The position numbers were made by a program, and so were the translations under genes. From assembly GCF_032813545.1 (NCBI RefSeq), contig NZ_CP136520.1, positions 4,830,001-4,894,000 on the forward strand: a stretch of DNA of 64,000 nt. The letters run 5' to 3'. Source of the DNA: Nodosilinea sp. E11 (GTDB lineage: Bacteria > Cyanobacteriota > Cyanobacteriia > Phormidesmidales > Phormidesmidaceae). This document shows positions 1-64,000 of this stretch, in pieces. The notes beneath the pieces were generated by a model. It saw only the letters and a list, made by a program, of their open reading frames with translations, made no database searches and was not told the DNA's origin. Positions within the stretch are counted from its first letter, which is position 1; the number at the start of each line of letters is the position of its first letter.

Positions 1-926
1 TGTACCAAAAGCTGGGCCTGTCTAAGCTGGTGCAAAAAACTGGTTTGCTGGCCAAACTTTCCCCCAGCCTGGCCGCCATGGAGTCGCTGCTGCCGCCGAT
101 CACTGCTGAGAGTTTTCAAGACGATCTGCCCGAACTCGTCCCCGCCGTAGGCCAAAAGCGCTACCGGGTGGGCATGGTGCTGGGCTGCGTGCAGCGGGTG
201 TTTTTCTCTGATGTCAATGCCGCGACGGCCCGAGTGCTCAGCGCCAACGGCTGCGAAGTGGTGATTCCCCACGCGCAGGGGTGCTGCTCGGCCCTGCCCG
301 CCCACCAGGGGCAAGCAGCCCAGGCCCAAGACCTGGCTCGCCGCATGATCGACTGCTTCGAAGCCACCGAGGTCGATTTTGTGGTGATTAACGCGGCGGG
401 CTGTGGCCACACCCTGAAGGAATACCACCATATTCTGCAGGATGACCCCGACTATGTTGAACGAGCCAAAGCCTTTGTCGCCAAAGTTCGCGATGTGCAA
501 GAATTTCTCGCCCAGGTGGGCCTAACCACCCCTCTGCACCCGATCGCCGAGGGCAGTTTACCCATCGTCTATCAAGACGCCTGCCACCTGCTCCACGGTC
601 AAAAAATCAGCCTTCAGCCCCGACAGCTGCTCAAGCAAATTCCGGGCGTCAGCCTGCGAGAACCCCTCGATGCCGCTCTCTGCTGCGGCAGTGCCGGGGT
701 TTACAACATGCTGCACCCTGAGGTGGCCACCGAGCTGGGCCAGATGAAGGTGAAGAATTTGCTCAATACCGGTGCGGCCCTGGTGGCCTCGCCCAACCCC
801 GGCTGTTCGCTACAGATTCAGCAGCATATGGCGCAGCAAGGCCAAGCGTTGCCGCTGTTTCACCCAATCGAGCTGCTCGATTGCTCAATTCGCGGTGTGC
901 CGCTGCCCCTAGGGCAATCTGTTTGA
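1..926 (+). CDS. glcF: Glycolate oxidase iron-sulfur subunit-like protein (GlcF), 5' truncated
   Basis: This is the C-terminal ~300 residues of a GlcF-type protein; the reading frame is open to the left edge (first full codon at position 3), so the start and the N-terminal 4Fe-4S ferredoxin domain lie outside the window. Two cysteine-rich CCG domains are visible. The first contains LGCVQRVFF followed by HAQGCCSALPAHQG. The second contains YQDACHLLHGQ, LCCGSAGVYN and SPNPGC. In the family these domains bind a redox cofactor and pass electrons from glycolate (or lactate) oxidation. In cyanobacteria the protein works with a GlcD flavoprotein in the photorespiratory glycolate-to-glyoxylate step. 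Family membership is firm. Assignment to glycolate rather than lactate is from general resemblance, because GlcD is not in view. Confidence 0.85.
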   Translation, partial: YQKLGLSKLVQKTGLLAKLSPSLAAMESLLPPITAESFQDDLPELVPAVGQKRYRVGMVLGCVQRVFFSDVNAATARVLSANGCEVVIPHAQGCCSALPAHQGQAAQAQDLARRMIDCFEATEVDFVVINAAGCGHTLKEYHHILQDDPDYVERAKAFVAKVRDVQEFLAQVGLTTPLHPIAEGSLPIVYQDACHLLHGQKISLQPRQLLKQIPGVSLREPLDAALCCGSAGVYNMLHPEVATELGQMKVKNLLNTGAALVASPNPGCSLQIQQHMAQQGQALPLFHPIELLDCSIRGVPLPLGQSV

Positions 927-992
927 CCCGGCGCGGGTATTCTAAGACTCTAGGCCTAACTTCAGGCCCACCCACTTCAACCGCAGCCTGCA

Positions 993-1658
993 ATGACTCC
1001 TGTTCACCATCGCCGCACCCAGCTTAAGACTCAGTTACTCCAGCAGATTGACGCCCTAGAACCTGAGACGGCTATTCTGCCCGTCGAGCACCCTGCCATC
1101 GATCAGATCATCTGTGAACTAGAAACCCTTAACCCCATCGACCAACCCCTCCGGCCAGAGCATTGGCCCATGCTGCTGGGGTCTTGGGCCTTAGTCTATG
1201 CGTCACGGGGCACTGTGGTCACTCGCCGCCTTAGCCGTCAGTTGCCGCTGCCGGTGGGTATTCGCCAGGTGTGGCAACGCCTGACTGGCCCCGAGGGCTC
1301 TAGCCCTGCTCTAGTCAGCGATCGCCCCCTAGGGGCCATCGTCAAAGACCTGCCCTCAGGGGCGATCGCCACCGAAAATGGCGCGGTGCTCTCTTTGCCC
1401 TTCCTGGGCGAGCTGACAGCCACCGTGCAGGGCATTTGGCAGCCCTACGAAGAAGGCGAAAGTGCCCGCGTCAGCTTTGGCGCTTTTAGTGTGCAGGCAA
1501 CCCGCCTGCTCGGCATCGCGGGCCTGCACCTGCCCCAAATCACCGTGCCCGTGCTCGAATTTCTTCGCCAAGAGGCGCTGTGGATCACCTCCTACCTGGA
1601 TGAAGACCTGCGGTTTGGGCGCGGGGCCACGGGTAATTTGTTTGTGTTTCGGCGGTAG
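993..1658 (+). CDS. PAP/fibrillin family protein
   Basis: A 221-residue protein with the organisation of plastid-lipid-associated (fibrillin) proteins. It has an N-terminal helical stretch, a central GSWALVYASRG motif (the family's W-x-L-x-Y-x-S element), and a C-terminal beta-rich part ending in RFGRGATGNLFVFRR, which matches the conserved D-x-x-R-x-x-RG-x-x-G-x-x-F-V/L signature. Fibrillins bind lipophilic compounds and associate with thylakoids or plastoglobule-like bodies. Some act in plastoquinone metabolism and photoprotection. No signal peptide or membrane helix is seen. The gene starts 66 bp after the GlcF-like stop and may be co-transcribed with it. Its TAG stop abuts the stop of the convergent hydrolase gene with no bases between. 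Confidence 0.85.
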   Translation: MTPVHHRRTQLKTQLLQQIDALEPETAILPVEHPAIDQIICELETLNPIDQPLRPEHWPMLLGSWALVYASRGTVVTRRLSRQLPLPVGIRQVWQRLTGPEGSSPALVSDRPLGAIVKDLPSGAIATENGAVLSLPFLGELTATVQGIWQPYEEGESARVSFGAFSVQATRLLGIAGLHLPQITVPVLEFLRQEALWITSYLDEDLRFGRGATGNLFVFRR

Positions 1659-2759
1659 CTAGCGATCGCGCGGCGATCGCACCCCCGAGCGCAAGTCTCC
1701 CCGGCTCCGCTTCACCGCGATCGGCCATTTATCCACCATCGTCAGCATGGCGGGCAGGTCTTTGGAGCATTTAGCCTGCCAGCCCAGATCGGCCACCACC
1801 GTATTAAAGGGGCGATTCTGCGTCATCCGATAGGCAATTTCTTCTACCTCAGTCCAGGTCAAGTCACTCTCGACAAAGGCCTGAATCATCACGTTGAGCA
1901 GATGCTGATAGCGGTTGCCCTCAGCTGTAGTCATCATCGTGTGGGGAATGTCGAGCACCTTGTTAAAGCAGGTGTACCAGCTCTGGGGCTGCTGCTTTAG
2001 GGCGGCTTCAAAGAAATGCTGGTGGTCTAGGTTGCTCACAGCGCGATCGCTCTCGCTGGAGATCGTAAACGTGGGGGCAATGGGCGCAACGGCCTGTCCT
2101 GGGGGCGGGGTTTGCTTGACCCGCTGTTGGCAAAACTGACCCATCTCTAGCACCGCTCGCAAGGCTGGCGTCGCAAACCCGCCGTAGCCTAGAGGCGGCA
2201 TTGCCTTGGTGGGGGTGCCCACCCCATCGGTGCCTGGGGCCGAGGCCCAGGCAAAGTAGGTGTCTATTTTTTTGACAAATAGGTCAATTACCCTGTTGCT
2301 GCCGCTCAGATAGGGGGCACAGAGCACGGCGCGATCGATCTGGGCAGCTTTCTCTAGGGCTAGCCACCCGGCCAGGGTGCCACCGCCCGATAGCCCTCCT
2401 ACGACCACATGCTTACCCAGCCGACCAGCCAAATTGAGCCACTGAATGCCAAAGGTTTGATACACCTTAGGGTCGGTGGGCAGGGGGGGCGGTGTGTCTT
2501 GGTCCCACTTGCCCGCCCGCCCGTGGCCGGGCAACAGCGGGGCCAGCACATTGTATCCAGCCCGGTAAAAGTGCTGGCCGATGGGCTCCATCTGGTAAGG
2601 GCCAGCGGTAAACCCATGGAAAAATAAACAAACCCGATTCGTCGGCTGAGAATGCAGCCAAACGCGACTGTGCAGCGCCTCATCTATGAGGCCGTAGCGG
2701 GTTTCTTGCTGTTGAAGACCGTGCTCAAGGACCGATTTAAGCGTGAGGTAGTCGACCAT
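1659..2759 (-). CDS. Alpha/beta hydrolase (serine aminopeptidase S33-like fold)
   Basis: A 366-residue predicted soluble alpha/beta hydrolase. The oxyanion-region motif FFHGFTAGP and the nucleophile elbow GGLSGGG (G-x-S-x-G) are clear. SSESDRAVSN (acid) and DIPHTMM (histidine) are plausible remaining triad members. The long C-terminal extension after the histidine is basic and low in obvious motifs. Substrate cannot be read from the sequence; lipase, esterase and monoacylglycerol-lipase-like activities are all possible. The ATG lies only 9 bp after the stop of the PHP-domain gene, so the two are probably co-transcribed. Its stop is immediately adjacent to that of the convergent fibrillin gene. 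Confidence 0.8.
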   Translation of the reverse strand: MVDYLTLKSVLEHGLQQQETRYGLIDEALHSRVWLHSQPTNRVCLFFHGFTAGPYQMEPIGQHFYRAGYNVLAPLLPGHGRAGKWDQDTPPPLPTDPKVYQTFGIQWLNLAGRLGKHVVVGGLSGGGTLAGWLALEKAAQIDRAVLCAPYLSGSNRVIDLFVKKIDTYFAWASAPGTDGVGTPTKAMPPLGYGGFATPALRAVLEMGQFCQQRVKQTPPPGQAVAPIAPTFTISSESDRAVSNLDHQHFFEAALKQQPQSWYTCFNKVLDIPHTMMTTAEGNRYQHLLNVMIQAFVESDLTWTEVEEIAYRMTQNRPFNTVVADLGWQAKCSKDLPAMLTMVDKWPIAVKRSRGDLRSGVRSPRDR

Positions 2760-2768
2760 AGTAGAAGG

Positions 2769-3509
2769 CTATAACCGCCGTAGCAAGCTAGGCCCATGGG
2801 TGTCGGTGCCGCAGGTGGTCAGCAGCCCATAGTCTTGGGCGAACTGCTCCACAGTTGGGGTGTGGCGGGGGCAGGGTGCCCAGTTCTCGGGATTGGCGTA
2901 GGCATAGTAGGTTTCTAGGCCATCAATGCCTAGGGCTGCCGCCGCCGGAATCAGGGTTTTGGCCGACACCCGGTAGCGGGCTGGGTGGGCCAAAACCGCA
3001 ATCCCCCCTGCTGCCTGAATGGCGGGAATCACAGCGGTGGCCAATTTGTCGTCACCTCGGGGTGCATAGCCCCGCAGGTAGGGCTCGATCGCATCATGAC
3101 TGGGCGAAAAGCCGTAGCCTAAAATGTGCACCTCGGTTTCAGCTAAAAGAGTTGTGATTTCTACGCCGGTAAACAGCCGGGGAACAGCGCCACCACGCTG
3201 GCCGCGCTGGCGACTGCGGAGGGAGGTAGGGTTGCGCCACTGCCAGTCTTCGAGCCAGGCTTTGGCCTGCTGGTAGCCCCGGACCGTGTGGTGGTCGGTA
3301 ATGGCAAAGGCGTGGAGGCCGATATCGACCACCTGCTCCATTAAAGCCCCAGGGGAGAGCTTGCCGTCAGAGCAAGCGGTGTGCATGTGAAAGTTGTAGG
3401 TATAGGGACAGCTGGTTGCATCTACGGCGGTAAAAATTTTCCTCAGCGTTTCGGCATCCCCGGTGCGGGGGCGCTGGCTCACGAAGCTAAGGCGGGGAGT
3501 GGCAACCAT
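2769..3509 (-). CDS. PHP-domain metal-dependent phosphoesterase
   Basis: A 246-residue PHP protein. Metal-binding motifs appear in the expected order: YNFHMHTACSDG (H-x-H-x-x-x-S-D-G), AITDHHTVRG, TGVEITT, VLAHPARY and CGTDTHGPS. This is the family seen in DNA polymerase PHP domains, histidinol phosphatase and the stand-alone YciV/nucleoside 3',5'-bisphosphate phosphatases; the last group is the closest by size. A basic stretch SRQRGQRGGAVPR sits between the second and third motifs. It is the likely first gene of a two-gene unit with the downstream alpha/beta hydrolase. The start is the ATG at 3509. About 30 residues precede the first metal motif. Confidence 0.85.
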   Translation of the reverse strand: MVATPRLSFVSQRPRTGDAETLRKIFTAVDATSCPYTYNFHMHTACSDGKLSPGALMEQVVDIGLHAFAITDHHTVRGYQQAKAWLEDWQWRNPTSLRSRQRGQRGGAVPRLFTGVEITTLLAETEVHILGYGFSPSHDAIEPYLRGYAPRGDDKLATAVIPAIQAAGGIAVLAHPARYRVSAKTLIPAAAALGIDGLETYYAYANPENWAPCPRHTPTVEQFAQDYGLLTTCGTDTHGPSLLRRL

Positions 3510-3874
3510 GAATCTGGGTGGAAAGTTCTGCGCTATACCTAACTACTTTATTAAATATATAACTTTGATCCGGGGGCTGAGGAAGAAATGTGCAATTGCT
3601 GGTCTTTTTAGCGCTAAATCTTACCGTCGAACTCTGTCGTTAGGTAAGTGCGCGTCGGTCTTGAGACCCATGAGAGGCCTGGTTGTGAAGTTTACCAACG
3701 CGGTTGGCGATCGCAGCCAGACGAGAAAAATGCGATCTCACCTATCTTTTTATGATGACCATGAGGGTATCGAAACTAACGAAGTTAAAGTGTTCGTTGC
3801 TGACCGATCGCTAATAAATATGGGAAAATTTTGGCTATTGCACTTGCTAGAGCGGGCCTTTGATGGTCTGGACT
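3510..3874. other. Intergenic region without a convincing gene
   Basis: A 365-bp gap between divergently transcribed genes. It is more AT-rich than its surroundings in its left part and contains one HIP1-like GCGATCGC. An open frame runs through it on the plus strand, but its product has no recognisable domain and it begins antisense to the PHP gene. It must carry the promoters of the PHP gene (leftward) and of the HELAH protein gene (rightward). No tRNA or riboswitch was recognised. Confidence 0.5.
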
Positions 3875-4558
3875 ATGGATCGCGATCGCCCCACCCCTGC
3901 CCCTGAGTCTGCCCTTCAACCCCTGCACCGGGCCGAGGTTTGGCAACAACCGGTCGCCACCGATCTAGACCCGCAGCTGTGGGCCACCCAGTATCTGGGC
4001 GTGCTGCGCGATCTGGCCGTGCAGCCCAGCTGGATTAGCCTGGCCCACATTGCTGACCCGCCGGGAGAAGTTCTGCTGTGGATGGGGCAGCACCTTTACC
4101 GGGTCAACCAGCGGCTCAACGAAATTTTGGCTGATTTGCTCGACTGCTTTGCCCCCGCCCAGCAGCCCAACGTGCAGATTTTGGCGGCCCCCCTTGCCCC
4201 CCAGGCCAAGGTTGACGGGTTTTGCAACGATCGCACCCAACCCATCACCCTGATGGTTGACCCAGGTCGCATTGTGCCTGCCGACTGGCCGGGGCTAGTG
4301 GCCCACGAGCTGGCCCACGCGATCGCCCAGGGCCGCCGTGATGGTGCCAGCGAGTCTGACCGTGAGGGCCACAGTGAACCCTTCAGGCGAGCGATTGCCC
4401 ACCTGTGCCTGGCCCAAGACCTGCCCCTGCCTGCCCCCCAGCTCGAAGCCGCCGCCCTGCGCTACTGGCCCCCCTGTCGGCGCAACCCCCAGCCCGAGCA
4501 GTTTTGGCTGGGCCTAGGTAACCTTGATCTGCCTGGGCAATCGGCCCCAGGGGGGTGA
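3875..4558 (+). CDS. Hypothetical protein with HEXXH zinc-peptidase-like motif
   Basis: About 228 residues; I do not recognise a named family. The core carries VAHELAHAIAQG, a zincin-type HEXXH signature, preceded by an Arg/Asp-rich segment with PITLMVDPGRI. A further H in GHSEPFRRAIAHLC, about 20 residues downstream, could be a third ligand. That arrangement resembles SprT/WSS1-like or other small gluzincins, but this is inference. No signal peptide or transmembrane helix is seen, so the protein is probably cytosolic. In-frame starts are TTG 3860, ATG 3863 and ATG 3875. None has a strong Shine-Dalgarno; ATG 3875 is chosen because it is followed by a hydrophilic N-terminus. The stop overlaps the extended reading frame of the next gene. 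Confidence 0.6.
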   Translation: MDRDRPTPAPESALQPLHRAEVWQQPVATDLDPQLWATQYLGVLRDLAVQPSWISLAHIADPPGEVLLWMGQHLYRVNQRLNEILADLLDCFAPAQQPNVQILAAPLAPQAKVDGFCNDRTQPITLMVDPGRIVPADWPGLVAHELAHAIAQGRRDGASESDREGHSEPFRRAIAHLCLAQDLPLPAPQLEAAALRYWPPCRRNPQPEQFWLGLGNLDLPGQSAPGG

Positions 4559-4629
4559 CCGAGCGGGTTACCCCATTGAATGGGAGAATAGCCAAGACCG
4601 ACCTTCTTAAGACAGGATGTTTGCAGATT

Positions 4630-5184
4630 ATGAAACGCCTACTGGCCATGCTGGCCCTCGCTCTGGTGCTGTGGGGTATGGGCTTTGCCCCTGCCGAAGC
4701 CGCTATTCCCGACGATGTGCAGAAGCTGCTCGACACCAAAAAGTGCCAGGTGTGCATTCTTAACGATGCTGACCTAAGCAACACCGACCTGCACGGTGCC
4801 AACCTCAAAATTGCGGTACTCACTGGGGCCAACCTCTCGGGGGCCGATCTCAGCGCTACCAACCTCATGCTCAGCGATATGGAAGGCGCAAATCTGAGCG
4901 GGGCCACCCTGGCCAATGCCCAGATGAACGGTGCCAACTTGCCCGGAGCCAATCTCTCGGGGGCCGACCTCACCAATGTCGAAATGACCCAGGCCAACCT
5001 CAGCGATGCCGACCTGTCTGATGCCGACCTCAGCGGCGCGGTGATGTTAAGCGTCACCCTGGGCTCCGCTAACCTCAAGGGAGCCAACCTGAAAGGGGCG
5101 AATCTGCGCGGCACCAACCGCAGCATGGTGCTGTTTTGTAACACCACAATGCCCGACGGTGCGATCGAAAATCGCGATTGTTAA
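4630..5184 (+). CDS. Exported pentapeptide-repeat protein
   Basis: A 184-residue protein starting at ATG 4630 with a clear signal peptide (basic MKRLL, hydrophobic core, AEA-A cleavage region near residue 25). A short segment with DTKKCQVC follows, a cysteine pair often seen at the start of cyanobacterial pentapeptide proteins. Then come some twenty tandem A(D/N)L-x-x units, such as ANLSGADLS and ADLSDADLSG. The repeats would form a right-handed quadrilateral beta-helix. The protein is predicted to lie in the periplasm or thylakoid lumen. A GTG 75 bp upstream keeps the frame open but would bury the signal peptide, so it is rejected. Function is unknown; homologous lumenal proteins exist in cyanobacteria and chloroplasts. 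Confidence 0.85.
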   Translation: MKRLLAMLALALVLWGMGFAPAEAAIPDDVQKLLDTKKCQVCILNDADLSNTDLHGANLKIAVLTGANLSGADLSATNLMLSDMEGANLSGATLANAQMNGANLPGANLSGADLTNVEMTQANLSDADLSDADLSGAVMLSVTLGSANLKGANLKGANLRGTNRSMVLFCNTTMPDGAIENRDC

Positions 5185-5257
5185 TCTGGCTCTGGCGTGA
5201 GTTGGGGCGATCGCAGGGGCAAGGCGCGTTTGTCTCTGCGATCGCCCCTCAAAACGG

Positions 5258-5878
5258 TTAAGGACTGTCTTGGCCGTAGGCCTGCCACGATAAATCTACC
5301 AGCCCATTGATAATGGCTGCGGCCACGACAGCGCTGCCCTTCGGCCCCTTGGTGGTGACGTGGGGCACCATCGTATCTTGTAGACGAGCTTTAATCACCG
5401 CAGTGTCAATAAACCCGGCGGGCGTGGCCACCACCAGGGCCGGACGCACTTTTTCGGCATCGATTAAATCGACCAGGGTGGCCAGAGCCGCCTCAGACGC
5501 CCCAATCACAAAAATGCCTTCGGGATAGCGCTGGGCCAGGGTTTCTACCCCCCAAGAGGCCTGACTTTTGCCCTTTTGGGGTCGGGTGAGGGCATCCATG
5601 CTGCAATAGACGGGGTTGGCAAAGGTGTGCTGAATGCCGGGGGTAATGCCCACCTGCACCATGGGCACATCCACAATCAGGGTTGTGCGCGCCGCGAGGG
5701 CAGCGGCCCCCGATTGCAGCGCTTGGTCAGAAAAGTGGATGTGGTCTTTAAAGTCAAAATCGGCGGTAGCGTAGATGACTCGGCGCACAATTTCGTACTC
5801 CGAGGGCGAGAAGCTGTGGTCGCCAATTTCGGAGTCAATGACTCTCAAGCTCTGGGCATCAGTCACATGCCATTCCAT
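5258..5878 (-). CDS. cobH: Precorrin-8X methylmutase
   Basis: A 206-residue protein of the usual CobH/CbiC length. The signature elements IVRRVIYATADFDF, followed by H residues in FKDHIHFS, and ARTTLIVDVPMVQVGI are present. The C-terminal part has ATPAGFIDTA and TTKGPKGSAVVAAAIING, which are highly conserved in the family. It catalyses the 1,5-methyl shift that turns precorrin-8X into hydrogenobyrinic acid (or cobalt-precorrin-8 into cobyrinic acid) in cobalamin or pseudocobalamin synthesis. No other cobalamin gene is adjacent and no cobalamin riboswitch was recognised upstream. A large hairpin separates it from the preceding threonine aldolase gene, so it probably has its own promoter. Confidence 0.92.
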   Translation of the reverse strand: MEWHVTDAQSLRVIDSEIGDHSFSPSEYEIVRRVIYATADFDFKDHIHFSDQALQSGAAALAARTTLIVDVPMVQVGITPGIQHTFANPVYCSMDALTRPQKGKSQASWGVETLAQRYPEGIFVIGASEAALATLVDLIDAEKVRPALVVATPAGFIDTAVIKARLQDTMVPHVTTKGPKGSAVVAAAIINGLVDLSWQAYGQDSP

Positions 5879-5944
5879 AAACAGGGGAAGTGGGGGTCAG
5901 ATTGCTGGGCTAAGTGTAGCCAGGTCTGGGGTGCAGCGCAATGG

Positions 5945-5996
5945 GTAGAGGGAGATGGGTGATGGTCAAGCTTCACCATCACCCATCTCCTTCTAC
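5945..5996. terminator. 52-bp near-perfect palindrome, likely terminator
   Basis: Arms of about 21 nt (GTAGAGGGAGATGGGTGATGG and its complement with a single G:T wobble) are separated by ~10 nt that can pair further. It sits 4 nt beyond the TAA stop of the threonine aldolase gene and ~67 nt before the cobH start. It is well placed to end leftward transcription. No U-tract is seen, so it could also be a repeat-derived hairpin. A related purine-rich GGGTGA/GGGTGGATG tract occurs at 7060-7112. Confidence 0.6.
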
Positions 5997-5999
5997 TCC

Positions 6000-7058
6000 T
6001 TATTGGGTGGCAACAATGGCGCGAATGGCGTTGACGAGGCGTTCTACCTGGGCGGGCTCGATCCAGTAGTGGGTGACGGCTCGTAGGGTGCGATCGCCGT
6101 AGCCGCCCAGGTACAGCCCATACTCTAGCTGGAGGGTCTTGATCAGCTCCGCTGGCGTTACAGGTACTTCTGCCGCCAGATCAAAAAACACCATGTTGGT
6201 TTCGACCACCGCTGGGTCAATGTCGATGCCAGGGATGGTGGCCAGCCCCTGGGCTAGGGTTTGGGCCTGATCATGGTCGCTCTGCAACCGCTGGGTCATG
6301 GTCTTGAGGGCAATAATGCCCGCCGCTGCCAGCCCCCCTGCCTGGCGCATGCCGCCGCCCAGTAGCTTACGGTGGCGGCGGGCCTGGTGAATAAACGCCT
6401 TGCTGCCGACCAGCAGCGACCCCACCGGGGCACACAGCCCCTTGCTCAGGCAGATGCTGACCGAATCGACCTGGGCAGCCATGGCCGCTGGATCGAGGCC
6501 TAGGGCGGTGGTGGCGTTGAATAGGCGAGCCCCATCGAGGTGAACTTTGAGATCGTGGGTCTGGGCCAGGGTATAGATCGCCGCAAAATAGTCGAGTTCA
6601 ATGGCCGCGCCGTGGTTGCCGCCAGAGCTGTTTTCTAGCAAGATCAGGCGGCTGTGGGGCAGGTGGGGGTTGTCGCTCCGAATCGCCGCTTTAATCTGAT
6701 CCAACGCCATGCGGCCCCGGCTATCGGTGGGCAGCGGGCGGGGCGTAATCCCCCCTAGCACCGCAATGCCCCCGGCCTCCCAGCAGAAGGTGTGGGCGTC
6801 TGCACCCAGAATGGCTTCGTCGCCGCGCTGGGCATGGGTGAGGGCCGCGATCAAGTTGCCCTGGGTGCCGCTGGTGACAAACAGTCCTGCCTCTTTGCCC
6901 AGCAGGTTGGCCGCCAAGGTTTCTAGTTGATTGACGGTGGGGTCTTCGCCGTAGACGTCATCGCCCAGTTCGGCGGTGGCCATGGCCTCGATCATGGTGG
7001 GGGTGGGCCAGGTGACGGTGTCGGAGCGGAAGTCGGTGGAGGGGTGAATGGTGGCCAT
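6000..7058 (-). CDS. ltaE: Low-specificity L-threonine aldolase
   Basis: A 352-residue PLP enzyme of fold type I. Visible motifs are FRSDTVTWPT at the N-terminus, GDDVYGEDPTV, VTSGTQGNLIA (cofactor phosphate contacts), HLDGARLFN (the Asp that contacts the PLP pyridine nitrogen) and CLSKGLCAPVG with Lys206 as the Schiff-base lysine. It cleaves L-threonine or L-allo-threonine to glycine and acetaldehyde. The N-terminal FRSDTVT and the DG-R motif distinguish the threonine aldolase branch from related beta-eliminating lyases. It lies 3' of the DUF3124 lipoprotein gene on the same strand, separated by a purine-rich low-complexity tract. Confidence 0.9.
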   Translation of the reverse strand: MATIHPSTDFRSDTVTWPTPTMIEAMATAELGDDVYGEDPTVNQLETLAANLLGKEAGLFVTSGTQGNLIAALTHAQRGDEAILGADAHTFCWEAGGIAVLGGITPRPLPTDSRGRMALDQIKAAIRSDNPHLPHSRLILLENSSGGNHGAAIELDYFAAIYTLAQTHDLKVHLDGARLFNATTALGLDPAAMAAQVDSVSICLSKGLCAPVGSLLVGSKAFIHQARRHRKLLGGGMRQAGGLAAAGIIALKTMTQRLQSDHDQAQTLAQGLATIPGIDIDPAVVETNMVFFDLAAEVPVTPAELIKTLQLEYGLYLGGYGDRTLRAVTHYWIEPAQVERLVNAIRAIVATQ

Positions 7059-7112
7059 GGGGGGGGAGAGTGAAGGGTGAAGAGTGGATGGGTGAGGGGT
7101 GGATGGGGGCGG
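7059..7112. repeat. Purine-rich GGGTGA-type low-complexity tract
   Basis: The plus strand is almost wholly A/G/T with degenerate GGGTGAAG and GGGTGGATG units. It fills the gap between two minus-strand genes. It resembles the arms of the palindrome at 5945-5996, so both may come from one local repeat type. No regulatory role can be shown. Confidence 0.5.
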
Positions 7113-7667
7113 CTAGGGGTGGAGTTCGGCGATGATGTGGCCGGGGCTGACGAAGGACATGCCCTGTTGGGAGGTGGTGCTGATCATTACGGCTTCGATC
7201 ACAGGATTGCTGACGGGGGCGATCGCCTGCCACTCGACAATAAAGTTAGCGCCCGCCCCGCCAGTGGTGTTGGTGCGGTCAACCACGATTTCTGTAGACG
7301 CCAGAGGACCAAGCTGAATTGGCTGATCGAGGTAGGTGCTGATGCGATCGCCCCCTGAGTTGTAGTAGTCGAGGGTGGTAATGACAATGGGCTGACTGCG
7401 ATCGCTGTTGCGCAAACTGAGGGTAACCGTGAGCTGAAAGGCGCGGTTGCTATCAGAGTCGAAAATTTCTGAATACACTGGCACGTAGAGGGTTTGGCCC
7501 TGTACAGGGTCTGTAAGGGCGGTGGCTAAGACGGTAAGGCCGGGGCGATCGCCAAACCGCTGCTGGGTTGAGGGGCTAGGAGCTGGGCTATTAGCCGGAG
7601 CCTGAGGTGCGCAGGCCGACAGCACACTCAGCCCTAGCGTGACCAGAAAACCCTTAAACTTCGCCAT
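7113..7667 (-). CDS. DUF3124 family lipoprotein
   Basis: A 184-residue protein with a lipoprotein signal peptide: a basic start, a hydrophobic stretch and the lipobox LSAC with Cys19 as the predicted lipidated residue. A Pro/Ser/Ala-rich linker follows. The mature part matches DUF3124 by features such as TLYVPVYSEIF, LSLRNSD and STEIVVDR, and is all-beta in appearance. The protein should be anchored to the periplasmic side of a membrane. Its role is unknown. The start is well supported: AGGAGG lies 9 nt upstream of the ATG. It sits just downstream of the BrkB gene (gap ~21 bp), so the two may be co-transcribed. Confidence 0.8.
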   Translation of the reverse strand: MAKFKGFLVTLGLSVLSACAPQAPANSPAPSPSTQQRFGDRPGLTVLATALTDPVQGQTLYVPVYSEIFDSDSNRAFQLTVTLSLRNSDRSQPIVITTLDYYNSGGDRISTYLDQPIQLGPLASTEIVVDRTNTTGGAGANFIVEWQAIAPVSNPVIEAVMISTTSQQGMSFVSPGHIIAELHP

Positions 7668-7688
7668 CGAATACTGCCTCCTAGAACC

Positions 7689-8675
7689 CTACTGTAGAGG
7701 AGCGCTTCCTCCTTCGCCCACTCCTGGCCCAAATCTAGCGACCCGTCGCCTGCTGCCAAACAGATGGGCGTAGACAAACGAAAATTCGCACCCCGCAAAG
7801 AAGATCTGGCAGGCCAGAAAAATCCACAGCATTAAGATCATCACGCTGCCGATGACGCCATAGCTGACAAAGCGACTGCCCAGGCTGATGATGCTGTTGC
7901 TGACCAGCCATTGCAGCAGGGCCAGCAGGACGGTGGTGAGCAGCGCACCCGGCCAGATGTCGCGCCAGGAGAGCCGGATGGTAGGTAGAATGCGAAACAG
8001 GCCCGCGATCGCCAAGCCCAGGCCCAAAAATGACCAGCCCGCCTGCAACCCCTGGGCCAGTAAGACTTCGTCAATCTCCCAAACGGCAAAGGTTTCTTGA
8101 AAGGTGGTAATCAGGGTGAGAATCGCCCTAATCACGATATTCGACACCAGGGAGGCCAGCAGCAGTAGTGCCGTGGCCAGCACCAGCAAAAACGCCGACA
8201 GTTTATTGAGCAGGAAAAAGGTGGCCATTTTGACCGGCGACCCCGCTTCGCTGACCTGGCTGGGCGACTCCCAAATCTTGTTGACCGATCGCTTGAGCAT
8301 GCCAAAGATGGTGCTGGCGGCAAACAGCAAAATGCCAAACCCAATCAGCCCAGCCCCAACGCTGTTTTCGTAGAGAGAAATGATGGTGTCTCGAATCAGG
8401 TCATGTACCTCGGGGGGCAGGTAGCGCACAATCACATCTTGAATAGCGCTAAAAACTTCGGTGTTGGGGCCGACCAGCGCCCCAATGACGCTGAGCACCA
8501 CCAGCAATAGTGGAAACAGCGAAAACAGCGCGTAGTAAGATAGGGCCGCCGCCATGCCAGGCACATTGTCGCGATCCCACTTGAGCCAGGTTTGAATCAG
8601 TAGCTGAGCCGGTTTAGAGGGGAGCACCTGGGTGCGCAGGTAGGGGATGAGGCGCGATCGCACGGAGTTGAGCAT
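7689..8675 (-). CDS. YihY/BrkB family integral membrane protein
   Basis: About 328 residues with the family's layout: WDRDNVPGMAAALSYYALFSLFPLLL near residues 33-58 (conserved A-L-x-Y-Y-x-L-F-S-x-x-P), then five or six further hydrophobic helices, with ILPTIRLSWRDIWPGALLT before the last pair. The C-terminus is hydrophilic and Gly/Arg-rich. Members were once annotated as ribonuclease BN; that is not accepted now, and a transport or envelope role is more likely. ATG 8675 is preferred over the upstream start at 8720 because the added 15 residues are not family-like. Confidence 0.85.
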   Translation of the reverse strand: MLNSVRSRLIPYLRTQVLPSKPAQLLIQTWLKWDRDNVPGMAAALSYYALFSLFPLLLVVLSVIGALVGPNTEVFSAIQDVIVRYLPPEVHDLIRDTIISLYENSVGAGLIGFGILLFAASTIFGMLKRSVNKIWESPSQVSEAGSPVKMATFFLLNKLSAFLLVLATALLLLASLVSNIVIRAILTLITTFQETFAVWEIDEVLLAQGLQAGWSFLGLGLAIAGLFRILPTIRLSWRDIWPGALLTTVLLALLQWLVSNSIISLGSRFVSYGVIGSVMILMLWIFLACQIFFAGCEFSFVYAHLFGSRRRVARFGPGVGEGGSAPLQ

Positions 8676-8737
8676 AGGTGGGTGCAGAGAAACCGAGGCT
8701 ATTATCGCCCACCTCCGCAACCGGTGCCGACGCGACC

Positions 8738-11700
8738 CTAGCCTGCTTGTGTTCGGGACTGCACTAGGGTGGCGATCGTTCTCACCAGTACGTCGGGTTC
8801 GATGGGTTTGGCCAGATGCAGTTGAAAGCCAGCGGCCAGCGCCTGCTGCTGGTTAACCTCTCCCGCATAGGCGGTCAGGGCGATCGCGGGGATATTACCG
8901 CCCTGGTCGGGCAGCCTGTTGCGGATTTGCTGAATTAGCGCGTAGCCATTCATCTCAGGCATGCCAATATCGCATAGCAGCAGGTCGGGCACCGACTGAT
9001 TGAGCAGGCTGAGGGCCTGTAGGGCTGAGGCCGCCGTGGCCACCTGCGCTCCTGCCTGGATGAGAATGAAGGAAGCCAGTTCTCGCATGTCGGCCTCATC
9101 GTCTACCACCAAGACCCGTAGCCCGGTTAGGTCGGTCGCTTGGGTCAAGGGTTCAGCAGAAGAGGGTTGATCCGGGTTGGCTAGGGTGAGAGGGAGCCGC
9201 ACGGTAAAGGTCGCACCGAGGTTTTGGCCTGGGCTTTTGGCTGCAACCAGCCCGCCGTGCAGTTCGGTGAGCTGACGCACGATCGCCAAGCCGAGGCCGA
9301 GGCCGCCAAACTGGCGGGTGGTGGTGCCATCTTCTTGCCGAAAATAGTCAAACACGTGGGGCAAGAAGTCGGGATGAATGCCCTTGCCGGTGTCTCTCAC
9401 CTGGATTTGGGCGTAGGCATCAACCTGCTCTAGGGTGATGGTCACCTGGCCCCCCGCCGGGGTGAACTTGACCGCGTTGGAGAGCAGGTTCCAAATCACC
9501 TGCTGCAGCCGATTGGTATCGCCTAAAACCTGGCCTGCGATCGCATTCAGCGTGATTTGAAGGTGAATTTGTTTGGCTTCCGCCGCCAGGCGCACGGTTT
9601 CCGCCGCCGCTTCAAGGGTGGTGACCAAATTTACCGGGGCAATGGTCAGGGTCAGCTTGCCCTGCAAAATGCGGGAGACATCAAGCAAGTCTTCGATCAG
9701 CTGGGCCTGGAGTTTGGCATTGCGCTCAATCGTCTCTAGGGCCTGGTCGGTTTTGGCCGCATCTAGGGGCTTGCTGCGCAGTAGTTTGGCCCAGCCCAAG
9801 ATCGGGTTGAGGGGCGATCGCAACTCATGGGACAAGACGGCTAAGAATTCGTCTTTAATGCGGTTGGCGGCTTCGGCTTTGGCGCGATCGCGCTGAGCAG
9901 CCTGGTAGAGCTGAGCATTTTCGATCGCCAAGGAAGCCCGGTGGGCCAATTCTTCGGCCAGCTGTAAATCGGTGGGGGTGTAGCGGCGGCCCGACTCCGC
10001 CGAGATGAATGAGATCACGCCGATAACACGGTCTTGGCTGCACAGCGGCACCGTCATCACTGAGCTAAAGCCCACCTGCCGCAAAATCTCTAAATGCTCA
10101 GGGTCTTGGGCGGCGTGGACCAACAGTTCATCCGGAATTTCAGGCACAAAGTCTGACTGTCCGGTACGCAGGGTCAGGGCGGCACCGCGCTCTGCATTGA
10201 TATCTAGAGGGTACTGGTCTCGAAGCTGGTAAGCCCATTCCAGCTTGGCGGGGTCAACGTGGGCGACGGCAATTTGGCCAATGGTGCCATTCTCTTCCAC
10301 AATGTGGACGGTACACCAGTCGGCCAGTTTCGGGACCGTGAGTTGGGCAACTTGCTCCAGGGTGGTTTGGTAGTCGAGGGAAGAGGCCAATACGGCGCTC
10401 GACTCCGAAAGATACTGCTGGGCGTGCTCTAGTTTGACGCGATCGGTGATATCGACCACATAGGCTAACAGCCCTTCTACTCGCTGATTTGAGTCCACCG
10501 TTGGCAGGTAGTAAACGTTGTAGTAGCCGGGATGGCGATCGTCACGTCCAGGGGCATTGATGGCCAGGTTGGGCGAAATAAACGGCTCACCGGTGGCATA
10601 GATCTGGCCAACAACCTCGACGATGGCCGGATCGGTTTGACTAAAGAGCTCCGGCACAGCCTTCCCCAGGTGATAGTCACGGGGTAGCCCGTTGATCTCA
10701 GCCAGGGCATCGTTGATGGCGACAAATCGCTGCTCACTGTCCAATAGCGCCAGCCCTACCGGGGAGGTGTCCACTAGAGTAGCCAATTGTTGTTGGGCGG
10801 CTTCGGCCTGGGCTCGGGCCAGACGTTCGCGCTCTAGCAGTTGTTCGCGTTCCTGCTCGGCTTGCTTGCGCTCGGTGATATCCAGCACCAAGGATAAGAC
10901 TGAACTCATCTGCCCCGATTCGTCTTTCAGACTGGAGTTGTACCACTCGCAATGAACTACGGCACGATCTTTGGTGTAGTTGCGGTTGTATGACAGGATG
11001 TGGGGCTCTTCACCACAGACCAGCCGACGGCAGACCTCGGCCACAGGCTCCTGATCCTCCTCATAGACAAACGGGATCTCGGTCAAGGTTTTGCCCAGCA
11101 TTTCTTCCGCTTGCCAACCCAAGATGCGCTCGGCCCCCGCAGACCACCGAATTACCCGAAAGTCTCGATCCCACTCGACGACGGCCATGGGCGTGTTTTC
11201 AACATGGAAGTTGAGCTTTTGCAGCGCCTGATGCAGGGCTTCTTCCGCTTGCTTGCGTTCGGTAATATCGATCACCGCCCCGATCGACTGCTTAGGACGG
11301 CCTTGCACATCGTAGGAAAACTGCCCTCTGGCTTCGACCCAGCGAATAGAGCCATCGGGCCAGCGCAGACGATATTCGTGATGGTACTCGGTGCGCTCCT
11401 GAATCGCCTGCTGAGACTTGGCGTTGATGGTTGCCATGTCATCGGGATGAACACGGCTGGCCCACATCTCGTAGCTTGGTTCACATTCGTCGGGTTGATA
11501 ACCCAAAATAGTGAAATGCCCCGCCGACCAGCGCATGGCATCGGTCTGCATATCCCATTCCCAGGTGCCCATCCGGCCAATGTTGAGGGCGAGCTGTAGG
11601 TAAGCCTCACTGTCGCGCAGTTCGGCTTCGGCCCGCGATCGCTCGACGGCCAGCCAGGTTTTTTCAGCGATGCGTTCCATTAGGGCCACATCGTCCGTTG

Positions 11701-14053
11701 TCCAACGGCGTGGCCTGGTGTGAAGGAGCACCAGGAGGGCGACAAACCGCCCCCGCTTCACCAAGGGTACGCAGAGCAGAGCCTGGGTTTGAATGCTGGC
11801 AAAGGTTGCCGCACTGGCTCCAACGGTGCGAGGATCGCAATTAATATCGTCGACCACAATGGTTTTGCCCTGCTTGAGCTCGGCAATGATGTCGGCTCCA
11901 AGCGCATCTAAGGGATGTTGGCCCACCACACTGCTGACGCCATCGCAGTAATCGCAATTGACGATCACCTGGGCTTGGGCGGCATCGATTTCACCGTAGG
12001 CACAGCGGGTGACGTTGAAATGCTGGCCGGTGGTGGTGACCATCTGCCAAATAATTTCTTCGGAGTCTTGCAGGGTGCGGGCGGCATCATTCAGCTCAAT
12101 CAAAAACTGCTGTTGTCGTTCTTTTTGCTGGAGTTCTGTCAGCAAGGTTTCTCGGTTGGCTTCAATTTGCTTGCGATCGGTAATGTCGATGGAAACCCCA
12201 GTCATGCGTACGGCTTGGCCCGCTTCGTTAAGATAAACTTGGCCCCGGCTCTTCAGCCAGCACTCTCCACCGTCGGGGGTGACCACTCGATACTCTTGGG
12301 CAAAGGATTGGTCTCCCACGACCGCCTGATCGACTGCTTGTTGTAACAGCGGTCGATCGTCAGGATGAATCAACGCTCGAAACGCCTCGGTGGTACCTAC
12401 CTCCTGGCCCCAAATGTCTTTGGCATTGGGAGAACAGACCACCTGCTGCGTTTCTAGATCCGCATCCCAGGCCACCATTTGGGCCGAGGAGAGGGCTAGC
12501 TGTAGTCGTTCTTCGGCCTGCCGTAGGTTTCCCTCAATCTGCTTGAGGCGGGTCACATCGTGAAACATGCCAATGCTGATCGCGGGATGCCCATACATGG
12601 CGGGTAGGGTTTCTCCCCAGCACAGGGTGGCCCGAATGCCGCTGGGGGTATGCCAGTTCAGCTCATAGTTCTGCACCTGCTCTCCACGGGCAATCAGCAC
12701 ACCTGGTATTTGGTCGGTGGCAATGCGATCGCCCTGGGCATCGGTGCAGTAATAGGTGTTGGTATAGTCTTCTAAGAATTTATGTTTGGGTAAATCACTC
12801 CCCGCTAATTCATTCGCAATCCGGTTAGAAAACGTGACTTTTGCCGTTTCTGGCTCAATGAAAACCGTGGGTGTTGGCATTAAGTCGAGGACGGCTTCTA
12901 ACCATTTCTGTTGGTTTTCGAGATCTTCTGTTTGCTGTCTGAGAAGCCGTTCGGTGTGCTGGCGTTCGGTCATGTCTTGAAACACCACTACGGCGGCCAA
13001 AATTTGCCCCTGTTTATCTAAAATGGGGGCCGAATTGGTGCTAATTACAGTGCGCTGACCATTCTTCCAGCGGAGCTCCATCTCCTCGTGGGTCACGACC
13101 TCGCCGTCTCTCAGCGATCGCAGTAGCGGAAACTCATGGGGGTCATACTTTTGTCCATCGGGGCGAAACGCTTGAAAGGGAGCGATGGGGGTATAGTTAT
13201 CCAGCTCATAGGACTGCTCGTAGCTATAGTCCAAAATTTGTTTCGCCTGCTCATTGGCTAGCACTAATTTGTTAGACGCTGCCTCGGCAATCAATACGCC
13301 TGCCGGCATCTGTCGGAGCACCGCTTCAAACTGGGCGTGTTCTGTCTCTAGATCGCGGAGTAATTGCTCTCGCTCTCGCTCGACCTGCTTACGTTCGGTG
13401 ACATCGCGAAAATAAACCGTGATGCCCGCCGCTGAGGGGTAGGCGTTGACCTCCAACCATCGATAAAGGGGATCGCCAAACTCTTCCCAAGCCACCGGAA
13501 CTTGTTCCGCGATCGCACGATGCATGGCCTCGTAGGCTACCCCACCCACCAGCTGAGGAAAAACCTCGTTCCAAACCTGCTTGCCGAGCAGGTCTTCAGG
13601 GGCTTTGTGCAAGATCTGAGCTGCCGCCTGGTTGACATAGGTGTAGCGCCAGTCGCGATCAAAGGCTACAAACGCATCGGTGATGCTTTCTAAAATAGCG
13701 ACGACTGTGTGCTCCGTTGCCCGCTCGACTTGACCTGGGGCATTCGCTAATTGCTCTTCCAGCAACTGGTTCTGCTGCTGTAGCTCAAGCAACTGGGTTT
13801 GCAGCCGTCCGATTTGAGTAGTTTCTCCGTCGGAGGCGGCATCTGCCTCTTCTAAACTGCGGGCAAACTGTTCAACGATTTCAGAGCGGGAAATCCCCTG
13901 GTGTTTGGCTGCCTGATCGAGCGATCGCCAAGCTGTAGGAGTTAGAGATAGGCTGACTCGATGTTTGGTCTCTCGCTCCCAGTTGTTCACAAACTTGCCG
14001 CTCGCGTCGCGTTTCATGGAGGATGGAGCCGTATGCATAAACGGTAAATCCAT
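8738..14053 (-). CDS. Giant hybrid histidine kinase with N-terminal ribbon-helix-helix, 7 PAS, 2 GAF and receiver
   Basis: A 1,771-residue cytosolic sensor with no transmembrane segment. From the N-terminus: a ribbon-helix-helix-like segment at ~31-68 (HRVSLSLTPTAWRSLDQ then GISRSEIVEQFARSLEE), a Gln-rich coiled coil at ~80-110, and PAS domains at ~115-222, 240-360, 380-505 and 510-635. Then come GAF ~660-805, PAS ~812-935, 945-1065 and 1085-1205, and a second GAF ~1220-1370. The output part has HisKA with His1409 (AVLSHELRSPLNP), HATPase with N-box NLLSNAVKF and G-boxes DTGKGI and GGLGLGLAI, and a C-terminal receiver with Asp1695 (LLLCDIGMP) and Lys in LAKPIEP. PAS units repeatedly end in DITERKQ. 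It should autophosphorylate and pass phosphate to its own receiver. No bilin-attachment Cys was identified with certainty. An alternative start at ATG 14017 begins at MKRDASGKF, just before the ribbon-helix-helix. Confidence 0.88.
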   Translation of the reverse strand: MDLPFMHTAPSSMKRDASGKFVNNWERETKHRVSLSLTPTAWRSLDQAAKHQGISRSEIVEQFARSLEEADAASDGETTQIGRLQTQLLELQQQNQLLEEQLANAPGQVERATEHTVVAILESITDAFVAFDRDWRYTYVNQAAAQILHKAPEDLLGKQVWNEVFPQLVGGVAYEAMHRAIAEQVPVAWEEFGDPLYRWLEVNAYPSAAGITVYFRDVTERKQVEREREQLLRDLETEHAQFEAVLRQMPAGVLIAEAASNKLVLANEQAKQILDYSYEQSYELDNYTPIAPFQAFRPDGQKYDPHEFPLLRSLRDGEVVTHEEMELRWKNGQRTVISTNSAPILDKQGQILAAVVVFQDMTERQHTERLLRQQTEDLENQQKWLEAVLDLMPTPTVFIEPETAKVTFSNRIANELAGSDLPKHKFLEDYTNTYYCTDAQGDRIATDQIPGVLIARGEQVQNYELNWHTPSGIRATLCWGETLPAMYGHPAISIGMFHDVTRLKQIEGNLRQAEERLQLALSSAQMVAWDADLETQQVVCSPNAKDIWGQEVGTTEAFRALIHPDDRPLLQQAVDQAVVGDQSFAQEYRVVTPDGGECWLKSRGQVYLNEAGQAVRMTGVSIDITDRKQIEANRETLLTELQQKERQQQFLIELNDAARTLQDSEEIIWQMVTTTGQHFNVTRCAYGEIDAAQAQVIVNCDYCDGVSSVVGQHPLDALGADIIAELKQGKTIVVDDINCDPRTVGASAATFASIQTQALLCVPLVKRGRFVALLVLLHTRPRRWTTDDVALMERIAEKTWLAVERSRAEAELRDSEAYLQLALNIGRMGTWEWDMQTDAMRWSAGHFTILGYQPDECEPSYEMWASRVHPDDMATINAKSQQAIQERTEYHHEYRLRWPDGSIRWVEARGQFSYDVQGRPKQSIGAVIDITERKQAEEALHQALQKLNFHVENTPMAVVEWDRDFRVIRWSAGAERILGWQAEEMLGKTLTEIPFVYEEDQEPVAEVCRRLVCGEEPHILSYNRNYTKDRAVVHCEWYNSSLKDESGQMSSVLSLVLDITERKQAEQEREQLLERERLARAQAEAAQQQLATLVDTSPVGLALLDSEQRFVAINDALAEINGLPRDYHLGKAVPELFSQTDPAIVEVVGQIYATGEPFISPNLAINAPGRDDRHPGYYNVYYLPTVDSNQRVEGLLAYVVDITDRVKLEHAQQYLSESSAVLASSLDYQTTLEQVAQLTVPKLADWCTVHIVEENGTIGQIAVAHVDPAKLEWAYQLRDQYPLDINAERGAALTLRTGQSDFVPEIPDELLVHAAQDPEHLEILRQVGFSSVMTVPLCSQDRVIGVISFISAESGRRYTPTDLQLAEELAHRASLAIENAQLYQAAQRDRAKAEAANRIKDEFLAVLSHELRSPLNPILGWAKLLRSKPLDAAKTDQALETIERNAKLQAQLIEDLLDVSRILQGKLTLTIAPVNLVTTLEAAAETVRLAAEAKQIHLQITLNAIAGQVLGDTNRLQQVIWNLLSNAVKFTPAGGQVTITLEQVDAYAQIQVRDTGKGIHPDFLPHVFDYFRQEDGTTTRQFGGLGLGLAIVRQLTELHGGLVAAKSPGQNLGATFTVRLPLTLANPDQPSSAEPLTQATDLTGLRVLVVDDEADMRELASFILIQAGAQVATAASALQALSLLNQSVPDLLLCDIGMPEMNGYALIQQIRNRLPDQGGNIPAIALTAYAGEVNQQQALAAGFQLHLAKPIEPDVLVRTIATLVQSRTQAG

Positions 14054-14317
14054 TCAACTCGACTGTGGCATGACTATAAATCATCCCTAAGACTGACGTT
14101 TTAGCGTAAGCAAGACTTAGACAGGGCTATGCCAATCATGCCGTTAAAGCAGCGACGCAGAAACCGGGTTTCGATGCCGCCGAGCGAGCGGTAGGCCGCA
14201 AAGCTCAGGCCAAGGAACCGACACAAAATGGCAAAAATGGTTCTTTAGGGGCATGCCTAAAGCCTACCAATACCTTAAGAACAGTAAAGCAACTATCACC
14301 TCCCTAGGGCAGAACCT
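14054..14317. other. Divergent promoter region between giant kinase and alcohol dehydrogenase
   Basis: A 264-bp gap that must hold both divergent promoters. It contains a 7-bp perfect stem, CTTTAGG-GGCATG-CCTAAAG (14242-14261), that could be an operator or a small attenuating hairpin. No recognisable regulator site (for example the NtcA pattern GTA-N8-TAC) was identified with confidence. Confidence 0.4.
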
Positions 14318-15373
14318 ATGACCACGACTGTACTCGGCTACGCCGCCAAGTCTGCTACAGATGATCTGGCCCCCTATCGCTTTACGCGTCGCGATCCGCG
14401 CGCTAACGATGTGGCGATCGAAATTCTCTACTGTGGTGTCTGTCACTCCGATTTGCACACGGCCCGCAATGACTGGGGCGGTACGACCTACCCCGTCGTG
14501 CCCGGCCATGAGATTATCGGTCGCGTGGTCGGCGTGGGTGACGCGGTGACGCGGTTTAAGCCGGGCGATCGGGTCGGCGTCGGCTGTATGGTCGATTCTT
14601 GCCAGCGCTGTGCGCCCTGCGGCCAGGGGTTAGAGCAATACTGCGAGGAGTCTCCCACCTTTACCTATGACGGCAGCGATCGCCAGGATCAAACCCCCAC
14701 CTACGGCGGTTACTCCCAAAACATCGTCGTGTCAGATCAGTTTGTGCTGAAGATTCCTGAGGGGCTAGACCCCAAAGGGGCCGCACCGCTCCTGTGCGCC
14801 GGGATCACCACCTGGTCGCCCCTGTATCACTGGCAGGTAGGCGAGGGTAGCCGGGTGGCGGTGGTGGGCCTCGGCGGGTTGGGGCACATGGCGCTGAAAC
14901 TGGCGAAGGGGCTGGGGGCAGAGGTGACGCTGTTGACCCGTTCCCCCGGCAAAGAAGAGGATGCCCGCCGACTGGGGGCCGATCACATTGTGATTTCCAC
15001 CGACGAAGGGCAAATGGCCGCTGCCAAAAACCAGTTTGACCTGATCATCGACACCGTACCGACGGAGCACGATCTCAACCCCTACCTGTCGACGCTAGCC
15101 CTTGACGGCACGCTGGTGCTGGTGGGGCTGCTCGGCAATCTGGTGCCAACCCTAAATACGGTGCCGCTGATCATGGGGCGCAAATCAGTGGCCGGGTCGC
15201 TGATCGGCGGCATTGCCGAAACCCAGGCCATGCTCGATTTTTGTGGCGAACAGGGCATTACCGCCGATGTCGAAGTCATCGACATTCAGAACATCAATGA
15301 AGCCTATGAACGGATGCTGAAAAGCGATGTGAAATATCGCTTTGTGATCGACATGGCTTCGCTAACGGCCTGA
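14318..15373 (+). CDS. Zinc-dependent NAD(P) alcohol dehydrogenase (YahK/CAD-type)
   Basis: A 351-residue medium-chain dehydrogenase. Catalytic-zinc ligands are visible in CGVCHSDLH and PGHEIIG. The structural-zinc lobe has CQRCAPCGQGLEQYC (four Cys spaced as in the family). The Rossmann motif is VAVVGLGGLGHMALKLAKG. The closest group by these motifs is the YahK/AdhA/cinnamyl-alcohol-dehydrogenase-like branch, usually NADPH-dependent aldehyde reductases. The residue after the glycine motif that sets NAD versus NADP choice (TRSPGK) points to NADP, as inference. It stands between two hybrid kinase genes and upstream of a VOC protein gene, so it may be under stress-related control, but no site shows this. 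Confidence 0.9.
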   Translation: MTTTVLGYAAKSATDDLAPYRFTRRDPRANDVAIEILYCGVCHSDLHTARNDWGGTTYPVVPGHEIIGRVVGVGDAVTRFKPGDRVGVGCMVDSCQRCAPCGQGLEQYCEESPTFTYDGSDRQDQTPTYGGYSQNIVVSDQFVLKIPEGLDPKGAAPLLCAGITTWSPLYHWQVGEGSRVAVVGLGGLGHMALKLAKGLGAEVTLLTRSPGKEEDARRLGADHIVISTDEGQMAAAKNQFDLIIDTVPTEHDLNPYLSTLALDGTLVLVGLLGNLVPTLNTVPLIMGRKSVAGSLIGGIAETQAMLDFCGEQGITADVEVIDIQNINEAYERMLKSDVKYRFVIDMASLTA

Positions 15374-15402
15374 TGAGTCAAATTCACTCCTATGCTATCT
15401 AC

Positions 15403-15426
15403 AGCAGGTAGCCCCACCCCCCTGCT
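15403..15426 (+). terminator. Weak hairpin after alcohol dehydrogenase
   Basis: AGCAGG and CCTGCT are separated by 12 nt, beginning 30 nt after the dehydrogenase stop. The stem is short and no T-run follows, so this is a possible rather than a proven terminator. It directly precedes repeat copy A. Confidence 0.3.
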
Positions 15427-15427
15427 T

Positions 15428-15528
15428 GATATAGCTGTGGCCAGCCTGGTTAAGACATCTCCCGTTTGAACGTTCAAACATTCTCAAGAGCTTCTGGATG
15501 TCCTAACCCAGGTGATCATGGCTATATC
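15428..15528. repeat. Dispersed palindromic repeat, family 1, copy A
   Basis: A ~100-bp element with imperfect terminal inverted repeats: left end GATATAGC...GGTTAAGAC, right end GTCCTAACC...GGCTATATC. In the centre is a GTTTGAACGTTCAAAC palindrome. It is clearly related to copies C and D. It ends only 28 bp before the VOC start codon, so it may contribute to that gene's leader or promoter. Confidence 0.75.
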
Positions 15529-15556
15529 TCAGCTGTTGTCCTCTATGGAGCAAGCT

Positions 15557-15943
15557 ATGAATCCGTTTCAGCAACCTGGTGCGTTTAGCTGGTGCGAGTT
15601 AGTTACCCCCGATGTCGCCGCCGCCAAAGCGTTTTACGGTCCGCTATTTGGCTGGACGCTCAAAGAAGGCCCCCTCGGCGATACTCCTTACACCGTTATT
15701 GAAGTGGAGGGCAAGGAGATTGGCGGTATGGCCCCACCGCCGCCAAACCAGGCGAATATGCCGCCCACTTGGGGGGTCTACATTACGGTGGAGGATGTGG
15801 ATGCGATCGCAGCACAAGCCACAGCCCTGGGCGGCCAGGTGCTGCTGCCGCCCCTGTTGATTGAGGGCACGGGCAAGTTTACGCTGATTCGAGACCCGCA
15901 AGGGGCAACGTTTTGCGCGATTGAATATGCCCAGCGCAGCTAG
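15557..15943 (+). CDS. VOC superfamily (glyoxalase/bleomycin-resistance fold) protein
   Basis: About 128 residues, a single VOC module of two beta-alpha-beta-beta-beta halves: FSWCELVTPDVAAAKAFYGPLFGW in the first and WGVYITVEDVDAIAAQATALGG in the second, closing with IRDPQGATFCAIEY. This is the form common in small VOC proteins similar to hydroxyacylglutathione- or CFP32-like members; the substrate is not readable. ATG 15557 is chosen because GGAG lies about 7 nt upstream. Longer in-frame starts would run into repeat copy A. The gene is flanked by family 1 repeats on both sides (A upstream, B and C downstream). Confidence 0.82.
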   Translation: MNPFQQPGAFSWCELVTPDVAAAKAFYGPLFGWTLKEGPLGDTPYTVIEVEGKEIGGMAPPPPNQANMPPTWGVYITVEDVDAIAAQATALGGQVLLPPLLIEGTGKFTLIRDPQGATFCAIEYAQRS

Positions 15944-15944
15944 A

Positions 15945-16079
15945 TATAGCGATGGCCATTGCGCTTAGGATATCAGCCCCTGGCCTTTGCGATAACTGGG
16001 ACAGCACAATAGCGTAAGCGTATAGCCATCGCTCCAAGGGTATCGGTCATGTCCTAACGGTTCTGGCAATGGCTATAAA
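15945..16079. repeat. Dispersed palindromic repeat, family 1, divergent copy B
   Basis: About 135 bp. The ends match the family (GATATAGCGATGGCCA at the left; GTCCTAAC and TGGCTATA at the right). The centre differs from copies A, C and D, lacks the GAACGTT core, and contains an internal TATAGCCATCGC, as if two half-elements were joined. Confidence 0.5.
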
Positions 16080-16102
16080 GCCTGCGTTCTAATGATTGAG
16101 AA

Positions 16103-16201
16103 CTATAGCTGTAGCCAGTCCGGTTAAGACATGTCTCCTAAGAACGTTTGAACGTTTCTAGGGTTTCTGGATTTCCTAACCCAAGTGACTATGGCTATAT
16201 T
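16103..16201. repeat. Dispersed palindromic repeat, family 1, copy C
   Basis: About 99 bp in the same orientation as copy A and very similar to it: CTATAGCTGTAGCCAG at the left, GGTTAAGAC, a central CTAAGAACGTTTGAACGTT, then TTCTGGAT, CCTAACCCAAGTGA and TGGCTATA at the right. Confidence 0.75.
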
Positions 16202-16218
16202 AGTGTATCAAGCCAAAG

Positions 16219-16295
16219 GTGACAGGTTAGAGAGTTCAAGGTTTCAGGTTCAAAGGCTGCCCTTGAACCTGAAACCTCTCAACGGAGCCTGTCAC
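16219..16295 (-). terminator. Long two-part hairpin 3' of the second hybrid kinase
   Basis: An outer 8-bp stem (GTGACAGG with CCTGTCAC) encloses an inner perfect 15-bp stem (AGGTTTCAGGTTCAA with TTGAACCTGAAACCT) around a short loop. It begins 18 nt beyond the kinase stop codon in the direction of transcription, so it is a strong candidate for ending or stabilising that transcript. It lacks a U-tract. Confidence 0.6.
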
Positions 16296-16313
16296 AATCA
16301 GCCAGATCAAGTA

Positions 16314-19300
16314 CTAGATCAGGTGGGCGAGTTCTGGGGCTTGGTTTTGCGGGCTACCGATCAGCGCTACTAGCGCCTGCACCAGACGCTCGGGCTCAAG
16401 GGGTTTGGTCACATGGGCCTGAAACCCGCTGCAGATCGACTGCTCATAGTCTTCCTCCCGCGCGTAGGCGGTAAGGGCGATCGCGGGAATCTGGCCCCCC
16501 TGCTCAGGCGGGAGCGATCGCACCTGCTGGATCAGCGAGCAGCCATCTACCTCGGGCATGCCGATATCGCTAATCAACAGATCGGGCTGAAACGAGGCGA
16601 GATTGGCCAGCACCGCCGAGGCCGTATCGACCGATAACACCTCTGCTCCGTACTGGGTAAGGATGGTCGAGAGCAGTTCGCGGGCATCGGGATCGTCGTC
16701 GACAGTCAGAATGCGCAGGCCGGTGAGGTCAAGGGCGGATTGGGGCAGCGCCTGGGGTGACAGACCGTCTGGCTCAGCGGTGAGCAGGGGCAACTGCACC
16801 GTAAACCATGCGCCTAGCTCTTCGCCTGGGCTGTCTACCGCAATGGTGCCCCCGTGGGACTCGACCAGCTGTCGCACGATCGCCAGCCCCAGCCCCAACC
16901 CCCCATACTGGCGCGTGATCGAGGCATCTTCCTGACGAAAGGTTTCAAAGATGTGGGGCAAAAAGTCTGGGTTAATGCCTCTGCCGGTGTCTTTAACCGT
17001 AATGTTGGCCTGCTCGCCGACTCGCTCCAGCACGATGTCAACTCGGCCCCCCCGGGGCGTAAACTTGACGGCGTTAGATAGCAGGTTCCAGACGATCTGC
17101 TGGAGACGGGCCGCATCGCCCGAGACCTGGCCAATGTTGGGCAGCTCTGGGCACAGGGAAATTGACTTGGCAGCGGCGGCGGTGGCGACGGTTTCGATCG
17201 CCGCTTCGATCACAAAGGCGAGGTTGACGGAGGTGACATTCAGGCTGAGTTTGCCGCGCAAAATCTTGGCAATGTCGAGCAGGTCGTCGATTAGCTGGGT
17301 CTGCAAGATGGCATTGCGCTCAATGGTGGCCAGGGCGGCAGCGGTCTTGGTGTCGTCTAGCTTACGGGTTTGCAGCAGCTTGGCCCAGCCCAAAATCGGG
17401 TTGAGCGGCGATCTGAGCTCGTGGGACAGGACGGCCAAAAACTCGTCTTTGATGCGGTTGGCGCGTTCGGCCTCGGCCCTGGCGGTCTGCTCCCGCTGCA
17501 GCAGCAGATCTCGCTCGGCCTCGGCCCGTTTCTTCTCGGTGATATTGAGAACGGTGCCAATGAAGCGGATGGCCACCCCTGCCGGGTTGAAGAAGGCTTT
17601 TCCCTTGGCGGCAATCCAGCGCTCGATGCCGTCTTCGAGGCCCACCGTGCGGTACTCCATGTCATAGTCGCCGCTGCCGGTGGGGTCTAGGGATTGCAGC
17701 ACCACCTGGTCGGTGCGATCGCGATCGTCGGGGTGCAGCCCTGCCAGAAAAACCTCCCAGGTCACCTCGGCACTGGGGGGCAGCCCAAACATCGCCTTGC
17801 ACTGGTCGTCCCAGGTCAACGTCTTCGTGAGCGGGTTGAAGTCCCAGGTGCCTAGCTCGGCCGACTCCAGGGTCAGCCGCAGACGGTCTTCACTGCCCTG
17901 CAGCGCTTCCTCGGCCCACTTGCGATCGCTAATGTCGATGACAGAGCCGATAAACCCTTTAAACTGCCCCTCGCTGTCAAACCAGGGATTGGCCGCATCG
18001 ATCGCCCAGTGATAGCTACCATCCCGGTGCCGCAGCCGATATTCCAGCCGAAACCCTTCGCGGCGTTCGTTAGCCCGCAAAAAAACGGTTTTAGACGCCT
18101 CGCTATCTTCGGGATGCACCGCATCGAGCCAGCCAAACCCCAATGCTGTTGCCTGGGTTTGCCCCGTAAAGTCATACCAGCCCCGGTTGAGATAGGTGCA
18201 GTGGCCGGTTGGGTCGGTCACCCAGATCATGGCGGGTGCGTTATCGGCCATATCGCGGAAGCGTTCTTCGCTCTGGCGCAGGGCCGCTTCTACCTGAATT
18301 CGTTCCGTAATTTCTTCGCACACGGTGCTGATGCCCACTACCTGGCCACCCGCCTTGAGGGGCAAAAAGTGTTCTAGCCAGGTGCGCTGCACGCCGGGCT
18401 GGGCTGGGGTTTCTCCCTCAATTTTGACGTTGAGCAGCGGTTCTCCCGTTTGCAAAATCGGGCGCAGCAGGGTTTCAACCGCATCGCCCAGGACAGGAAA
18501 CAGCTCCTGCACCCTGTGCCCCAGGTGGGCCTCGATGGGCAGTCCGTTGATGGCGGCCAGGTGCTGGTTGATGCGCACAAAGCGGAGATCGGTATCGAGC
18601 ACGTTGAGGCCGATGGGGGCAGATTGATAGATGGCTTCGATTTCTGCCAGCTGCCGCTGCACCAGGGCCTCACTACGCTTGATGTCGTCGATGTTAGTAA
18701 TGGTGCCAATCCAGCTAGTGATAGGGTGGTCTCCGTCGCGGGTGGGAACGGCTCGACAGATAAACCACTGGTACAGCCCATCCCACCGCCGAAAGCGGCA
18801 CTCGGTTTCGAAGGGTGCTCCCGTGGCGATCGCACTCTGCCAGTCCGCCAGGGCGCGATCGCGATCCTCCGGGTGCACGGCGCTGGCCCTGGCCGCCCCG
18901 ATCGACTCGGTTTCGCTCAGCCCGGTGTAGTCGTACCACCGCTGATTTCGATAGTTGATCGTGCCAGCAGCGTCGGCGGTCCAGATCATCTGGGGCATCG
19001 CTTCGGCCAGCTCTCGGTAGCGCTGCTGGCTGGCCTTGAGCGCGCTGGCATCGCGATTGCGTTCGGTAATGTCTAAAAACGCGCCCACCACCCCTCGAAT
19101 GCAGTTCTGGTCATCTTGTAGCGGGGTGGCGTAGCAGAGCAGCTGGTGCAGGGTGCCATCGGGCAGCACAATGTCAAACTCGGCGTCGCGCACGTCAATA
19201 CCCAATCGGCCCGCCATCTGCATGGGCAAATCCTCCACCGCTATTTCCCGTCCGTTTTGTAAGACGCGGTAGGCGGGCTTTTCGTGGGCGGGGGCGCTCT

Positions 19301-19910
19301 GGGAGATGTTTTTGCCCGGGTCCACGCCAAGCAGCTGACGCAGGTAGGCGTTGTTCTGCATCTGGGTGCAGGTCGCATCGGTGGCGATCGCAATTCCCAC
19401 CGGCAGCAGCTCCAACAGGCTTTGCAGCTCCGCCACTCGGTTGGTCAGATCGCGGTTGAGCGCCTGAATCGATGTCTCATGGCGGCGCAACTGCGCCTGG
19501 CTGAGGGTGAGTTCTTGGCGCAGTTCGGCATTGGCGATCGCACTGCGCATGGCCAGACGCAGGTCGTCGGGGGTCATGCGGTTTTTGACCAAATAATCGG
19601 CGGCCCCGCTCTTAAAGACCCTAGCGGCGAGAACGGCATCGTCGTCGTCAATCACCACGACGGGCGGGCAGCGATCGCCCATCTGCGTCTTTAGCTGACA
19701 GAGCAGGGCAATGCTGTTGGAGTGAGGCCGCTCAGATCCTAAAAGAATGCCGTCAAACTGCTGCGTTTCAAACAGCGCTAGCGGTGGGTTGGGATGTCGA
19801 CCTGGCCAAATCCTGTAGTCATAGCTGCTTTCTTGCTGGAGTTGCCGCCGGTAGTCCTCATCGCGCTCTTCTGAATCAGCAATGACAAGGATTGTTCGAC
19901 AAGTTGGCAT
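16314..19910 (-). CDS. Hybrid histidine kinase with degenerate N-terminal receiver and five PAS domains
   Basis: A 1,198-residue cytosolic kinase. N-terminal receiver-like domain, ~1-125: the phosphoacceptor position is Gly58 (ILLGSERP) instead of Asp, and the acidic pair is reduced to AD, while Lys109 (YLVKN) is kept. A coiled coil ~130-165 follows. PAS domains lie at ~165-285, 290-410, 415-535, 545-660 and 675-795, several ending in DITER or DISDRKW. HisKA has His830 (AVLSHELRSPLNP), the HATPase has NLLSNAVKF, DTGRGI and GGLGLGLAI, and a C-terminal receiver with Asp1115 (LLISDIGMP) and Lys in VTKPLEP is intact. The kinase core is closely similar to that of the giant kinase 2.3 kb upstream, so the pair probably arose by duplication. 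No membrane helix is seen. The likely output is phosphorelay to an unlinked partner. Confidence 0.88.
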   Translation of the reverse strand: MPTCRTILVIADSEERDEDYRRQLQQESSYDYRIWPGRHPNPPLALFETQQFDGILLGSERPHSNSIALLCQLKTQMGDRCPPVVVIDDDDAVLAARVFKSGAADYLVKNRMTPDDLRLAMRSAIANAELRQELTLSQAQLRRHETSIQALNRDLTNRVAELQSLLELLPVGIAIATDATCTQMQNNAYLRQLLGVDPGKNISQSAPAHEKPAYRVLQNGREIAVEDLPMQMAGRLGIDVRDAEFDIVLPDGTLHQLLCYATPLQDDQNCIRGVVGAFLDITERNRDASALKASQQRYRELAEAMPQMIWTADAAGTINYRNQRWYDYTGLSETESIGAARASAVHPEDRDRALADWQSAIATGAPFETECRFRRWDGLYQWFICRAVPTRDGDHPITSWIGTITNIDDIKRSEALVQRQLAEIEAIYQSAPIGLNVLDTDLRFVRINQHLAAINGLPIEAHLGHRVQELFPVLGDAVETLLRPILQTGEPLLNVKIEGETPAQPGVQRTWLEHFLPLKAGGQVVGISTVCEEITERIQVEAALRQSEERFRDMADNAPAMIWVTDPTGHCTYLNRGWYDFTGQTQATALGFGWLDAVHPEDSEASKTVFLRANERREGFRLEYRLRHRDGSYHWAIDAANPWFDSEGQFKGFIGSVIDISDRKWAEEALQGSEDRLRLTLESAELGTWDFNPLTKTLTWDDQCKAMFGLPPSAEVTWEVFLAGLHPDDRDRTDQVVLQSLDPTGSGDYDMEYRTVGLEDGIERWIAAKGKAFFNPAGVAIRFIGTVLNITEKKRAEAERDLLLQREQTARAEAERANRIKDEFLAVLSHELRSPLNPILGWAKLLQTRKLDDTKTAAALATIERNAILQTQLIDDLLDIAKILRGKLSLNVTSVNLAFVIEAAIETVATAAAAKSISLCPELPNIGQVSGDAARLQQIVWNLLSNAVKFTPRGGRVDIVLERVGEQANITVKDTGRGINPDFLPHIFETFRQEDASITRQYGGLGLGLAIVRQLVESHGGTIAVDSPGEELGAWFTVQLPLLTAEPDGLSPQALPQSALDLTGLRILTVDDDPDARELLSTILTQYGAEVLSVDTASAVLANLASFQPDLLISDIGMPEVDGCSLIQQVRSLPPEQGGQIPAIALTAYAREEDYEQSICSGFQAHVTKPLEPERLVQALVALIGSPQNQAPELAHLI

Positions 19911-20573
19911 CGTGAAACCTACCCAATGGCTAAGGCAAAGCGATTGAAGCCGCAGAATAGAATTGAATTTTTAATAAAAGTTTTTGATATAGCTAACTAT
20001 TATAGCGTTCTGATATTTAGCCCATTGCAGTGAGTTGATAAGATTTATGGAAAACCTCAGTTAGCTAGTAAGTAGGTAGCCTCAATTAAACGATGCTGTA
20101 GGGGTTGTTGTGGCGACAGCCCAACGCACCGCCCGGATTAGCTTCGGTGCGTCACGCATGGCGGTGACACACCCTACGAATAATTGTGCTCACCAACTAA
20201 TAGCGGATTTCACTCGGGTAAAGTACACCGCGATGCGCCCCCCTGCCCCCCTGATCAAGGGGGATAAAGCGTGAAACTTAGACAGCTAGGTACTGGGGGG
20301 ATCTAGAACTCGGCAACTGTGTACCTCCCTCTATTAAGAACCGCTATAGTGTGCTCATCTAAATTTTGGGGATACCAACGATGAACATTGGACTGAGTTG
20401 ACGTAGCAGTCCCACATGAGATGTAAAAATTCGCCGTACCGGCGAGAGGCCTGCGCGGCTGAGACACCCGTTGTACCTCTACAAATTCGTTGGGATCCCT
20501 ATAGGTGGATAAGGCGAAAGCCCACAATATAGCGATCTGCACGCTCAACGTCTGAATTACACCCCTGAACCAG
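19911..20573. other. Gene-free 660-bp region with repeat remnants
   Basis: Left part (19911-20090) is AT-rich and should hold the promoter of the second kinase. At ~20105-20185 there is an AACGCACCG...CGGTGCGTCACGC inverted motif, a common cyanobacterial intergenic repeat type. At ~20240-20270 lies a C-run/G-run palindrome around TGATCA. A 92-codon open frame on the minus strand (20303-20581) overlaps the DUF3611 stop and has no family features, so it is not called. Confidence 0.5.
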
Positions 20574-21173
20574 TCACACAAACAAGTCGGGGGAGTTGCG
20601 GTGGCGGCCTACCTGGTAGATCAGCAGTAGGGCAATCACCACGCCGACTAGACCTGCCGCGATCGCACTCACCATCGCCTGAATCGCAATCATGCTAGAA
20701 GGAGTAATCAGCCCGCCGGGCACCGCCGCCGCGCCAGGGGTGACTACTGTAGTGCCCTGGGGAATGGTCAGCATGGTAATGCTCAGCATCGTCACCCGCC
20801 ACAGGGCCAGCAGCACGCCGATCGCCATCAGCGCCAGGTTGCTCAGCAATCCCAGCTTGAGGTAGCGCTTCACTGCTGACTTAGCCGGACGCAGATCGGG
20901 GTTTTCGAGCCGCCGCGCCATGCGAATGTAGCGAAAACACCAGTAGATGCTGAACAGCAAAATGGCTAACCCCAGCACCGCCAGCCACAATCCCCAGGAC
21001 GATCGCACATTGCGCCACTGGGGGTTGAGCATTAGGCGGGCGATCACCACCAGCAGCGGCATCACCCCCAAAAGCGACTGAAGTATTAACCCAGCCCAGC
21101 CCAGCGTGCGGCAGTGGCGGGCAATCTGGGCCGGGCTGGGGCTAGAGGGTTTAGCGCGGAGGAAGTCAAACAT
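20574..21173 (-). CDS. DUF3611 family membrane protein
   Basis: A 199-residue protein with four predicted membrane helices (~26-47, 60-85, 108-132 and 165-190). The N-terminal ARHCRTLGWAGLILQSLLGV and the short cytosolic end resemble the DUF3611 family, shared by cyanobacteria and chloroplasts. Between helices 3 and 4 is a Val/Thr/Pro-rich loop, TIPQGTTVVTPGAAAVPGG. No catalytic motif is visible and the function is unknown. It is transcribed away from the glucosidase gene. The start ATG is followed by MFDFLRAKPSS, usual for cyanobacterial members. Confidence 0.7.
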   Translation of the reverse strand: MFDFLRAKPSSPSPAQIARHCRTLGWAGLILQSLLGVMPLLVVIARLMLNPQWRNVRSSWGLWLAVLGLAILLFSIYWCFRYIRMARRLENPDLRPAKSAVKRYLKLGLLSNLALMAIGVLLALWRVTMLSITMLTIPQGTTVVTPGAAAVPGGLITPSSMIAIQAMVSAIAAGLVGVVIALLLIYQVGRHRNSPDLFV

Positions 21174-21489
21174 GGGGAAGGCGGCCAGGGGAGAATTAGC
21201 AAATTCTGAAGAGATTCGGCCTAGGTTGAGGAGATCGCACTGACTGATTCAGGCTGTAATGCACAGGCCGTAATGCAACAGCGCCTTCGTTTTGAATAGC
21301 GAGGCGAAAGAATTCTCATCCTCCTCGACCGCCCTTTCTATCTAAGACCTAACTCATAGGAATTTCATAGGAAGTTTGGCGATGATGGTGCCTAACATCC
21401 TCCCTGGGGCTTAAATTTATTTGAGATTTAGGGGGTCGCCCTGGGAGTTCAAGCAAGAATTGAGCTACTTTCGCCAGCAGGACAGCACC
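21174..21489. other. Divergent intergenic region
   Basis: A 316-bp gap between divergent genes. An in-frame TTG at 21421 would lengthen the glucosidase by 23 residues, but the added part is not family-like. No hairpin, repeat or RNA gene was recognised. Confidence 0.4.
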
Positions 21490-24219
21490 GTGAGCGCAGA
21501 AGTCAACCGCCTAGCAGAGACCCGATCTAAACTTGCCCCCTGGCAAAAATGGGGACCCTACCTGAGTGAGCGCCAGTGGGGCACTGTGCGCGAAGACTAC
21601 AGCAGCGACGGCAACGCTTGGGATTATTTCCCCCACGACCAGGCGCGATCGCGGGCCTACCGCTGGGGTGAAGACGGCCTCGGCGGCATTACCGACGACC
21701 ATAACCTGCTGTGCTTTGCGATCGCTCTGTGGAACGGTAACGACCCAATTCTCAAAGAGCGGCTGTTTGGCCTCACCAACAGCCAGGGCAACCACGGCGA
21801 AGACGTGAAGGAGTACTACTTCTACCTGGATAGTACTCCCACCCACTCCTACATGAAGTACTTGTATAAGTATCCCCAGGCCGAGTTTCCCTACCAGGAT
21901 CTAGTCGAGACCAACGCCCAGCGCAACCGCTACGAGCTGGAGTACGAACTGCTGGATACAGGCATTTTTGACGACGATCGCTACTTTGACGTGTTTGTGG
22001 AGTACGCCAAGGCCGACGCCGAAGACGTGCTGATTCAAATCAGCGTTGCCAACCGGGGGCCAGAGGCAGCGCCGCTGCACCTGCTGCCCACCCTGTGGTT
22101 TCGCAACACCTGGTCGTGGCGAGAAACCGGCGAAAAGCCCGTGCTCAAAGCCCTGGGCCATGGGGCGGTGCAGGCCAGCATCACTAATCCAGTGCTGACC
22201 CCGCTCATGACCGACTACTACTTCTACTGCGATGCCGGGGTGCCGCTGCTGTTTACCGAAAACGAAACCAACGCCGAGCGGGTGTTTGGCACCCCCAACC
22301 CCAGCCCCTACGTCAAAGACGGCATCAACAACTATGTGGTAGACGGCAAACCCGATTGGGTCAACCCCGATGGAGTGGGCACCAAAGTCTCGCCCCACTA
22401 CCAGCTCACCGTGGGGGCAGGCGAAACGGTGGTGGTGAAGCTGCGCCTGAGCAAGAACAGTCCCGATCAGGTGGGCGACCCCTTTGGGGCTTACTTTGAC
22501 GACCAGTTTGCGGCCCGACTGCGCGAGGCCGATGAGTTTTATGCCACGGTGATACCCCCGGCGGTGATGGCCGACGGCGATCGCGCCAATATCATGCGCC
22601 AGGCCTTGGCGGGCATGATGTGGACCAAGCAGTACTTCTACTACGATCTCGACCTCTGGCTGCGGGAGCGGGGCGTCACCCCCTGGACGCCGACCATCGA
22701 TAAGAGCCACGTACGCAACAGCGAGTGGTTCCACATGATGAACGACGACATCGTGTCGATGCCCGACAAGTGGGAATACCCCTGGTATGCGGCCTGGGAT
22801 CTGGCCTTTCACGTTATTCCCATCAGCCTGATTGACCCCGACTTTGCCAAATCGCAGCTGATGCTGATGCTGCGCGAAGACTACCTGCACCCCAACGGCC
22901 AGATTCCGGCCTACGAGTGGAACTTTGGCGATGTCAACCCGCCGGTCCATGCCTTTGCCACCTGGGAAATCTACGTGCGCGATCGCGAGCGCAACAACGG
23001 CCAGGGCGACCTGGAGTTTCTCAAATACGCCTTCTCGAAGCTGCTGATTAACTTCACCTGGTGGGTCAACCGCAAAGACGAGGGCGGCAACAACCTGTTC
23101 GAAGGCGGCTTTTTGGGCCTTGACAACATCGGCGTGTTTGACCGCAGTTCGCCGCTGCCCACCGGGGGCAGGCTAGAGCAGGCCGACGGCACCGCCTGGA
23201 TGGTGTTCTTTAGCCAGCGGATGTTCCAAATTGCCGTAGAGCTGGCCCTACACGACCCCCTCTACGAAGATCTGGCGATCAAGTTCTTTGAGCACACCAT
23301 GTGGATTGCCGGGGCGATGGACCGGATTGGCATTCACCAGGACGAGCTGTGGGATGAAGAAGACGGCTTTTTCTACGATGTGCTGCGGTTACCCGACGGC
23401 AACTCGACCCGGCTGAAGGTGCGATCGCTCGTCGGGCTGCTCTCGCTGATGGCTGTGGCCGTCTTTCCCCGCGAGGCCTTTGAACAGCTGCCTCGGTTCA
23501 AGGAGCGGGCCACTAAGTTCATTCAGCGCCACCCTGAGCTGTGCGGCAACGTGCATTTGCCCAACCAGTACGGCGTGCGCGATCGCCTGATGCTGTCCAT
23601 TCTCAATGAGACCAAGCTGCGCCAGGTGCTCAGCCGCATGCTTGACGAGGGCGAGTTCCTCAGCGACTACGGCATTCGCTCCCTATCCCGCTATCACCAA
23701 GACAATCCCTACGTCTTCTACCACGAGGGGGTTGAGTACAAAGTCGGCTACGTGCCCGGCGACTCGACCTCGGGCATGTTTGGCGGCAACTCTAACTGGC
23801 GCGGCCCGATCTGGATGCCCGTCAACCTGCTGCTGATTCGGGCGCTGTTGCAGCTCTACAGCTACTACGGCGACAACTTTACGATGGAGTATCCCACCGG
23901 CTCAGGCCAGCAGATGACGCTGTTTGAAATTACCCAGGGTATCAGTGAACGCCTGGTCAGCATCTTTACCAAAGATGAAAACGGTCGTCGCCCGGTCTAC
24001 GGTGGGGCCGAGAAGTTTCAGAGTGACCCCCACTGGCAGGATCTAATTCTGTTCTACGAATACTTCCACGGCGACGATGGTTCGGGCATTGGGGCCAGCC
24101 ACCAGACCGGCTGGACGGGCTGCATTGCCCGGATCATTCAGGCGCTGGGCTACTTCACCCCCGAAACCGTGCTCGAGACGATCTCGCCGGGAGATCTGAC
24201 CAAGTACAGCGTTGATTAG
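21490..24219 (+). CDS. GH63-type glucosidase (MGH1-like glycoside hydrolase)
   Basis: About 909 residues. The N-terminus WGPYLSERQWGTVREDYS is a hallmark of the bacterial/cyanobacterial glucosidases annotated as mannosyl-oligosaccharide glucosidase-related (GH63-like). An (alpha/alpha)6-barrel catalytic half follows, with WNFGDVNPPVHAF, NLFEGGFLGLDNIGVFDRS, GTAWMVFF and WRGPIWMPVNLLLI. The last segment is typical of the active-site cleft. It probably hydrolyses alpha-glucosides such as glucosylglycerate or oligosaccharides; the exact substrate is not readable. GTG 21490 is chosen because AGGA lies 7 nt upstream and the protein then begins MSAEVNRLAE. No signal peptide is seen, so it is cytosolic. 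The high content of Tyr/Trp-rich runs (YYFYLDSTP, YFYYDLDLWLR) is normal for this family. Confidence 0.85.
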   Translation: MSAEVNRLAETRSKLAPWQKWGPYLSERQWGTVREDYSSDGNAWDYFPHDQARSRAYRWGEDGLGGITDDHNLLCFAIALWNGNDPILKERLFGLTNSQGNHGEDVKEYYFYLDSTPTHSYMKYLYKYPQAEFPYQDLVETNAQRNRYELEYELLDTGIFDDDRYFDVFVEYAKADAEDVLIQISVANRGPEAAPLHLLPTLWFRNTWSWRETGEKPVLKALGHGAVQASITNPVLTPLMTDYYFYCDAGVPLLFTENETNAERVFGTPNPSPYVKDGINNYVVDGKPDWVNPDGVGTKVSPHYQLTVGAGETVVVKLRLSKNSPDQVGDPFGAYFDDQFAARLREADEFYATVIPPAVMADGDRANIMRQALAGMMWTKQYFYYDLDLWLRERGVTPWTPTIDKSHVRNSEWFHMMNDDIVSMPDKWEYPWYAAWDLAFHVIPISLIDPDFAKSQLMLMLREDYLHPNGQIPAYEWNFGDVNPPVHAFATWEIYVRDRERNNGQGDLEFLKYAFSKLLINFTWWVNRKDEGGNNLFEGGFLGLDNIGVFDRSSPLPTGGRLEQADGTAWMVFFSQRMFQIAVELALHDPLYEDLAIKFFEHTMWIAGAMDRIGIHQDELWDEEDGFFYDVLRLPDGNSTRLKVRSLVGLLSLMAVAVFPREAFEQLPRFKERATKFIQRHPELCGNVHLPNQYGVRDRLMLSILNETKLRQVLSRMLDEGEFLSDYGIRSLSRYHQDNPYVFYHEGVEYKVGYVPGDSTSGMFGGNSNWRGPIWMPVNLLLIRALLQLYSYYGDNFTMEYPTGSGQQMTLFEITQGISERLVSIFTKDENGRRPVYGGAEKFQSDPHWQDLILFYEYFHGDDGSGIGASHQTGWTGCIARIIQALGYFTPETVLETISPGDLTKYSVD

Positions 24220-24268
24220 GTTACCCAGGTGACGTTAAAGGCAGTCTAGGTCAACCGTCAGGACATCC

Positions 24269-24315
24269 CGCGCTAGAGGGGCTGATCGCTACGAGCGATC
24301 AGCCCCTCTAGCGCG
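24269..24315. terminator. Perfect 22-bp stem-loop overlapping a stop codon
   Basis: Two perfect 22-nt arms around an ACG loop. The left arm lies in the gap between convergent genes; the right arm forms the last codons of the acyltransferase gene, including its end ...ARSDQPL. Located between the glucosidase stop (24219) and the acyltransferase stop (24273), it can serve as a bidirectional terminator. No flanking T-run. Confidence 0.75.
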
Positions 24316-25685
24316 GTTTGAATCTCAGCGGTTAGGGTCTCCACTGCGGCCTTCGCCGATCGCCGTGATTGAGCATAGTCGGGCCAGCGATCGCTGATGT
24401 TGATCGGCTCCCCCAAGCTAATTACCGCCTGCCGAATGCCCAACTGCGGTCGCTTCGGTACCCGAGTGCCCTTCAACCGCTCCACCAGGTCAAACAGAAT
24501 TAGGGTGGTTTCGGCAAAGCGCTCAAAGCTAGGATTGTCTTTGACGTAGTGACCTGTGACTGCGACAAAGCTCTCGGCCAGCCGCATGTGGCGCATGTGC
24601 AGGGTGGCGGCCTCCGCCATCCAGTTGGCCATGCCCCGGTCAACCGGCGAGAGCTGTTGTAGATCAGCAATGTCTTCGCGGTGGATGTAGCTCCAGCCCG
24701 CCTCTTCAAGGCGACGGCAGCGGGTGACCAGGGTGCCGGTGCTGGGCACCCCAAAAAACTCTTCTCCTACCTTGAGCGAGTGGTCAAGCACAGGGCCGAG
24801 CCGCTGGGCCAGGGTGGCTGGCTCCTCGGGGCTACCGGCAGCGGGCGTGAAGCCGTAGAACCGCTGATAGAACTGCTCCATACGGGTGAGCAGGTGCTGC
24901 CCCAGGGCCAACAGCCGGGGATAGTAGGCGGCGGTCTCCATCGCTGCCGGGTCGCTAAAAGACTGCACGGGCAGGCCGCAGTCGGCCTCTAGCTGAGCCA
25001 TCAGCCGGTTGAGGGCCGCCCAGTTGGGGCGGGGGTAGAAGTACTGTAGACCCACAGGCAGCAGCAGCACCTGCTCAGGGCGGCCCGCTTTCTGCAAATC
25101 TTCTACGGCCCAAAAGGCCAGCTGGGCCGTCCCCGGCTCTAGGTCGCTAATAATTTCGCCGTGGCCGTTGGTGGCCCCCTCGGGGGCAATGGTCACCGGC
25201 AGTGGGGCATGCATCATTTGCTCGCGCACCGCCTTGAGGGCTTTGAGATCGAGCCTGCGGCCCCGGTGCACCGGAATGCCGCCGATCGCCGCAAAGAACC
25301 AGCCCAGCCACCGTCCGGCCCACAGGGGCATGCCCCGGTCATACATAAAAAAGCTGTGCAGGGGGCGCTGGAGGCTAAAGCCCCGCTGGCGGGCCGCCCG
25401 AGGCACCAGCCGTGAAAACAGGTACGACAGACAGAGGGGGTCATCGACCTGGCTGTGGCGAAAGGCCATCATCAACCGAATTTTGCCCGCTTGAAACTGG
25501 CGAAAGCCCTCGGCCAGCACCTCGGGGTTGGGGCAGGTGACCGGCCAAATGCCCGCCGGCAGCCAGGGCCGCAGCCGCAGCCGCAGCATCAACGGCAGCA
25601 CAATGTAGCACCCCTGCACCACCCAAGACTTGTAGCGCGGCGGAATAAACCCCAGCGGCGGCTGGACGTGGGTTGACTTAGGCAA
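24273..25685 (-). CDS. 1-acyl-sn-glycerol-3-phosphate acyltransferase-like protein (PlsC domain)
   Basis: A 470-residue protein. The PlsC catalytic block appears at about residues 75-190: MMAFRHSQVDDP (H-x4-D), RGMPLWAGRWLGWFFAAIGGIPVHRGR and VTIAPEGATNG (the substrate-phosphate E-G motif). An N-terminal hydrophobic segment (CYIVLPLMLRL) may bind the membrane. The C-terminal ~200 residues are longer than in standard PlsC and are seen in a cyanobacterial subgroup beginning QPPLGFIPP. It likely transfers acyl groups to lysophosphatidate or a related acceptor. The only N-terminal start consistent with this family is TTG 25685, preceded by GGAG at 6 nt. The gene ends inside a 22-bp hairpin. Confidence 0.8.
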   Translation of the reverse strand: MPKSTHVQPPLGFIPPRYKSWVVQGCYIVLPLMLRLRLRPWLPAGIWPVTCPNPEVLAEGFRQFQAGKIRLMMAFRHSQVDDPLCLSYLFSRLVPRAARQRGFSLQRPLHSFFMYDRGMPLWAGRWLGWFFAAIGGIPVHRGRRLDLKALKAVREQMMHAPLPVTIAPEGATNGHGEIISDLEPGTAQLAFWAVEDLQKAGRPEQVLLLPVGLQYFYPRPNWAALNRLMAQLEADCGLPVQSFSDPAAMETAAYYPRLLALGQHLLTRMEQFYQRFYGFTPAAGSPEEPATLAQRLGPVLDHSLKVGEEFFGVPSTGTLVTRCRRLEEAGWSYIHREDIADLQQLSPVDRGMANWMAEAATLHMRHMRLAESFVAVTGHYVKDNPSFERFAETTLILFDLVERLKGTRVPKRPQLGIRQAVISLGEPINISDRWPDYAQSRRSAKAAVETLTAEIQTALEGLIARSDQPL

Positions 25686-25861
25686 GGCTGGCTCCAGAGC
25701 GGTGGGCGAGGGTTACCATAGCCCACTTTAGAAGAGATTGCCGCGATGCGATCGCTGGGATGACGAAAGACTGAGGGTTAGGTGGCGAGGGTGAGGGCAG
25801 TTGCGATCCGACTTCAATCCCTGACCCCTGAGATTTAAGCATGAGGCGTTGCTGGATACAG

Positions 25862-25963
25862 GATAGCCATAGTCACCTGAGTTAGGACCTCTAGAACCCT
25901 AAGAACGTTTGAACGTTCGAACGTTCTTAGGGAAAATGTCTTAACCGGATTGGCTATAGCTAG
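25862..25963. repeat. Dispersed palindromic repeat, family 1, copy D (inverted orientation)
   Basis: About 102 bp, inverted relative to copies A and C: GATAGCCATAGTCACCTG and GTTAGGAC at the left, GTCTTAACC and TGGCTATAGC at the right. The centre (25897-25932) is a 36-bp palindrome with only one wobble-compatible mismatch pair, built from CCCTAAGAACGTT and AACGTTCTTAGGG. Confidence 0.8.
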
Positions 25964-26053
25964 ATCAATCAAAACTGCAACGTTTCCCGTAAGGATAAAC
26001 CGTCGTCTGCCCCTACCCAACGTCATGATTCAAGGCAGCAGCCCCAAAAATAA

Positions 26054-26095
26054 AAATGTCTGACCCCTGAAAGCCCCCTGGAGTCAGACACATTT
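26054..26095. terminator. Hairpin with AAATGTCTGAC arms
   Basis: AAATGTCTGAC and GTCAGACACATTT can pair, leaving a C/G-rich loop. It is ~190 nt beyond the CPBP stop in the direction of that gene, so it might end its transcript, or be a repeat remnant. Confidence 0.35.
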
Positions 26096-26285
26096 ACCTG
26101 TAAAAACGCTTTTCAAGCAGACTAGTCCTAAGGTTCAAATGCCCCCAAGTGAGCCGTCAGGGCCAGGCCTGCATGCGTTCTTCAGAATTGAATTCATTGT
26201 CGTTGGTCTGGAGGCTGACGACTTCGATGGAATTACGTAACCTGTCAGACTTTCTTGCCGCTGCCCGTAGGCAGGTTCGGTGGTA

Positions 26286-27176
26286 TTACTCAAGCGACGG
26301 GCGACAGCCCAGATTGACAAAGTAGGGCAATGGGGCTCGGCGGTCGGGCCAGTGATAGGCCACATAGCGCAGCACCCAGGGGGCCGAAACCAGTAGGCAA
26401 AGCACTCCCAGCCACCAGCTGGCGCGAAATTCACCCAGGGTATCGATGGTGGTAGAGGTGGGCTGGCTCGACAGCAGGTCTATGGCCGAGGCGATCGCAT
26501 TGTTGATGGCGTGGGCCGCCATAGGCACCAGCAGCGATCGCGTGCTCAGGTACAGCAGTGACATCACCACCCCAAACACAAACAGCCCAATCAGGTTAGA
26601 GTGCAGTACCCCAAACAGCACTGATGTCAGTACAATCGCCGGGCGAATGCCCCACTTCACTCCCCAGCGGTGCAGCAAAATGCCGCGAAAGATAAACTCT
26701 TCGGTGATCGGGGCCACCACCACTACCGAAAACAGCATCAGGGCATTGTAGAGGCCGGGGGCCGTAGCCCCATTGGCCGATAGCCCGATTGACTGTTGCA
26801 ATGTGTTTTCGACCCAGCCTGGGGCCACCAGCGACAGCCCCAGATAAGACACATGAAACGTGCCCAGGGAAAATAAAAATAACCCTGCGACCAGCCACAA
26901 CAGCTGAACCCAGGCCAGGTGACGGGGCCATGGCCCCAGCAGCGCGGCCAAATTCAGGGGCGATCGCCGGGCGACCATTAAAATCGACGCGCACAGCCCC
27001 GAAAAAATCAGGCTGTAGAGAATTGGGGCCAAAATCGGGTCATCTCCCTGAAGCGGCATCAGCTCTAGCGCCCCCAGGGTGCCGAACACCAGCGCCAAGC
27101 CCATAGAGATCGTAAAAAAGACCAGCATCACAAGCCGCGCCTTGAGGGCCAGAAACGGGTTTTTACAGGTTGCCAT
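26286..27176 (-). CDS. CPBP family intramembrane glutamic endopeptidase
   Basis: A 296-residue protein with about eight membrane helices. The CPBP (Abi/Rce1-like) motifs are complete: motif 1 APITEEFIFRGILLHRW (E-E-x-x-x-R), motif 2 SVLFGVLHSNL (conserved His) and motif 3 MAAHAINNAIAS (H-x-x-x-N). In Rce1-type enzymes these Glu, His and Asn residues form the active site facing into the membrane. In bacteria many members have unknown substrates; in cyanobacteria no role is settled. The gene stands alone, with ~300 bp upstream to the divergent adenylate cyclase gene. The C-terminus YFVNLGCRPSLE is hydrophilic and probably cytosolic. Confidence 0.85.
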   Translation of the reverse strand: MATCKNPFLALKARLVMLVFFTISMGLALVFGTLGALELMPLQGDDPILAPILYSLIFSGLCASILMVARRSPLNLAALLGPWPRHLAWVQLLWLVAGLFLFSLGTFHVSYLGLSLVAPGWVENTLQQSIGLSANGATAPGLYNALMLFSVVVVAPITEEFIFRGILLHRWGVKWGIRPAIVLTSVLFGVLHSNLIGLFVFGVVMSLLYLSTRSLLVPMAAHAINNAIASAIDLLSSQPTSTTIDTLGEFRASWWLGVLCLLVSAPWVLRYVAYHWPDRRAPLPYFVNLGCRPSLE

Positions 27177-27476
27177 ACACTAAAGCCCTGCTCCCCGTGC
27201 CGCCTGCCGCTCTAAAATTTCGCTCGTCTAGCGCGATCGGCCCGGTTTTTCTCGATTCAACCATGAATTGCCCAGAGAGCGCTATAACTGAGGCACACTG
27301 CCTTAGGTTAAGACGTCATTGAGCGTCTTACCGGGCAGGGAAGACGATTGAGCAAGCCCAGGTTGACCTAGGCCAAGGGCTTTGCTCCCATCCTAGGGTG
27401 TCTATTAGCGGCTGTTCTAAGCCTCCGAGCCAGCGCTTACGATAACGGGGGCCATCACTACTTGCTCCAGGGCTTC
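27177..27476. other. Divergent promoter region, CPBP protease / adenylate cyclase
   Basis: A 300-bp gap serving two divergent genes. It contains TAAGACG-TCATTGAG-CGTCTTA (27309-27330), an inverted repeat that could be an operator or small hairpin. Nothing else was recognised. Confidence 0.35.
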
Positions 27477-28694
27477 ATGACCAACGCTTCGCCAGATCTA
27501 GGCGTCATTTTAGTGGCACCGGTGACCGACAGCCCCCTAGGGCCATTGGTGGAGTTGCTAGATTTGCTGCGATCGGTAGGCTACGAGGTGCACCAGGCCA
27601 GCGGCGAAGACGAGATCATCGCCGCCGCCGAAACCGTCCGCCCCGACCTAATTTTGCTGGCTATTGATCAGTTTGACACAGCGGCCATGCGGTTGTGTCA
27701 CCGGCTGAAAAAGCGTCCTTTGACGCGCCAGATAGCGGTGGTAGCCGTGGGCTGCGATCAGTCCCTGGCCCGGCGACTGCGGGCCTTTGAGTTTGGCGTA
27801 GTCGACTATATTGATCAATCGCTCTGGGTCGAAGAGGCTGCTGCCCGCATCAAAGCCCACGTGGGCAGCCATCGCCTGCAACACCATCTGCGACAGCAGG
27901 CCCAGCGAGCGGTATCAGCGGGCAGCGCCACCAATTTGCTGGCCGATCTACAAAAGGCCCTGCGCCGCCAAGCCCAGCTTTTACAGGCCCAAAACCAGCA
28001 GCTCCAGCAAGAAATGCAGGAGCGCGAACAGGCCCAGCAGGCCCTGCGCCTAGAGCAGCAAAAATCTGAACAACTGCTGCTGAATATTTTGCCCCAGGCG
28101 GTGGTTGATAAGCTCAAGCGACTGGAGGGATCGCTGGCCGAGCGCTTTGACAATGTCACCATCTTATTTGCCGACATTGTCAACTTTAGTCCGCTGGCGG
28201 CCCAGACTAGCCCGCTGGAGCTGGTAGACTGGCTCAACCAAATTTTCTCAGCCTTTGACCGCCTGGCCGAGCAGCATCAGCTCGAAAAAATTAAAACCAT
28301 TGGCGACGCCTACATGGTGGTGGGGGGGCTGCCTTTACCTCGTCCCGACCATGCTGAAAGCGTTATGGAGATGGCCCTGGCCATGCAGCAGACCGCTGCC
28401 CACATCACCCGTAGCGACAGCCAAGAGTTTCAGTTGCGCATTGGTATCAACACCGGGCCGGTGGTGGCCGGGGTAATCGGCATTAAAAAATTTAGCTACG
28501 ACCTCTGGGGCGATGCGGTCAACATCGCCAGCCGTATGGAGTCCCAGGGGGTGCCGGGCAAAATTCAGATCACCGAGGCCACGTACCAGTGTCTCAAACA
28601 CCGCTACGCCTTTGCTGAGGTGGGCCAGGTGATGGTCAAGGGCCACGGCTATTTGACCACCTACCAATACGTCGGCCCTGGGCAAAAAGCTTGA
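27477..28694 (+). CDS. Class III adenylate cyclase with degenerate receiver domain
   Basis: A 405-residue soluble protein. The N-terminal domain (~8-130) has a receiver fold pattern, but the phosphoacceptor position is Ala62 (LILLAIDQF), the acidic pair near the N-terminus is missing, and the usual Lys is replaced (YIDQS). It is therefore unlikely to be phosphorylated. A Gln-rich coiled coil (~155-200) links to the cyclase domain. Metal-binding Asp233 (ILFADIVNF) and Asp277 (TIGDAYM), adenine-specifying Lys273 and Asp342 (SYDLWGD), and Asn349/Arg353 (NIASRM) are all present, so ATP rather than GTP is the expected substrate. Cyanobacteria use cAMP in motility and light responses. ATG 27477 is chosen over the upstream TTG 27462. 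It precedes glyS on the same strand by ~130 bp. Confidence 0.88.
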   Translation: MTNASPDLGVILVAPVTDSPLGPLVELLDLLRSVGYEVHQASGEDEIIAAAETVRPDLILLAIDQFDTAAMRLCHRLKKRPLTRQIAVVAVGCDQSLARRLRAFEFGVVDYIDQSLWVEEAAARIKAHVGSHRLQHHLRQQAQRAVSAGSATNLLADLQKALRRQAQLLQAQNQQLQQEMQEREQAQQALRLEQQKSEQLLLNILPQAVVDKLKRLEGSLAERFDNVTILFADIVNFSPLAAQTSPLELVDWLNQIFSAFDRLAEQHQLEKIKTIGDAYMVVGGLPLPRPDHAESVMEMALAMQQTAAHITRSDSQEFQLRIGINTGPVVAGVIGIKKFSYDLWGDAVNIASRMESQGVPGKIQITEATYQCLKHRYAFAEVGQVMVKGHGYLTTYQYVGPGQKA

Positions 28695-28822
28695 TAGACT
28701 GATAAGGCCAAATTTGGGCGGCGGAGTTCGGTATCCTGTGGGTACGCAATCGATCGCCTCCATGCGGCAGTCAAAAGAACGGCCCCTAGGGGTTTTCGCA
28801 CGGTTAACTCATATCTCTTTCT

Positions 28823-30958
28823 ATGGCGACATTTTTGCTGGAAGTTGGCACCGAAGAACTGCCCGCCAGTTTTGTAAGCGATGCCCTTCACCAGTGGCAG
28901 GCCCGCATTCCGGCGGAGTTAGCTGAGCTGGCTTTGGCCCCTGAGGCAGTGCGATTCTACGGTACCCCTCGCCGCCTGGCGGTGATGCTTGACGGCCTGC
29001 CCCTGCGCCAGATTGACCGCACTGAAGACGTCAAAGGCCCCCCGGCCCAGGCGGCCTTCAAAGATGGTCAGCCCACTAAAGCTGCCCAGGGGTTTGCCAA
29101 ATCTAGGGGCGTAGACGTATCTGCCCTAGAGGTGCGCGACACCGACAAGGGTTCCTTTGTCTTTGTCACCCAAACGATTCCGGGGCGGGCCGCCACCGAT
29201 ATTTTGACCGAGCTAATTCCCCAATGGATTGGGGGCCTGGAGGGCAAGCGGTTTATGCGCTGGGGCGATGGCGACCTGCGCTTTCCGCGACCGATTCGCT
29301 GGCTGGTGACGCTGATGGATGGCGAGGTGCTGCCCCTGACCATCGAGAACGGGTCGCTGGTGTGCGTCAGCGATCGCATCTCCCAGGGCCATCGGGTGCT
29401 GCATCCTGCCCCGGTTACCCTGCGCCGTGCCCAAGACTACGTAGAAGCCCTGCGCCAGGCCTACGTTGAGATCGACCCTACGGCCCGTCGTCTGCTGATT
29501 CAGCGTCAGGTAGAAGAGACGGCCAAACAGCTAGGGGGGGTGCCGATGATTTCGGCTTCTCTGCTCGATGAGGTTACCAACCTGGTGGAATGGCCCAACG
29601 CCGTCGTCGGCAAGTTTGACCCAGAATTTCTGGAGCTGCCGCCCGAGGTCGCCATCATTGAAATGGAAAGCCACCAGCGCTATTTTCCGCTGAAGCAGAG
29701 TGCCGACGGGCTAGCGCTGATGCCGATGTTTATCACTATTTCTAACGGCGACCCCAGCAAAGACGCCATTATTGCCGAGGGTAACGCCCGGGTAATTCGG
29801 GCGCGGTTGTCCGATGGCAAATTTTTCTACGATGCCGATCGCGCCCAGCCCTTAGATGCCTTTGTCGCTAAGCTCGAAACCGTTACCTTTGAGGAACGGT
29901 TGGGGTCGATGACGGCGAAGGTGCAGCGGATTGGGGCGATCGCCGACCACCTCTGCGATCAGCTCAATCTGGCCGCCCAGCCCCGCCAGCACATTCGCCG
30001 GGCCGCCTACCTCTGCAAAGCTGACCTGGTGACGCAGATGGTGGGCGAGTTTCCTGAGCTGCAAGGGATCATGGGCCAAAAGTACGCCCTCCACAGCGGC
30101 GAGCCTGAGGCTGTGGCGACCGCCCTGGCCGAGCACTATCTCCCCAAGGGCGCGCAGGATAGCCTGCCCCAAACCCTGGTGGGCCAGGTGGTGGGCATTG
30201 CCGATCGCCTCGACACCCTGGTGGGCATTTTTAGCACCGGGCAGCTGCCAACCGGCTCCTCTGACCCCTTTGCTCTCAGACGCGCCGCCAATGCCGTGCT
30301 GAATATTATCTGGGCGGCGGCGCTGCCCCTCAACCTGGCTCGCCTGCTCGATACCGTCGTCCAAGACTTTGCCCAAGACCCGGCTCTAACCGTGGACGCG
30401 CCGGATAGCCTACGCAATCAGCTCTACGACTTCTTTTTGCAGCGGGTGCAAACCCTCCTGCAAGATGAGCTGGGCATTGACTACGACTTGGTCAACGCGG
30501 TGATTGGCGAGCGGGCTCTGGCCGACCCCTTAGACGTCAAAGACCGCGCCCTGTTTTTGCAAGCGATGCGTCGCAGTGGCCGCATGGAGAAAGTCTACGA
30601 AACCGTAAACCGGGCCACCCGGCTGGCCGCCCAGGGCACCCTAGAGACCCAGGTGCTCGACCCTGAGGGGGTGATCGACCCTGCCGCCCTAGAGGCCAAG
30701 GCAGAGCTGGCGTTTTTTGCCGCCCTCCAGACTCTACTGCCCCAGACCCAGGCCGCTCAGGCCAGCCGCAACTACGATCAGCTGGTGGCGGGTCTGGAGC
30801 AGGTTGCGCCGGTAGTCAGTGGTTTCTTTGATGGCCCCGACAGCGTGCTGGTGATGGCCGAAGACCCGGCGGTACGGCAAAACCGGCTCAACCTGCTGGG
30901 CCTACTGCGTAACCACGCCCTGGTGCTGGGCGACTTTGGGGCGATCGTGAAGGGGTAG
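28823..30958 (+). CDS. glyS: Glycyl-tRNA synthetase beta subunit
   Basis: A 711-residue protein of normal GlyS length. It starts [17 protein letters not shown], the diagnostic N-terminus of bacterial GlyS, and carries [50 protein letters not shown] and the C-terminal anticodon-binding part near [15 protein letters not shown]. Together with the alpha subunit GlyQ (not in the window) it forms the alpha2-beta2 enzyme that charges tRNA-Gly. The start is the ATG at 28823. murD begins 8 bp after its stop, so the two form an operon. Confidence 0.95.
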
Positions 30959-30965
30959 CAATGCC

Positions 30966-32312
30966 ATGAAAAATGCCCACGTTATCGGTTTAGGTAAATC
31001 TGGAGTAGCGGCAGCCCGTCTGCTGCGTCGCGAAGGCTGGTCGGTGGTGCTGAGCGATCGCGGCTCTAGCCCGGCCCTCGTAGCCCAGCAAGAGTCTCTG
31101 CGCCAAGACGACATCACCGTATTGCTCGACTACAGTTTCGTGCCCGACAGCCGGACAAACCTCCTAGTGGTCAGCCCCGGGGTTCCTTGGGATAGCCCGC
31201 CGCTGGCCGCCGCCCGCGACAATGGCCTGGAGGTAATTGGCGAGACAGAGCTGGCCTGGCGCTTTTTACAAGACCGCCCCTGGGTGGGCATTACCGGCAC
31301 CAACGGCAAAACCACCACTACGGCCCTCACCGCCGCTATTTTTCAGGCGGCAGGGCTGAATGCCCCCGCCTGCGGCAATATTGGCTATGCCGCCTGTGAA
31401 CTGGCCCTAGAACCCACCGTGCCCGACTGGGTGATCGCCGAGCTCAGCAGCTACCAGATTGAGGCCTCGCCAACCCTGGCTCCCAAAATTGGTCTGTGGA
31501 CCACTCTCACCCCCGACCACCTCCAACGGCACGGCACCGTTCAAAACTACGCTCAGATCAAGGCTGCCCTGATGCATCGTTCAGAACTAACGGTGTTTAA
31601 TGGCGACGACCCCTACCTACGGCAGCACCTGAGCCCAGATTTTGTCTCGGCCCACTGGACCAGCGCCGCAGGCCGAGGGGCGATCGCACCCCTGCGCCCC
31701 TGCGCCTACATCGAAGGCGACTGGATCAAGTTTGAGGGCATTGACATCGTCCGGGCCGATGCCCTGCGGATGGTGGGCGACCATAACCGGCAAAACCTGC
31801 TGCTGGCCGTAACGGCGGCTTGTTTAGCAGAATTGGATGGTGAGGCGATCGCCGCTGGTGTTGAATCGTTTCCGGGGGTGCCCCACCGGCTAGAGCATAT
31901 CTGCACCTGGCAGGGCATCGACTTTATCAATGACTCGAAGGCCACTAACTATGACGCTGCTGAGGTGGGGCTGCGATCGGTGGCCGCCCCGACAGTATTG
32001 ATCGCAGGCGGCGAAGCCAAAGAAGGCGACGACACCGCCTGGGTAGAGCGCATTCAAGCCCAGGCTGCCACCGTGCTGCTGATTGGCGACGCCGCCCCCC
32101 AGTTTGCCCAGCGGTTAGATACCGCTGGGTATAGCACCTATGAAATCGTCGAAACGATGGATCGAGCGGTAGAGCGGGGGGCCGAACTCGCCCCCGCCCT
32201 GGGAGCTGCCGTGGTGCTGCTCTCCCCCGCTTGCGCCAGCTTCGATCAGTACCCTAACTTCGAGCAGCGGGGCGAGCACTTCCGCCAGCTCTGCCAGGAG
32301 CGATTTCTATAG
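30966..32312 (+). CDS. murD: UDP-N-acetylmuramoyl-L-alanine--D-glutamate ligase
   Basis: A 448-residue Mur ligase. It has an N-terminal Rossmann-like UMA-binding domain ([15 protein letters not shown]), the ATP-binding P-loop [14 protein letters not shown] at ~108-121, [23 protein letters not shown], and a C-terminal domain beginning FPGVPHRLE with [12 protein letters not shown]. It adds D-glutamate to UDP-MurNAc-L-Ala in the cytosol during peptidoglycan synthesis. It follows glyS after 8 bp. A family 2 repeat hairpin lies ~50 bp after its stop. Confidence 0.95.
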
Positions 32313-32362
32313 AGTTGATGGGGGCAGTACTCCTCACCCAATAGATGTTTGCACTATCACAC

Positions 32363-32466
32363 TGAATCCTGTTTGGTTACCCCCCGGTTTAGCAGGGCGC
32401 ATGCCATGCGCCCCTACGATTGGGCCTTTTGGGCATCGGGGTTATGCCATTCGGATTTGCTATCAG
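32363..32466. repeat. Dispersed repeat, family 2, copy 1
   Basis: About 104 bp with GAATCCTG...TTGGTTACCCCC, a GGGCGCAT-GCC-ATGCGCCC hairpin, CCCTACGATTG, CCTTTTGGGCATCGGGG and CCATTCGGATTTG. Related elements lie at 41573-41674 and, inverted, at 36009-36096. It is in the gap between the ends of the murD and ilvA genes, where its hairpin could help terminate transcription. Confidence 0.75.
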
Positions 32467-32496
32467 GAACAGTTGGCTGCCTTGCATCGCCGGATA

Positions 32497-34008
32497 CTAA
32501 CCCAAAAACAGCTTGTAGGCGGGGTTTTGGTTTTCGTCCCAGTACTGGTAGCCGAGGCCATCTAAAAACGCCTGCCACTGGGCCATTTCCTGGGGCGGCA
32601 CCTGAATGCCGGTAACAATGCGGCCATAGTCGGAGCCGTTGTTGCGGTAGTGAAACAGGCTGATATTCCAGTCGGGGCTCATGGCGTTGACAAACTTCAT
32701 CAGCGCACCGGGGCGCTCAGGAAACTCAAACCGGTAGAGCAGTTCGTTATGGGCCAGGGGCGACTTGCCGCCGACCATATGGCGCAGGTGCATTTTTGAG
32801 AGTTCATCATCGGTTAAATCTAGAGTCTTGAGCCCTTCCGATTCAAACAGTTGGGCCATTTTTTGGGCATCGGCCCGGCCCTGCACCTCTAGGCCGACGA
32901 AAATGTGGGCTTCGTGGTTGTCGGCGATGCGGTAGTTGAACTCGGTCAGGTTGCGGGTGCCGAGGCATTCGCAGAAGGCTTTGAGGCTGCCCGGCGTTTC
33001 GGGGATGGTGACGGCAAAGATGGCCTCCCGGTGCTCGCCAATGGCGGCGCGCTCGGCCACAAACCGCAGGCGATCGAAGTTCATATTGGCTCCGCAGGCC
33101 ACAGCCACCAGGGTTTGGTCGGTGATGCCCTCGCGCTCAACGTAGGCTTTGGCTCCGGCGATCGCCAGCGCTCCGGCGGGTTCTAAGATCGATCGCGTAT
33201 CTTCAAACACATCTTTGATCGCGGCGCAAATATCGTCAGTGCCCACCAAAATAATGTCGTCTACATACTGCTGGCAGAGGCGAAAGGTTTCTTCCCCGAC
33301 CTGGCGCACGGCTACACCGTCGGCAAATAGCCCCACCTGGCTGAGCCGCACCCGCTCCCCAGCTTTCAGCGACTGAGACATGGCATCGGCCTCAATGGGC
33401 TCTACACCGATAATCTTGATCTCGGGCCGCAGCCGCTTGACATAGGCCGCGATCCCCGAAATCAGGCCGCCGCCACCGATCGCTACAAAGATCGCGTGGA
33501 TGGGCCGGGGATGCTGGCGCAGCATTTCCATGCCAATGGTGCCCTGGCCTGCGATCACATCGGGGTCGTCGAAGGGGTGCACAAAGGCCATGCCTTTTTC
33601 TGCGGCTAGCTGGCGGGCATGGGCGTAGGCGTCATCGTAGGTTTCGCCGTAGAGCACCACCTCACCCCCCCGCGCCCTGACCGCGTTGACCTTGACCGCC
33701 GGAGTGGTGGTAGGCATGACAATGATGGCGCGGGTGCCCAGGTGCTTGGCCCCCAGCGCTACCCCCTGGGCGTGGTTGCCCGCTGACGAGGCCACTACCC
33801 CCTGGGCCAGTTGCTCTTGAGACAGGTGAGCCATTTTGTTATAAGCCCCCCGCAGCTTAAAAGAAAACACCGACTGCATGTCTTCTCGCTTCAGCAGCAG
33901 CCGGTTGTGCAGCCGCGCCGACAGGCTGGAGGCCTCCTCTAGGGGGGTTTCTTGTGCTACGTCATAAACTCGGGCGGTGAGAATGCGTTCGAGATAGTCG
34001 GTGGGCAT
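32497..34008 (-). CDS. ilvA: Threonine ammonia-lyase, biosynthetic
   Basis: A 503-residue PLP enzyme of fold type II. The PLP lysine is Lys51 in SFKLRGAYNK. The phosphate-binding loop GGGGLISGIA and SAGNHAQGVA are present. The catalytic half (~1-320) is followed by two ACT-like regulatory modules (~325-415 and ~420-503), which in IlvA bind isoleucine and valine for feedback control. That length fits the long biosynthetic form rather than the short catabolic one. It deaminates threonine to 2-oxobutanoate, the first step of isoleucine synthesis. Convergent with murD. The 175-bp gap upstream leads to the chemoreceptor gene's stop. Confidence 0.95.
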   Translation of the reverse strand: MPTDYLERILTARVYDVAQETPLEEASSLSARLHNRLLLKREDMQSVFSFKLRGAYNKMAHLSQEQLAQGVVASSAGNHAQGVALGAKHLGTRAIIVMPTTTPAVKVNAVRARGGEVVLYGETYDDAYAHARQLAAEKGMAFVHPFDDPDVIAGQGTIGMEMLRQHPRPIHAIFVAIGGGGLISGIAAYVKRLRPEIKIIGVEPIEADAMSQSLKAGERVRLSQVGLFADGVAVRQVGEETFRLCQQYVDDIILVGTDDICAAIKDVFEDTRSILEPAGALAIAGAKAYVEREGITDQTLVAVACGANMNFDRLRFVAERAAIGEHREAIFAVTIPETPGSLKAFCECLGTRNLTEFNYRIADNHEAHIFVGLEVQGRADAQKMAQLFESEGLKTLDLTDDELSKMHLRHMVGGKSPLAHNELLYRFEFPERPGALMKFVNAMSPDWNISLFHYRNNGSDYGRIVTGIQVPPQEMAQWQAFLDGLGYQYWDENQNPAYKLFLG

Positions 34009-34183
34009 TGCAGAGGAGGAGGCGAAAGGGTAAACCCTAATTTTAGGGCGGCAATGGTCTCAATCGTCAGCAACAATTGTGGGGAGGCGATGGCTTGGGA
34101 ACAGCCTGACCGCTTTATCCTCTCTCCAATCCCTTTCGCACTGGTCTGATCGACCTCAAAACCACTCCTATTTAAAACCACTC

Positions 34184-35698
34184 TTAGTCTTCAAGGTTGA
34201 AGTAGGCCATGGTCTGCTGTAGTTGGGCGGCTTGGACGGCCATGGTGTGGCTAGAGGTGGCTAGCTGCTCAGCGGCGGCGGCATTGTGCTGGGTGACTTC
34301 GTCTAGATGCACCATAGCCTCGTTGATTTGAGCAATGCCGTGGTTTTGTTCCAGACTGGAGCGGGTGATTTTAGCCATGAGCCCCGAGGTTTGCTGAATG
34401 CTAGGCACAATTTGCTTAAACAGGTCGCCGGTACGGTTGCTCACCACCATACTGCGATCGGCCAGGGTGGTGATTGCTTCGGCGGCCAGGCGGCTGTGCT
34501 CGGCGAGCTTACGCACTTCTTTGGCCACGACGGCAAAGCCTTTGCCGTGTTCACCGGCGCGGGCGGCCTCCATGGTGGCATTGAGGGCGAGCAGGTGGGT
34601 TTGCTCAGCGATGTCTTCAATCACGCTGATTTTGGCGATAATGTCTCGAATGGCCTGTACAGTTTCGGTGACGGCCTGCTGGCCTTCATCGACCATGGTG
34701 GCCGATTGAATGGCCGACGTATAGGTGTACTTAGCCTGGTCTACGTGACCATTGATAATGGCCTTCATTTGCTCAATCGCTACGGTGGTCTGCGCCACCC
34801 CAGCGGCCTGCTTGGCATTGCCGAGAGAAAGCCCCTGGGCGGCCTCGTTGAGGTGAGCCGAAATGTCTAGCATGCGCTTAGTGGCCGCCTGCTCAGCTTG
34901 GATGATGGTGGAGAGGCGGGTGGTCATCGTCTGAAGTGCGCTGAGCATGCGGCCAATTTCATCTTCGCCACCGGCTGGAATGGGAACCTGAAGATCGCCG
35001 TCGGCGACTCGCTGGGCGATCGCAGCGGTGACCAGAATGGGTTGGGTAATGCGGTCTGCCAAATAGTAGGCGAGGCCAACGACCACGACGCCAACCAAAA
35101 TGCTGCCCCACAAAATGTAGAGCGCCAGCCGGGAAGAAAAGGTAAGCGTACCTTCTAAGTCACGTTCAAAGGCGGCTAGGCCGTTTTGCGAGTTGTTGAG
35201 GAGACCCTCGATGGTGTCGGTATAGGCCTCTTTCAATCGCTGGTACTCTGGGCCGTCGAGCAGAGCCACCGCTTGGGCCGACTGCCCGGCGGTGACCAGG
35301 TCGAAGGCGGCGGTCTCTAGCTGCACTAGCTGCCTATTGATTGTGTCTTGCTGGGCAAACAACGACTGCATTTCGGTATTGGTGGCGTTGGCCTGGGCGG
35401 CAGTAAGCAGGGCATCGAGCTGGGGTTCTACACGGTTGTAGCGGTCTTGCCAGCGGCTGTCTTGGGTAAACACGTAGTTGCGCATTGACTGGGTGAGCAC
35501 TTCGTCTAGCCAGACGATTTGCTGGGCGCGGGAGAGCTGCTGTTGGGACGCACTCACCGCAACCAACCGGTGGCGAATTTGCCCGACGGCGTAATACATG
35601 ACTGTGCCCACGGCGGTCAGCGTCAGGGCTCCACAGAGGTAACCGACGAAAATTCGCGTCCGAATTTTGCTAGAGGCTAATTGCTTAAAGATAAACAT
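34184..35698 (-). CDS. Methyl-accepting chemotaxis protein
   Basis: A 504-residue transducer. TM1 lies at ~12-36, followed by a ~150-residue helical extracytoplasmic sensor (4HB-like). TM2 is at ~188-212, HAMP at ~213-265, and a cytoplasmic signalling domain from ~285 to the end. The signalling tip reads [20 protein letters not shown] then [17 protein letters not shown], close to consensus (usual N-A-A-I-E-A-A-R is here N-A-T-M-E-A-A-R). In cyanobacteria such proteins serve phototaxis or pilus-based motility through CheA/CheW homologues, none of which is nearby. The ligand is unknown. No methylation-site assignment is attempted. Confidence 0.9.
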
Positions 35699-36195
35699 CA
35701 GCAGGGTTGGTAATGGGGCCTGACCGGATCGCCGAATTCACCATTCCAGCTTTCCCGCTGCCAACCACGACACAACGTCTGCCCTAGAGAAGCCAGGCCA
35801 CTTTCAGGTCGCTGAACGCCTCTATGATCAAGTCTTATACCAAACCCGACCCACAAAACCCCGATTCGAAACCGGTATCTCGTAGGGGCATAACCTTGTG
35901 TCGCCTATAGGGGCACAACCTTACAGCGCGTGACACACTGCAATGCCCCTACAAATCAGGGGTAGGCAAATAGGATTTGGGATAATCCCAAATCCGACGA
36001 CAAACTTGCAAAACCCCGAATCCCAAACGGTCAACCCCTAGGGGCGCATGGCATGTGCCCTGCTGAATCGGGGGCAATCAACCAAGATTCGGTATTAGAG
36101 CCAAAAAACGATCGGCAGATGAGCCGCGAGGCGGGGATCGCAAGTTCGCATCCTAGGATAGAGTTGCAGGTAAACTTGGCGCGGTGCCGTTGCCC
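35699..36195. other. 500-bp gene-free region rich in repeat sequence
   Basis: A divergent gap. It contains the family 2 repeat copy 3 (36009-36096, inverted) and, at 35833-36005, several related pieces (CGTAGGGGCATAACC, AATGCCCCTACAAAT, and a GGATTTGGGATAATCCCAAATCC palindrome). These look like nested or decayed copies. Promoters for the flanking genes must also lie here. Confidence 0.5.
36009..36096. repeat. Dispersed repeat, family 2, copy 3 (inverted)
   Basis: On the plus strand: CCCCGAATCCCAAACGGTCA, CCCCTAGGGGCGCATGGCAT, GTGCCCTGCTGAATCGGGGG, then CAATCAACCAAGATTCGG. The reverse complement lines up with copies 1 and 2, including the GGGCRCATGCCATGCGCCC hairpin, here with one mismatch in the stem. 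Confidence 0.7.
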
Positions 36196-38481
36196 ATGTC
36201 TCTTCGTTCTTCGCTTCGCCCTAAGGCCCCCACCCCCAGCGCTCCTGGTTTAGTTCAAATATGGGTAGGGGGGCGATCGCGGCGGTCTTGGCGCTGGCTA
36301 TGGCTGCTGCTGGCGATCGCGAGTCTGGGCGGGGCGCTGGTGCTGCTGGTCGCTAGCTTTCGCCTGGGGTTGCAGCTCATGCTCGATCCTGAGGCAGCGC
36401 CTCGGGTGCTGGCCTGGCAGCGATCGCCCCAGGTCGATCTGCCCCCCGCCGCTACTCTAGAGGACCTGCGCCACCAGGCGGAGGCCGCTAACCAGCGTCT
36501 GGGTGACCCCCTGCGCCTGGGCAACGTTGGCGATACTGAGCCTGGCTTGATGATTGTGCCGGTGCTGGAGGCGAGTACAGGGGCGATCGCCTCGTTGGTC
36601 TTATTTCAGACTGACGGGAGTGACGGGGAGTGGCGGGCGATCGCCACCGCGACCATTGCTCCCCTGGAGCGAGAGACAGTGCTGGCCCCCTGGCTCAACA
36701 ATCCCCAGTCCCCAACCGCTGCCCCGCCCACCTTTGCTTTTACCCGGCTGGTGGTGCTGCCCAAGCCGCCAGACCAGACGACGACCGACACCTGGCTTAC
36801 CCTAGAGGGCACCTGGCAACAGCAGGGGTTAACCCTGCGCTACGGCCATCTGCTCCATGTGGCTCACCAGGCCCAGCAACTCACCCTGCTCACCCCCTGG
36901 AGCAGCCCCACCAATCGCCTGCCCGAGTGGGCCGACCTCGATGGCGATGGCCCCACAGACTTGCTGGTGGACGAAACCGTGGGGCTAGAGCCAGCCCTGC
37001 GCGGATTGCAGGCGATCGCCAGCACACCGCCGCGCTTGCAGTCGGTATCGTGGCTACGACTGCCGGTGGATGCAGGGGGAAAAGCCGGCAGCTACCAGCA
37101 GGCCCTACGCTTGGCCCGAGCCGGGCTGTGGAGCCAGGCCCAGGCTCACCTCAGCGAGCTTAAACCTGCTTTGGGCCAAGCCTGGAACCCAGAGGCAGAG
37201 GCCCAGCTTAGGCTGATGGAGCGTCACGCCGCTATCACCCGACAGCAGGCCGACCAAGACTGGTCTACCCCGGCGCAACACATTCTGGCTTTGGTAATTG
37301 ACGGGCGCTGGGAACCGGCGCTGGCTCGGCTAGAGGCGCACCCGGACTTGGTGCCTGCGGTGCTCAACCGCCTCGGGACTGACCGGGGCCGACTGTGGAA
37401 CCGGATTAGCGCCGCTGCCGCGTTGCCCGACCCCGACCCGGCAGTCTATGTATGGGGTGGCCTGGTGCTCAAAGCCCAGCAAAACCAGCCGGCCAACCGC
37501 GATGGAGCCACCCAGGACTGGTTAGCCCGGCAGCCGGTACCTGCAGCGGCCCAACAGCGCCTGGCAAAGGTGATCGCAGCTCTAGCTACGGCCCAGACCC
37601 AGCCCGTGGCCAGGGCAAACAATGCCAGCCGCACCCAGGTTACAGCCGCCGCTGAGCCGTCGAGTCTGCCGGTAGTGGCACTGCCCTCGGTAGAGGCGCT
37701 GATCGGTCAGGCCCAGCCGATTGCGGCACCGGTCGAGGGTTATGCCGCTCCGGGGCAATCGTTGGATGCCTCCCTGGGTCAGTGGTATGCCATCAATCTG
37801 CGGGCGGTGCGCCAGGGGTTAGGCTGGCAGTCAGGCTCCTTGACCCTGCCCACCGGGACAACCCCAGCGGCGGCGTGGCCAGCGGTGCAGCCAGCGGCCC
37901 AGGCCTCTCCCCAACTGCTGCATTGGACTGGCCCCACCACAGGATTGCCAGGGCCGTTGACCGTGCGGGGGCTAACGCTGACCCAGGGCACCCCCACCCT
38001 ACTGGCTACTGGCCCGGCCATGCGGGAGGGGCCGCTGCCGCCGCTGGTCTTTTCCCAGGGAGCGCTGATGTGGCTCGATGCCAGCCAGCGACAGCAGCCC
38101 GAGGTCGGGGCCTTGGGCACGGCGATCGCCCGTGCTCTCTTTGGCAACCAGCCGCCACCGCCAGACTTTGCTGCAGCCCTGGCCAATGTGCCCCAGCACA
38201 GCCTTGACCTGACCGGCGACGGTCAACCCGAGCGCGTGCTCACCTGGGACGAGGCGGCCCTAACCCAGCTCAAAAACTGGCGATTGCAGGTCGAGCCCAC
38301 TGCGCCTAAGACAATTATTTTGGGCCAAGACAACCGAGTACTGTACAACGATCTGTTTGGGCCGCAGACCGTGGTGGCCCTGACCAATCCTGCGATCGGT
38401 GGCCCGGTGGGGCTACTGGTCTATCGGGCCGGGGGGTATGAGTTGTTGGCTTGGCAGGCCCTAGAGCAGCGATTTGAGTGA
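36196..38481 (+). CDS. Large membrane-anchored protein of unknown function
   Basis: About 761 residues; no family recognised with confidence. There is a basic N-terminus (RSRRSWRW) and one membrane helix at ~35-60 (LWLLLAIASLGGALVLLVASF), after which the rest should be extracytoplasmic. The chain is rich in Ala, Pro, Gln and Leu, with two short acidic turns, DLDGDGPTDLLVDE (~247-260) and DLTGDGQPERVLTWD (near the end), that resemble FG-GAP/VCBS or calcium-loop motifs. A helical stretch at ~310-400 with repeated ALRLARAGLWSQAQAHL-type units may be TPR-like. ATG 36196 is chosen over an in-frame GTG 12 nt upstream. It is probably a cyanobacterium-specific envelope protein. Confidence 0.7.
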   Translation: MSLRSSLRPKAPTPSAPGLVQIWVGGRSRRSWRWLWLLLAIASLGGALVLLVASFRLGLQLMLDPEAAPRVLAWQRSPQVDLPPAATLEDLRHQAEAANQRLGDPLRLGNVGDTEPGLMIVPVLEASTGAIASLVLFQTDGSDGEWRAIATATIAPLERETVLAPWLNNPQSPTAAPPTFAFTRLVVLPKPPDQTTTDTWLTLEGTWQQQGLTLRYGHLLHVAHQAQQLTLLTPWSSPTNRLPEWADLDGDGPTDLLVDETVGLEPALRGLQAIASTPPRLQSVSWLRLPVDAGGKAGSYQQALRLARAGLWSQAQAHLSELKPALGQAWNPEAEAQLRLMERHAAITRQQADQDWSTPAQHILALVIDGRWEPALARLEAHPDLVPAVLNRLGTDRGRLWNRISAAAALPDPDPAVYVWGGLVLKAQQNQPANRDGATQDWLARQPVPAAAQQRLAKVIAALATAQTQPVARANNASRTQVTAAAEPSSLPVVALPSVEALIGQAQPIAAPVEGYAAPGQSLDASLGQWYAINLRAVRQGLGWQSGSLTLPTGTTPAAAWPAVQPAAQASPQLLHWTGPTTGLPGPLTVRGLTLTQGTPTLLATGPAMREGPLPPLVFSQGALMWLDASQRQQPEVGALGTAIARALFGNQPPPPDFAAALANVPQHSLDLTGDGQPERVLTWDEAALTQLKNWRLQVEPTAPKTIILGQDNRVLYNDLFGPQTVVALTNPAIGGPVGLLVYRAGGYELLAWQALEQRFE

Positions 38482-38599
38482 AAGGCAGTCGGGTCGCGGC
38501 GTTGCCTGGCCAATCTATACCCGGCAAACCTCTCTCTAGGTAGACAGCCCAGGCGGCAACATCCGTGAACATACGGATATATCGAGTTCTCCTGCCGCC

Positions 38600-38821
38600 A
38601 TGTTAGATGTAATTAGTGCCACAGTTAAGCCCCTGCTGTTGGATGACCAGGTGCTGGAAGTCGCCTACAGACTGTACATGAAGGCCCCTCGCGGCGGTAC
38701 GCCCGCCATCAGCCTTCAGCGGTTATCGGAGATGACTGGCAAATCGCCCCTGAGGTGCCGAAACGCCATTGTGGAAGCCAACGGGCTGGGCCGCTTTCCC
38801 GATTGCGAACTACATCCCTAG
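38600..38821 (+). CDS. Small hypothetical protein (73 aa)
   Basis: A compact 73-residue product, hydrophilic and predicted mainly helical: LDDQVLEVAYRLYMK, then ISLQRLSEMTGKSPLRCRNAIVEANGLG. The second part could form a helix-turn-helix-like pair, but similarity to a DNA-binding family is not clear. Codon use is like the neighbouring genes, and it is isolated between two larger same-strand genes (118 bp after the anchored protein gene, 131 bp before the CLC gene). Called as a probable gene on codon quality alone; a conserved homologue would settle it. Confidence 0.5.
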   Translation: MLDVISATVKPLLLDDQVLEVAYRLYMKAPRGGTPAISLQRLSEMTGKSPLRCRNAIVEANGLGRFPDCELHP

Positions 38822-38952
38822 CGTTTTAATTACGGGCTACACTTTGGGTTAGTTTGGGGTTAGTTTGGGGCGGCTTAGAAGGCTAACGCATACCCAGCGC
38901 TTTCCCCGGCTGCTGCTGATTTTTGTTGCCCTATAAGACTGCCACCATTGTG

Positions 38953-41568
38953 ATGTTGCAGAAGCGCCTGGAACCGTTGCTGAGCCGCAAACGGGTGGCT
39001 ATTGTCGAGGCGTGTGTCATTGGGCTGGTGTCGGGGTTAGCGGCGGTGCTGCTGAAGCAGGGGGTAGAGCTGCTCACCCTGTGGCGTACCTCTAGCACGT
39101 TGCCGTTGTGGTTTGCTTTGCCCGCCATTGGGCTAGGGGGTGGGTGGCTCTCAGGGTGGCTAGTCGAGCGGCTGGCTCCCGAAGCCTCGGGCAGCGGCAT
39201 TCCCCAGGTGAAGGCGGCCCTGGGCTTTGCCAAAATTCCGTTGAACCTGCGAGTGGCCCTAGTGAAGCTGGGCAGCACCCTACTGGCGCTGGGGTCGGGG
39301 CTTTCCCTGGGGCGACAGGGGCCAACGGTGCAGATTGGAGCGGCGCTGGCGGCACAGCTCAGCCGCTGGGTACCCACCTCACCAGAGTATCGACGGCAGT
39401 TAATCTCAGCCGGGGCGGCGGCGGGTCTGGCGGCGGGATTTAACGCGCCCATTGCCGGGGTGCTGTTTGTAGTTGAAGAGCTGCTCCAAGATTTTTCGGA
39501 CTTGACTCTGGGCAGCGCCATTTTGGCCTCATTTATTGGGGCGGTGGTGTCGCGGCTGCTGGGGGGGCAGGGGCTCAATCTGGTTATGGATGCGCGACCG
39601 ATTAGCCTGTCGGTGCAGGATCTGCCGTTTTTGATTATTTTGGGGCTGCTGGCGGGGCTGCTGGGATCGCTGTTTCGCAGCGGCATTTTTGGCAGTTTGG
39701 CCTTTTTTCGGCAGTTTAAGGGGCTGGGGCTGCCGGGGCGCATTGGCCTGGCGGGGTTGATTACTGGGCTGGTGGGGGTCTTTGTGCCGGTAGCCGCCAT
39801 TGATAACACCGGCCTGCAAGAATTTTTGGTCACTGGCTCGGCGGGCTGGCAGCTTATTGCGATCGCCTTCGTAGTCAAGTTTTTGCTCACCTTGCTGGCC
39901 TACGGCTCGGGGGCTGCTGGGGGCATCTTTGCCCCTTCGCTGGTGTTGGGGGCAGCGCTGGGCTGTCTGGTGAGTTTTTTGGCCCAGGGCGTCTACACCG
40001 GGTTTGGGGCTTGGCCGCTACCGGCAGAATTGGCGACTACCACCACCTACGCCCTGACGGGCATGGGCGCATTTTTTAGTGCGGTGACTGGGGTGCCGAT
40101 CACCGCCATCGTCATCGTGTTTGAGATGACCGCCAACTTTAACCTGGTGCTGCCCCTGATGATTGGCTCGGGCATTGCCTACCTGGTCGCCGATCGCGCT
40201 AACAACGGCTCTATCTACAACCGGCTGCTGGCCCTCCAGGGCATTCACCTCGAACCGGTGGCCCAGGCCAACAACCCCTGGGCCAACCTCAAGGCCGCCG
40301 ACCTGATGCAGCGCCGAGTCGAAACCCTTTCTAGCCAGATGAGCTTGCCCGAAGTGGCTCAGGCCTTTTCGCGATCGCACCACCGAGGCTTTCCGGTGCT
40401 CGAAGGTGGCCGCTTGGTGGGCATTGTCACCCAGAGCGACCTGGGCGAGGCGACCGCCCAGGGGCTAGACAACTATCTCACCCTGGCGGAGGTGATGACT
40501 CCCCACCCGGTCACCGTCACTCCCCAAGCCACGTTACCTCGGGTTTTGCACCTGCTCAACCGCCTCAAGCTCAGTCGTCTGCCCGTCACCGAGGGCAACA
40601 AGCTGGTGGGCATCATCACCCGAGCCGATATTATTCGGGCCGAGTCTGACCAGGTCAGCGGTGAGCTGGCTGAGCTTGGCCCCCAGGCCGAACCCTCCTA
40701 CGTGGTGTTTCAGCAGCGCGGGCCAGCTACAGGGCGGGGCAGGTTGCTGGTGCCCCTGGCCGACCCCCGCACCGCCCCCGATTTGATCAAAATAGCGGCG
40801 GCGATCGCCCACGGACTGCATTACGAGCTAGAGTGCGTCCACGTAGTACCGGTTTCTCGTAGTGTTGCCCCCGCCGAGGCCAAAGTCGATTTACAGAGGG
40901 TAGAACCCCTGCGCCAGCTCGCCCTCTCCTACGCCGAAAACAGCGGCCTGTCAGTACATTTTCAGGTGCGAGCTGCCCACGAAATTGGCCGTACCCTGCT
41001 CGAAGTGATCAAAGAGCGCCACATCGACCTGGTGCTGATGGGCTGGCATCACCCTAGCCTCACCCCTGGTCGTGTGATCAGCGGCGTCGTCGACACCTTA
41101 ATTCGCCAGGCCCCCTGCCAAGTGGTCGTGGTGCGCCCTGGCCGCAATCTCACCTTTAACCACTGGCTGATCCCCACGGCGGGCGGCCCCAACGCCCAGA
41201 GCGCCCAGGCACTGCTGCCCGGCCTGCTCACCCTGGGGCACTCCCCCGAAATTCAGCTCTGCACCATCTGCCACCCCGAAAAGGGCGAGTGTCTCACTCC
41301 CCAGCACATTTCAGAAATGGCCGATGGGTTAGAAGCTAGTTTGCAGCACCCGGTCTATACCCAGGTGCTGACTCACCCCTCGGTGTCCCAAGCGATCGTC
41401 GATCTAGCCGCCATCTGCCGCAGCGACGCCATTCTGCTCGGCGCTTCCCGAGAGAATCTACTCAGCCAGGTGATCAAAGGTAATGTGCCCCTAGAAATTG
41501 CCCAGCAGACTGATATCACCGTGATTTTGCTGCGCCAGGTGGATGAGGCCACTCTAAAAGGCTTCTAA
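38953..41568 (+). CDS. CLC-type chloride channel/transporter with CBS pair and tandem Usp domains
   Basis: About 871 residues. The CLC membrane domain (~15-430) has GSGIP at ~80-84, LSLGRQGPTVQIG at ~118-130, AGVLFVVEELLQD (Glu175/176) and GGIFAPS at ~323-329. The external gating glutamate of GREGP-type exchangers is Gln122 here. A CBS pair (~440-570) and two universal-stress-protein-like domains (~600-735 and ~745-870) follow in the cytosol and probably bind nucleotide. It moves chloride or another anion across a membrane, possibly with altered proton coupling. ATG 38953 is chosen because earlier starts (TTG 38923) add a non-family leader. The domain layout is known in cyanobacteria. Confidence 0.88.
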   Translation: MLQKRLEPLLSRKRVAIVEACVIGLVSGLAAVLLKQGVELLTLWRTSSTLPLWFALPAIGLGGGWLSGWLVERLAPEASGSGIPQVKAALGFAKIPLNLRVALVKLGSTLLALGSGLSLGRQGPTVQIGAALAAQLSRWVPTSPEYRRQLISAGAAAGLAAGFNAPIAGVLFVVEELLQDFSDLTLGSAILASFIGAVVSRLLGGQGLNLVMDARPISLSVQDLPFLIILGLLAGLLGSLFRSGIFGSLAFFRQFKGLGLPGRIGLAGLITGLVGVFVPVAAIDNTGLQEFLVTGSAGWQLIAIAFVVKFLLTLLAYGSGAAGGIFAPSLVLGAALGCLVSFLAQGVYTGFGAWPLPAELATTTTYALTGMGAFFSAVTGVPITAIVIVFEMTANFNLVLPLMIGSGIAYLVADRANNGSIYNRLLALQGIHLEPVAQANNPWANLKAADLMQRRVETLSSQMSLPEVAQAFSRSHHRGFPVLEGGRLVGIVTQSDLGEATAQGLDNYLTLAEVMTPHPVTVTPQATLPRVLHLLNRLKLSRLPVTEGNKLVGIITRADIIRAESDQVSGELAELGPQAEPSYVVFQQRGPATGRGRLLVPLADPRTAPDLIKIAAAIAHGLHYELECVHVVPVSRSVAPAEAKVDLQRVEPLRQLALSYAENSGLSVHFQVRAAHEIGRTLLEVIKERHIDLVLMGWHHPSLTPGRVISGVVDTLIRQAPCQVVVVRPGRNLTFNHWLIPTAGGPNAQSAQALLPGLLTLGHSPEIQLCTICHPEKGECLTPQHISEMADGLEASLQHPVYTQVLTHPSVSQAIVDLAAICRSDAILLGASRENLLSQVIKGNVPLEIAQQTDITVILLRQVDEATLKGF

Positions 41569-41572
41569 CATC

Positions 41573-41674
41573 AAACCTTACTTGGCTACCCCCGATTTAA
41601 CCGGGCGCAAGCCCTGCGCCCCTACAGTTTGACCTTTTGGGAATCGGGGTATGGGATTCGGATGTGGTATCAGG
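41573..41674. repeat. Dispersed repeat, family 2, copy 2
   Basis: Starts 5 bp after the CLC stop: ACTTGGCTACCCCCGATTTA, GGGCGCA-AGCCC-TGCGCCC hairpin, CCCTACAGTTTGACC, TTTTGGGAATCGGGGTATGG and GATTCGGATGTGGTATCA. The stem differs in the loop from copy 1 but keeps pairing. It lies in the gap between the convergent CLC and glycosyltransferase genes. Confidence 0.75.
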
Positions 41675-41718
41675 CTGATTATCGGTACCTGCCGCTGTTT
41701 CTTGTCGCCTCGACCCGA

Positions 41719-43059
41719 TCAGCAATGGGGAAACATCAGATTTTTAAGCTGCTGCCCTACCGAAACCAGCGAAAAATGGTGTTCTACCCGTTGTCTGGCA
41801 TTTTCACCCAAACGGTGGCGCAGGTCGGCATCGTTCAATAGGCGCTCTAGGGCCAGGGCTAGCTGGGTAGGGTCTTCCCGGGGTACACGGATGCCGCCTG
41901 AGTTTTCATGGTCCTTTAAGATATCCGGTATGCCCGGAACCTCAGTGGCGACGACCGGCAAACCACAGGCCATCGCTTCTAAGGGCGCGACGGGAAAGCC
42001 CTCGTGGCGCGACGGTAAGACATAGAGATCAGAGGCCGAGAGATACTGCTGCAACAACCTGCGATCGAGAATGTATTCGTTGACCCAGCACACGGTTTGC
42101 TTGGGTAGAGCGGCAATGCGATCGCTCAACTCAGCCGCATCGCTACCTGTACCCACTAGCAGCAGCCACCAGTTCTGGTTTGGATATTGGTTAGAAAGCT
42201 GTGCCCAAGCCTCTAGCAAGATATCCAGCCCCTTTCGGTGTAGTTCCATCCGCCCGTGGTAGACGACCACCACGGCATCTAATGGAAGATTGAGCTGACT
42301 ACGCACTTGGGCGCAGCGCTCTGCCACGCCGATCTGGTTTTCTTGCCATAGACTAAAATCTAGCGGATTAAATATTTGCGTAGTTTTCGTTTGGGGCAAA
42401 TCATATTGTCTTTGCAGACGGCTAATTTCGCTGTGCGTGGCCACAATCAATCCGTCACAGGCATGAATTAACCAACGACGCCATAGATTTTCTAGTTTAG
42501 TTAGCTGAAAATCTCCCCCTTGAAAAGATGCATAAACCGGAAGACGCAAAAACTTACCCAGTAGCACACAGGTGTCAAACCGAGCATACTCATACTCTTG
42601 GCATAGAATAGCTTGACAATCTTCGTCTTTCAGAACTTTTGCGATTTCTCTAAGCGGTGTGGAAAGATAAGGAGCTATTTCCCTCAATATGCTTAACCCA
42701 AAATAATTCAGCTTATGCACTTCCCCAAAGGTAGCATTGACGTTATGCCCATAGGGGTTAATCATATTCTGGTGAATTGACAAATAACTCTTCGGTGCTG
42801 GCAATAACCAGATGATTGCACCCGTTGGCACATGTATACGACGAACAGGTTGAACTAAATTAGCTGAAACGCATATTAAAACTGATGAAATGCCAACTTT
42901 TTTAAGAGCTTCAACGTAGCCAAAAAGCCACCCGCCAGTCATTTCATCGCAAAACTTATCTAGGGTGAGGTCAATGCTCTGAAGGAAATCTTCGATGACA
43001 TTTCCCCAGGGAAAAATGGCAATTGTAGAAGCAGGTTTTTTATGCTTAGGAGAAACCAT
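41719..43059 (-). CDS. Glycosyltransferase family 4 protein
   Basis: A 446-residue GT-B enzyme. N-terminal domain ~1-230; the C-terminal nucleotide-sugar domain shows VVYHGRMELHRKGLDILLEAW, LLLVGTGSDAAEL and SDLYVLPSRHEGFPVAPLEAMACGLPVVATEVPGIPDIL. That includes the E-x7-E motif (E...PLE) of retaining GT4 enzymes. It probably adds a sugar from a nucleotide donor during polysaccharide synthesis. It is the last gene of the minus-strand locus and ends 150 bp before the CLC gene's stop. Its 3' half looks like the host genome; the 5' half begins to show fewer HIP1 sites. Donor and acceptor cannot be read from the sequence. Confidence 0.85.
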   Translation of the reverse strand: MVSPKHKKPASTIAIFPWGNVIEDFLQSIDLTLDKFCDEMTGGWLFGYVEALKKVGISSVLICVSANLVQPVRRIHVPTGAIIWLLPAPKSYLSIHQNMINPYGHNVNATFGEVHKLNYFGLSILREIAPYLSTPLREIAKVLKDEDCQAILCQEYEYARFDTCVLLGKFLRLPVYASFQGGDFQLTKLENLWRRWLIHACDGLIVATHSEISRLQRQYDLPQTKTTQIFNPLDFSLWQENQIGVAERCAQVRSQLNLPLDAVVVVYHGRMELHRKGLDILLEAWAQLSNQYPNQNWWLLLVGTGSDAAELSDRIAALPKQTVCWVNEYILDRRLLQQYLSASDLYVLPSRHEGFPVAPLEAMACGLPVVATEVPGIPDILKDHENSGGIRVPREDPTQLALALERLLNDADLRHRLGENARQRVEHHFSLVSVGQQLKNLMFPHC

Positions 43060-43119
43060 GTCAACAAACCTTTGAGCGTTAAAAATCTACATAGAGATGT
43101 TTAATTAATTCAAATTAAA

Positions 43120-43941
43120 TCACCAGCCACTAAATTGAGGAAAAAGGTCAAACAAAACCGCTTCTTGCTCGAGCACAAAACTCTTCAAGTCTGGATTATA
43201 ATAGTCTTGCCATGCCTCTTTACGCTGCTTTGATTTTTTAGGCCTTATCTTGTCTAAGTCAAGGATAAATTCGATATCAGCTTTTTCATAGCCCTGATTA
43301 ATTAAAAAGTTATATAACTGACAATTTAGGTTGTCTGTAGTAATAAATCGAATATCGAATAGGTTCCTTTGAATATCAGTAACTACATCCTGGTAATGTA
43401 TGCCAGTAGTATAGCTTTGATTTAATTTATTTAAGAGGATTTCAGGATCTTGGCAGTAGTAGCTTGCAAAACGCTTTGTGAAAGGGCCGATACCAAATCT
43501 AACCTCTTTTTCGCTTAAAGTTTTTATAGATTGCTTGCATGGGTTAAATAAACGTACGTACTCTTCAAATGAAATTTCTGGAAAGTAATCTTTCAGGGGG
43601 TTAAATCCTGGTAATTCTTGATAGCAGCTCCAATATCTTTTGTTTTTCCACCAGCCAAAATGATACTCAGAAACATATAAATCAAGCGGATTTCGAATAG
43701 AAGCTAAAATGATTTTATGTTTATGATTTTTAGGAATACAGGTGCATGTCACATGCTTAAGCGTCTTGCTGTAGTGTTTAAATTTCCCATACTTAGATTT
43801 GCAAAACTGTAAGGGAATTATTTTTCCTGGAAAACCATACTGACTAATCTTGAGTTGATGAATTTTATCCAGAACAGTCGATATAAACGTACCTCCTGTT
43901 TTGGGCTCATGAATATAGACAAAGGTTTCTGTACAGATCAT
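43120..43941 (-). CDS. Sulfotransferase family protein
   Basis: A 273-residue protein. The PAPS 5'-phosphosulfate loop is HEPKTGGTFIS near residues 10-20, and the 3'-phosphate region is ASIRNPLDLYVSEYHF (R and S contacts). Both are typical of Golgi-type and bacterial carbohydrate sulfotransferases. No signal peptide or membrane helix is seen. It would transfer sulfate from PAPS to a hydroxyl, plausibly of a sugar in the polysaccharide made by this locus. The gene is strikingly AT-rich and Lys/Tyr/Asn-rich compared with neighbours, and lies inside a long stretch without HIP1 sites; these point to recent transfer. It stands alone between 60-bp and 520-bp gaps. Confidence 0.82.
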   Translation of the reverse strand: MICTETFVYIHEPKTGGTFISTVLDKIHQLKISQYGFPGKIIPLQFCKSKYGKFKHYSKTLKHVTCTCIPKNHKHKIILASIRNPLDLYVSEYHFGWWKNKRYWSCYQELPGFNPLKDYFPEISFEEYVRLFNPCKQSIKTLSEKEVRFGIGPFTKRFASYYCQDPEILLNKLNQSYTTGIHYQDVVTDIQRNLFDIRFITTDNLNCQLYNFLINQGYEKADIEFILDLDKIRPKKSKQRKEAWQDYYNPDLKSFVLEQEAVLFDLFPQFSGW

Positions 43942-44460
43942 AATTTTTGCCTATTTACATCATGGAATATTTCTTGTCTATCCTCGTCCTCTAGCTTTCT
44001 CCAGTTTTTAGATGTTTAAATTCCTCATTGTTTGTCTTTGAACAGTGGACAGAATAAATCGTTATGGTGTATTTCAAGCCAAGTGAAATTTGCCAACGTC
44101 AAATATAGGATTTACTCCGACAAACTAGTCTTGCTACAGCCAGTTATCATTCCCTTGTGGCCGATCTGGCGTCAGAGTGGCATACCCCTCAATAAATTGT
44201 GGTCAGATCGGTTTTAGGGGTGGATGTATTGTAGTGATCCCAAAGCATCGGCAGATCTGATCTTTTGGCTTAAAAGCTCCAGTATGACTCAATGACAGCC
44301 AACCTTTCAGTTCATTAAAAAAGGTTTTGAGAGATGGATTAGCTGTGTCTAAAGACCATCAATTAAGTCTCTACAAGATAATTGAATTTCATGATTTGTA
44401 GAAGAAAAGGTATAGCGCTTTTAGCTCTTAGAACTAGATTGATTGCTTCAATTAGTTGCT
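43942..44460. other. AT-rich gene-free region, 519 bp
   Basis: No gene is supported on either strand. A 61-codon open frame on the plus strand lacks features. Short partly complementary pieces (GCCGATCTGGCG, GGTCAGATCGG, GCAGATCTGATC) suggest decayed repeat or operator-like sequence. The region should include the promoter of the sulfotransferase gene and the 3' end of the GT39-like transcript. Confidence 0.4.
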
Positions 44461-46050
44461 TTAAAGAATTCTATAAATTATCCAATCGGAGCTGGATTGA
44501 TAAATTTCGCATGTATTTTCAATATGCTTCATAAATTTAGGATTGTTTTGCCAAAGCCATTCCCTATGTTCATTAACAATACCAAACCAATCTGCTCCTA
44601 ATTGCCGCAGCTCCTCAAATTGGTTAACTGCATCTTCATCTTCCGACATTTTTGTCCAATTAATACCTGGCCAAGGGGGAGGGAATACCCAACCTCTTCG
44701 AAGGCTATAATAGATAGCGACAGGTTCACCAATATCGTTGGGAACAGTTACGACTAAATCGTCAGGTTGACTAATTTTTCGAAGAGCCATTCCCATAAGA
44801 TAGCCTTCTGTCGCGTTCCAGTGCGGTTCTGGCGGGAAGTACATTTTTTGCAACTGCTTGTGCCCGACTCCACCTATTACCAGCATTATTGTAGTAATAA
44901 CTGCCAACATGGCAGGAAATTGACCAAAGCGTCGAGCCCAGGAGGTAATCTTTAATAAAGCGTGGCCGGCGAAAGCAGCAGCAGCAGGATTAAGAATATG
45001 GAAATTCCATGAATTTATGACTAACTCTTTTGCTCCAACTAGATAGTAGATTAAGCCAGCTAACGCCCACCAATGGAATATCCATGGCAGTGGAACTGTA
45101 GTATTTTTAGTATCTCTAGGGTGAGAGTTTGGCTGTCTCTGTGGAGGTTTTAGCACAAATCCCAGTATGACCAAGATTGCTAAAGGCTTTGTCCAAATAT
45201 AGCGATCATAATTCCAGTATAGGCTGTTCAAAAAGTATTTTTGCTCTAGCCAACTTTTTAATCCCGAGTCCCAAAGCCAGTTGTGACTACCAGCAAAATG
45301 GTATGGAGGATAGGTTTGGGCCAAGTATCGAGCCCAAAGGTAATAAGAAATTACTGAAATCAGGATAGCAATAGAAGCACAGATGATAGCAGTAACTCGC
45401 TTCGGTAGAAGCATCTGCTCTTGTTTTTGGCGTGATATGACCCAAATGGCATGTAGCATAGGAATGCCAACAATCAGGCCCGTTATCTTAGTTAAAAATC
45501 CCCAAGCAGCAATAATGCTGGCCAATAATAAATATTTCCATTTCTCAGTATTTAGATAAGTGACTAGAATCCAAAAACTGGTCACTACTAAAGAAACCAT
45601 GGCTGGATCAGGAAGGAAGGAGCGATCAACAAAAATACTGCCTGGAAGCAGTGCCATCATAGCAGCAGCAGCAATTGCATGTTCTTCATCCCAAACTTGA
45701 CGCACTAGTTGATAAAGTGCAAATATTCCCCATAGGCCAAAAACTACTGCAACGCCTCGTCCAACCCAATCATGTTGGCCCAAGAAGATATATAGCAAGG
45801 CCGAAATATAGGTAATAGTCTGGAACTCTCGGCCCTGATAGCTTTCTCCAGGACCATTCCAACTTACTTCTGGGAAGAAAATATTCCAATTTCGTCGGAA
45901 GTAGTTATCTGCCATCATGGCAGTACTTGCTTCTCTCCAGCTAGCATAATCTGTGAATGGCTGGCTAATATGGATTAACCGCAAAACTGCAGCTACTGCA
46001 AGAATAGCCATAAGTAAGACTTTGGTATTAGTAATACTTTTTAGAGCCAT
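44461..46050 (-). CDS. GT39/PMT-like membrane glycosyltransferase (GT-C fold)
   Basis: About 529 residues with some ten membrane helices. The first extracytoplasmic loop has TDYASWREAST and FRRNWNIFFPEVSWNGPG, the position of the catalytic Asp/Glu in ArnT and protein O-mannosyltransferases. DRSFLPDPAMV is also characteristic of this family. The soluble C-terminal part (~430-529) carries no clear domain. Such enzymes use polyprenyl-phosphate sugars to modify lipids, proteins or polysaccharides on the outer face of the membrane. The ATG at 46050 is preferred over a TTG at 46062. It is 76 bp downstream of the methyltransferase gene stop on the same strand and shares its low HIP1 content. Confidence 0.82.
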   Translation of the reverse strand: MALKSITNTKVLLMAILAVAAVLRLIHISQPFTDYASWREASTAMMADNYFRRNWNIFFPEVSWNGPGESYQGREFQTITYISALLYIFLGQHDWVGRGVAVVFGLWGIFALYQLVRQVWDEEHAIAAAAMMALLPGSIFVDRSFLPDPAMVSLVVTSFWILVTYLNTEKWKYLLLASIIAAWGFLTKITGLIVGIPMLHAIWVISRQKQEQMLLPKRVTAIICASIAILISVISYYLWARYLAQTYPPYHFAGSHNWLWDSGLKSWLEQKYFLNSLYWNYDRYIWTKPLAILVILGFVLKPPQRQPNSHPRDTKNTTVPLPWIFHWWALAGLIYYLVGAKELVINSWNFHILNPAAAAFAGHALLKITSWARRFGQFPAMLAVITTIMLVIGGVGHKQLQKMYFPPEPHWNATEGYLMGMALRKISQPDDLVVTVPNDIGEPVAIYYSLRRGWVFPPPWPGINWTKMSEDEDAVNQFEELRQLGADWFGIVNEHREWLWQNNPKFMKHIENTCEIYQSSSDWIIYRIL

Positions 46051-46126
46051 ATAGAAGAACAAGGAATAGGTTTGGTTTCACTCTATGATTCGATATCTAT
46101 TGCTCAAAAACTGATGAATCAAACCC

Positions 46127-46918
46127 TCATTTTTGCCAGCAGGAGGCTGTTTCAGTGCCCGATTTTGTGGGGCGATGCAGCCAATAAGCTATCCAAGTAA
46201 TGGGACTAATGGCAAGTAAAAGGACGAAGCGAAGGGTAAAAGGAAGTTTTGAGAAGGCAATATCGTGATTGATTACAGTAATAGCATTGATAAACGTGGC
46301 ATACTGTTGGCAAGGCACTGGCATTAACATTTTCAGGTTTTCCAAGGTATAGCCTCTACGAACATGTCCCCATTCAGCCATTACCTCTGCTTCTAATGGG
46401 CAGATAGGTTTGAAGATACTATAGTAGGGAAAGCGCCAGGTTGACTGATCGGGAGTGCTAACCAATAGATACCCGCCTGGTTTCAAAACTCGAAATGCTT
46501 CTGCAATGGCTTCACCATCGTTAGGAATATGCTCTAGCACATCAAACATGGTGACCGCATCAAAAGATTCATCTGCAAAAGGCAGCTGAGTGGCGTCTCC
46601 ACAGACAAATTTGACGTTGGGCGCTTGATTACAAGCTGCCTGGGCAAATTTAGGGTCGAGATCTAAGTTGGTGATATTGGCATTGGGATATAGGAGTGCC
46701 GTAAGACCACCCTGACCACCGCCAACTTCTAGAATAGATTCAAACGAGATATTGGGAGATATGGTGTAGATTGCCCGCATTTTTTCTCGATAGAAAAAGC
46801 CTAATGTTAAGGGATTAGGAAAGGGGTTGCAGGCCAGGAATTTACCCAGTGGCTTTTTGCCAGGCAGAGTATTTTTTCCTGAAATTATGTCTTCGGTCGT
46901 TTGAATAGGCGAATTCAT
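46127..46918 (-). CDS. Class I SAM-dependent methyltransferase
   Basis: A 263-residue protein with a Rossmann methyltransferase core at ~55-160: motif I ILEVGGGQGGLTALLYP, the acidic position NLDLDP, GDATQLPFAD and DAVTMFDVLEHIPNDGEA, then LKPGGYLLVSTPD. This is the Methyltransf_11 layout. The C-terminal segment has one hydrophobic helix (LRFVLLLAISPITWIAYWL), so it may associate with the membrane. In this cluster it could methylate a sugar or a lipid carrier intermediate. It starts 15 bp after the stop of the preceding glycosyltransferase, consistent with one operon. Substrate is inference only. Confidence 0.85.
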   Translation of the reverse strand: MNSPIQTTEDIISGKNTLPGKKPLGKFLACNPFPNPLTLGFFYREKMRAIYTISPNISFESILEVGGGQGGLTALLYPNANITNLDLDPKFAQAACNQAPNVKFVCGDATQLPFADESFDAVTMFDVLEHIPNDGEAIAEAFRVLKPGGYLLVSTPDQSTWRFPYYSIFKPICPLEAEVMAEWGHVRRGYTLENLKMLMPVPCQQYATFINAITVINHDIAFSKLPFTLRFVLLLAISPITWIAYWLHRPTKSGTETASCWQK

Positions 46919-46933
46919 ATCTAAAGAGTCCTT

Positions 46934-48268
46934 TCAAATAATTTCTGTACTTTGTTTATGGCTGGCGATGTTGTCATTAGGCCGGAATGATTGATTAACC
47001 AAGTTGAAGTCAAACGCTTCTAAATTCTTATGGCGAAGGTAATAGTTAATGCCTGAAAGGCAACCACTGACTTCAGCCCAATAGGTGCGATGTTTGGGAG
47101 ATTTTCCCTTTAAAACTATTCCCAGGCCCAGCCCTAAATAATGTTTGGGAAGATCAAATAGTAAGCGATAGAGATTTCCCCAGTGATAGTATTTGAAGAA
47201 CTGCACAATAAGGGCAGTGATGTGCCCCCGCATATATTGATGCATCTGGTGATGTAGTCGAGCGAGGTCTTGTCGATGGTGATGATAGACAACTGCAGTG
47301 GGCTCGTAGCGGCAGTTGCCTCCTGCTGCTACGACTCGGTACCAAAATTCTGAATCTTCACTACAACCCGAGGCTCCAGCACCTAAACGGGTATCAAATA
47401 GTCCCAGGTGCTCAAAAGCTTTACGGCGAAATATCATATTAGCACCAGCTCCAATTTTCCAAACTGGCATTCCGTGTCGGCGGTAGGTCGTAAAAAAGGC
47501 TGAACCAAAAACTTGAGGTTGATACTCTCCACTGAGACAACCCTGACCTAGTTCAAAAATGACCTGGGCCTCTGTCTCTAAGGCGGCAGGTATAATAAGG
47601 CCAGTGACTGCTAAAGTTTCGGGGTCAACAAACGCTCGATGCAGTCGGATTAACCATTGAGGGTGAACGTTGACATCGTCGTCGGTAAACGCAATAAACT
47701 GGCCTGTACTGTTTTGAATACCGGTGTTACGGGCTACGCTGAGTCCTGGCTGCGGCTCAAGCACGTAGTGAACGTCGGGAAATTGCTGCACTAGGGTCTG
47801 GGTAGCTGTGCTGGTGGGCGCGTTGTCAATTACTAAAATCTCTTTAGGAGCTGGTGATAGGTTTTGTAGTGATTTAAGACATTCAAGCAACTGTGTTGGG
47901 CGATCGCGAGTGCAAATTACCACCGATGTTTGAGCTACAGCATCCTGAATCTGGGGAGTGCGATCGCTGCCTTCAATTTTTTGAACTAGGGAGGCTAGCG
48001 CCTTTTCTATAATCAAGGGGGAGGAGGAAACCTCAATATTCTCTGCTAAATAATGATTGACCATAGGAGTGATTGCCCCAATAGCCCGCTGCATGACCTG
48101 TGCTGCAGAGAGGGGCAGTTCATCAGCAGGCACCTGGCATTTGCCCAGAGGAATAGTGTTTTGCCAGAACACGATATAGTACCCCTGTAAATGGTTGTCT
48201 GCTGGTAAGGCGACCAAGGGATTGCTCAAGTCTAAATGCAGAATTTTCCAAGGAAGAAAGTTTGGCAT
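46934..48268 (-). CDS. Glycosyltransferase family 2 protein with N-terminal extension
   Basis: A 444-residue inverting GT-A enzyme. The first ~110 residues form an extension that is not catalytic (KILHLDLSNPLVALPAD, then GKCQVPADELPLSAAQVMQ). The GT2 domain begins at TSVVICTRDRP with ILVIDNAPTS, FIAFTDDDVNVHPQW (D-x-D metal site) and GCSEDSEFWYRV (ED catalytic motif). It is paralogous in both parts to the gene at 49574-50791. Its ATG overlaps the stop of the upstream glycosyltransferase by 1 nt (TAATG), showing translational coupling. The C-terminal ~120 residues are helical with possible membrane contacts. Confidence 0.85.
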   Translation of the reverse strand: MPNFLPWKILHLDLSNPLVALPADNHLQGYYIVFWQNTIPLGKCQVPADELPLSAAQVMQRAIGAITPMVNHYLAENIEVSSSPLIIEKALASLVQKIEGSDRTPQIQDAVAQTSVVICTRDRPTQLLECLKSLQNLSPAPKEILVIDNAPTSTATQTLVQQFPDVHYVLEPQPGLSVARNTGIQNSTGQFIAFTDDDVNVHPQWLIRLHRAFVDPETLAVTGLIIPAALETEAQVIFELGQGCLSGEYQPQVFGSAFFTTYRRHGMPVWKIGAGANMIFRRKAFEHLGLFDTRLGAGASGCSEDSEFWYRVVAAGGNCRYEPTAVVYHHHRQDLARLHHQMHQYMRGHITALIVQFFKYYHWGNLYRLLFDLPKHYLGLGLGIVLKGKSPKHRTYWAEVSGCLSGINYYLRHKNLEAFDFNLVNQSFRPNDNIASHKQSTEII

Positions 48269-49371
48269 TATTGGTGTTCCTCCCCTTGGGATTGCAGCAC
48301 GGGGGATAGGGTCGCTGCTGGCCGCGCTGATAGGTTCGAACTGCTCTGGTCATCATCGGGCAAAATATGGCGGTCCTCCTGACGGAAGAGTAGCTGTTTG
48401 AGCACAGCGACCCCCAGGTAAACGCTGAATGTCGCCAGCATATGGAGGGAGTGATCAAATTTGAGCGCGGCTTGAACCTGAGCCCATACGGCCCGCCAGT
48501 CTCTGTTTTCGACAAAACGAAGGGCGTTGTTGAGGCCACACAATGCCCAAAATTTAGCTGCCCTGTGGCCCAAGGTGGCAACTTGGTGGGGGAGTAAGTA
48601 AGTCATCACCATTTGATAGGCTTTGCGGACGTTTTCTAGATCTTGTCCGGTGCGTACTGACTGCCCACTTAGCGATTTGTCATGGGTACGATATAGGGCC
48701 AAGGGTTCAATCTCGTAACCGACGGAATATTGGGCGGCAATACGACACCACATCTCCCAATCTTCGCCACTGTGTTGAATACGCCGGTCAAAGCCACCCA
48801 ACTGTTCGTAAACCGCACGTCGGACAACAACAGCTGGAGTTTGAATGGGATGGCGGGTGACGATGCGCTCTAGTGCCTGATTGAGTAGGCCACTATGATT
48901 CTGCTCTAAAACCGAAATTCGTTGCCACTGGCTACGGTCATCCATGAAAATGTGACGGCAGTAGACCAAACCCATATCAGGATGGCGGGCAAACAGGGTT
49001 TGCAGCTTTTGATAAAATCCCGGTAGGACACTATCGTCACCGTGGAGAATGTGAACCAGGTGACCGCGCGATCGCAGCAAACAGGTCTCAAAGTTGCGAA
49101 TGTAACCGACATTTTGCGGCTGCCGGTAGAAGCTCACTCGCCCCTGGCCCAGCTCTTGCACAATGGCTTCAGGATCGTCTTGGGTAGATCCGTCATCAAC
49201 AACTTCAATCTGCATAAGATCGGGGCCAGGGGCCTGGCTCAGCACACTAGCTAGGGATTCTCGTAGGAATCCTGCACAGTTGTAGGTAGGAATCATGACT
49301 GACCATAGTGGTCGTTCGCTGCCTTCGACCACCGCTGGAATGACTAGACGATAGGGAGAGGACGTCGTCAT
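48268..49371 (-). CDS. Glycosyltransferase family 2 protein
   Basis: A 367-residue GT-A enzyme. It shows WSVMIPTYNCAGFLRESLASVL at the N-terminus, EVVDDGSTQDDP, VHILHGDDSVLPGFY (donor-binding D-D) and HSGEDWEMWCRIA (catalytic region). The C-terminal ~80 residues carry a Ser/Pro-rich tail, DDDQSSSNLSARPAATLS, absent from most relatives. The start ATG overlaps the stop of the 69-residue ORF by 4 nt (ATGA) and the stop overlaps the next gene by 1 nt. It should add a sugar during chain assembly. Confidence 0.88.
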   Translation of the reverse strand: MTTSSPYRLVIPAVVEGSERPLWSVMIPTYNCAGFLRESLASVLSQAPGPDLMQIEVVDDGSTQDDPEAIVQELGQGRVSFYRQPQNVGYIRNFETCLLRSRGHLVHILHGDDSVLPGFYQKLQTLFARHPDMGLVYCRHIFMDDRSQWQRISVLEQNHSGLLNQALERIVTRHPIQTPAVVVRRAVYEQLGGFDRRIQHSGEDWEMWCRIAAQYSVGYEIEPLALYRTHDKSLSGQSVRTGQDLENVRKAYQMVMTYLLPHQVATLGHRAAKFWALCGLNNALRFVENRDWRAVWAQVQAALKFDHSLHMLATFSVYLGVAVLKQLLFRQEDRHILPDDDQSSSNLSARPAATLSPVLQSQGEEHQ

Positions 49372-49577
49372 GGCACTAATTCTTCTTCTTGAGATACAGT
49401 GGCGAGACTAAAAGTAGTCGGTTTGGCGCAGCCAAGCATCTGACCACAATTCTGATTACCCAGACGCATAAACCGCCCAAGGCCTACCCAATAGCCCCAC
49501 CAAAAAGACAACGTAATCATGCTGTAAGCCGTTGATTGACCCTTTAAAGCAGTTTCCAAAACCGGCTGGTAGCTCAC
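49368..49577 (-). CDS. Small coupled protein of unknown function (69 aa)
   Basis: A 69-residue frame locked into the operon by 4-nt overlaps at both ends: GTG start inside GTGA with the stop of the upstream GT2 gene, and TGA stop inside ATGA with the start of the next GT2 gene. Two such overlaps are unlikely by chance for a non-coding gap. The product has one aromatic-rich hydrophobic segment, STAYSMITLSFWWGYWVGLG, likely a membrane helix at about residues 15-34, then a GNQNCGQMLGC pair of cysteines. No family is recognised. It could be a small membrane partner of the glycosyltransferases. An alternative is that the frame is a remnant of a longer 5' or 3' end of a neighbour. Confidence 0.55.
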   Translation of the reverse strand: MSYQPVLETALKGQSTAYSMITLSFWWGYWVGLGRFMRLGNQNCGQMLGCAKPTTFSLATVSQEEELVP

Positions 49578-50791
49578 GAGTATTGCCTCCGGATGGCTTC
49601 ACTGCGTTGCTGCGATCGCCCATATTCTCCGCAGAGACCGACTACCCCGCCCCATAGCTCCGCCAAAATCATTTTGGGCGACAGCAGATGCTGGCCAGAC
49701 AGGCTTTGCTGCAACTGCCAGAGCTGATCTTGAACCCACCAGCCAATCAAGCGGCGCAGGCGCGATCGCATCGCTGGGTCAGTTTGCATTGACTTCACGA
49801 CAAAGGCCATAAAGCCCAGCCCCCAGGTCCAATACTGGTGGCGCAACTGACTGATTTCGCGGCGATGCTGATGGTAGACCGCATACTGCGGTTCATAGAC
49901 CAGCGGATGCCCCGCTCGGACAACTCGATAAAAAATATCGAGATCGCCACCGCCAGGCAAGGGCTTGCCCGTATCTAGCGCTTCATCAAAGCCGCCTAGG
50001 TCTAGCAGCACCTGCCGCCGAAAGGCCATATTGCACCCTGCCCCAAAAATACCGGCCCCGCAGGGGTACAGGGGGTTATGCGACAGCTGCTGGCCATAGC
50101 GAATTTTCTCAAAGCCACGGCCAAAGCCACCCCGCTGCTCAAATAAAATTTGGGCTGGGGTCTCTAGCTCGTAGGGCAGCACCAGGCCGGTAATCGCTCC
50201 GGCATCGGGGTTTTCGGCCCAGGCTTCTTGCCAGCCTCGCCACCACTGAGAATCAACCGTGACATCATCATCTAAAAAGGCGAGCCAGTCGGTGGTGGCG
50301 GTGTGTAGGGCACAGTTGCGAGCAAAGTCTAGGCCAGCCTTGGGCTCGCAAACGTAGCTCACGGTGGAAAAGGTAGCCACCACAGACTGGGTGCGATCGT
50401 CGCTAGGGGCGTTATCGACCACTAAAATTTCAAATTGGGTACGGTCGTCTGCACTCTGCAAAGGCACTAGGGTTGCCAGCAGCCGTGCCACATTATCGGG
50501 CCGATCTTTGGTGCAGATGGCGACCGTGAGGCTGGGGCTAGCGGTCAGGGCCACAGGCGGTTGCAGGTCTTCCCGCAGGCTTTCTTGCAACAGCTTAGGG
50601 CCAAGCTCGGCGGCAATCCAAGTCTCTAGCTGGGTGGGACTCAGGGTGCAGGGGGTGGGTACGGCCTTCAAAATGCGCCCCACCAGCCGATCGCGGCGGC
50701 GCAGCACGAGCGCCACGCCGGTTTGCTCTGCCGATAGCGTCAGGGTGGGTAAGGATTGGGTAATGTCTAGCTGGACGACAGGGTAGGACAT
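49574..50791 (-). CDS. Glycosyltransferase family 2 protein with N-terminal extension
   Basis: About 405 residues. An N-terminal extension of ~85 residues (VVQLDITQSLPTLTL, then VGRILKAVPTPCTLSPTQL) parallels that of the 46934-48268 protein. The GT2 domain follows with LTVAICTKDRPDNVARLL, ILVVDNAPSDDRT, LAFLDDDVTVDSQWW (D-D-D metal site) and GGGDLDIFYRVVRAG (ED-like catalytic region). ATG 50791 is preferred over GTG 50800. The stop overlaps the start of the 69-residue ORF by 4 nt. It lies 44 nt after the ABC transporter stop. Confidence 0.88.
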   Translation of the reverse strand: MSYPVVQLDITQSLPTLTLSAEQTGVALVLRRRDRLVGRILKAVPTPCTLSPTQLETWIAAELGPKLLQESLREDLQPPVALTASPSLTVAICTKDRPDNVARLLATLVPLQSADDRTQFEILVVDNAPSDDRTQSVVATFSTVSYVCEPKAGLDFARNCALHTATTDWLAFLDDDVTVDSQWWRGWQEAWAENPDAGAITGLVLPYELETPAQILFEQRGGFGRGFEKIRYGQQLSHNPLYPCGAGIFGAGCNMAFRRQVLLDLGGFDEALDTGKPLPGGGDLDIFYRVVRAGHPLVYEPQYAVYHQHRREISQLRHQYWTWGLGFMAFVVKSMQTDPAMRSRLRRLIGWWVQDQLWQLQQSLSGQHLLSPKMILAELWGGVVGLCGEYGRSQQRSEAIRRQYS

Positions 50792-50835
50792 AAGAATCAC
50801 GCTGAATAGATAAAAACGGGCCTAGGGGCGATGGC

Positions 50836-52629
50836 TCAAGAGGTGAGCAGGGAGTTTTGCCGACCGTGCATTTGACTAAAGAGCCCACCCTGGCGCAACA
50901 GGCTATCGAGGTTGCCCTGCTCGACCACCCGACCCTGCTGCATAACGGCAATGTGATCGGCCTGCTCAATGGTGTCTAACCGATGGGCAATCACAATCAC
51001 GGTGCGATCGCGGCTAAATAGCTCTAGGGCCTCCTGAATCAGCTGCTCAGAGATGCTGTCGAGGGCATTGGTCGCTTCATCTAAAATCAACAGATCGGGG
51101 TTGCGCACGATCGCCCGAGCCAGGGCGAGGCGCTGACGCTGGCCCCCTGATAGCCGCATACCGCGATCGCCCACCGGGGTGTCATAGCCCTGGGGCATCT
51201 GCTGAATAAATTCGTGGGCGTGGGCCTGCTGCGCGGCGGCTATAACCTCGTCGCGGGTTGCATCAAGCCGTCCGTAGGCAATGTTGTCGGCCACGGTGGC
51301 GTTAAAAATATGAATATCCTGGCTGACGATGGCCATTCGGGCGCGCCAGTCTAACAGGCTGAGGCTGGAGAGCGATTGCCCATCGACCCAGATCGTCCCC
51401 GCCGATGGGTCGTAAAAGCGGCAGATTAAGTGAATTAGGGTCGATTTGCCCGCCCCCGATGGCCCCACTAAGGCCGTTGTCTTGCCCGCTGGAATGGTTA
51501 ACGAAACCCGGTCGACTGCCGGATTGGGTTGGGTGGGGTAGGCAAAACTCACGGCTTCTAGGCGCAGACCTTGCTGAAGGCCATGAAACGGCATGACGCC
51601 AGTTTGTAGATAGGGCTTGTCTTGGGTGTCTAAAAACGTGAATACATCGTCGATTGACCCAGAAAGAGACTGAAGACCATTGCGATAGCTATCAATTAGC
51701 TGCATCTGGGGCTGTAAGCGGTACAGCATAAACAAAAAGGTGAGCAGGGCCGGCAAGAAAGTGCGATCGTACTGTACCGACAGCACCAAAATCGCTAGCA
51801 CCAGTAGCGCTGACAGCACCTCATAGAGGGGGTGCACCGTGCTTGAGAGGGCATTGAGCCGCAAAAAGGCCTGCTGCACTTGTTGTGACTTGTGGTCAAA
51901 GGTTTGCTGTTCGTGATCTTCTCGACCAAAGGCGCGAATGGTGCGCATACCCACCAGCCCTTCATACATGCGAATGCCCAAGTCCGCATTGGCTTGTACA
52001 GCTTGCTGGCCAAGCCGGGTGGTGTAGCGCGTCACCCACTGCACCACGATCGAAATGGCCGCCATCACCACCGCGATCAGCAGGGTGAGCCGCCACGAAA
52101 TCAGCAGTAGCAGCGTGGCATAGACCACGGTGGTGCAGATCGTGGTGATCAAGCCAATCAGCTTAGACAGGGCTTCTCCCGTTCGCCAGGTTTCTCCGGC
52201 CAGGGTGTTCATCAGCTTGCCAGAATCCTGGGTTTCGAGGTAGTCGTAGCCTACCCGCAGCAGTTGCTGAAAGACCCGCGACCGCAGCCGATGGCTGATG
52301 TGTGACTGCAACCAGGCTGACAGCAGGTAGTTGCTGTAGCTGAGCAAATTTTTGAGCAAAATGCAGCCCATGATCAGCGCTGGCAAGACCCAGATGCGAT
52401 CGCGCGCCGCAATTCTATCCATCAGCCGAAACAGGGTTTGCATCAGGATGCTGCCTTCTGCCGGCTGGACGGTGTCTTGCATCAGGCTTTGCAGCACTGG
52501 AATAAACAGGCTGATGCTCAGCCCTTCAAAGATTGAGGCCAGCATTCCTAACAGGACAATGGCGGGGATCGCCCAGGGATAAAGCCTGAGTAAGGGAAGT
52601 AAGCGCTTGACCACGGTCACGTCTTTCAT
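50836..52629 (-). CDS. ABC transporter with fused membrane and ATPase domains (type I exporter half)
   Basis: A 597-residue half-transporter. Six membrane helices at ~17-320 (type I exporter fold) precede the ATPase, which has Walker A GPSGAGKST, Q-loop VSQDIHIF, signature LSGGQRQRLALARA, Walker B LLILDEAT, D-loop NALD and H-loop IVIAHRLDTI. It is expected to dimerise. Among relatives are MsbA-like lipid flippases and polysaccharide/lipid-linked-oligosaccharide exporters, so flipping a lipid-linked glycan is a fair inference here. The start ATG 52629 is supported by a 4-nt overlap (ATGA) with the upstream glycosyltransferase stop. The longer open frame to 52749 is antisense-free but not family-like. 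Confidence 0.9.
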   Translation of the reverse strand: MKDVTVVKRLLPLLRLYPWAIPAIVLLGMLASIFEGLSISLFIPVLQSLMQDTVQPAEGSILMQTLFRLMDRIAARDRIWVLPALIMGCILLKNLLSYSNYLLSAWLQSHISHRLRSRVFQQLLRVGYDYLETQDSGKLMNTLAGETWRTGEALSKLIGLITTICTTVVYATLLLLISWRLTLLIAVVMAAISIVVQWVTRYTTRLGQQAVQANADLGIRMYEGLVGMRTIRAFGREDHEQQTFDHKSQQVQQAFLRLNALSSTVHPLYEVLSALLVLAILVLSVQYDRTFLPALLTFLFMLYRLQPQMQLIDSYRNGLQSLSGSIDDVFTFLDTQDKPYLQTGVMPFHGLQQGLRLEAVSFAYPTQPNPAVDRVSLTIPAGKTTALVGPSGAGKSTLIHLICRFYDPSAGTIWVDGQSLSSLSLLDWRARMAIVSQDIHIFNATVADNIAYGRLDATRDEVIAAAQQAHAHEFIQQMPQGYDTPVGDRGMRLSGGQRQRLALARAIVRNPDLLILDEATNALDSISEQLIQEALELFSRDRTVIVIAHRLDTIEQADHIAVMQQGRVVEQGNLDSLLRQGGLFSQMHGRQNSLLTS

Positions 52630-53789
52630 AGAGCATTTTCCCTGGTACCAAAGTTGAGGGGCTGAGGTTGAGCTAGCGTTTGGCGAGCTAGGGCAGAAAT
52701 CAGCCAATGAAAGCCGTTGCCTACTGCCAATAGTAATCTCACTTCCCAAAGGACAGTATGCGGAGCCTTAGGTAACTCTAGGGGTAGGGGCTGAGTAGAG
52801 CGATCGTGGCGGGGCCTCTCTGACCATTGGGCCATCCCCCAACCCCAAAGACTTTTTAAGGTCAGCTGGTAAAGCCCTAGCCGTATCCAGCAGGTGAGCG
52901 GATCGGCTTGGATCGCCTGCCGCAGCCAGGTCAACGTCGTCGAGTAGTTGTGTCCCCCGTTGCTTTGGTGGGCGAAGTAAAAATATAGGTTGCTGGCTGA
53001 AAGGCGAAACAAGAAGTTCGGCAGCGTGGGGTAGCGTTGACGCACGTTGGCCATTACCAGACTGTGCGATCGCGCCATCTGCCGATAGTCCTTAGACATA
53101 CTGTTCAACAGTTTGCGGTAGCCTACCGAAAAGGTGGGCACAGCGCGAAACTCAAACTGCTCAGCAATACGCAAAAATAGGTCCCAATCTTCGCAGCCCT
53201 GGGCATTTTGAGCACGGAGATTGCTGCTATAACCTCCTACCGCATTGAGGCAGCTACGGCGAATCATAGAGGCGCTGGCATTGCCAATAAAATTGTGGCA
53301 AATCAGCGTTTTATACACATTGCCCTCAATGGTGGCTGCTCTTAGGCCCCCCGTAGGAGTTGAGACCTCATCGATATCGACTGACCAGGCATATACCAAT
53401 CCAACCGATGGAGGCGAGGTGGCAAAGATCTCGACCTGTTTTTCAATGTGCTCAGGATAAAAAATATCATCGGCATCAATGGGAGCAATTAACTCCCCGG
53501 TCGACCGTTCAATACCGAGGTTTCGAGCCGCCGCAACTCCAGCATTGTTTTGTTGCAAAAGCTTGACTCGTGAATCTGCTGCCATATAGTTGTTTACAAT
53601 GGCTGCTGTCCCGTCCTGAGAGCCATCATCAACCACCAACACTTCTAGTGATTGATAGGTCTGAGTCAATACAGAGTCAAGGGTTTGAGCAATAAAGTGT
53701 TCGGCGTTGTAGGCCGGAATGATCACCGAAACGAGCGGATGACAGCAGCAGTGGTCAGTCGGCAATCGATTGCCTAATGGATTTTGCAT
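52626..53789 (-). CDS. Glycosyltransferase family 2 protein
   Basis: A 387-residue GT-A enzyme: VSVIIPAYNAEHFIAQTLDSVL, VLVVDDGSQDGT, AARNLGIERSTGELIAPIDADD (D-A-D-D metal site) and GCEDWDLFLRIAE (catalytic ED). The C-terminal third has helical hydrophobic pieces. It is coupled to the downstream ABC transporter gene by an ATGA overlap, so the exporter and this transferase are made together. About 48 bp separate it from the flavoprotein gene upstream. Confidence 0.88.
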   Translation of the reverse strand: MQNPLGNRLPTDHCCCHPLVSVIIPAYNAEHFIAQTLDSVLTQTYQSLEVLVVDDGSQDGTAAIVNNYMAADSRVKLLQQNNAGVAAARNLGIERSTGELIAPIDADDIFYPEHIEKQVEIFATSPPSVGLVYAWSVDIDEVSTPTGGLRAATIEGNVYKTLICHNFIGNASASMIRRSCLNAVGGYSSNLRAQNAQGCEDWDLFLRIAEQFEFRAVPTFSVGYRKLLNSMSKDYRQMARSHSLVMANVRQRYPTLPNFLFRLSASNLYFYFAHQSNGGHNYSTTLTWLRQAIQADPLTCWIRLGLYQLTLKSLWGWGMAQWSERPRHDRSTQPLPLELPKAPHTVLWEVRLLLAVGNGFHWLISALARQTLAQPQPLNFGTRENAL

Positions 53790-53837
53790 GGAGGCAACAA
53801 GCTATCGAAAGGGCTAAATTGGGGTTAAAAGCATTGA

Positions 53838-55325
53838 CTATTGGAGGTCAGAGGCTAAAACTGTGTTGACTGAGACCTGTTTGTTTTGTCGCTGGTTCCA
53901 CTCCTCGGTCGTAAAATCTTCCTGGTACGAACGCTCAGTGTTGATATTCCAAAGGTCGTGGGTTTCCCCCAGAATGTTCCGCACTGCTAGCATCGCTGTC
54001 AGCATAGAGTGATCTTGGTTATTGTATCGGTGCATACCGTTACGTCCTACCGTTTGCAGGTTGTCAAATCCTTCTATATACTCCTGCAACACTTTGAGGT
54101 GCCGCTTGTAGTCGCCATCATAAACTGGGTAGGCTTTGCGTTGCCGAATCACGACCCCGTCTTCCACATCCTTACGGGCAACGCCCAGGTCTAGGGTGGC
54201 AATCTCTTGGGTAGCTAGCTGAATCAGGTCGGCGTCGCTCATGTCCCAGATTGCATCCCCTTCGCTGCAAAAATACTCCATGCCTAGACAGGTTTTACTA
54301 GAGTCGGGCACCATTTCAGGGCTCCAGTTTTTGAAGTTTTGGATGCGCCCCACCTTAAACTCTGGACTGTGGATATAGAGCCAGTTATCGGGAAATAACT
54401 GATCTTGATCAATAATCAAAGCAACAATCAAAAAATCTCGGTATTTCAGCCCACGAGCGGCGTCTAAAACTGCCTGCGGCGGTGGGGGGTCGAGCCGATG
54501 TACCAGGGCCGAGACTGGCATTGAGTTAATAAAGCGATCGCCTACAAACCGCAGCGTTTCCCCACCCTGTTGGGCCACTACCGCCGTAATTCGACTACCC
54601 TCTCGTTCAAGGCGGGTCACCGTAGTGTTGAGATGTACCGTAGACCCTTGCTGCTCAACCTTTTCCTGACAGCGTTCCCACATCATGCCTGGGCCTAATC
54701 TGGGGTAGTCAAACTCTTTGATTAAACTTTTGGCATTTTGGCTACCAAAAACGGCATTGATTACCGCCCGTTTGAGCGACATATCCTTAATTCGTTGGGC
54801 TGCCCAGTCAGCCCGAATTTGATTGCAGGGAATGCCCCAAACCTTTTCGGTATAAGTCTTAAAAAAAATCTGATAGAGGCGTTCCCCAAAGCAATCGGTC
54901 ACCCACTCTTCAAAGGTTTCCGGCAATTTAGAAGGGTTTAGGTATTTGCTCAGCTTGGCTTTTAGATAACTGATCAAAATGAGAAAGCTGCGGCCCAGAC
55001 CTAAATTCTTGAGAGTTTTGGTGAGAGAAAGAGGATAGTCGTAGAACTTGTTTTCATAATAAATGCGCGATAGCCTAGGCACCTGAATGAAATCATCGCC
55101 TAAGATCTCATGCCAAAAAGCTTGCACCTCGCCTACTTTAGTAAAAAAGCGGTGTCCACCAATATCAAAGCGGTAGTCTTTATAGGTTTCAGTGCGAGAG
55201 ATGCCTCCCACCTTATCGGCTTGCTCTAAAACTACCGACTGAATATTTTGCTTAGCTAGTTCGTAGGCAGCCGTGAGGCCAGCAGGGCCAGCACCAATTA
55301 CAACGACAGGAGATGGTTGAGACAT
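53838..55325 (-). CDS. FAD-dependent oxidoreductase, UDP-galactopyranose mutase/amine oxidase-like
   Basis: A 495-residue flavoprotein. The FAD dinucleotide motif VVVIGAGPAGLTAAYELA lies at ~7-24, followed by VGGISRTETYKDYRFDIGGH (flavin contact GG-x-x-x-T) and a C-terminal FAD motif near GRNGMHRYNNQDHSM. The middle contains YTEKVWGIPCNQI, known from this branch. It is annotated in many genomes as an NAD(P)/FAD oxidoreductase in glycan clusters and resembles UDP-galactopyranose mutase and protoporphyrinogen-oxidase-like proteins. Its context among glycosyltransferases suggests sugar-nucleotide or lipid-linked sugar modification, but the reaction is not fixed. About 100 bp separates it from the upstream GT2 gene. 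Confidence 0.82.
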   Translation of the reverse strand: MSQPSPVVVIGAGPAGLTAAYELAKQNIQSVVLEQADKVGGISRTETYKDYRFDIGGHRFFTKVGEVQAFWHEILGDDFIQVPRLSRIYYENKFYDYPLSLTKTLKNLGLGRSFLILISYLKAKLSKYLNPSKLPETFEEWVTDCFGERLYQIFFKTYTEKVWGIPCNQIRADWAAQRIKDMSLKRAVINAVFGSQNAKSLIKEFDYPRLGPGMMWERCQEKVEQQGSTVHLNTTVTRLEREGSRITAVVAQQGGETLRFVGDRFINSMPVSALVHRLDPPPPQAVLDAARGLKYRDFLIVALIIDQDQLFPDNWLYIHSPEFKVGRIQNFKNWSPEMVPDSSKTCLGMEYFCSEGDAIWDMSDADLIQLATQEIATLDLGVARKDVEDGVVIRQRKAYPVYDGDYKRHLKVLQEYIEGFDNLQTVGRNGMHRYNNQDHSMLTAMLAVRNILGETHDLWNINTERSYQEDFTTEEWNQRQNKQVSVNTVLASDLQ

Positions 55326-55426
55326 AAAAATTTTAAAGTGTTAAGAGTTTGAGAATGAAACTGGAAAATCAGGAAACACAAATCTGTTTGAAGCTAACCC
55401 TGGACTTGATTTAAACTTGAATTAAC

Positions 55427-56476
55427 TCACTTACTAAAAATAGGCCTCTTCAAGCCAAAATAAAAGTGAACTAGGCCAAGGGCGTAGGCTGTGCCGCTGT
55501 AGAAAAAGTAAAGCCAGTGCCAGGGTACTGCGCGTAGGGCGAACCACAGCCCACGGTGGCGATAAAAGAAATGATAGACTGGCCAGTTAAGCCCAAGTAA
55601 TAACCCTGCTATCCCAAAAGCCAAGCCTAGGCTAAAACGCAACCAAAGCGCCGAAAATAGGGTACCAAATAATACGAAGATAAGCGCAATGCTGAGGCGA
55701 GTAACTATCTTAAGGTTAAGATCGTTCGTCATTTGCTGCCGACTTAGCAGTAATTGGGTCCAGGGTAGAGCGCGGTAAAAAAACTCAGCTCGCAATAGCG
55801 ATAGTGGTTGCCAGCGCTTGAGATGCTTAACCTGTAGTGTTTTGCAGAGACGAATGTGGTAACCCTGTTGCTTAAGCCGATAGCCCAGTTCAATATCTTC
55901 AATAGAAGGCTTTTTGTAGTTCTCGTCAAAGCCGCCGACTGTCCAGAAAACATCGCGGCGGATAGCACCACAGGCCCCCCAAAACGTTGATGCCTCTTCT
56001 TGGGCGGTTTGGTGGGTGTAATGGTGAAAGAGGTTTTTATATTGAGATAAAAAGTTGGTTTCTCCTGGGGCGTCGTCGTAGGAGCCAATGGCTGCTGCCA
56101 GATCGGGGGCTTGGGCAAACAGGGTTGCTACTTGGTCAAGGGTGTCAGCCTGGATGGCGACATCGGCATCGACAAAAAACAAAATGTCTCCAGTGGCCTG
56201 GCGAGCACCAATATTTCTGGCGCGGGCTGGTCCACCGGGGGCCGTTGTGCTAAGTACCGTTGCGCCAAAAGTTTTGGCTAAGGTATCAGAGCCGTCAGTG
56301 CAACCGTCGGCCACTACAATCACTTCGGTAGAACAGTGGCTAGGGCGGTAACGATCTAAGCTTTGCAGACAGATCTTGAACGGCAGACCGCCGTTATAGA
56401 CCGGAATAATAATTGAGATTAAGGGGAAGTTCGGAGGCAGCATCGGCGCAACTGTAGGATATATCCGTAGTTTCAC
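55427..56476 (-). CDS. Glycosyltransferase family 2 protein with C-terminal membrane helices
   Basis: About 349 residues. GT-A core: ISIIIPVYNGGLPFKICLQSL, EVIVVADGCTDGS, GPARARNIGARQATGDILFF and VDADVAI (D-x-D); KPSIEDIELGYRLKQQG supplies the catalytic ED. Two or three hydrophobic helices (~240-310) close the protein, as in membrane-bound GT2 enzymes. The GTG start at 56476 has GGAAGAG 5 nt upstream. An in-frame ATG at 56443 is an alternative but has no Shine-Dalgarno. Likely a membrane-associated sugar transferase. Confidence 0.85.
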   Translation of the reverse strand: MKLRIYPTVAPMLPPNFPLISIIIPVYNGGLPFKICLQSLDRYRPSHCSTEVIVVADGCTDGSDTLAKTFGATVLSTTAPGGPARARNIGARQATGDILFFVDADVAIQADTLDQVATLFAQAPDLAAAIGSYDDAPGETNFLSQYKNLFHHYTHQTAQEEASTFWGACGAIRRDVFWTVGGFDENYKKPSIEDIELGYRLKQQGYHIRLCKTLQVKHLKRWQPLSLLRAEFFYRALPWTQLLLSRQQMTNDLNLKIVTRLSIALIFVLFGTLFSALWLRFSLGLAFGIAGLLLGLNWPVYHFFYRHRGLWFALRAVPWHWLYFFYSGTAYALGLVHFYFGLKRPIFSK

Positions 56477-56583
56477 TTATCTCTTCCGATTAAGTTTCCC
56501 AAAGCCGAAAAATAGTTTAGGTCTTTATGGTCAACTTATAAAATCTGAGGATCCGTGTAGCTAAAGAAAAGTTGGGCGATAGG

Positions 56584-57192
56584 TTATCGACCCACTTGAC
56601 TGCCAAATCTACCGACTGCAATGAGAGCAATACCTAATACCACTAAGTTGCCAATGCTGCCTGCTCCCACCTTCAGCATCCCAGTTCGCGTGTTTTGCTT
56701 GGCCATGTTAACCCGCTCATCTAGCAATTGAGCAGCTTGCTGTAATGCCTCTGGCGTTAGATCCGGCGAGACCGCCGCCGGATTAGCGCGAGCGGTTTCG
56801 ATTTGAGTGCGCACTTGGGCCTGTTGGTGGGTGATAGTCGTTAACGTCATGGTCTGAAATTTCAGTGTGTCCCGCACGACTAAAATCCCTGACAGGCTAA
56901 ACCCTACCCCCAGCAATAGGCACAGGAGGGCCAGCTGTTTACGCCAAGAACGGTTATTTAGCAGCCCATAGGTGAGCAGGCTGAGACCGAATAGCAGCAC
57001 AATGCCGCGATCGCCCACCTGTTGCAAGAGGCTAATGCGCCATTGCAGGTCAAGCGGGTCGAGCGGAACCGCCAGAATAGCCACATCTACTAAAAAGCCT
57101 GTTAGACAGGCCAACCCAACGATAATGCTGAGACTTTGACCGGAAGAATATAGAGCCTGAGAACCGCCTTTGCGGACCGGTATATTAGCCAT
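56584..57192 (-). CDS. HpsJ-like membrane protein (cyanoexosortase-associated type)
   Basis: About 202 residues. Three N-terminal membrane helices (~20-44, 60-80 and 85-107) are followed by a ~65-residue extracytoplasmic helical part with TTITHQQAQVRTQIETARAN and LTPEALQQAAQLLDERVNMAK, then a fourth helix at the C-terminus (GSIGNLVVLGIALIAVGRF). The layout and the Q-A-Q-hydrophobic coiled coil match HpsJ and the HpsJ-like proteins found beside cyanoexosortase genes. HpsJ was linked to hormogonium polysaccharide in Nostoc. The precise subgroup is inference. ATG 57192 is preferred over an upstream TTG 57207. It is separated from the PTPA-CTERM gene by ~500 bp. Confidence 0.65.
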   Translation of the reverse strand: MANIPVRKGGSQALYSSGQSLSIIVGLACLTGFLVDVAILAVPLDPLDLQWRISLLQQVGDRGIVLLFGLSLLTYGLLNNRSWRKQLALLCLLLGVGFSLSGILVVRDTLKFQTMTLTTITHQQAQVRTQIETARANPAAVSPDLTPEALQQAAQLLDERVNMAKQNTRTGMLKVGAGSIGNLVVLGIALIAVGRFGSQVGR

Positions 57193-57411
57193 AATCAATA
57201 CGCTCAATAGAGGTGCAAATTACAACGGTCTGCCTATCCTTTTCAGGTTAATTTCAGAAAATCAGGATGATTGAGACTGAGCTAACCCAGATTCCTTGAT
57301 ATGCCTGGGACCTATCCTGCTTGATGTTGGCTGATGTTTCAGGGTAAAAAGCCTAAAGTGTTAGCTTAGCTAGGCCAAGGTCTTTGCCTAATCGTCTTCT
57401 GTAAGCTGTAG

Positions 57412-57597
57412 GTATAGCTATAGCCACTCAGGTTAGGACAGCGCTGTCATTCCCCCAGAGAGCCTGCCCCCGCGAAGGCGTAGGACGAGAATCTACTAGT
57501 CCGTAACTGCTCTCGAATGGATTCCCGTTTTCATGGGATAGACGGACTGGGCTCGTTGTGAGCAAAACGTCCTAATGATGTCGGCTATAGCTATATA
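57412..57597. repeat. Dispersed palindromic repeat, family 1, long variant E
   Basis: About 186 bp. Ends match the family: GTATAGCTATAGCCACTCAG and GGTTAGGAC at the left, GTCCTAATGATGTCGGC and TATAGCTATA at the right. The centre is unrelated to copies A, C and D: it has TCATTCCCCCAGAGAGCC, GACGAGAATCTACTAGTCCG and CATGGGATAGACGGACTGG pieces, suggesting a second element inserted between family 1 ends. Confidence 0.6.
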
Positions 57598-57640
57598 GGC
57601 CAGAGGTTTGCTTGGGTGTTGTCAAACCCAGCTTGGAAAA

Positions 57641-57668
57641 CAGCAGGCAGGCTATGGCCTGCCCGCTG
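57641..57668 (-). terminator. Intrinsic terminator of the PTPA-CTERM gene
   Basis: CAGC-A-GGCAGG and CCTGCC-C-GCTG pair around a 6-nt loop. In the minus-strand direction a TTTTCC run follows the stem. It starts ~32 nt beyond the gene's stop codon. Confidence 0.65.
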
Positions 57669-57700
57669 ATTCAGTAAAATACCCAATCACTACCGATCGC

Positions 57701-58357
57701 TTAGACTTCTACCTCTGTCTCTTGTGTTGACTCAGTCTCCTGTTTGCGCTGGCGTAGGGCCGCTACGCCCATGGCCAGCAAGCCTGGTAGCAGCGCCGGA
57801 GTTGGCACAGTTACTATGCCAATAGAATCAGTACTAGAGCGACCGATTTCTAGAGAGAATAAAGACCCAGTCGCGATGATTGTACTGCTGGCACTTCTAA
57901 CCCGACCCTCTAACAGGCCAGCTAACGTGTAATTGGTGGGTGAAACCATAGTCCCAATAAATTCACTAGAGGCCAAGATATCAACAAAGACCTCCTCACC
58001 GCTAAGAAATAGGCCACTAATGAAATTGATATACCCGCCAGCCCCTGACGGGTTAGTGATGGTTAAACTGCTGCGGTCAAAGGTTAAATCAGTAATTGAA
58101 AGCGTACCTTCTGTGAGACCTATAAATCCTCCGGTTGGAGCACTAGTCCCCGTATTGAGATTAAAGAAGGCCTCATTAAACTGCAACGTAAAGCTGTTAG
58201 GCGTTAAGCCAGTAAGATTGGTAGCCTGGGGGCTAGTGGCTGACAGCTGAAAAGCTCCTGGAGTTAAGCTTGCCGCTTGCACAGGGCTAACAACTACGAC
58301 TTCAGCCGCGATAACCCCAACAATTGCAGCTAGGGGCGCATAGGTTTTTAGATTCAT
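57701..58357 (-). CDS. PTPA-CTERM sorting-domain surface protein
   Basis: A 218-residue secreted protein. Signal peptide ~1-29 (ending PVQAA). The mature beta-rich, Ser/Thr/Gly-rich part has no known enzymatic domain. At the C-terminus is a PTPA-CTERM sorting signal: the motif PTPA at 185-188 (VPTPALLPG), a hydrophobic helix and the basic stretch RQRK near 202-205. In this class the signal is recognised by an exosortase-type membrane protease. Unusually, 13 acidic/polar residues follow the basic cluster (QETESTQETEVEV), longer than many family tails. The cyanoexosortase at 62680-63573 is in the same locus. It has its own terminator and ~260 bp upstream space, so it is probably transcribed separately. 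Confidence 0.88.
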   Translation of the reverse strand: MNLKTYAPLAAIVGVIAAEVVVVSPVQAASLTPGAFQLSATSPQATNLTGLTPNSFTLQFNEAFFNLNTGTSAPTGGFIGLTEGTLSITDLTFDRSSLTITNPSGAGGYINFISGLFLSGEEVFVDILASSEFIGTMVSPTNYTLAGLLEGRVRSASSTIIATGSLFSLEIGRSSTDSIGIVTVPTPALLPGLLAMGVAALRQRKQETESTQETEVEV

Positions 58358-58618
58358 TGCAATCTACCTAGTGATGTAATGTGTACCTCGATCCACAAAA
58401 ATCAGACGTCTACTCTGTCTGTAATTTTTTAAGTGGTTTAGAGCACCCAACCGCTTAAAGGTGACTCGCTAACAGGTAGAAGCACATAAGTAGAAACACC
58501 GGTAGAAAGCAACCATGCTGTGATCACAATGGTCACAACATGAGGATTGCTTTGCATCTACAATTCTATAAAATTTTAAATGAATTTGATCCGACTCAAG
58601 CTCAAGTTTATGACAAGT

Positions 58619-59869
58619 TTATATTGATTTGCGAGGGCTGTCCTGAATTCGAAGCTTTACTTGACTTTCTGAGACATGGTGTTCATGAATGTTTGAATCT
58701 CCTTTGTAGATGTTGAAGCTGTTAAAGTCATGGCGATTGTAAATATCTCTTGCTTGAAAATACCAGAAAATGACTATAATCGGCAGAGCATATTTATCCC
58801 AGGCGATCGCCTTGGTCATGATCAAAAAATTAAATAAGATCAATGAAAATGCTAAGTCTAGACGAGCAAATCGCCAGCAGGTCAAGATGCCTAGGCTGGC
58901 GAATATGGCTAACGCCCACCCCTCTGAGGGTAAGCGGATGACCACCCGATAAAAAACACTCAGGTAAGATACTGAGGGTGGAAATAATAAAAATAAAATC
59001 CCTACAGCTACCGCTATAATCAACAGCTTAATTAGATTTGATCGACTCAAATTAGGCTTAAAATCTTTCAATAAAAACGTTTTGTACAGAAACTCCGGAA
59101 TAACGTAGGCCCAGCCCAGGGTCGATAAAAAGAATAAGCCGTTCTCAATGGAAAAACTAAAGAGAGAGCTTTGAAAACTCGGCATCCAGCGATCGGCGGT
59201 GGCCGTTGCAGGTGCTAAACCACCAAACAACACCACCCAAGCCATAATAGTTAGGGCCGCTCCGGCGGGTAAAAAAAAGCTCAGGCTAGGCCACCTACGG
59301 CCACTAATAGCGCGCGCCAGTTCATGGGCTGCGATCGCGACCGGAAAGGCCAGCATAAACTGGCGGCAGGCGATCGCCAGCACAAACATTACCCCGCTGC
59401 TGATGTGGCGATCGCGCAGATAGAGCACCACGCCCACAAGCCCTAGAAAGGCCGCAATCACATCGGTGTAGAGCCGTCCGCTAAGCAGCAAGAAAAAGGG
59501 AAATAGAAACAACCCTAGGAGCGAAAATATTGGCTTAGTCGTGCCCTGCTTACCCGGCCAGCCAATTAGCCAGGCGATGCCTAGAGACGACAAAAAACTA
59601 ACCATTCGGGCCGCAAAAGGGCCGAGATTAAACAGGTACTCCAACATGCCAAATAGGATAAATGGCACTGGTGTACTGAACTGGTCGTAGTCCTGAATCT
59701 GAGCAAAGGAGGGAATCAACTGTTGGCTAAAGGTCAATGATGTCCGCCAAAAGCCTATTTCGTCATCCCAAAGAGGCCCCTGCAACCAGTCACTGGCTAC
59801 AAATACCATTGAATAGACCAATGCCACTAAAAATATGAAAAGGTAGCTATTTTTGAGTTGAATACGCAT
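58619..59869 (-). CDS. Polytopic membrane protein, putative GT-C glycosyltransferase
   Basis: A 416-residue protein with about ten membrane helices. The first extracytoplasmic loop carries GPLWDDEIGFWRTSLTF, an acidic motif at the place where GT-C enzymes keep their catalytic Asp/Glu. Further on are SGRLYTDVIAAFLGLVGV and FYRVVIRLPSEGWALAI. The C-terminal ~40 residues are polar (HDFNSFNIYKGDS). It resembles mannosyltransferase-like membrane proteins (Alg10/PMT types) only in general layout, so the call is tentative; a polysaccharide polymerase or flippase cannot be ruled out. It follows the GT4 gene by ~300 bp. Confidence 0.6.
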   Translation of the reverse strand: MRIQLKNSYLFIFLVALVYSMVFVASDWLQGPLWDDEIGFWRTSLTFSQQLIPSFAQIQDYDQFSTPVPFILFGMLEYLFNLGPFAARMVSFLSSLGIAWLIGWPGKQGTTKPIFSLLGLFLFPFFLLLSGRLYTDVIAAFLGLVGVVLYLRDRHISSGVMFVLAIACRQFMLAFPVAIAAHELARAISGRRWPSLSFFLPAGAALTIMAWVVLFGGLAPATATADRWMPSFQSSLFSFSIENGLFFLSTLGWAYVIPEFLYKTFLLKDFKPNLSRSNLIKLLIIAVAVGILFLLFPPSVSYLSVFYRVVIRLPSEGWALAIFASLGILTCWRFARLDLAFSLILFNFLIMTKAIAWDKYALPIIVIFWYFQARDIYNRHDFNSFNIYKGDSNIHEHHVSESQVKLRIQDSPRKSI

Positions 59870-60172
59870 TGCTAGCTTGCGATACGAATACGATGATGAC
59901 CCTGGAATTTTAGGGAAAGGACTGGTTACAGGACTATATCCTTTCTCTATCTACTTAGTTTACTAACTACTTAAATGGCCTCTGACAACTTCATCGGTTC
60001 TTTACAAAGGTACTTAGGGGAATAACCGAATGACACGGATACAGCGTTAGCACCAGCATCGAGCATTGCCCCTGGTAAGACATAAATTGCAGCTAGGCTC
60101 CCGATAGGGTTTGGGGCTGGGGTTTAGCGAAAACCAAGCCTGATCCCTTGAGGGGCAGAGTCTGCTGTGCCC
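59870..60172. other. 303-bp gene-free region
   Basis: No open frame or repeat family was recognised. It lies between two genes of the same strand and should carry the promoter of the downstream membrane-protein gene. A T-rich part at 59950-60010 is the only compositional feature. Confidence 0.35.
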
Positions 60173-61303
60173 CTAGACCACCTGAGCCAGCAATGTGCAA
60201 ATGCGCTGGTTGGTGTGCTCTAGGTTAAAGGTGGAGCAGGCTTGGGCTTGGGCAGCGATCGCCATGGCCGCAGCCTGCTCAGGCCCGTGGTAAGTAGCTA
60301 AAATTAGCTCTGCCAGCTTTTGGGGATCGTTGGGTGGGCATAGCCAGCCGGTCTTGCCATGGTCGATCAGCTCCGTAGCACCGCCAGCAGCGGCGGCGAT
60401 CGCCACCCGTTGACAGAGCATGGCTTCAACAATCACCCGGCCAAAGGGTTCGGGAGCCGTCGAGGTGTGGGCGACGAGATCGCAACTCTGCATCAGCGCC
60501 GGAATGTCAGCGCGGAACCCAAGAAAATGGACGCGATCGCCCAGGTTGAGCCGTTGGACCTGCTGCTTCAGCTGAGCGACGTAGTCGTCTTCTCCAAACA
60601 GGGCGTCGCCCACCAGCACCGCCACCACGTCGTCGGGGCAATGGGCCAGGGCCTCAATCAGCACGTGCTGCCCCTTCCAGGGCGACAGGCGACTAAAGTG
60701 GCCGACCACAAAGCGATCGCCCAGCCCCAGCGCCTGGCGTAGGGTGGGGTCGGGGGCCAGGCGGTAGCGATCGGGGCGAAAGCCGTTGTAGACCACGCTC
60801 ACTTTTTGGGGATCTCCCCCGGCGGCAACAAAGGCCGCTTCGCTGGCCTGAGAGTTGGCAATCACCAGCTGAGCGAACCGGTTGGCCAGCCCCACCAGCA
60901 GGCGACAGTTGATGGGGCTAAAGTGCTCAGTCGAAATAATGTCGTGGAGATGGTAAACCAGCGGGCGACGGCTCAAGACGCTGGCCAGTGCACCGACGAT
61001 TAACGCTTTGGGGGTGTTAGCGTAGATTACATCGTAGGCAGCGGCGGCCTGGGCTGTTCTGTAGATCAAGGGCAGCAGCTGCCCTAGGCTGCTTACCCCT
61101 GCCAGCAGGCCACTGTCTTTGCGCACGCCTAGGCCCTCAGTCGCCAATACCGTTACGGGCGTAGCCTGGGCTTCCAGCAGCGTCCTAAACGGTCCGTCTT
61201 GCAATAGGCCAACTGCTCCCGTGGGAAAAGCCAGGACAATATCGGCGAGACAGAGTTCAGCCCCGCCCGGCTGACCGCTTTGATCTAAAAAGAATACGTT
61301 CAT
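60173..61303 (-). CDS. Glycosyltransferase family 4 protein
   Basis: About 376 residues, GT-B. N-terminal FFLDQSGQPGGAELCLADI; C-terminal domain with VVGHFSRLSPWKGQHVLIEAL, VGDALFGEDDYVAQL, VHFLGFRADIPALMQSCDLVA and TAPEPFGRVIVEAMLCQ (E-x7-E). The start ATG 61303 is supported by GGGGAG about 7 nt upstream; longer frames (to 61372) lack this and are not family-like. Retaining sugar transfer in polysaccharide assembly is expected. Confidence 0.88.
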   Translation of the reverse strand: MNVFFLDQSGQPGGAELCLADIVLAFPTGAVGLLQDGPFRTLLEAQATPVTVLATEGLGVRKDSGLLAGVSSLGQLLPLIYRTAQAAAAYDVIYANTPKALIVGALASVLSRRPLVYHLHDIISTEHFSPINCRLLVGLANRFAQLVIANSQASEAAFVAAGGDPQKVSVVYNGFRPDRYRLAPDPTLRQALGLGDRFVVGHFSRLSPWKGQHVLIEALAHCPDDVVAVLVGDALFGEDDYVAQLKQQVQRLNLGDRVHFLGFRADIPALMQSCDLVAHTSTAPEPFGRVIVEAMLCQRVAIAAAAGGATELIDHGKTGWLCPPNDPQKLAELILATYHGPEQAAAMAIAAQAQACSTFNLEHTNQRICTLLAQVV

Positions 61304-61497
61304 AGTCGATCTCCCCAGGGGTGTCGCATTAGGCATACCCGTCTGGTCGTAGTTTGATACTCTTTTGACCACAGGGGCTGTTGACCACAGGGGCTGTCAC
61401 CAGTCGCGGTGGGCCAAGGAGCAGGCCACGGTTGAGTACAGGCCGCTTTCCAGGGCCTTTTGGTGTACCAGCCCAGCCCAACCCTCTGATTGCTGGT

Positions 61498-62637
61498 CTA
61501 CGACAGCAAAACCTGCTTAACCTGCTGGGCAATATCGGGCCAGTTAAACTGAGTTGCGGCATAGCGGCGACAATCTGCACGACTGGGCAATGGAATGGTT
61601 TGGTTCAAAATTGACTCTAAAGCAATGGTTAAGGCTTCACTACTAGGAGACTGAGTGATTAACTCAGGGGAAAAGCCGGAAATGACGTCTGGCATGCCGC
61701 CGACGGGCGTACAGAGGGCCGGAGTGCCGCTCGACAACGACTCTAGCAAAACTAGCCCAAAGCCTTCGAGCGTTTGACTCGGCATGACCGTTAGGTCAGC
61801 GGCCTGGTAGGCAATGGGAAGCTGCTTGTCGGGTAAAAACCCAAGAAACTTAACTTGGTCGCTAAGGCCCAATTCGGTGGCCTGACGTTCTAGACTTTCC
61901 CGGAGAGGACCTTTCCCTGCGATCGCCAGCCATAGATCTGATTTTTGAGTTTTAAGACCAGCGATCGCGTTGAGTAACTTGTCTAGCCCCATACGATGCA
62001 CCAGACGACGAGGGGTAAACAAAATAAACCGGTCTTGGGGCCAGCCGAGGATTTCACGAGCCTGTTGGCGAGAAAGCGTATTTTGAAACTGTTGAGTGTC
62101 TACCCCACCAGGGATGATGTGAATCTTTTCCCAAGGGATGCTGAACTCGCGATGCAAGATTTCACCGAAGGCTTTGCTGAGCACAATAAAGCGATCGCAC
62201 CGACGATAAACCACGCCCTCTATCTGTTGCTTAAACCAGACACTCGCTTTACCAGCTCCTTCTGCTTGACTTTCAATGGCCCACGGTCCGTGAAAGCTGC
62301 AGGTTACCGGCACATCTTTGGGTAGATGAGGCAGTGTCGCCAGGCCATTTAAGGCAAAGTGAATATTGACCGCGTCAGGCTTAGACAAAGCTAGGCCCTT
62401 AGAAGCCTGATAACCAGATAGAAGACGGTGATGTAGCGATTGTGCTGGATCCGCTAAATTGTTGAACTCAATGGCTTTATCCCCGCTGTCTTTGGGCAGG
62501 CCTAAACCAAAAAGAGAAATTTTGGTATCTAACCGACTGAGCGTATAGATAAGTTCGTAAATATAGCGATCTAAGCCGCCTGGTGCGCTAGGAAACCAAT
62601 TATTGCCAACAATAGAAATCAAAGGAAAATTTTCCAT
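61498..62637 (-). CDS. Glycosyltransferase family 4 protein
   Basis: A 379-residue GT-B enzyme. N-terminal VGNNWFPSAPGGLDRYIYELIYTL; C-terminal nucleotide-sugar domain with FTPRRLVHRMGLDKLLNAI, IAGKGPLRESLERQATELG, VKFLGFLPDKQLPIAYQAAD and QTLEGFGLVLLESLSSGTP (E-x7-E, Glu-Gly-Phe form). It is ~42 bp after the exosortase stop, so probably in the same transcript as the exosortase and the partial GT4 gene upstream. Confidence 0.88.
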   Translation of the reverse strand: MENFPLISIVGNNWFPSAPGGLDRYIYELIYTLSRLDTKISLFGLGLPKDSGDKAIEFNNLADPAQSLHHRLLSGYQASKGLALSKPDAVNIHFALNGLATLPHLPKDVPVTCSFHGPWAIESQAEGAGKASVWFKQQIEGVVYRRCDRFIVLSKAFGEILHREFSIPWEKIHIIPGGVDTQQFQNTLSRQQAREILGWPQDRFILFTPRRLVHRMGLDKLLNAIAGLKTQKSDLWLAIAGKGPLRESLERQATELGLSDQVKFLGFLPDKQLPIAYQAADLTVMPSQTLEGFGLVLLESLSSGTPALCTPVGGMPDVISGFSPELITQSPSSEALTIALESILNQTIPLPSRADCRRYAATQFNWPDIAQQVKQVLLS

Positions 62638-62679
62638 ATAGTTTTTAGTTTAAAAATAAAACCCAGATCTAAAGTATAG

Positions 62680-63573
62680 CTAAAGCTTGCATAAACTAGA
62701 CTTACTCCCATTTTCTCTTTTGCAGATTGCCATGCTCACATAATAAAAAACTGTGAACATAGCTCCAGAAATAAGTTGGCTGCCTAGGCCAGTATGCCAA
62801 AATCGAAAAGCATCATCACCCCAGTAAACCACTGAGTACGTCAAAAGAATAATTCTGGGAACGTTGATGACTAGAGCAATGACTACACCTAGCAGGATAA
62901 GTAGCCCTAACTTTCGGGGTCTAAGCCTGTAAAAAATCCCCATTACGAGACTTACCCCGGCTAGAATCATCGCCATACTAAATCCACTACAGCCATCGGC
63001 AATATCAACCCCCTTAGAACCGATCTGGATAACATTGCCTGCTACAATAGCAGGCTGTCCCATCAGGCTTAGCACTAAACCACTAATGCTAGCCATCAGC
63101 CGCTCAAGGGCATAGTTGGGAATTAACACCTTGCCAAGGGTATATCCCAAGTCAAGATACTTGGGTAAAAGTCCAAAGAAGATGAGCAGTATAGAAACCC
63201 AATAGTTGCGAATAAATTGATTGCCGAAAGTTGCCAATGAAACCCCAATCAGGGCAGTGCTCCAGGTAATTGCCTGTAGTGAATAGGATTCAAAAAAAAT
63301 AAAATACATGACAACTGCTCCAATAATTAGAGCATAGCCGACGATTTGATCTTCACTGTCAGATTTGAGCATTAACAGCTCATTTTTTTGAGTAAAAAAT
63401 TGATAAAGTCCTAAAGCAATAAAGCATACATTTAAAAAAACACTAGACGAACCCATGATTACTCGTTCGGTTATTAAATATATCCACAAAGGGATATAGG
63501 CCATGCCTGGAATGAGGCCAATAAAAATAACGCTATTATGCCAAGATCTAAAGGGAAATAATAGTAAATTCAT
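62680..63573 (-). CDS. Cyanoexosortase (exosortase/archaeosortase family membrane protease)
   Basis: A 297-residue protein with about eight membrane helices. The three conserved catalytic residues are visible in order: Cys195 in VDIADGCSGFSM, Arg240 in VINVPRIILLT and His260 in FRFWHTGLGSQ. This matches the exosortase/archaeosortase superfamily and, by size and motif spacing, the cyanobacterial branch. It is thought to cleave C-terminal PEP/PTPA-type sorting signals and attach or process the mature protein at the cell surface. A candidate substrate (57701-58357) and an HpsJ-like protein (56584-57192) are in the same locus. The subclass (A, B or C) cannot be settled by eye. It starts one base after the stop of the partial GT4 gene. 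Confidence 0.9.
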   Translation of the reverse strand: MNLLLFPFRSWHNSVIFIGLIPGMAYIPLWIYLITERVIMGSSSVFLNVCFIALGLYQFFTQKNELLMLKSDSEDQIVGYALIIGAVVMYFIFFESYSLQAITWSTALIGVSLATFGNQFIRNYWVSILLIFFGLLPKYLDLGYTLGKVLIPNYALERLMASISGLVLSLMGQPAIVAGNVIQIGSKGVDIADGCSGFSMAMILAGVSLVMGIFYRLRPRKLGLLILLGVVIALVINVPRIILLTYSVVYWGDDAFRFWHTGLGSQLISGAMFTVFYYVSMAICKRENGSKSSLCKL

Positions 63574-63574
63574 T

Positions 63575-64000
63575 TCATATAGTATTTAACGGCTTTCTTG
63601 TTATCGCTGACGTGTTATCAGGTGTCAGCTGCTGATAAACAGCCAAGGTTTCCTGAACAAGGCGGTCAACTTTCAGCCACCCCAAATTCTTTTTAGCCTG
63701 TTGCTGCCAAAACTCTAGCTTTTTTTGATCACCTAACAAATCAGCAATGACCGTTGCCAGCGCATCTACGTTCTGAGCTTCAAATAGAATGCCTGCCTTG
63801 CCCCGCTCTACGACCTCAGGGATACCATCTACATTACTGGCAATTACAGCGCAACCTGCCTCGCGTGCCTCAGCGATCGCTAAACCAAAAGGCTCACGAT
63901 GAGAAGCCAGCACAAATATGTCAGAGGAAAGTAAATATTTCTGAGGCTCTGGTTGAAAACCTTCAAAGTGAATACGGTGGGTAACCGATGTTTGATTGGC
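63575..64000 (-). CDS. Glycosyltransferase family 4 protein, 5' truncated by the window edge
   Basis: Only the C-terminal ~141 residues are present; the frame is open to the right edge (29 further codons before the first GTG). FEGFQPEPQKYLLSSD, then FVLASHREPFGLAIAEAREAG (the E-x7-E motif of retaining GT4 enzymes) and CAVIASNVDGIPEVVERGKAG identify the family. One base separates its TGA from the exosortase ATG, so the two are co-transcribed. Confidence 0.8.
   Translation of the reverse strand, partial: ANQTSVTHRIHFEGFQPEPQKYLLSSDIFVLASHREPFGLAIAEAREAGCAVIASNVDGIPEVVERGKAGILFEAQNVDALATVIADLLGDQKKLEFWQQQAKKNLGWLKVDRLVQETLAVYQQLTPDNTSAITRKPLNTI

Follow-up and report, generated by a model that had tools for sequence, protein, structure and literature searches.

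A cyanoexosortase, a secreted protein with a C-terminal sorting signal and an HpsJ-like membrane protein lie among glycosyltransferase genes near one end of the window (the 64,000-nucleotide stretch of Nodosilinea sp. E11 DNA analysed here), which raises the question of whether the three work together as a sorting system coupled to a surface polysaccharide. A first-pass annotation of the window had proposed that they do. The relevant features, in window coordinates, are as follows.

38923..41568 (+), ClC channel with CBS and USP domains, left island boundary; 89-99% identity among 10 genus genomes
44461..46062 (-), GT-C (PMT_2) membrane glycosyltransferase; PF13231, 63 bits
49574..50800 (-), GT2 glycosyltransferase; PF00535, 62 bits
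50836..52749 (-), ABC exporter; PF00005, PF00664
52626..53789 (-), GT2-like glycosyltransferase, recognised by eye
53838..55325 (-), FAD-dependent oxidoreductase, PRK07208 family; NF005548, 693 bits
55427..56476 (-), GT2 glycosyltransferase; PF00535, 86 bits
56584..57192 (-), HpsJ_like_C, NCBI name 'cyanoexosortase C-associated'; NF050019, 226 bits (cut-off 140)
57647..57666 (-), terminator-like hairpin 3' of the substrate gene; extended stem folds at z -2.8
57701..58357 (-), PTPA-CTERM substrate gene; NF033465, 47.4 bits (cut-off 29), aa 184-208
57731..57808 (-), PTPA-CTERM sorting signal; profile match
58619..59869 (-), membrane protein without a confident family, at most GT-C-like
60173..61372 (-), GT4 glycosyltransferase; PF00534, 128 bits
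61498..62637 (-), GT4 glycosyltransferase; PF00534, 138 bits
62680..63573 (-), CrtC, cyanoexosortase C; polytopic membrane enzyme of 297 aa, exosortase family
63575..64000 (-), GT4 glycosyltransferase, truncated at the window end; full-length protein 366 aa

All three parts score above the curated cut-offs of the NCBIfam cyanoexosortase C system (NF033464, NF033465 and NF050019), and the exosortase, PTPA-CTERM and HpsJ-like identities that had been read from the letters, with a proposal to check them by profile search, are thereby confirmed. CrtC reaches 286.2 bits on NF033464 (cut-off 225) and, in a Pfam profile search, 116 bits on PF09721. The catalytic residues Cys195, Arg240 and His260, which had been named in advance, are invariant in 20 of 20 aligned CrtC, window copy included, and are among the 28 alignment columns that are invariant over these sequences; they match the EpsH motifs C-x-G, N-x-x-R and H-x-x-x-G as given in the part of the EpsH report consulted (PMC1569441). 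The window enzyme is predicted to act as a protease or transpeptidase on PTPA proteins. It is also the most divergent of 57 CrtC, its nearest relative being 38% identical, as against 60%-62% for the window HpsJ (62% to genome G209); a tree did not place it firmly, and its branch is long (1.8). By sequence, CrtC had no convincing relative in the PDB (best E 0.17), and a search of 72,556 plasmid records found no match to it at a limit of E 1e-5.

The HpsJ-like protein more likely starts at the ATG at 57192 than at the TTG at 57207, because that methionine is nearly invariant in 47 sequences. Its structure model is confident (pLDDT 89) and has four helices, two of them longer than 50 aa. The matches to PDB structures (best E 0.08 by Foldseek; up to Z 12.5 by VIA, to designed helical proteins) are within the range of common helix arrangements, and no function was therefore drawn from them; a weak resemblance to IcmK by sequence (E 0.016) was set aside.

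The substrate consists of a putative Sec signal peptide, read by eye at the N-terminus, a mature domain of ~150 aa, and a C-terminal region with the PTPA motif, a hydrophobic helix (aa 191-216 in the structure model) and a basic tail. The layout and the score above 29 bits are those of a PTPA-CTERM protein. The model (pLDDT 68) gives a mature domain that is beta-rich at low confidence; no known fold could be assigned to it, no PDB match being significant (best E 0.058 by Foldseek, best Z 4.7 by VIA), and scanning PDB sequences with a profile yielded no match at E <0.1. A substrate family defined on the mature domain is present at 19 of 61 CrtC loci. When left out of the family model, the window protein scored 26.5 bits, whereas 500 shuffles reached 11.8 at most. 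Its membership, as a distant relative, is likely but not firm, since its score is almost equalled (24.8 bits) by a protein that single-linkage clustering leaves outside the cluster and one of the six members tested by leave-one-out (L137) failed, at 3.9 bits, below the shuffles. The first-pass annotation had also given the substrate gene its own terminator and promoter space. The hairpin is there, but terminator-like sites between 56400 and 60300 are not enriched (4 found, 4.4 expected from shuffles), and the 261-bp gap upstream of the gene contains no promoter-like match. Support for the separate, perhaps stronger, expression proposed from these features goes no further than the hairpin.

Do these parts belong together beyond this window? 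In profile searches of 194 genomes, the 41 that have CrtC are also those that have HpsJ_C, that of the window included, and PTPA-CTERM proteins occur in 42, namely those 41 and one genome that is 79% complete. This co-occurrence may be partly built in, because the names of the NCBI models seem to reflect the association already. Distances between CrtC and between HpsJ correlate at r 0.69 over 44 pairs with shared ancestry left in, a value as high being reached in none of 2000 permutations. At 42 of the 55 named loci in which CrtC reaches 220 aa or more, HpsJ ends no more than 400 bp from the CrtC start; the customary order in named relatives is PTPA-HpsJ-CrtC or HpsJ-CrtC-PTPA. The comparison supports the view that sorter, helper and substrate belong to one system of a known kind; neither a lack of model matches nor a lack of co-occurrence, the outcomes named beforehand as counting against that view, was found. 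The window arrangement differs from the usual cyanoexosortase C loci in its unusually divergent CrtC and in its spacing: 5.5 kb separate CrtC from HpsJ, with two GT4 genes, the membrane protein and the substrate gene between them, and the trio is not a tight operon.

The trio sits in an exopolysaccharide island of ~42 kb, which extends ~20 kb to each side of crtC and is bounded by the ClC-channel gene on one side and an HflX-type GTPase gene on the other. Pfam scores above cut-off bear out the GT2 (55427) and GT4 (60173 and 61498) enzymes annotated around the trio, while the supposed GT-C enzyme at 58619-59869 gave only sub-cut-off matches (DIE2/ALG10, 17 bits; AZOBR_p60025, 26 bits). The island does include a GT-C protein (PMT_2) at a greater distance from the trio, at 44461-46062. 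The GT2-like protein at 52626..53789 served as a GT2 seed in the comparisons of glycan genes and islands.

In the genus, CrtC lies between the ClC and HflX-type genes in all 10 genomes in which both flank genes are on one contig and no more than 60 kb apart. The flanks are 89-99% identical, whereas CrtC of different island types are 28-48% identical, and the divergence of Wzc and Wza from type to type is as large as that of CrtC. The locus is thus one version of a variable island at a fixed site, and the island may be exchanged as a unit. The closest island to that of the window, in G209, has Wzc, Wza and HpsJ at 61-65% identity and CrtC at 33%, with a Wzy-like protein at 39% and glycosyltransferases of which some are at 25-39% and others at 50-82%. 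In the common island type (G134 and G176), CrtC is 85% identical while identity falls to 53-68% in nearby glycosyltransferases and to 46% in a membrane protein of 464 aa; here, CrtC does not track its most variable neighbours. The window oxidoreductase at 53838..55325 has a counterpart in the G134 island, with 79% identity. The cell can evidently do without the enzyme, since no CrtC match was obtained in 8 of the 26 genomes of the genus and three of these retain both flank genes, 292 kb apart in G224 (99% complete) and on different contigs in G220 and G223. The O-antigen and capsule loci in which strains differ by switching likewise have a fixed chromosomal site, conserved flanks and very different glycan genes inside; the island described here differs from them in that its variable part includes a sorting enzyme, its partner and substrates. 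As far as the literature searched goes, what is new is the presence of the trio in an exopolysaccharide island of which strongly divergent versions occupy one and the same site. Among the titles listed on exosortases, exopolysaccharide and horizontal gene transfer, or on Nodosilinea exopolysaccharide, there was no earlier report of a variable exosortase island; the term 'PTPA-CTERM' gave no match, and the titles found with 'HpsJ' were, among the matches listed, medical or otherwise unrelated.

We consider it likely that CrtC, HpsJ_C and the PTPA-CTERM substrate form a sorting module that is part of an island for exopolysaccharide synthesis and export. The substrate would be exported by Sec and anchored in the inner membrane by its PTPA helix and basic tail; CrtC would cut at the PTPA signal, using Cys195, Arg240 and His260; and the product would be freed or handed to an acceptor, which would belong to the glycan pathway made alongside or to the outer surface. 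HpsJ_C, whose long helical stalk is probably periplasmic, may tether CrtC, the substrate or the glycan machinery. Since the island is variable at a fixed site, island-bearing strains have their own set of CrtC, HpsJ and substrate and their own glycan genes.

The alternative that CrtC is a general sorter of all PTPA-CTERM proteins, its glycan neighbourhood reflecting mere hitchhiking with an exchanged island and no glycan acceptor being involved, falls somewhat short of an even chance. PTPA-CTERM matches do occur outside the locus in the window's genome and number at least 1-11 per CrtC genome; in addition, the equal variation of Wzc and Wza speaks for it, as do the CrtC loci that lack glycan genes. 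Yet 9 of the 14 matches (E <= 2e-5) in G000, G134, G148 and G176 are within the island, among the matches listed, and of the 33 loci whose flanks are complete, 29 have glycan genes within 8 kb of CrtC, compared with 6 of 40 control regions. This bears out the proposed tie between exosortase and exopolysaccharide genes. The further claim of a single pathway for a glycan-linked or surface protein goes beyond the linkage and is weakened by the CrtC loci that are free of glycan genes: 4 of the 33 (L158, L163, L166 and L168). A second CrtC island in the window's genome (L018), with a substrate, two HpsJ-like proteins and a CrtC of 328.3 bits on NF033464 (nearest relative 43%), gave no glycan genes within 8 kb, and this island and the four loci indicate that the module need not adjoin such genes. 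The substrate beside the L018 CrtC scores 22.3 bits, below the PTPA cut-off of 29. No clean empty site for the L018 island was found in G212 or six other genomes: G212 has the same neighbours (Amt, 86%; amine oxidase, 94%) with ~4.7 kb of other genes between them, and in the six Amt is not adjacent to the oxidase within the DNA examined.

CrtC might instead only release the substrate to the periplasm or medium, where it could bind glycan non-covalently, with HpsJ as a helper; we hold this to be a serious possibility, if not quite the one to expect. No acceptor gene is identifiable at the window locus, and what Gram-negative exosortases attach their substrates to is, to our knowledge, still unknown. 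The portion of the Nostoc punctiforme CrtB study drawn on here likewise leaves the attachment target, and the choice between release and attachment, open (PMC12188702). Against release alone, the glycan linkage suggests physical coupling, without demanding covalent attachment.

It is unlikely that exosortase specificity is tied to the glycan itself, CrtC using an acceptor from its own island, such as a lipid-linked glycan intermediate, while the PTPA signal stays constant; strains switching their surface glycan would then also switch exosortase and HpsJ. The low identity of the G209 CrtC beside its Wzc, Wza and HpsJ speaks for such matching, and the conserved CrtC of G134 and G176 amid diverged glycosyltransferases speaks against it. 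Simple linkage is expected to give the same broad pattern. Finally, that the window CrtC is degenerating while the L018 copy does the work is very improbable: its nearest-neighbour identity is indeed the lowest of all, but its reading frame is open, its catalytic residues are kept among the invariant columns (which include the window copy by definition), and the L018 enzyme is divergent too and adjoins a substrate below cut-off.

The preferred reading of a sorting module within a glycan island has parallels in better-known systems. According to the sections of the Nostoc punctiforme study used here, cyanoexosortase B resembles the window CrtC in that its polysaccharide locus includes a Wza-type gene, is required for adhesion to hormogonium polysaccharide, and is a single CrtB facing 35 predicted PEP-CTERM proteins (PMC12188702). 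The window's genome, in contrast, has CrtC with PTPA-CTERM proteins, three exosortases and no PEP-CTERM protein above cut-off. The EpsH (XrtA) system shares the motifs and the exopolysaccharide link and, in the text available, most of its substrate genes stand alone, preceded by long intergenic regions (PMC1569441); the window CrtC differs in scoring 60.3 bits on TIGR02602, below the cut-off of 105.6, and in its sorting signal.

A glycan island and an exosortase that differ together at a fixed site amount to a natural swap experiment within the genus, and allele swaps of CrtC or HpsJ between islands would tell what the enzyme is matched to: the glycan, HpsJ or the PTPA tail alone. A small system for biochemistry is offered by three Nostocales loci, in which CrtC is paired with a PTPA mini-protein of 82-110 aa, the one at L158 having 82 aa; no HpsJ occurs within the DNA examined around them, and two of the three have no detected glycan genes within 8 kb.

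Profile searches recovered the three genes named in the first-pass annotation, all on the minus strand and at the coordinates reported there:

62680-63573, minus strand, cyanoexosortase C (CrtC; NF033464, 286 bits, cut-off 225)
57701-58357, minus strand, PTPA-CTERM substrate (NF033465, 47.4 bits, cut-off 29)
minus strand, HpsJ_like_C, the presumed partner protein (226 bits, cut-off 140; NCBI label 'cyanoexosortase C-associated')

The residues Cys195, Arg240 and His260, singled out at that stage, are invariant across 20 aligned CrtC proteins. Exosortases possess sortase-like Cys/Arg/His motifs and are proposed, in PMC1569441, to cleave and transfer their substrates; by extension, CrtC would likewise cleave and transfer. 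The adjoining GT4 and GT2 genes were confirmed by Pfam, while the protein at 58619, which had been called a GT-C enzyme, has matches, all of them below cut-off. The hairpin 3' of the substrate gene, read earlier as its terminator, is indeed present, but sites of this kind are equally frequent in shuffles of the region, and no promoter-like match was found in the gap upstream of this gene, where a promoter had been suggested.

The mature part of the substrate contains no Pfam or NCBIfam domain besides the PTPA signal. Single linkage groups it with 21 other CrtC-locus substrates (19 of 61 loci), and in a leave-one-out search it scored 26.5 bits, as against 11.8 for the best of 500 shuffles and 24.8 for the best non-member; its membership of this group is thus only moderately supported by this test. 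A confident structural model of HpsJ_C (pLDDT 89) has helices at 22-45, 54-81, 86-141 and 152-204, the last two of which we take, on the model, to be membrane helices bearing an extended hairpin stalk. By eye, we infer that this stalk is periplasmic, because a basic loop joins helices 2 and 3.

These genes belong to an island of about 42 kb. The part of it that extends beyond the window encodes glycosyltransferases, an ABC exporter, two sugar transferases, Wzc-like and Wza-like proteins, and a Wzy-like protein scoring 25.6 bits, below its Pfam cut-off. The island is bordered as follows (C7 being the contig):

window 38923-41568, left neighbour, ClC-channel gene
C7:4914613-4916202, right side, among conserved genes, GTPase gene with GTP-binding N-terminal, middle and MMR_HSR1 domains, which we take to be of the HflX type

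Both flank genes lie no more than 60 kb apart on one contig in ten genus genomes (G000, the window genome, with G134, G148, G176, G208, G209, G217, G218, G219 and G228), and CrtC is located between them in all ten. In G224 the flank genes are 292 kb apart and CrtC is absent; in G210 and G211, CrtC lies 3 and 7 kb or less from one flank gene; in the remaining genus genomes, flanks and CrtC are on separate contigs, or one was not found. Across the genus, 18 of 26 genomes have a CrtC match (E <= 1e-15). The eight without one slightly lower our confidence in the main explanation, a CrtC sorting module (CrtC, HpsJ_C and PTPA-CTERM substrate) inside an exopolysaccharide island, which we regard as probable. 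The observation holds. Its components come from known families, on which the literature searched says little; the novelty lies in the sorting module forming part of a glycan island that varies between strains while its chromosomal site is fixed.

The flank proteins of the ten genomes share 89-99% identity. A first island type is found in seven genomes (CrtC 77-98% identical), a second in G228 (CrtC 47-48% versus the first), and a third layout, in which the Wza-like gene sits close to the opposite end, in the window genome and G209, which share 61% identity in Wzc, 65% in Wza and 62% in HpsJ, and just 33% in CrtC. Between the window and the first type, identity is 28-30% for CrtC and 24-25% for Wzc. 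Most window island proteins have no match in G134, G176 and G148, or match at 23-41%, the exceptions being an FAD oxidoreductase (79%, G134), the right-end sugar transferase (71-74%) and the ABC exporter (50%, G148). From these sequence comparisons, we read the islands as differing through exchange of a surface-glycan cassette, including its protein-sorting module. Single genes may instead have changed fast in place, but the differing gene content between islands favours exchange. PTPA-CTERM matches fall inside the island in 8 of 11 cases in G134, G148 and G176 together, and in one of three in the window genome.

The window CrtC has the lowest nearest-neighbour identity among 57 CrtC proteins, 38% against a median of 70%, its HpsJ being 60% identical to the nearest in the same set. 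No full-length match above 38% was found in 63 genomes of the family, two partial matches of ~140 residues each reach 40 and 44%, and a tree leaves this CrtC without a settled position.

Among 194 genomes sampled once from the class, with counts that do not allow for relatedness, CrtC occurs in 41 genomes and HpsJ_C in the identical 41, while PTPA-CTERM proteins (E <= 2e-5) occur in those 41 and one more (79% complete); counted by genus, the figure is 27 of 109 for each. The family models may have been drawn up with this association in view, which could affect these figures. Of the 61 named loci, from which near relatives of the window are possibly absent, 55 encode a CrtC of at least 220 aa, and in 42 of these CrtC starts no more than 400 bp from the HpsJ end; 43 of the 61 have a PTPA-CTERM frame within the fetched DNA. 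Furthermore, CrtC and HpsJ distances over 44 pairs (both of this genome included) correlate at r 0.69, a value reached by 0 of 2000 permutations.

Glycan linkage was assessed by profile searches (E <= 1e-10) for which the GT4, GT2, Wzc-, Wzy-, sugar-transferase and Wza-like proteins of this genome served as seeds. At least one glycan gene lies within 8 kb in 29 of 33 full-flank CrtC loci, and at least two in 28; of 40 control regions, which we positioned manually across 11 genomes with CrtC, six have at least one and a single region has two. Outside the 33 are L173, where the CrtC frame was not called, and 27 short-flank loci, 13 of which have at least one. The full-flank loci with no glycan gene found within 8 kb are L158, L163, L166 and L168. 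Three Nostocales loci encode an 82-110 aa PTPA-CTERM protein followed by CrtC (372-383 bits):

L158:9421-10858, mini-protein locus
L163:9362-10882, mini-protein locus
L165:9642-10855, mini-protein locus

No HpsJ was found within the fetched DNA of these three, and L165 has two GT2-like genes within 8 kb. The short mature part of the mini-proteins bears two Cys, with CrtC shortly downstream.

The genome (6.1 Mb, 7 contigs), in which the window occupies C7:4830001-4894000, encodes three exosortases above the PF09721 cut-off: the window CrtC, a second CrtC and a CrtA-like protein. The second CrtC occupies an island of ~3 kb:

L018:7841-10871 (C7:3351841-3354871), substrate, HpsJ-like (116 of 140 bits), HpsJ_C (172 bits), CrtC (328 bits)

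The seeded profiles found no glycan genes within 8 kb of it, and we take its flanks, judged by eye, to be ammonium transporter and amine oxidase genes. Its substrate has a deviating signal, VPSPLLIPGL. The CrtA-like protein is below its own cut-off (90.6 of 150 bits), and its locus also carries HpsJ_like_A, together with genes judged by eye to resemble wza and wzc. At this locus (L017:10131-12109 and 18615-19367), a protein 6-8 kb off matches PFE-CTERM weakly (14.8 of 24 bits) and may be the substrate of the CrtA-like exosortase. No PEP-CTERM protein reached its cut-off in the genome. PTPA-CTERM matches comprise three above cut-off, one below it, located next to the second CrtC, plus a further three that are weak (E > 1). 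One of the three above cut-off, at L020:5865-6170, is a short frame covering profile positions 1-16 of 26 only, possibly a substrate gene that has been broken.

At L148:12347-14923 and in nine further loci, the gene for a large surface protein, of about 860 aa in most of the ten, separates crtC from a second hpsJ. No protein of this type was seen in the window island; that of L148, the sole one scanned, has DUF4347, choice-of-anchor Q and bluetail domains.
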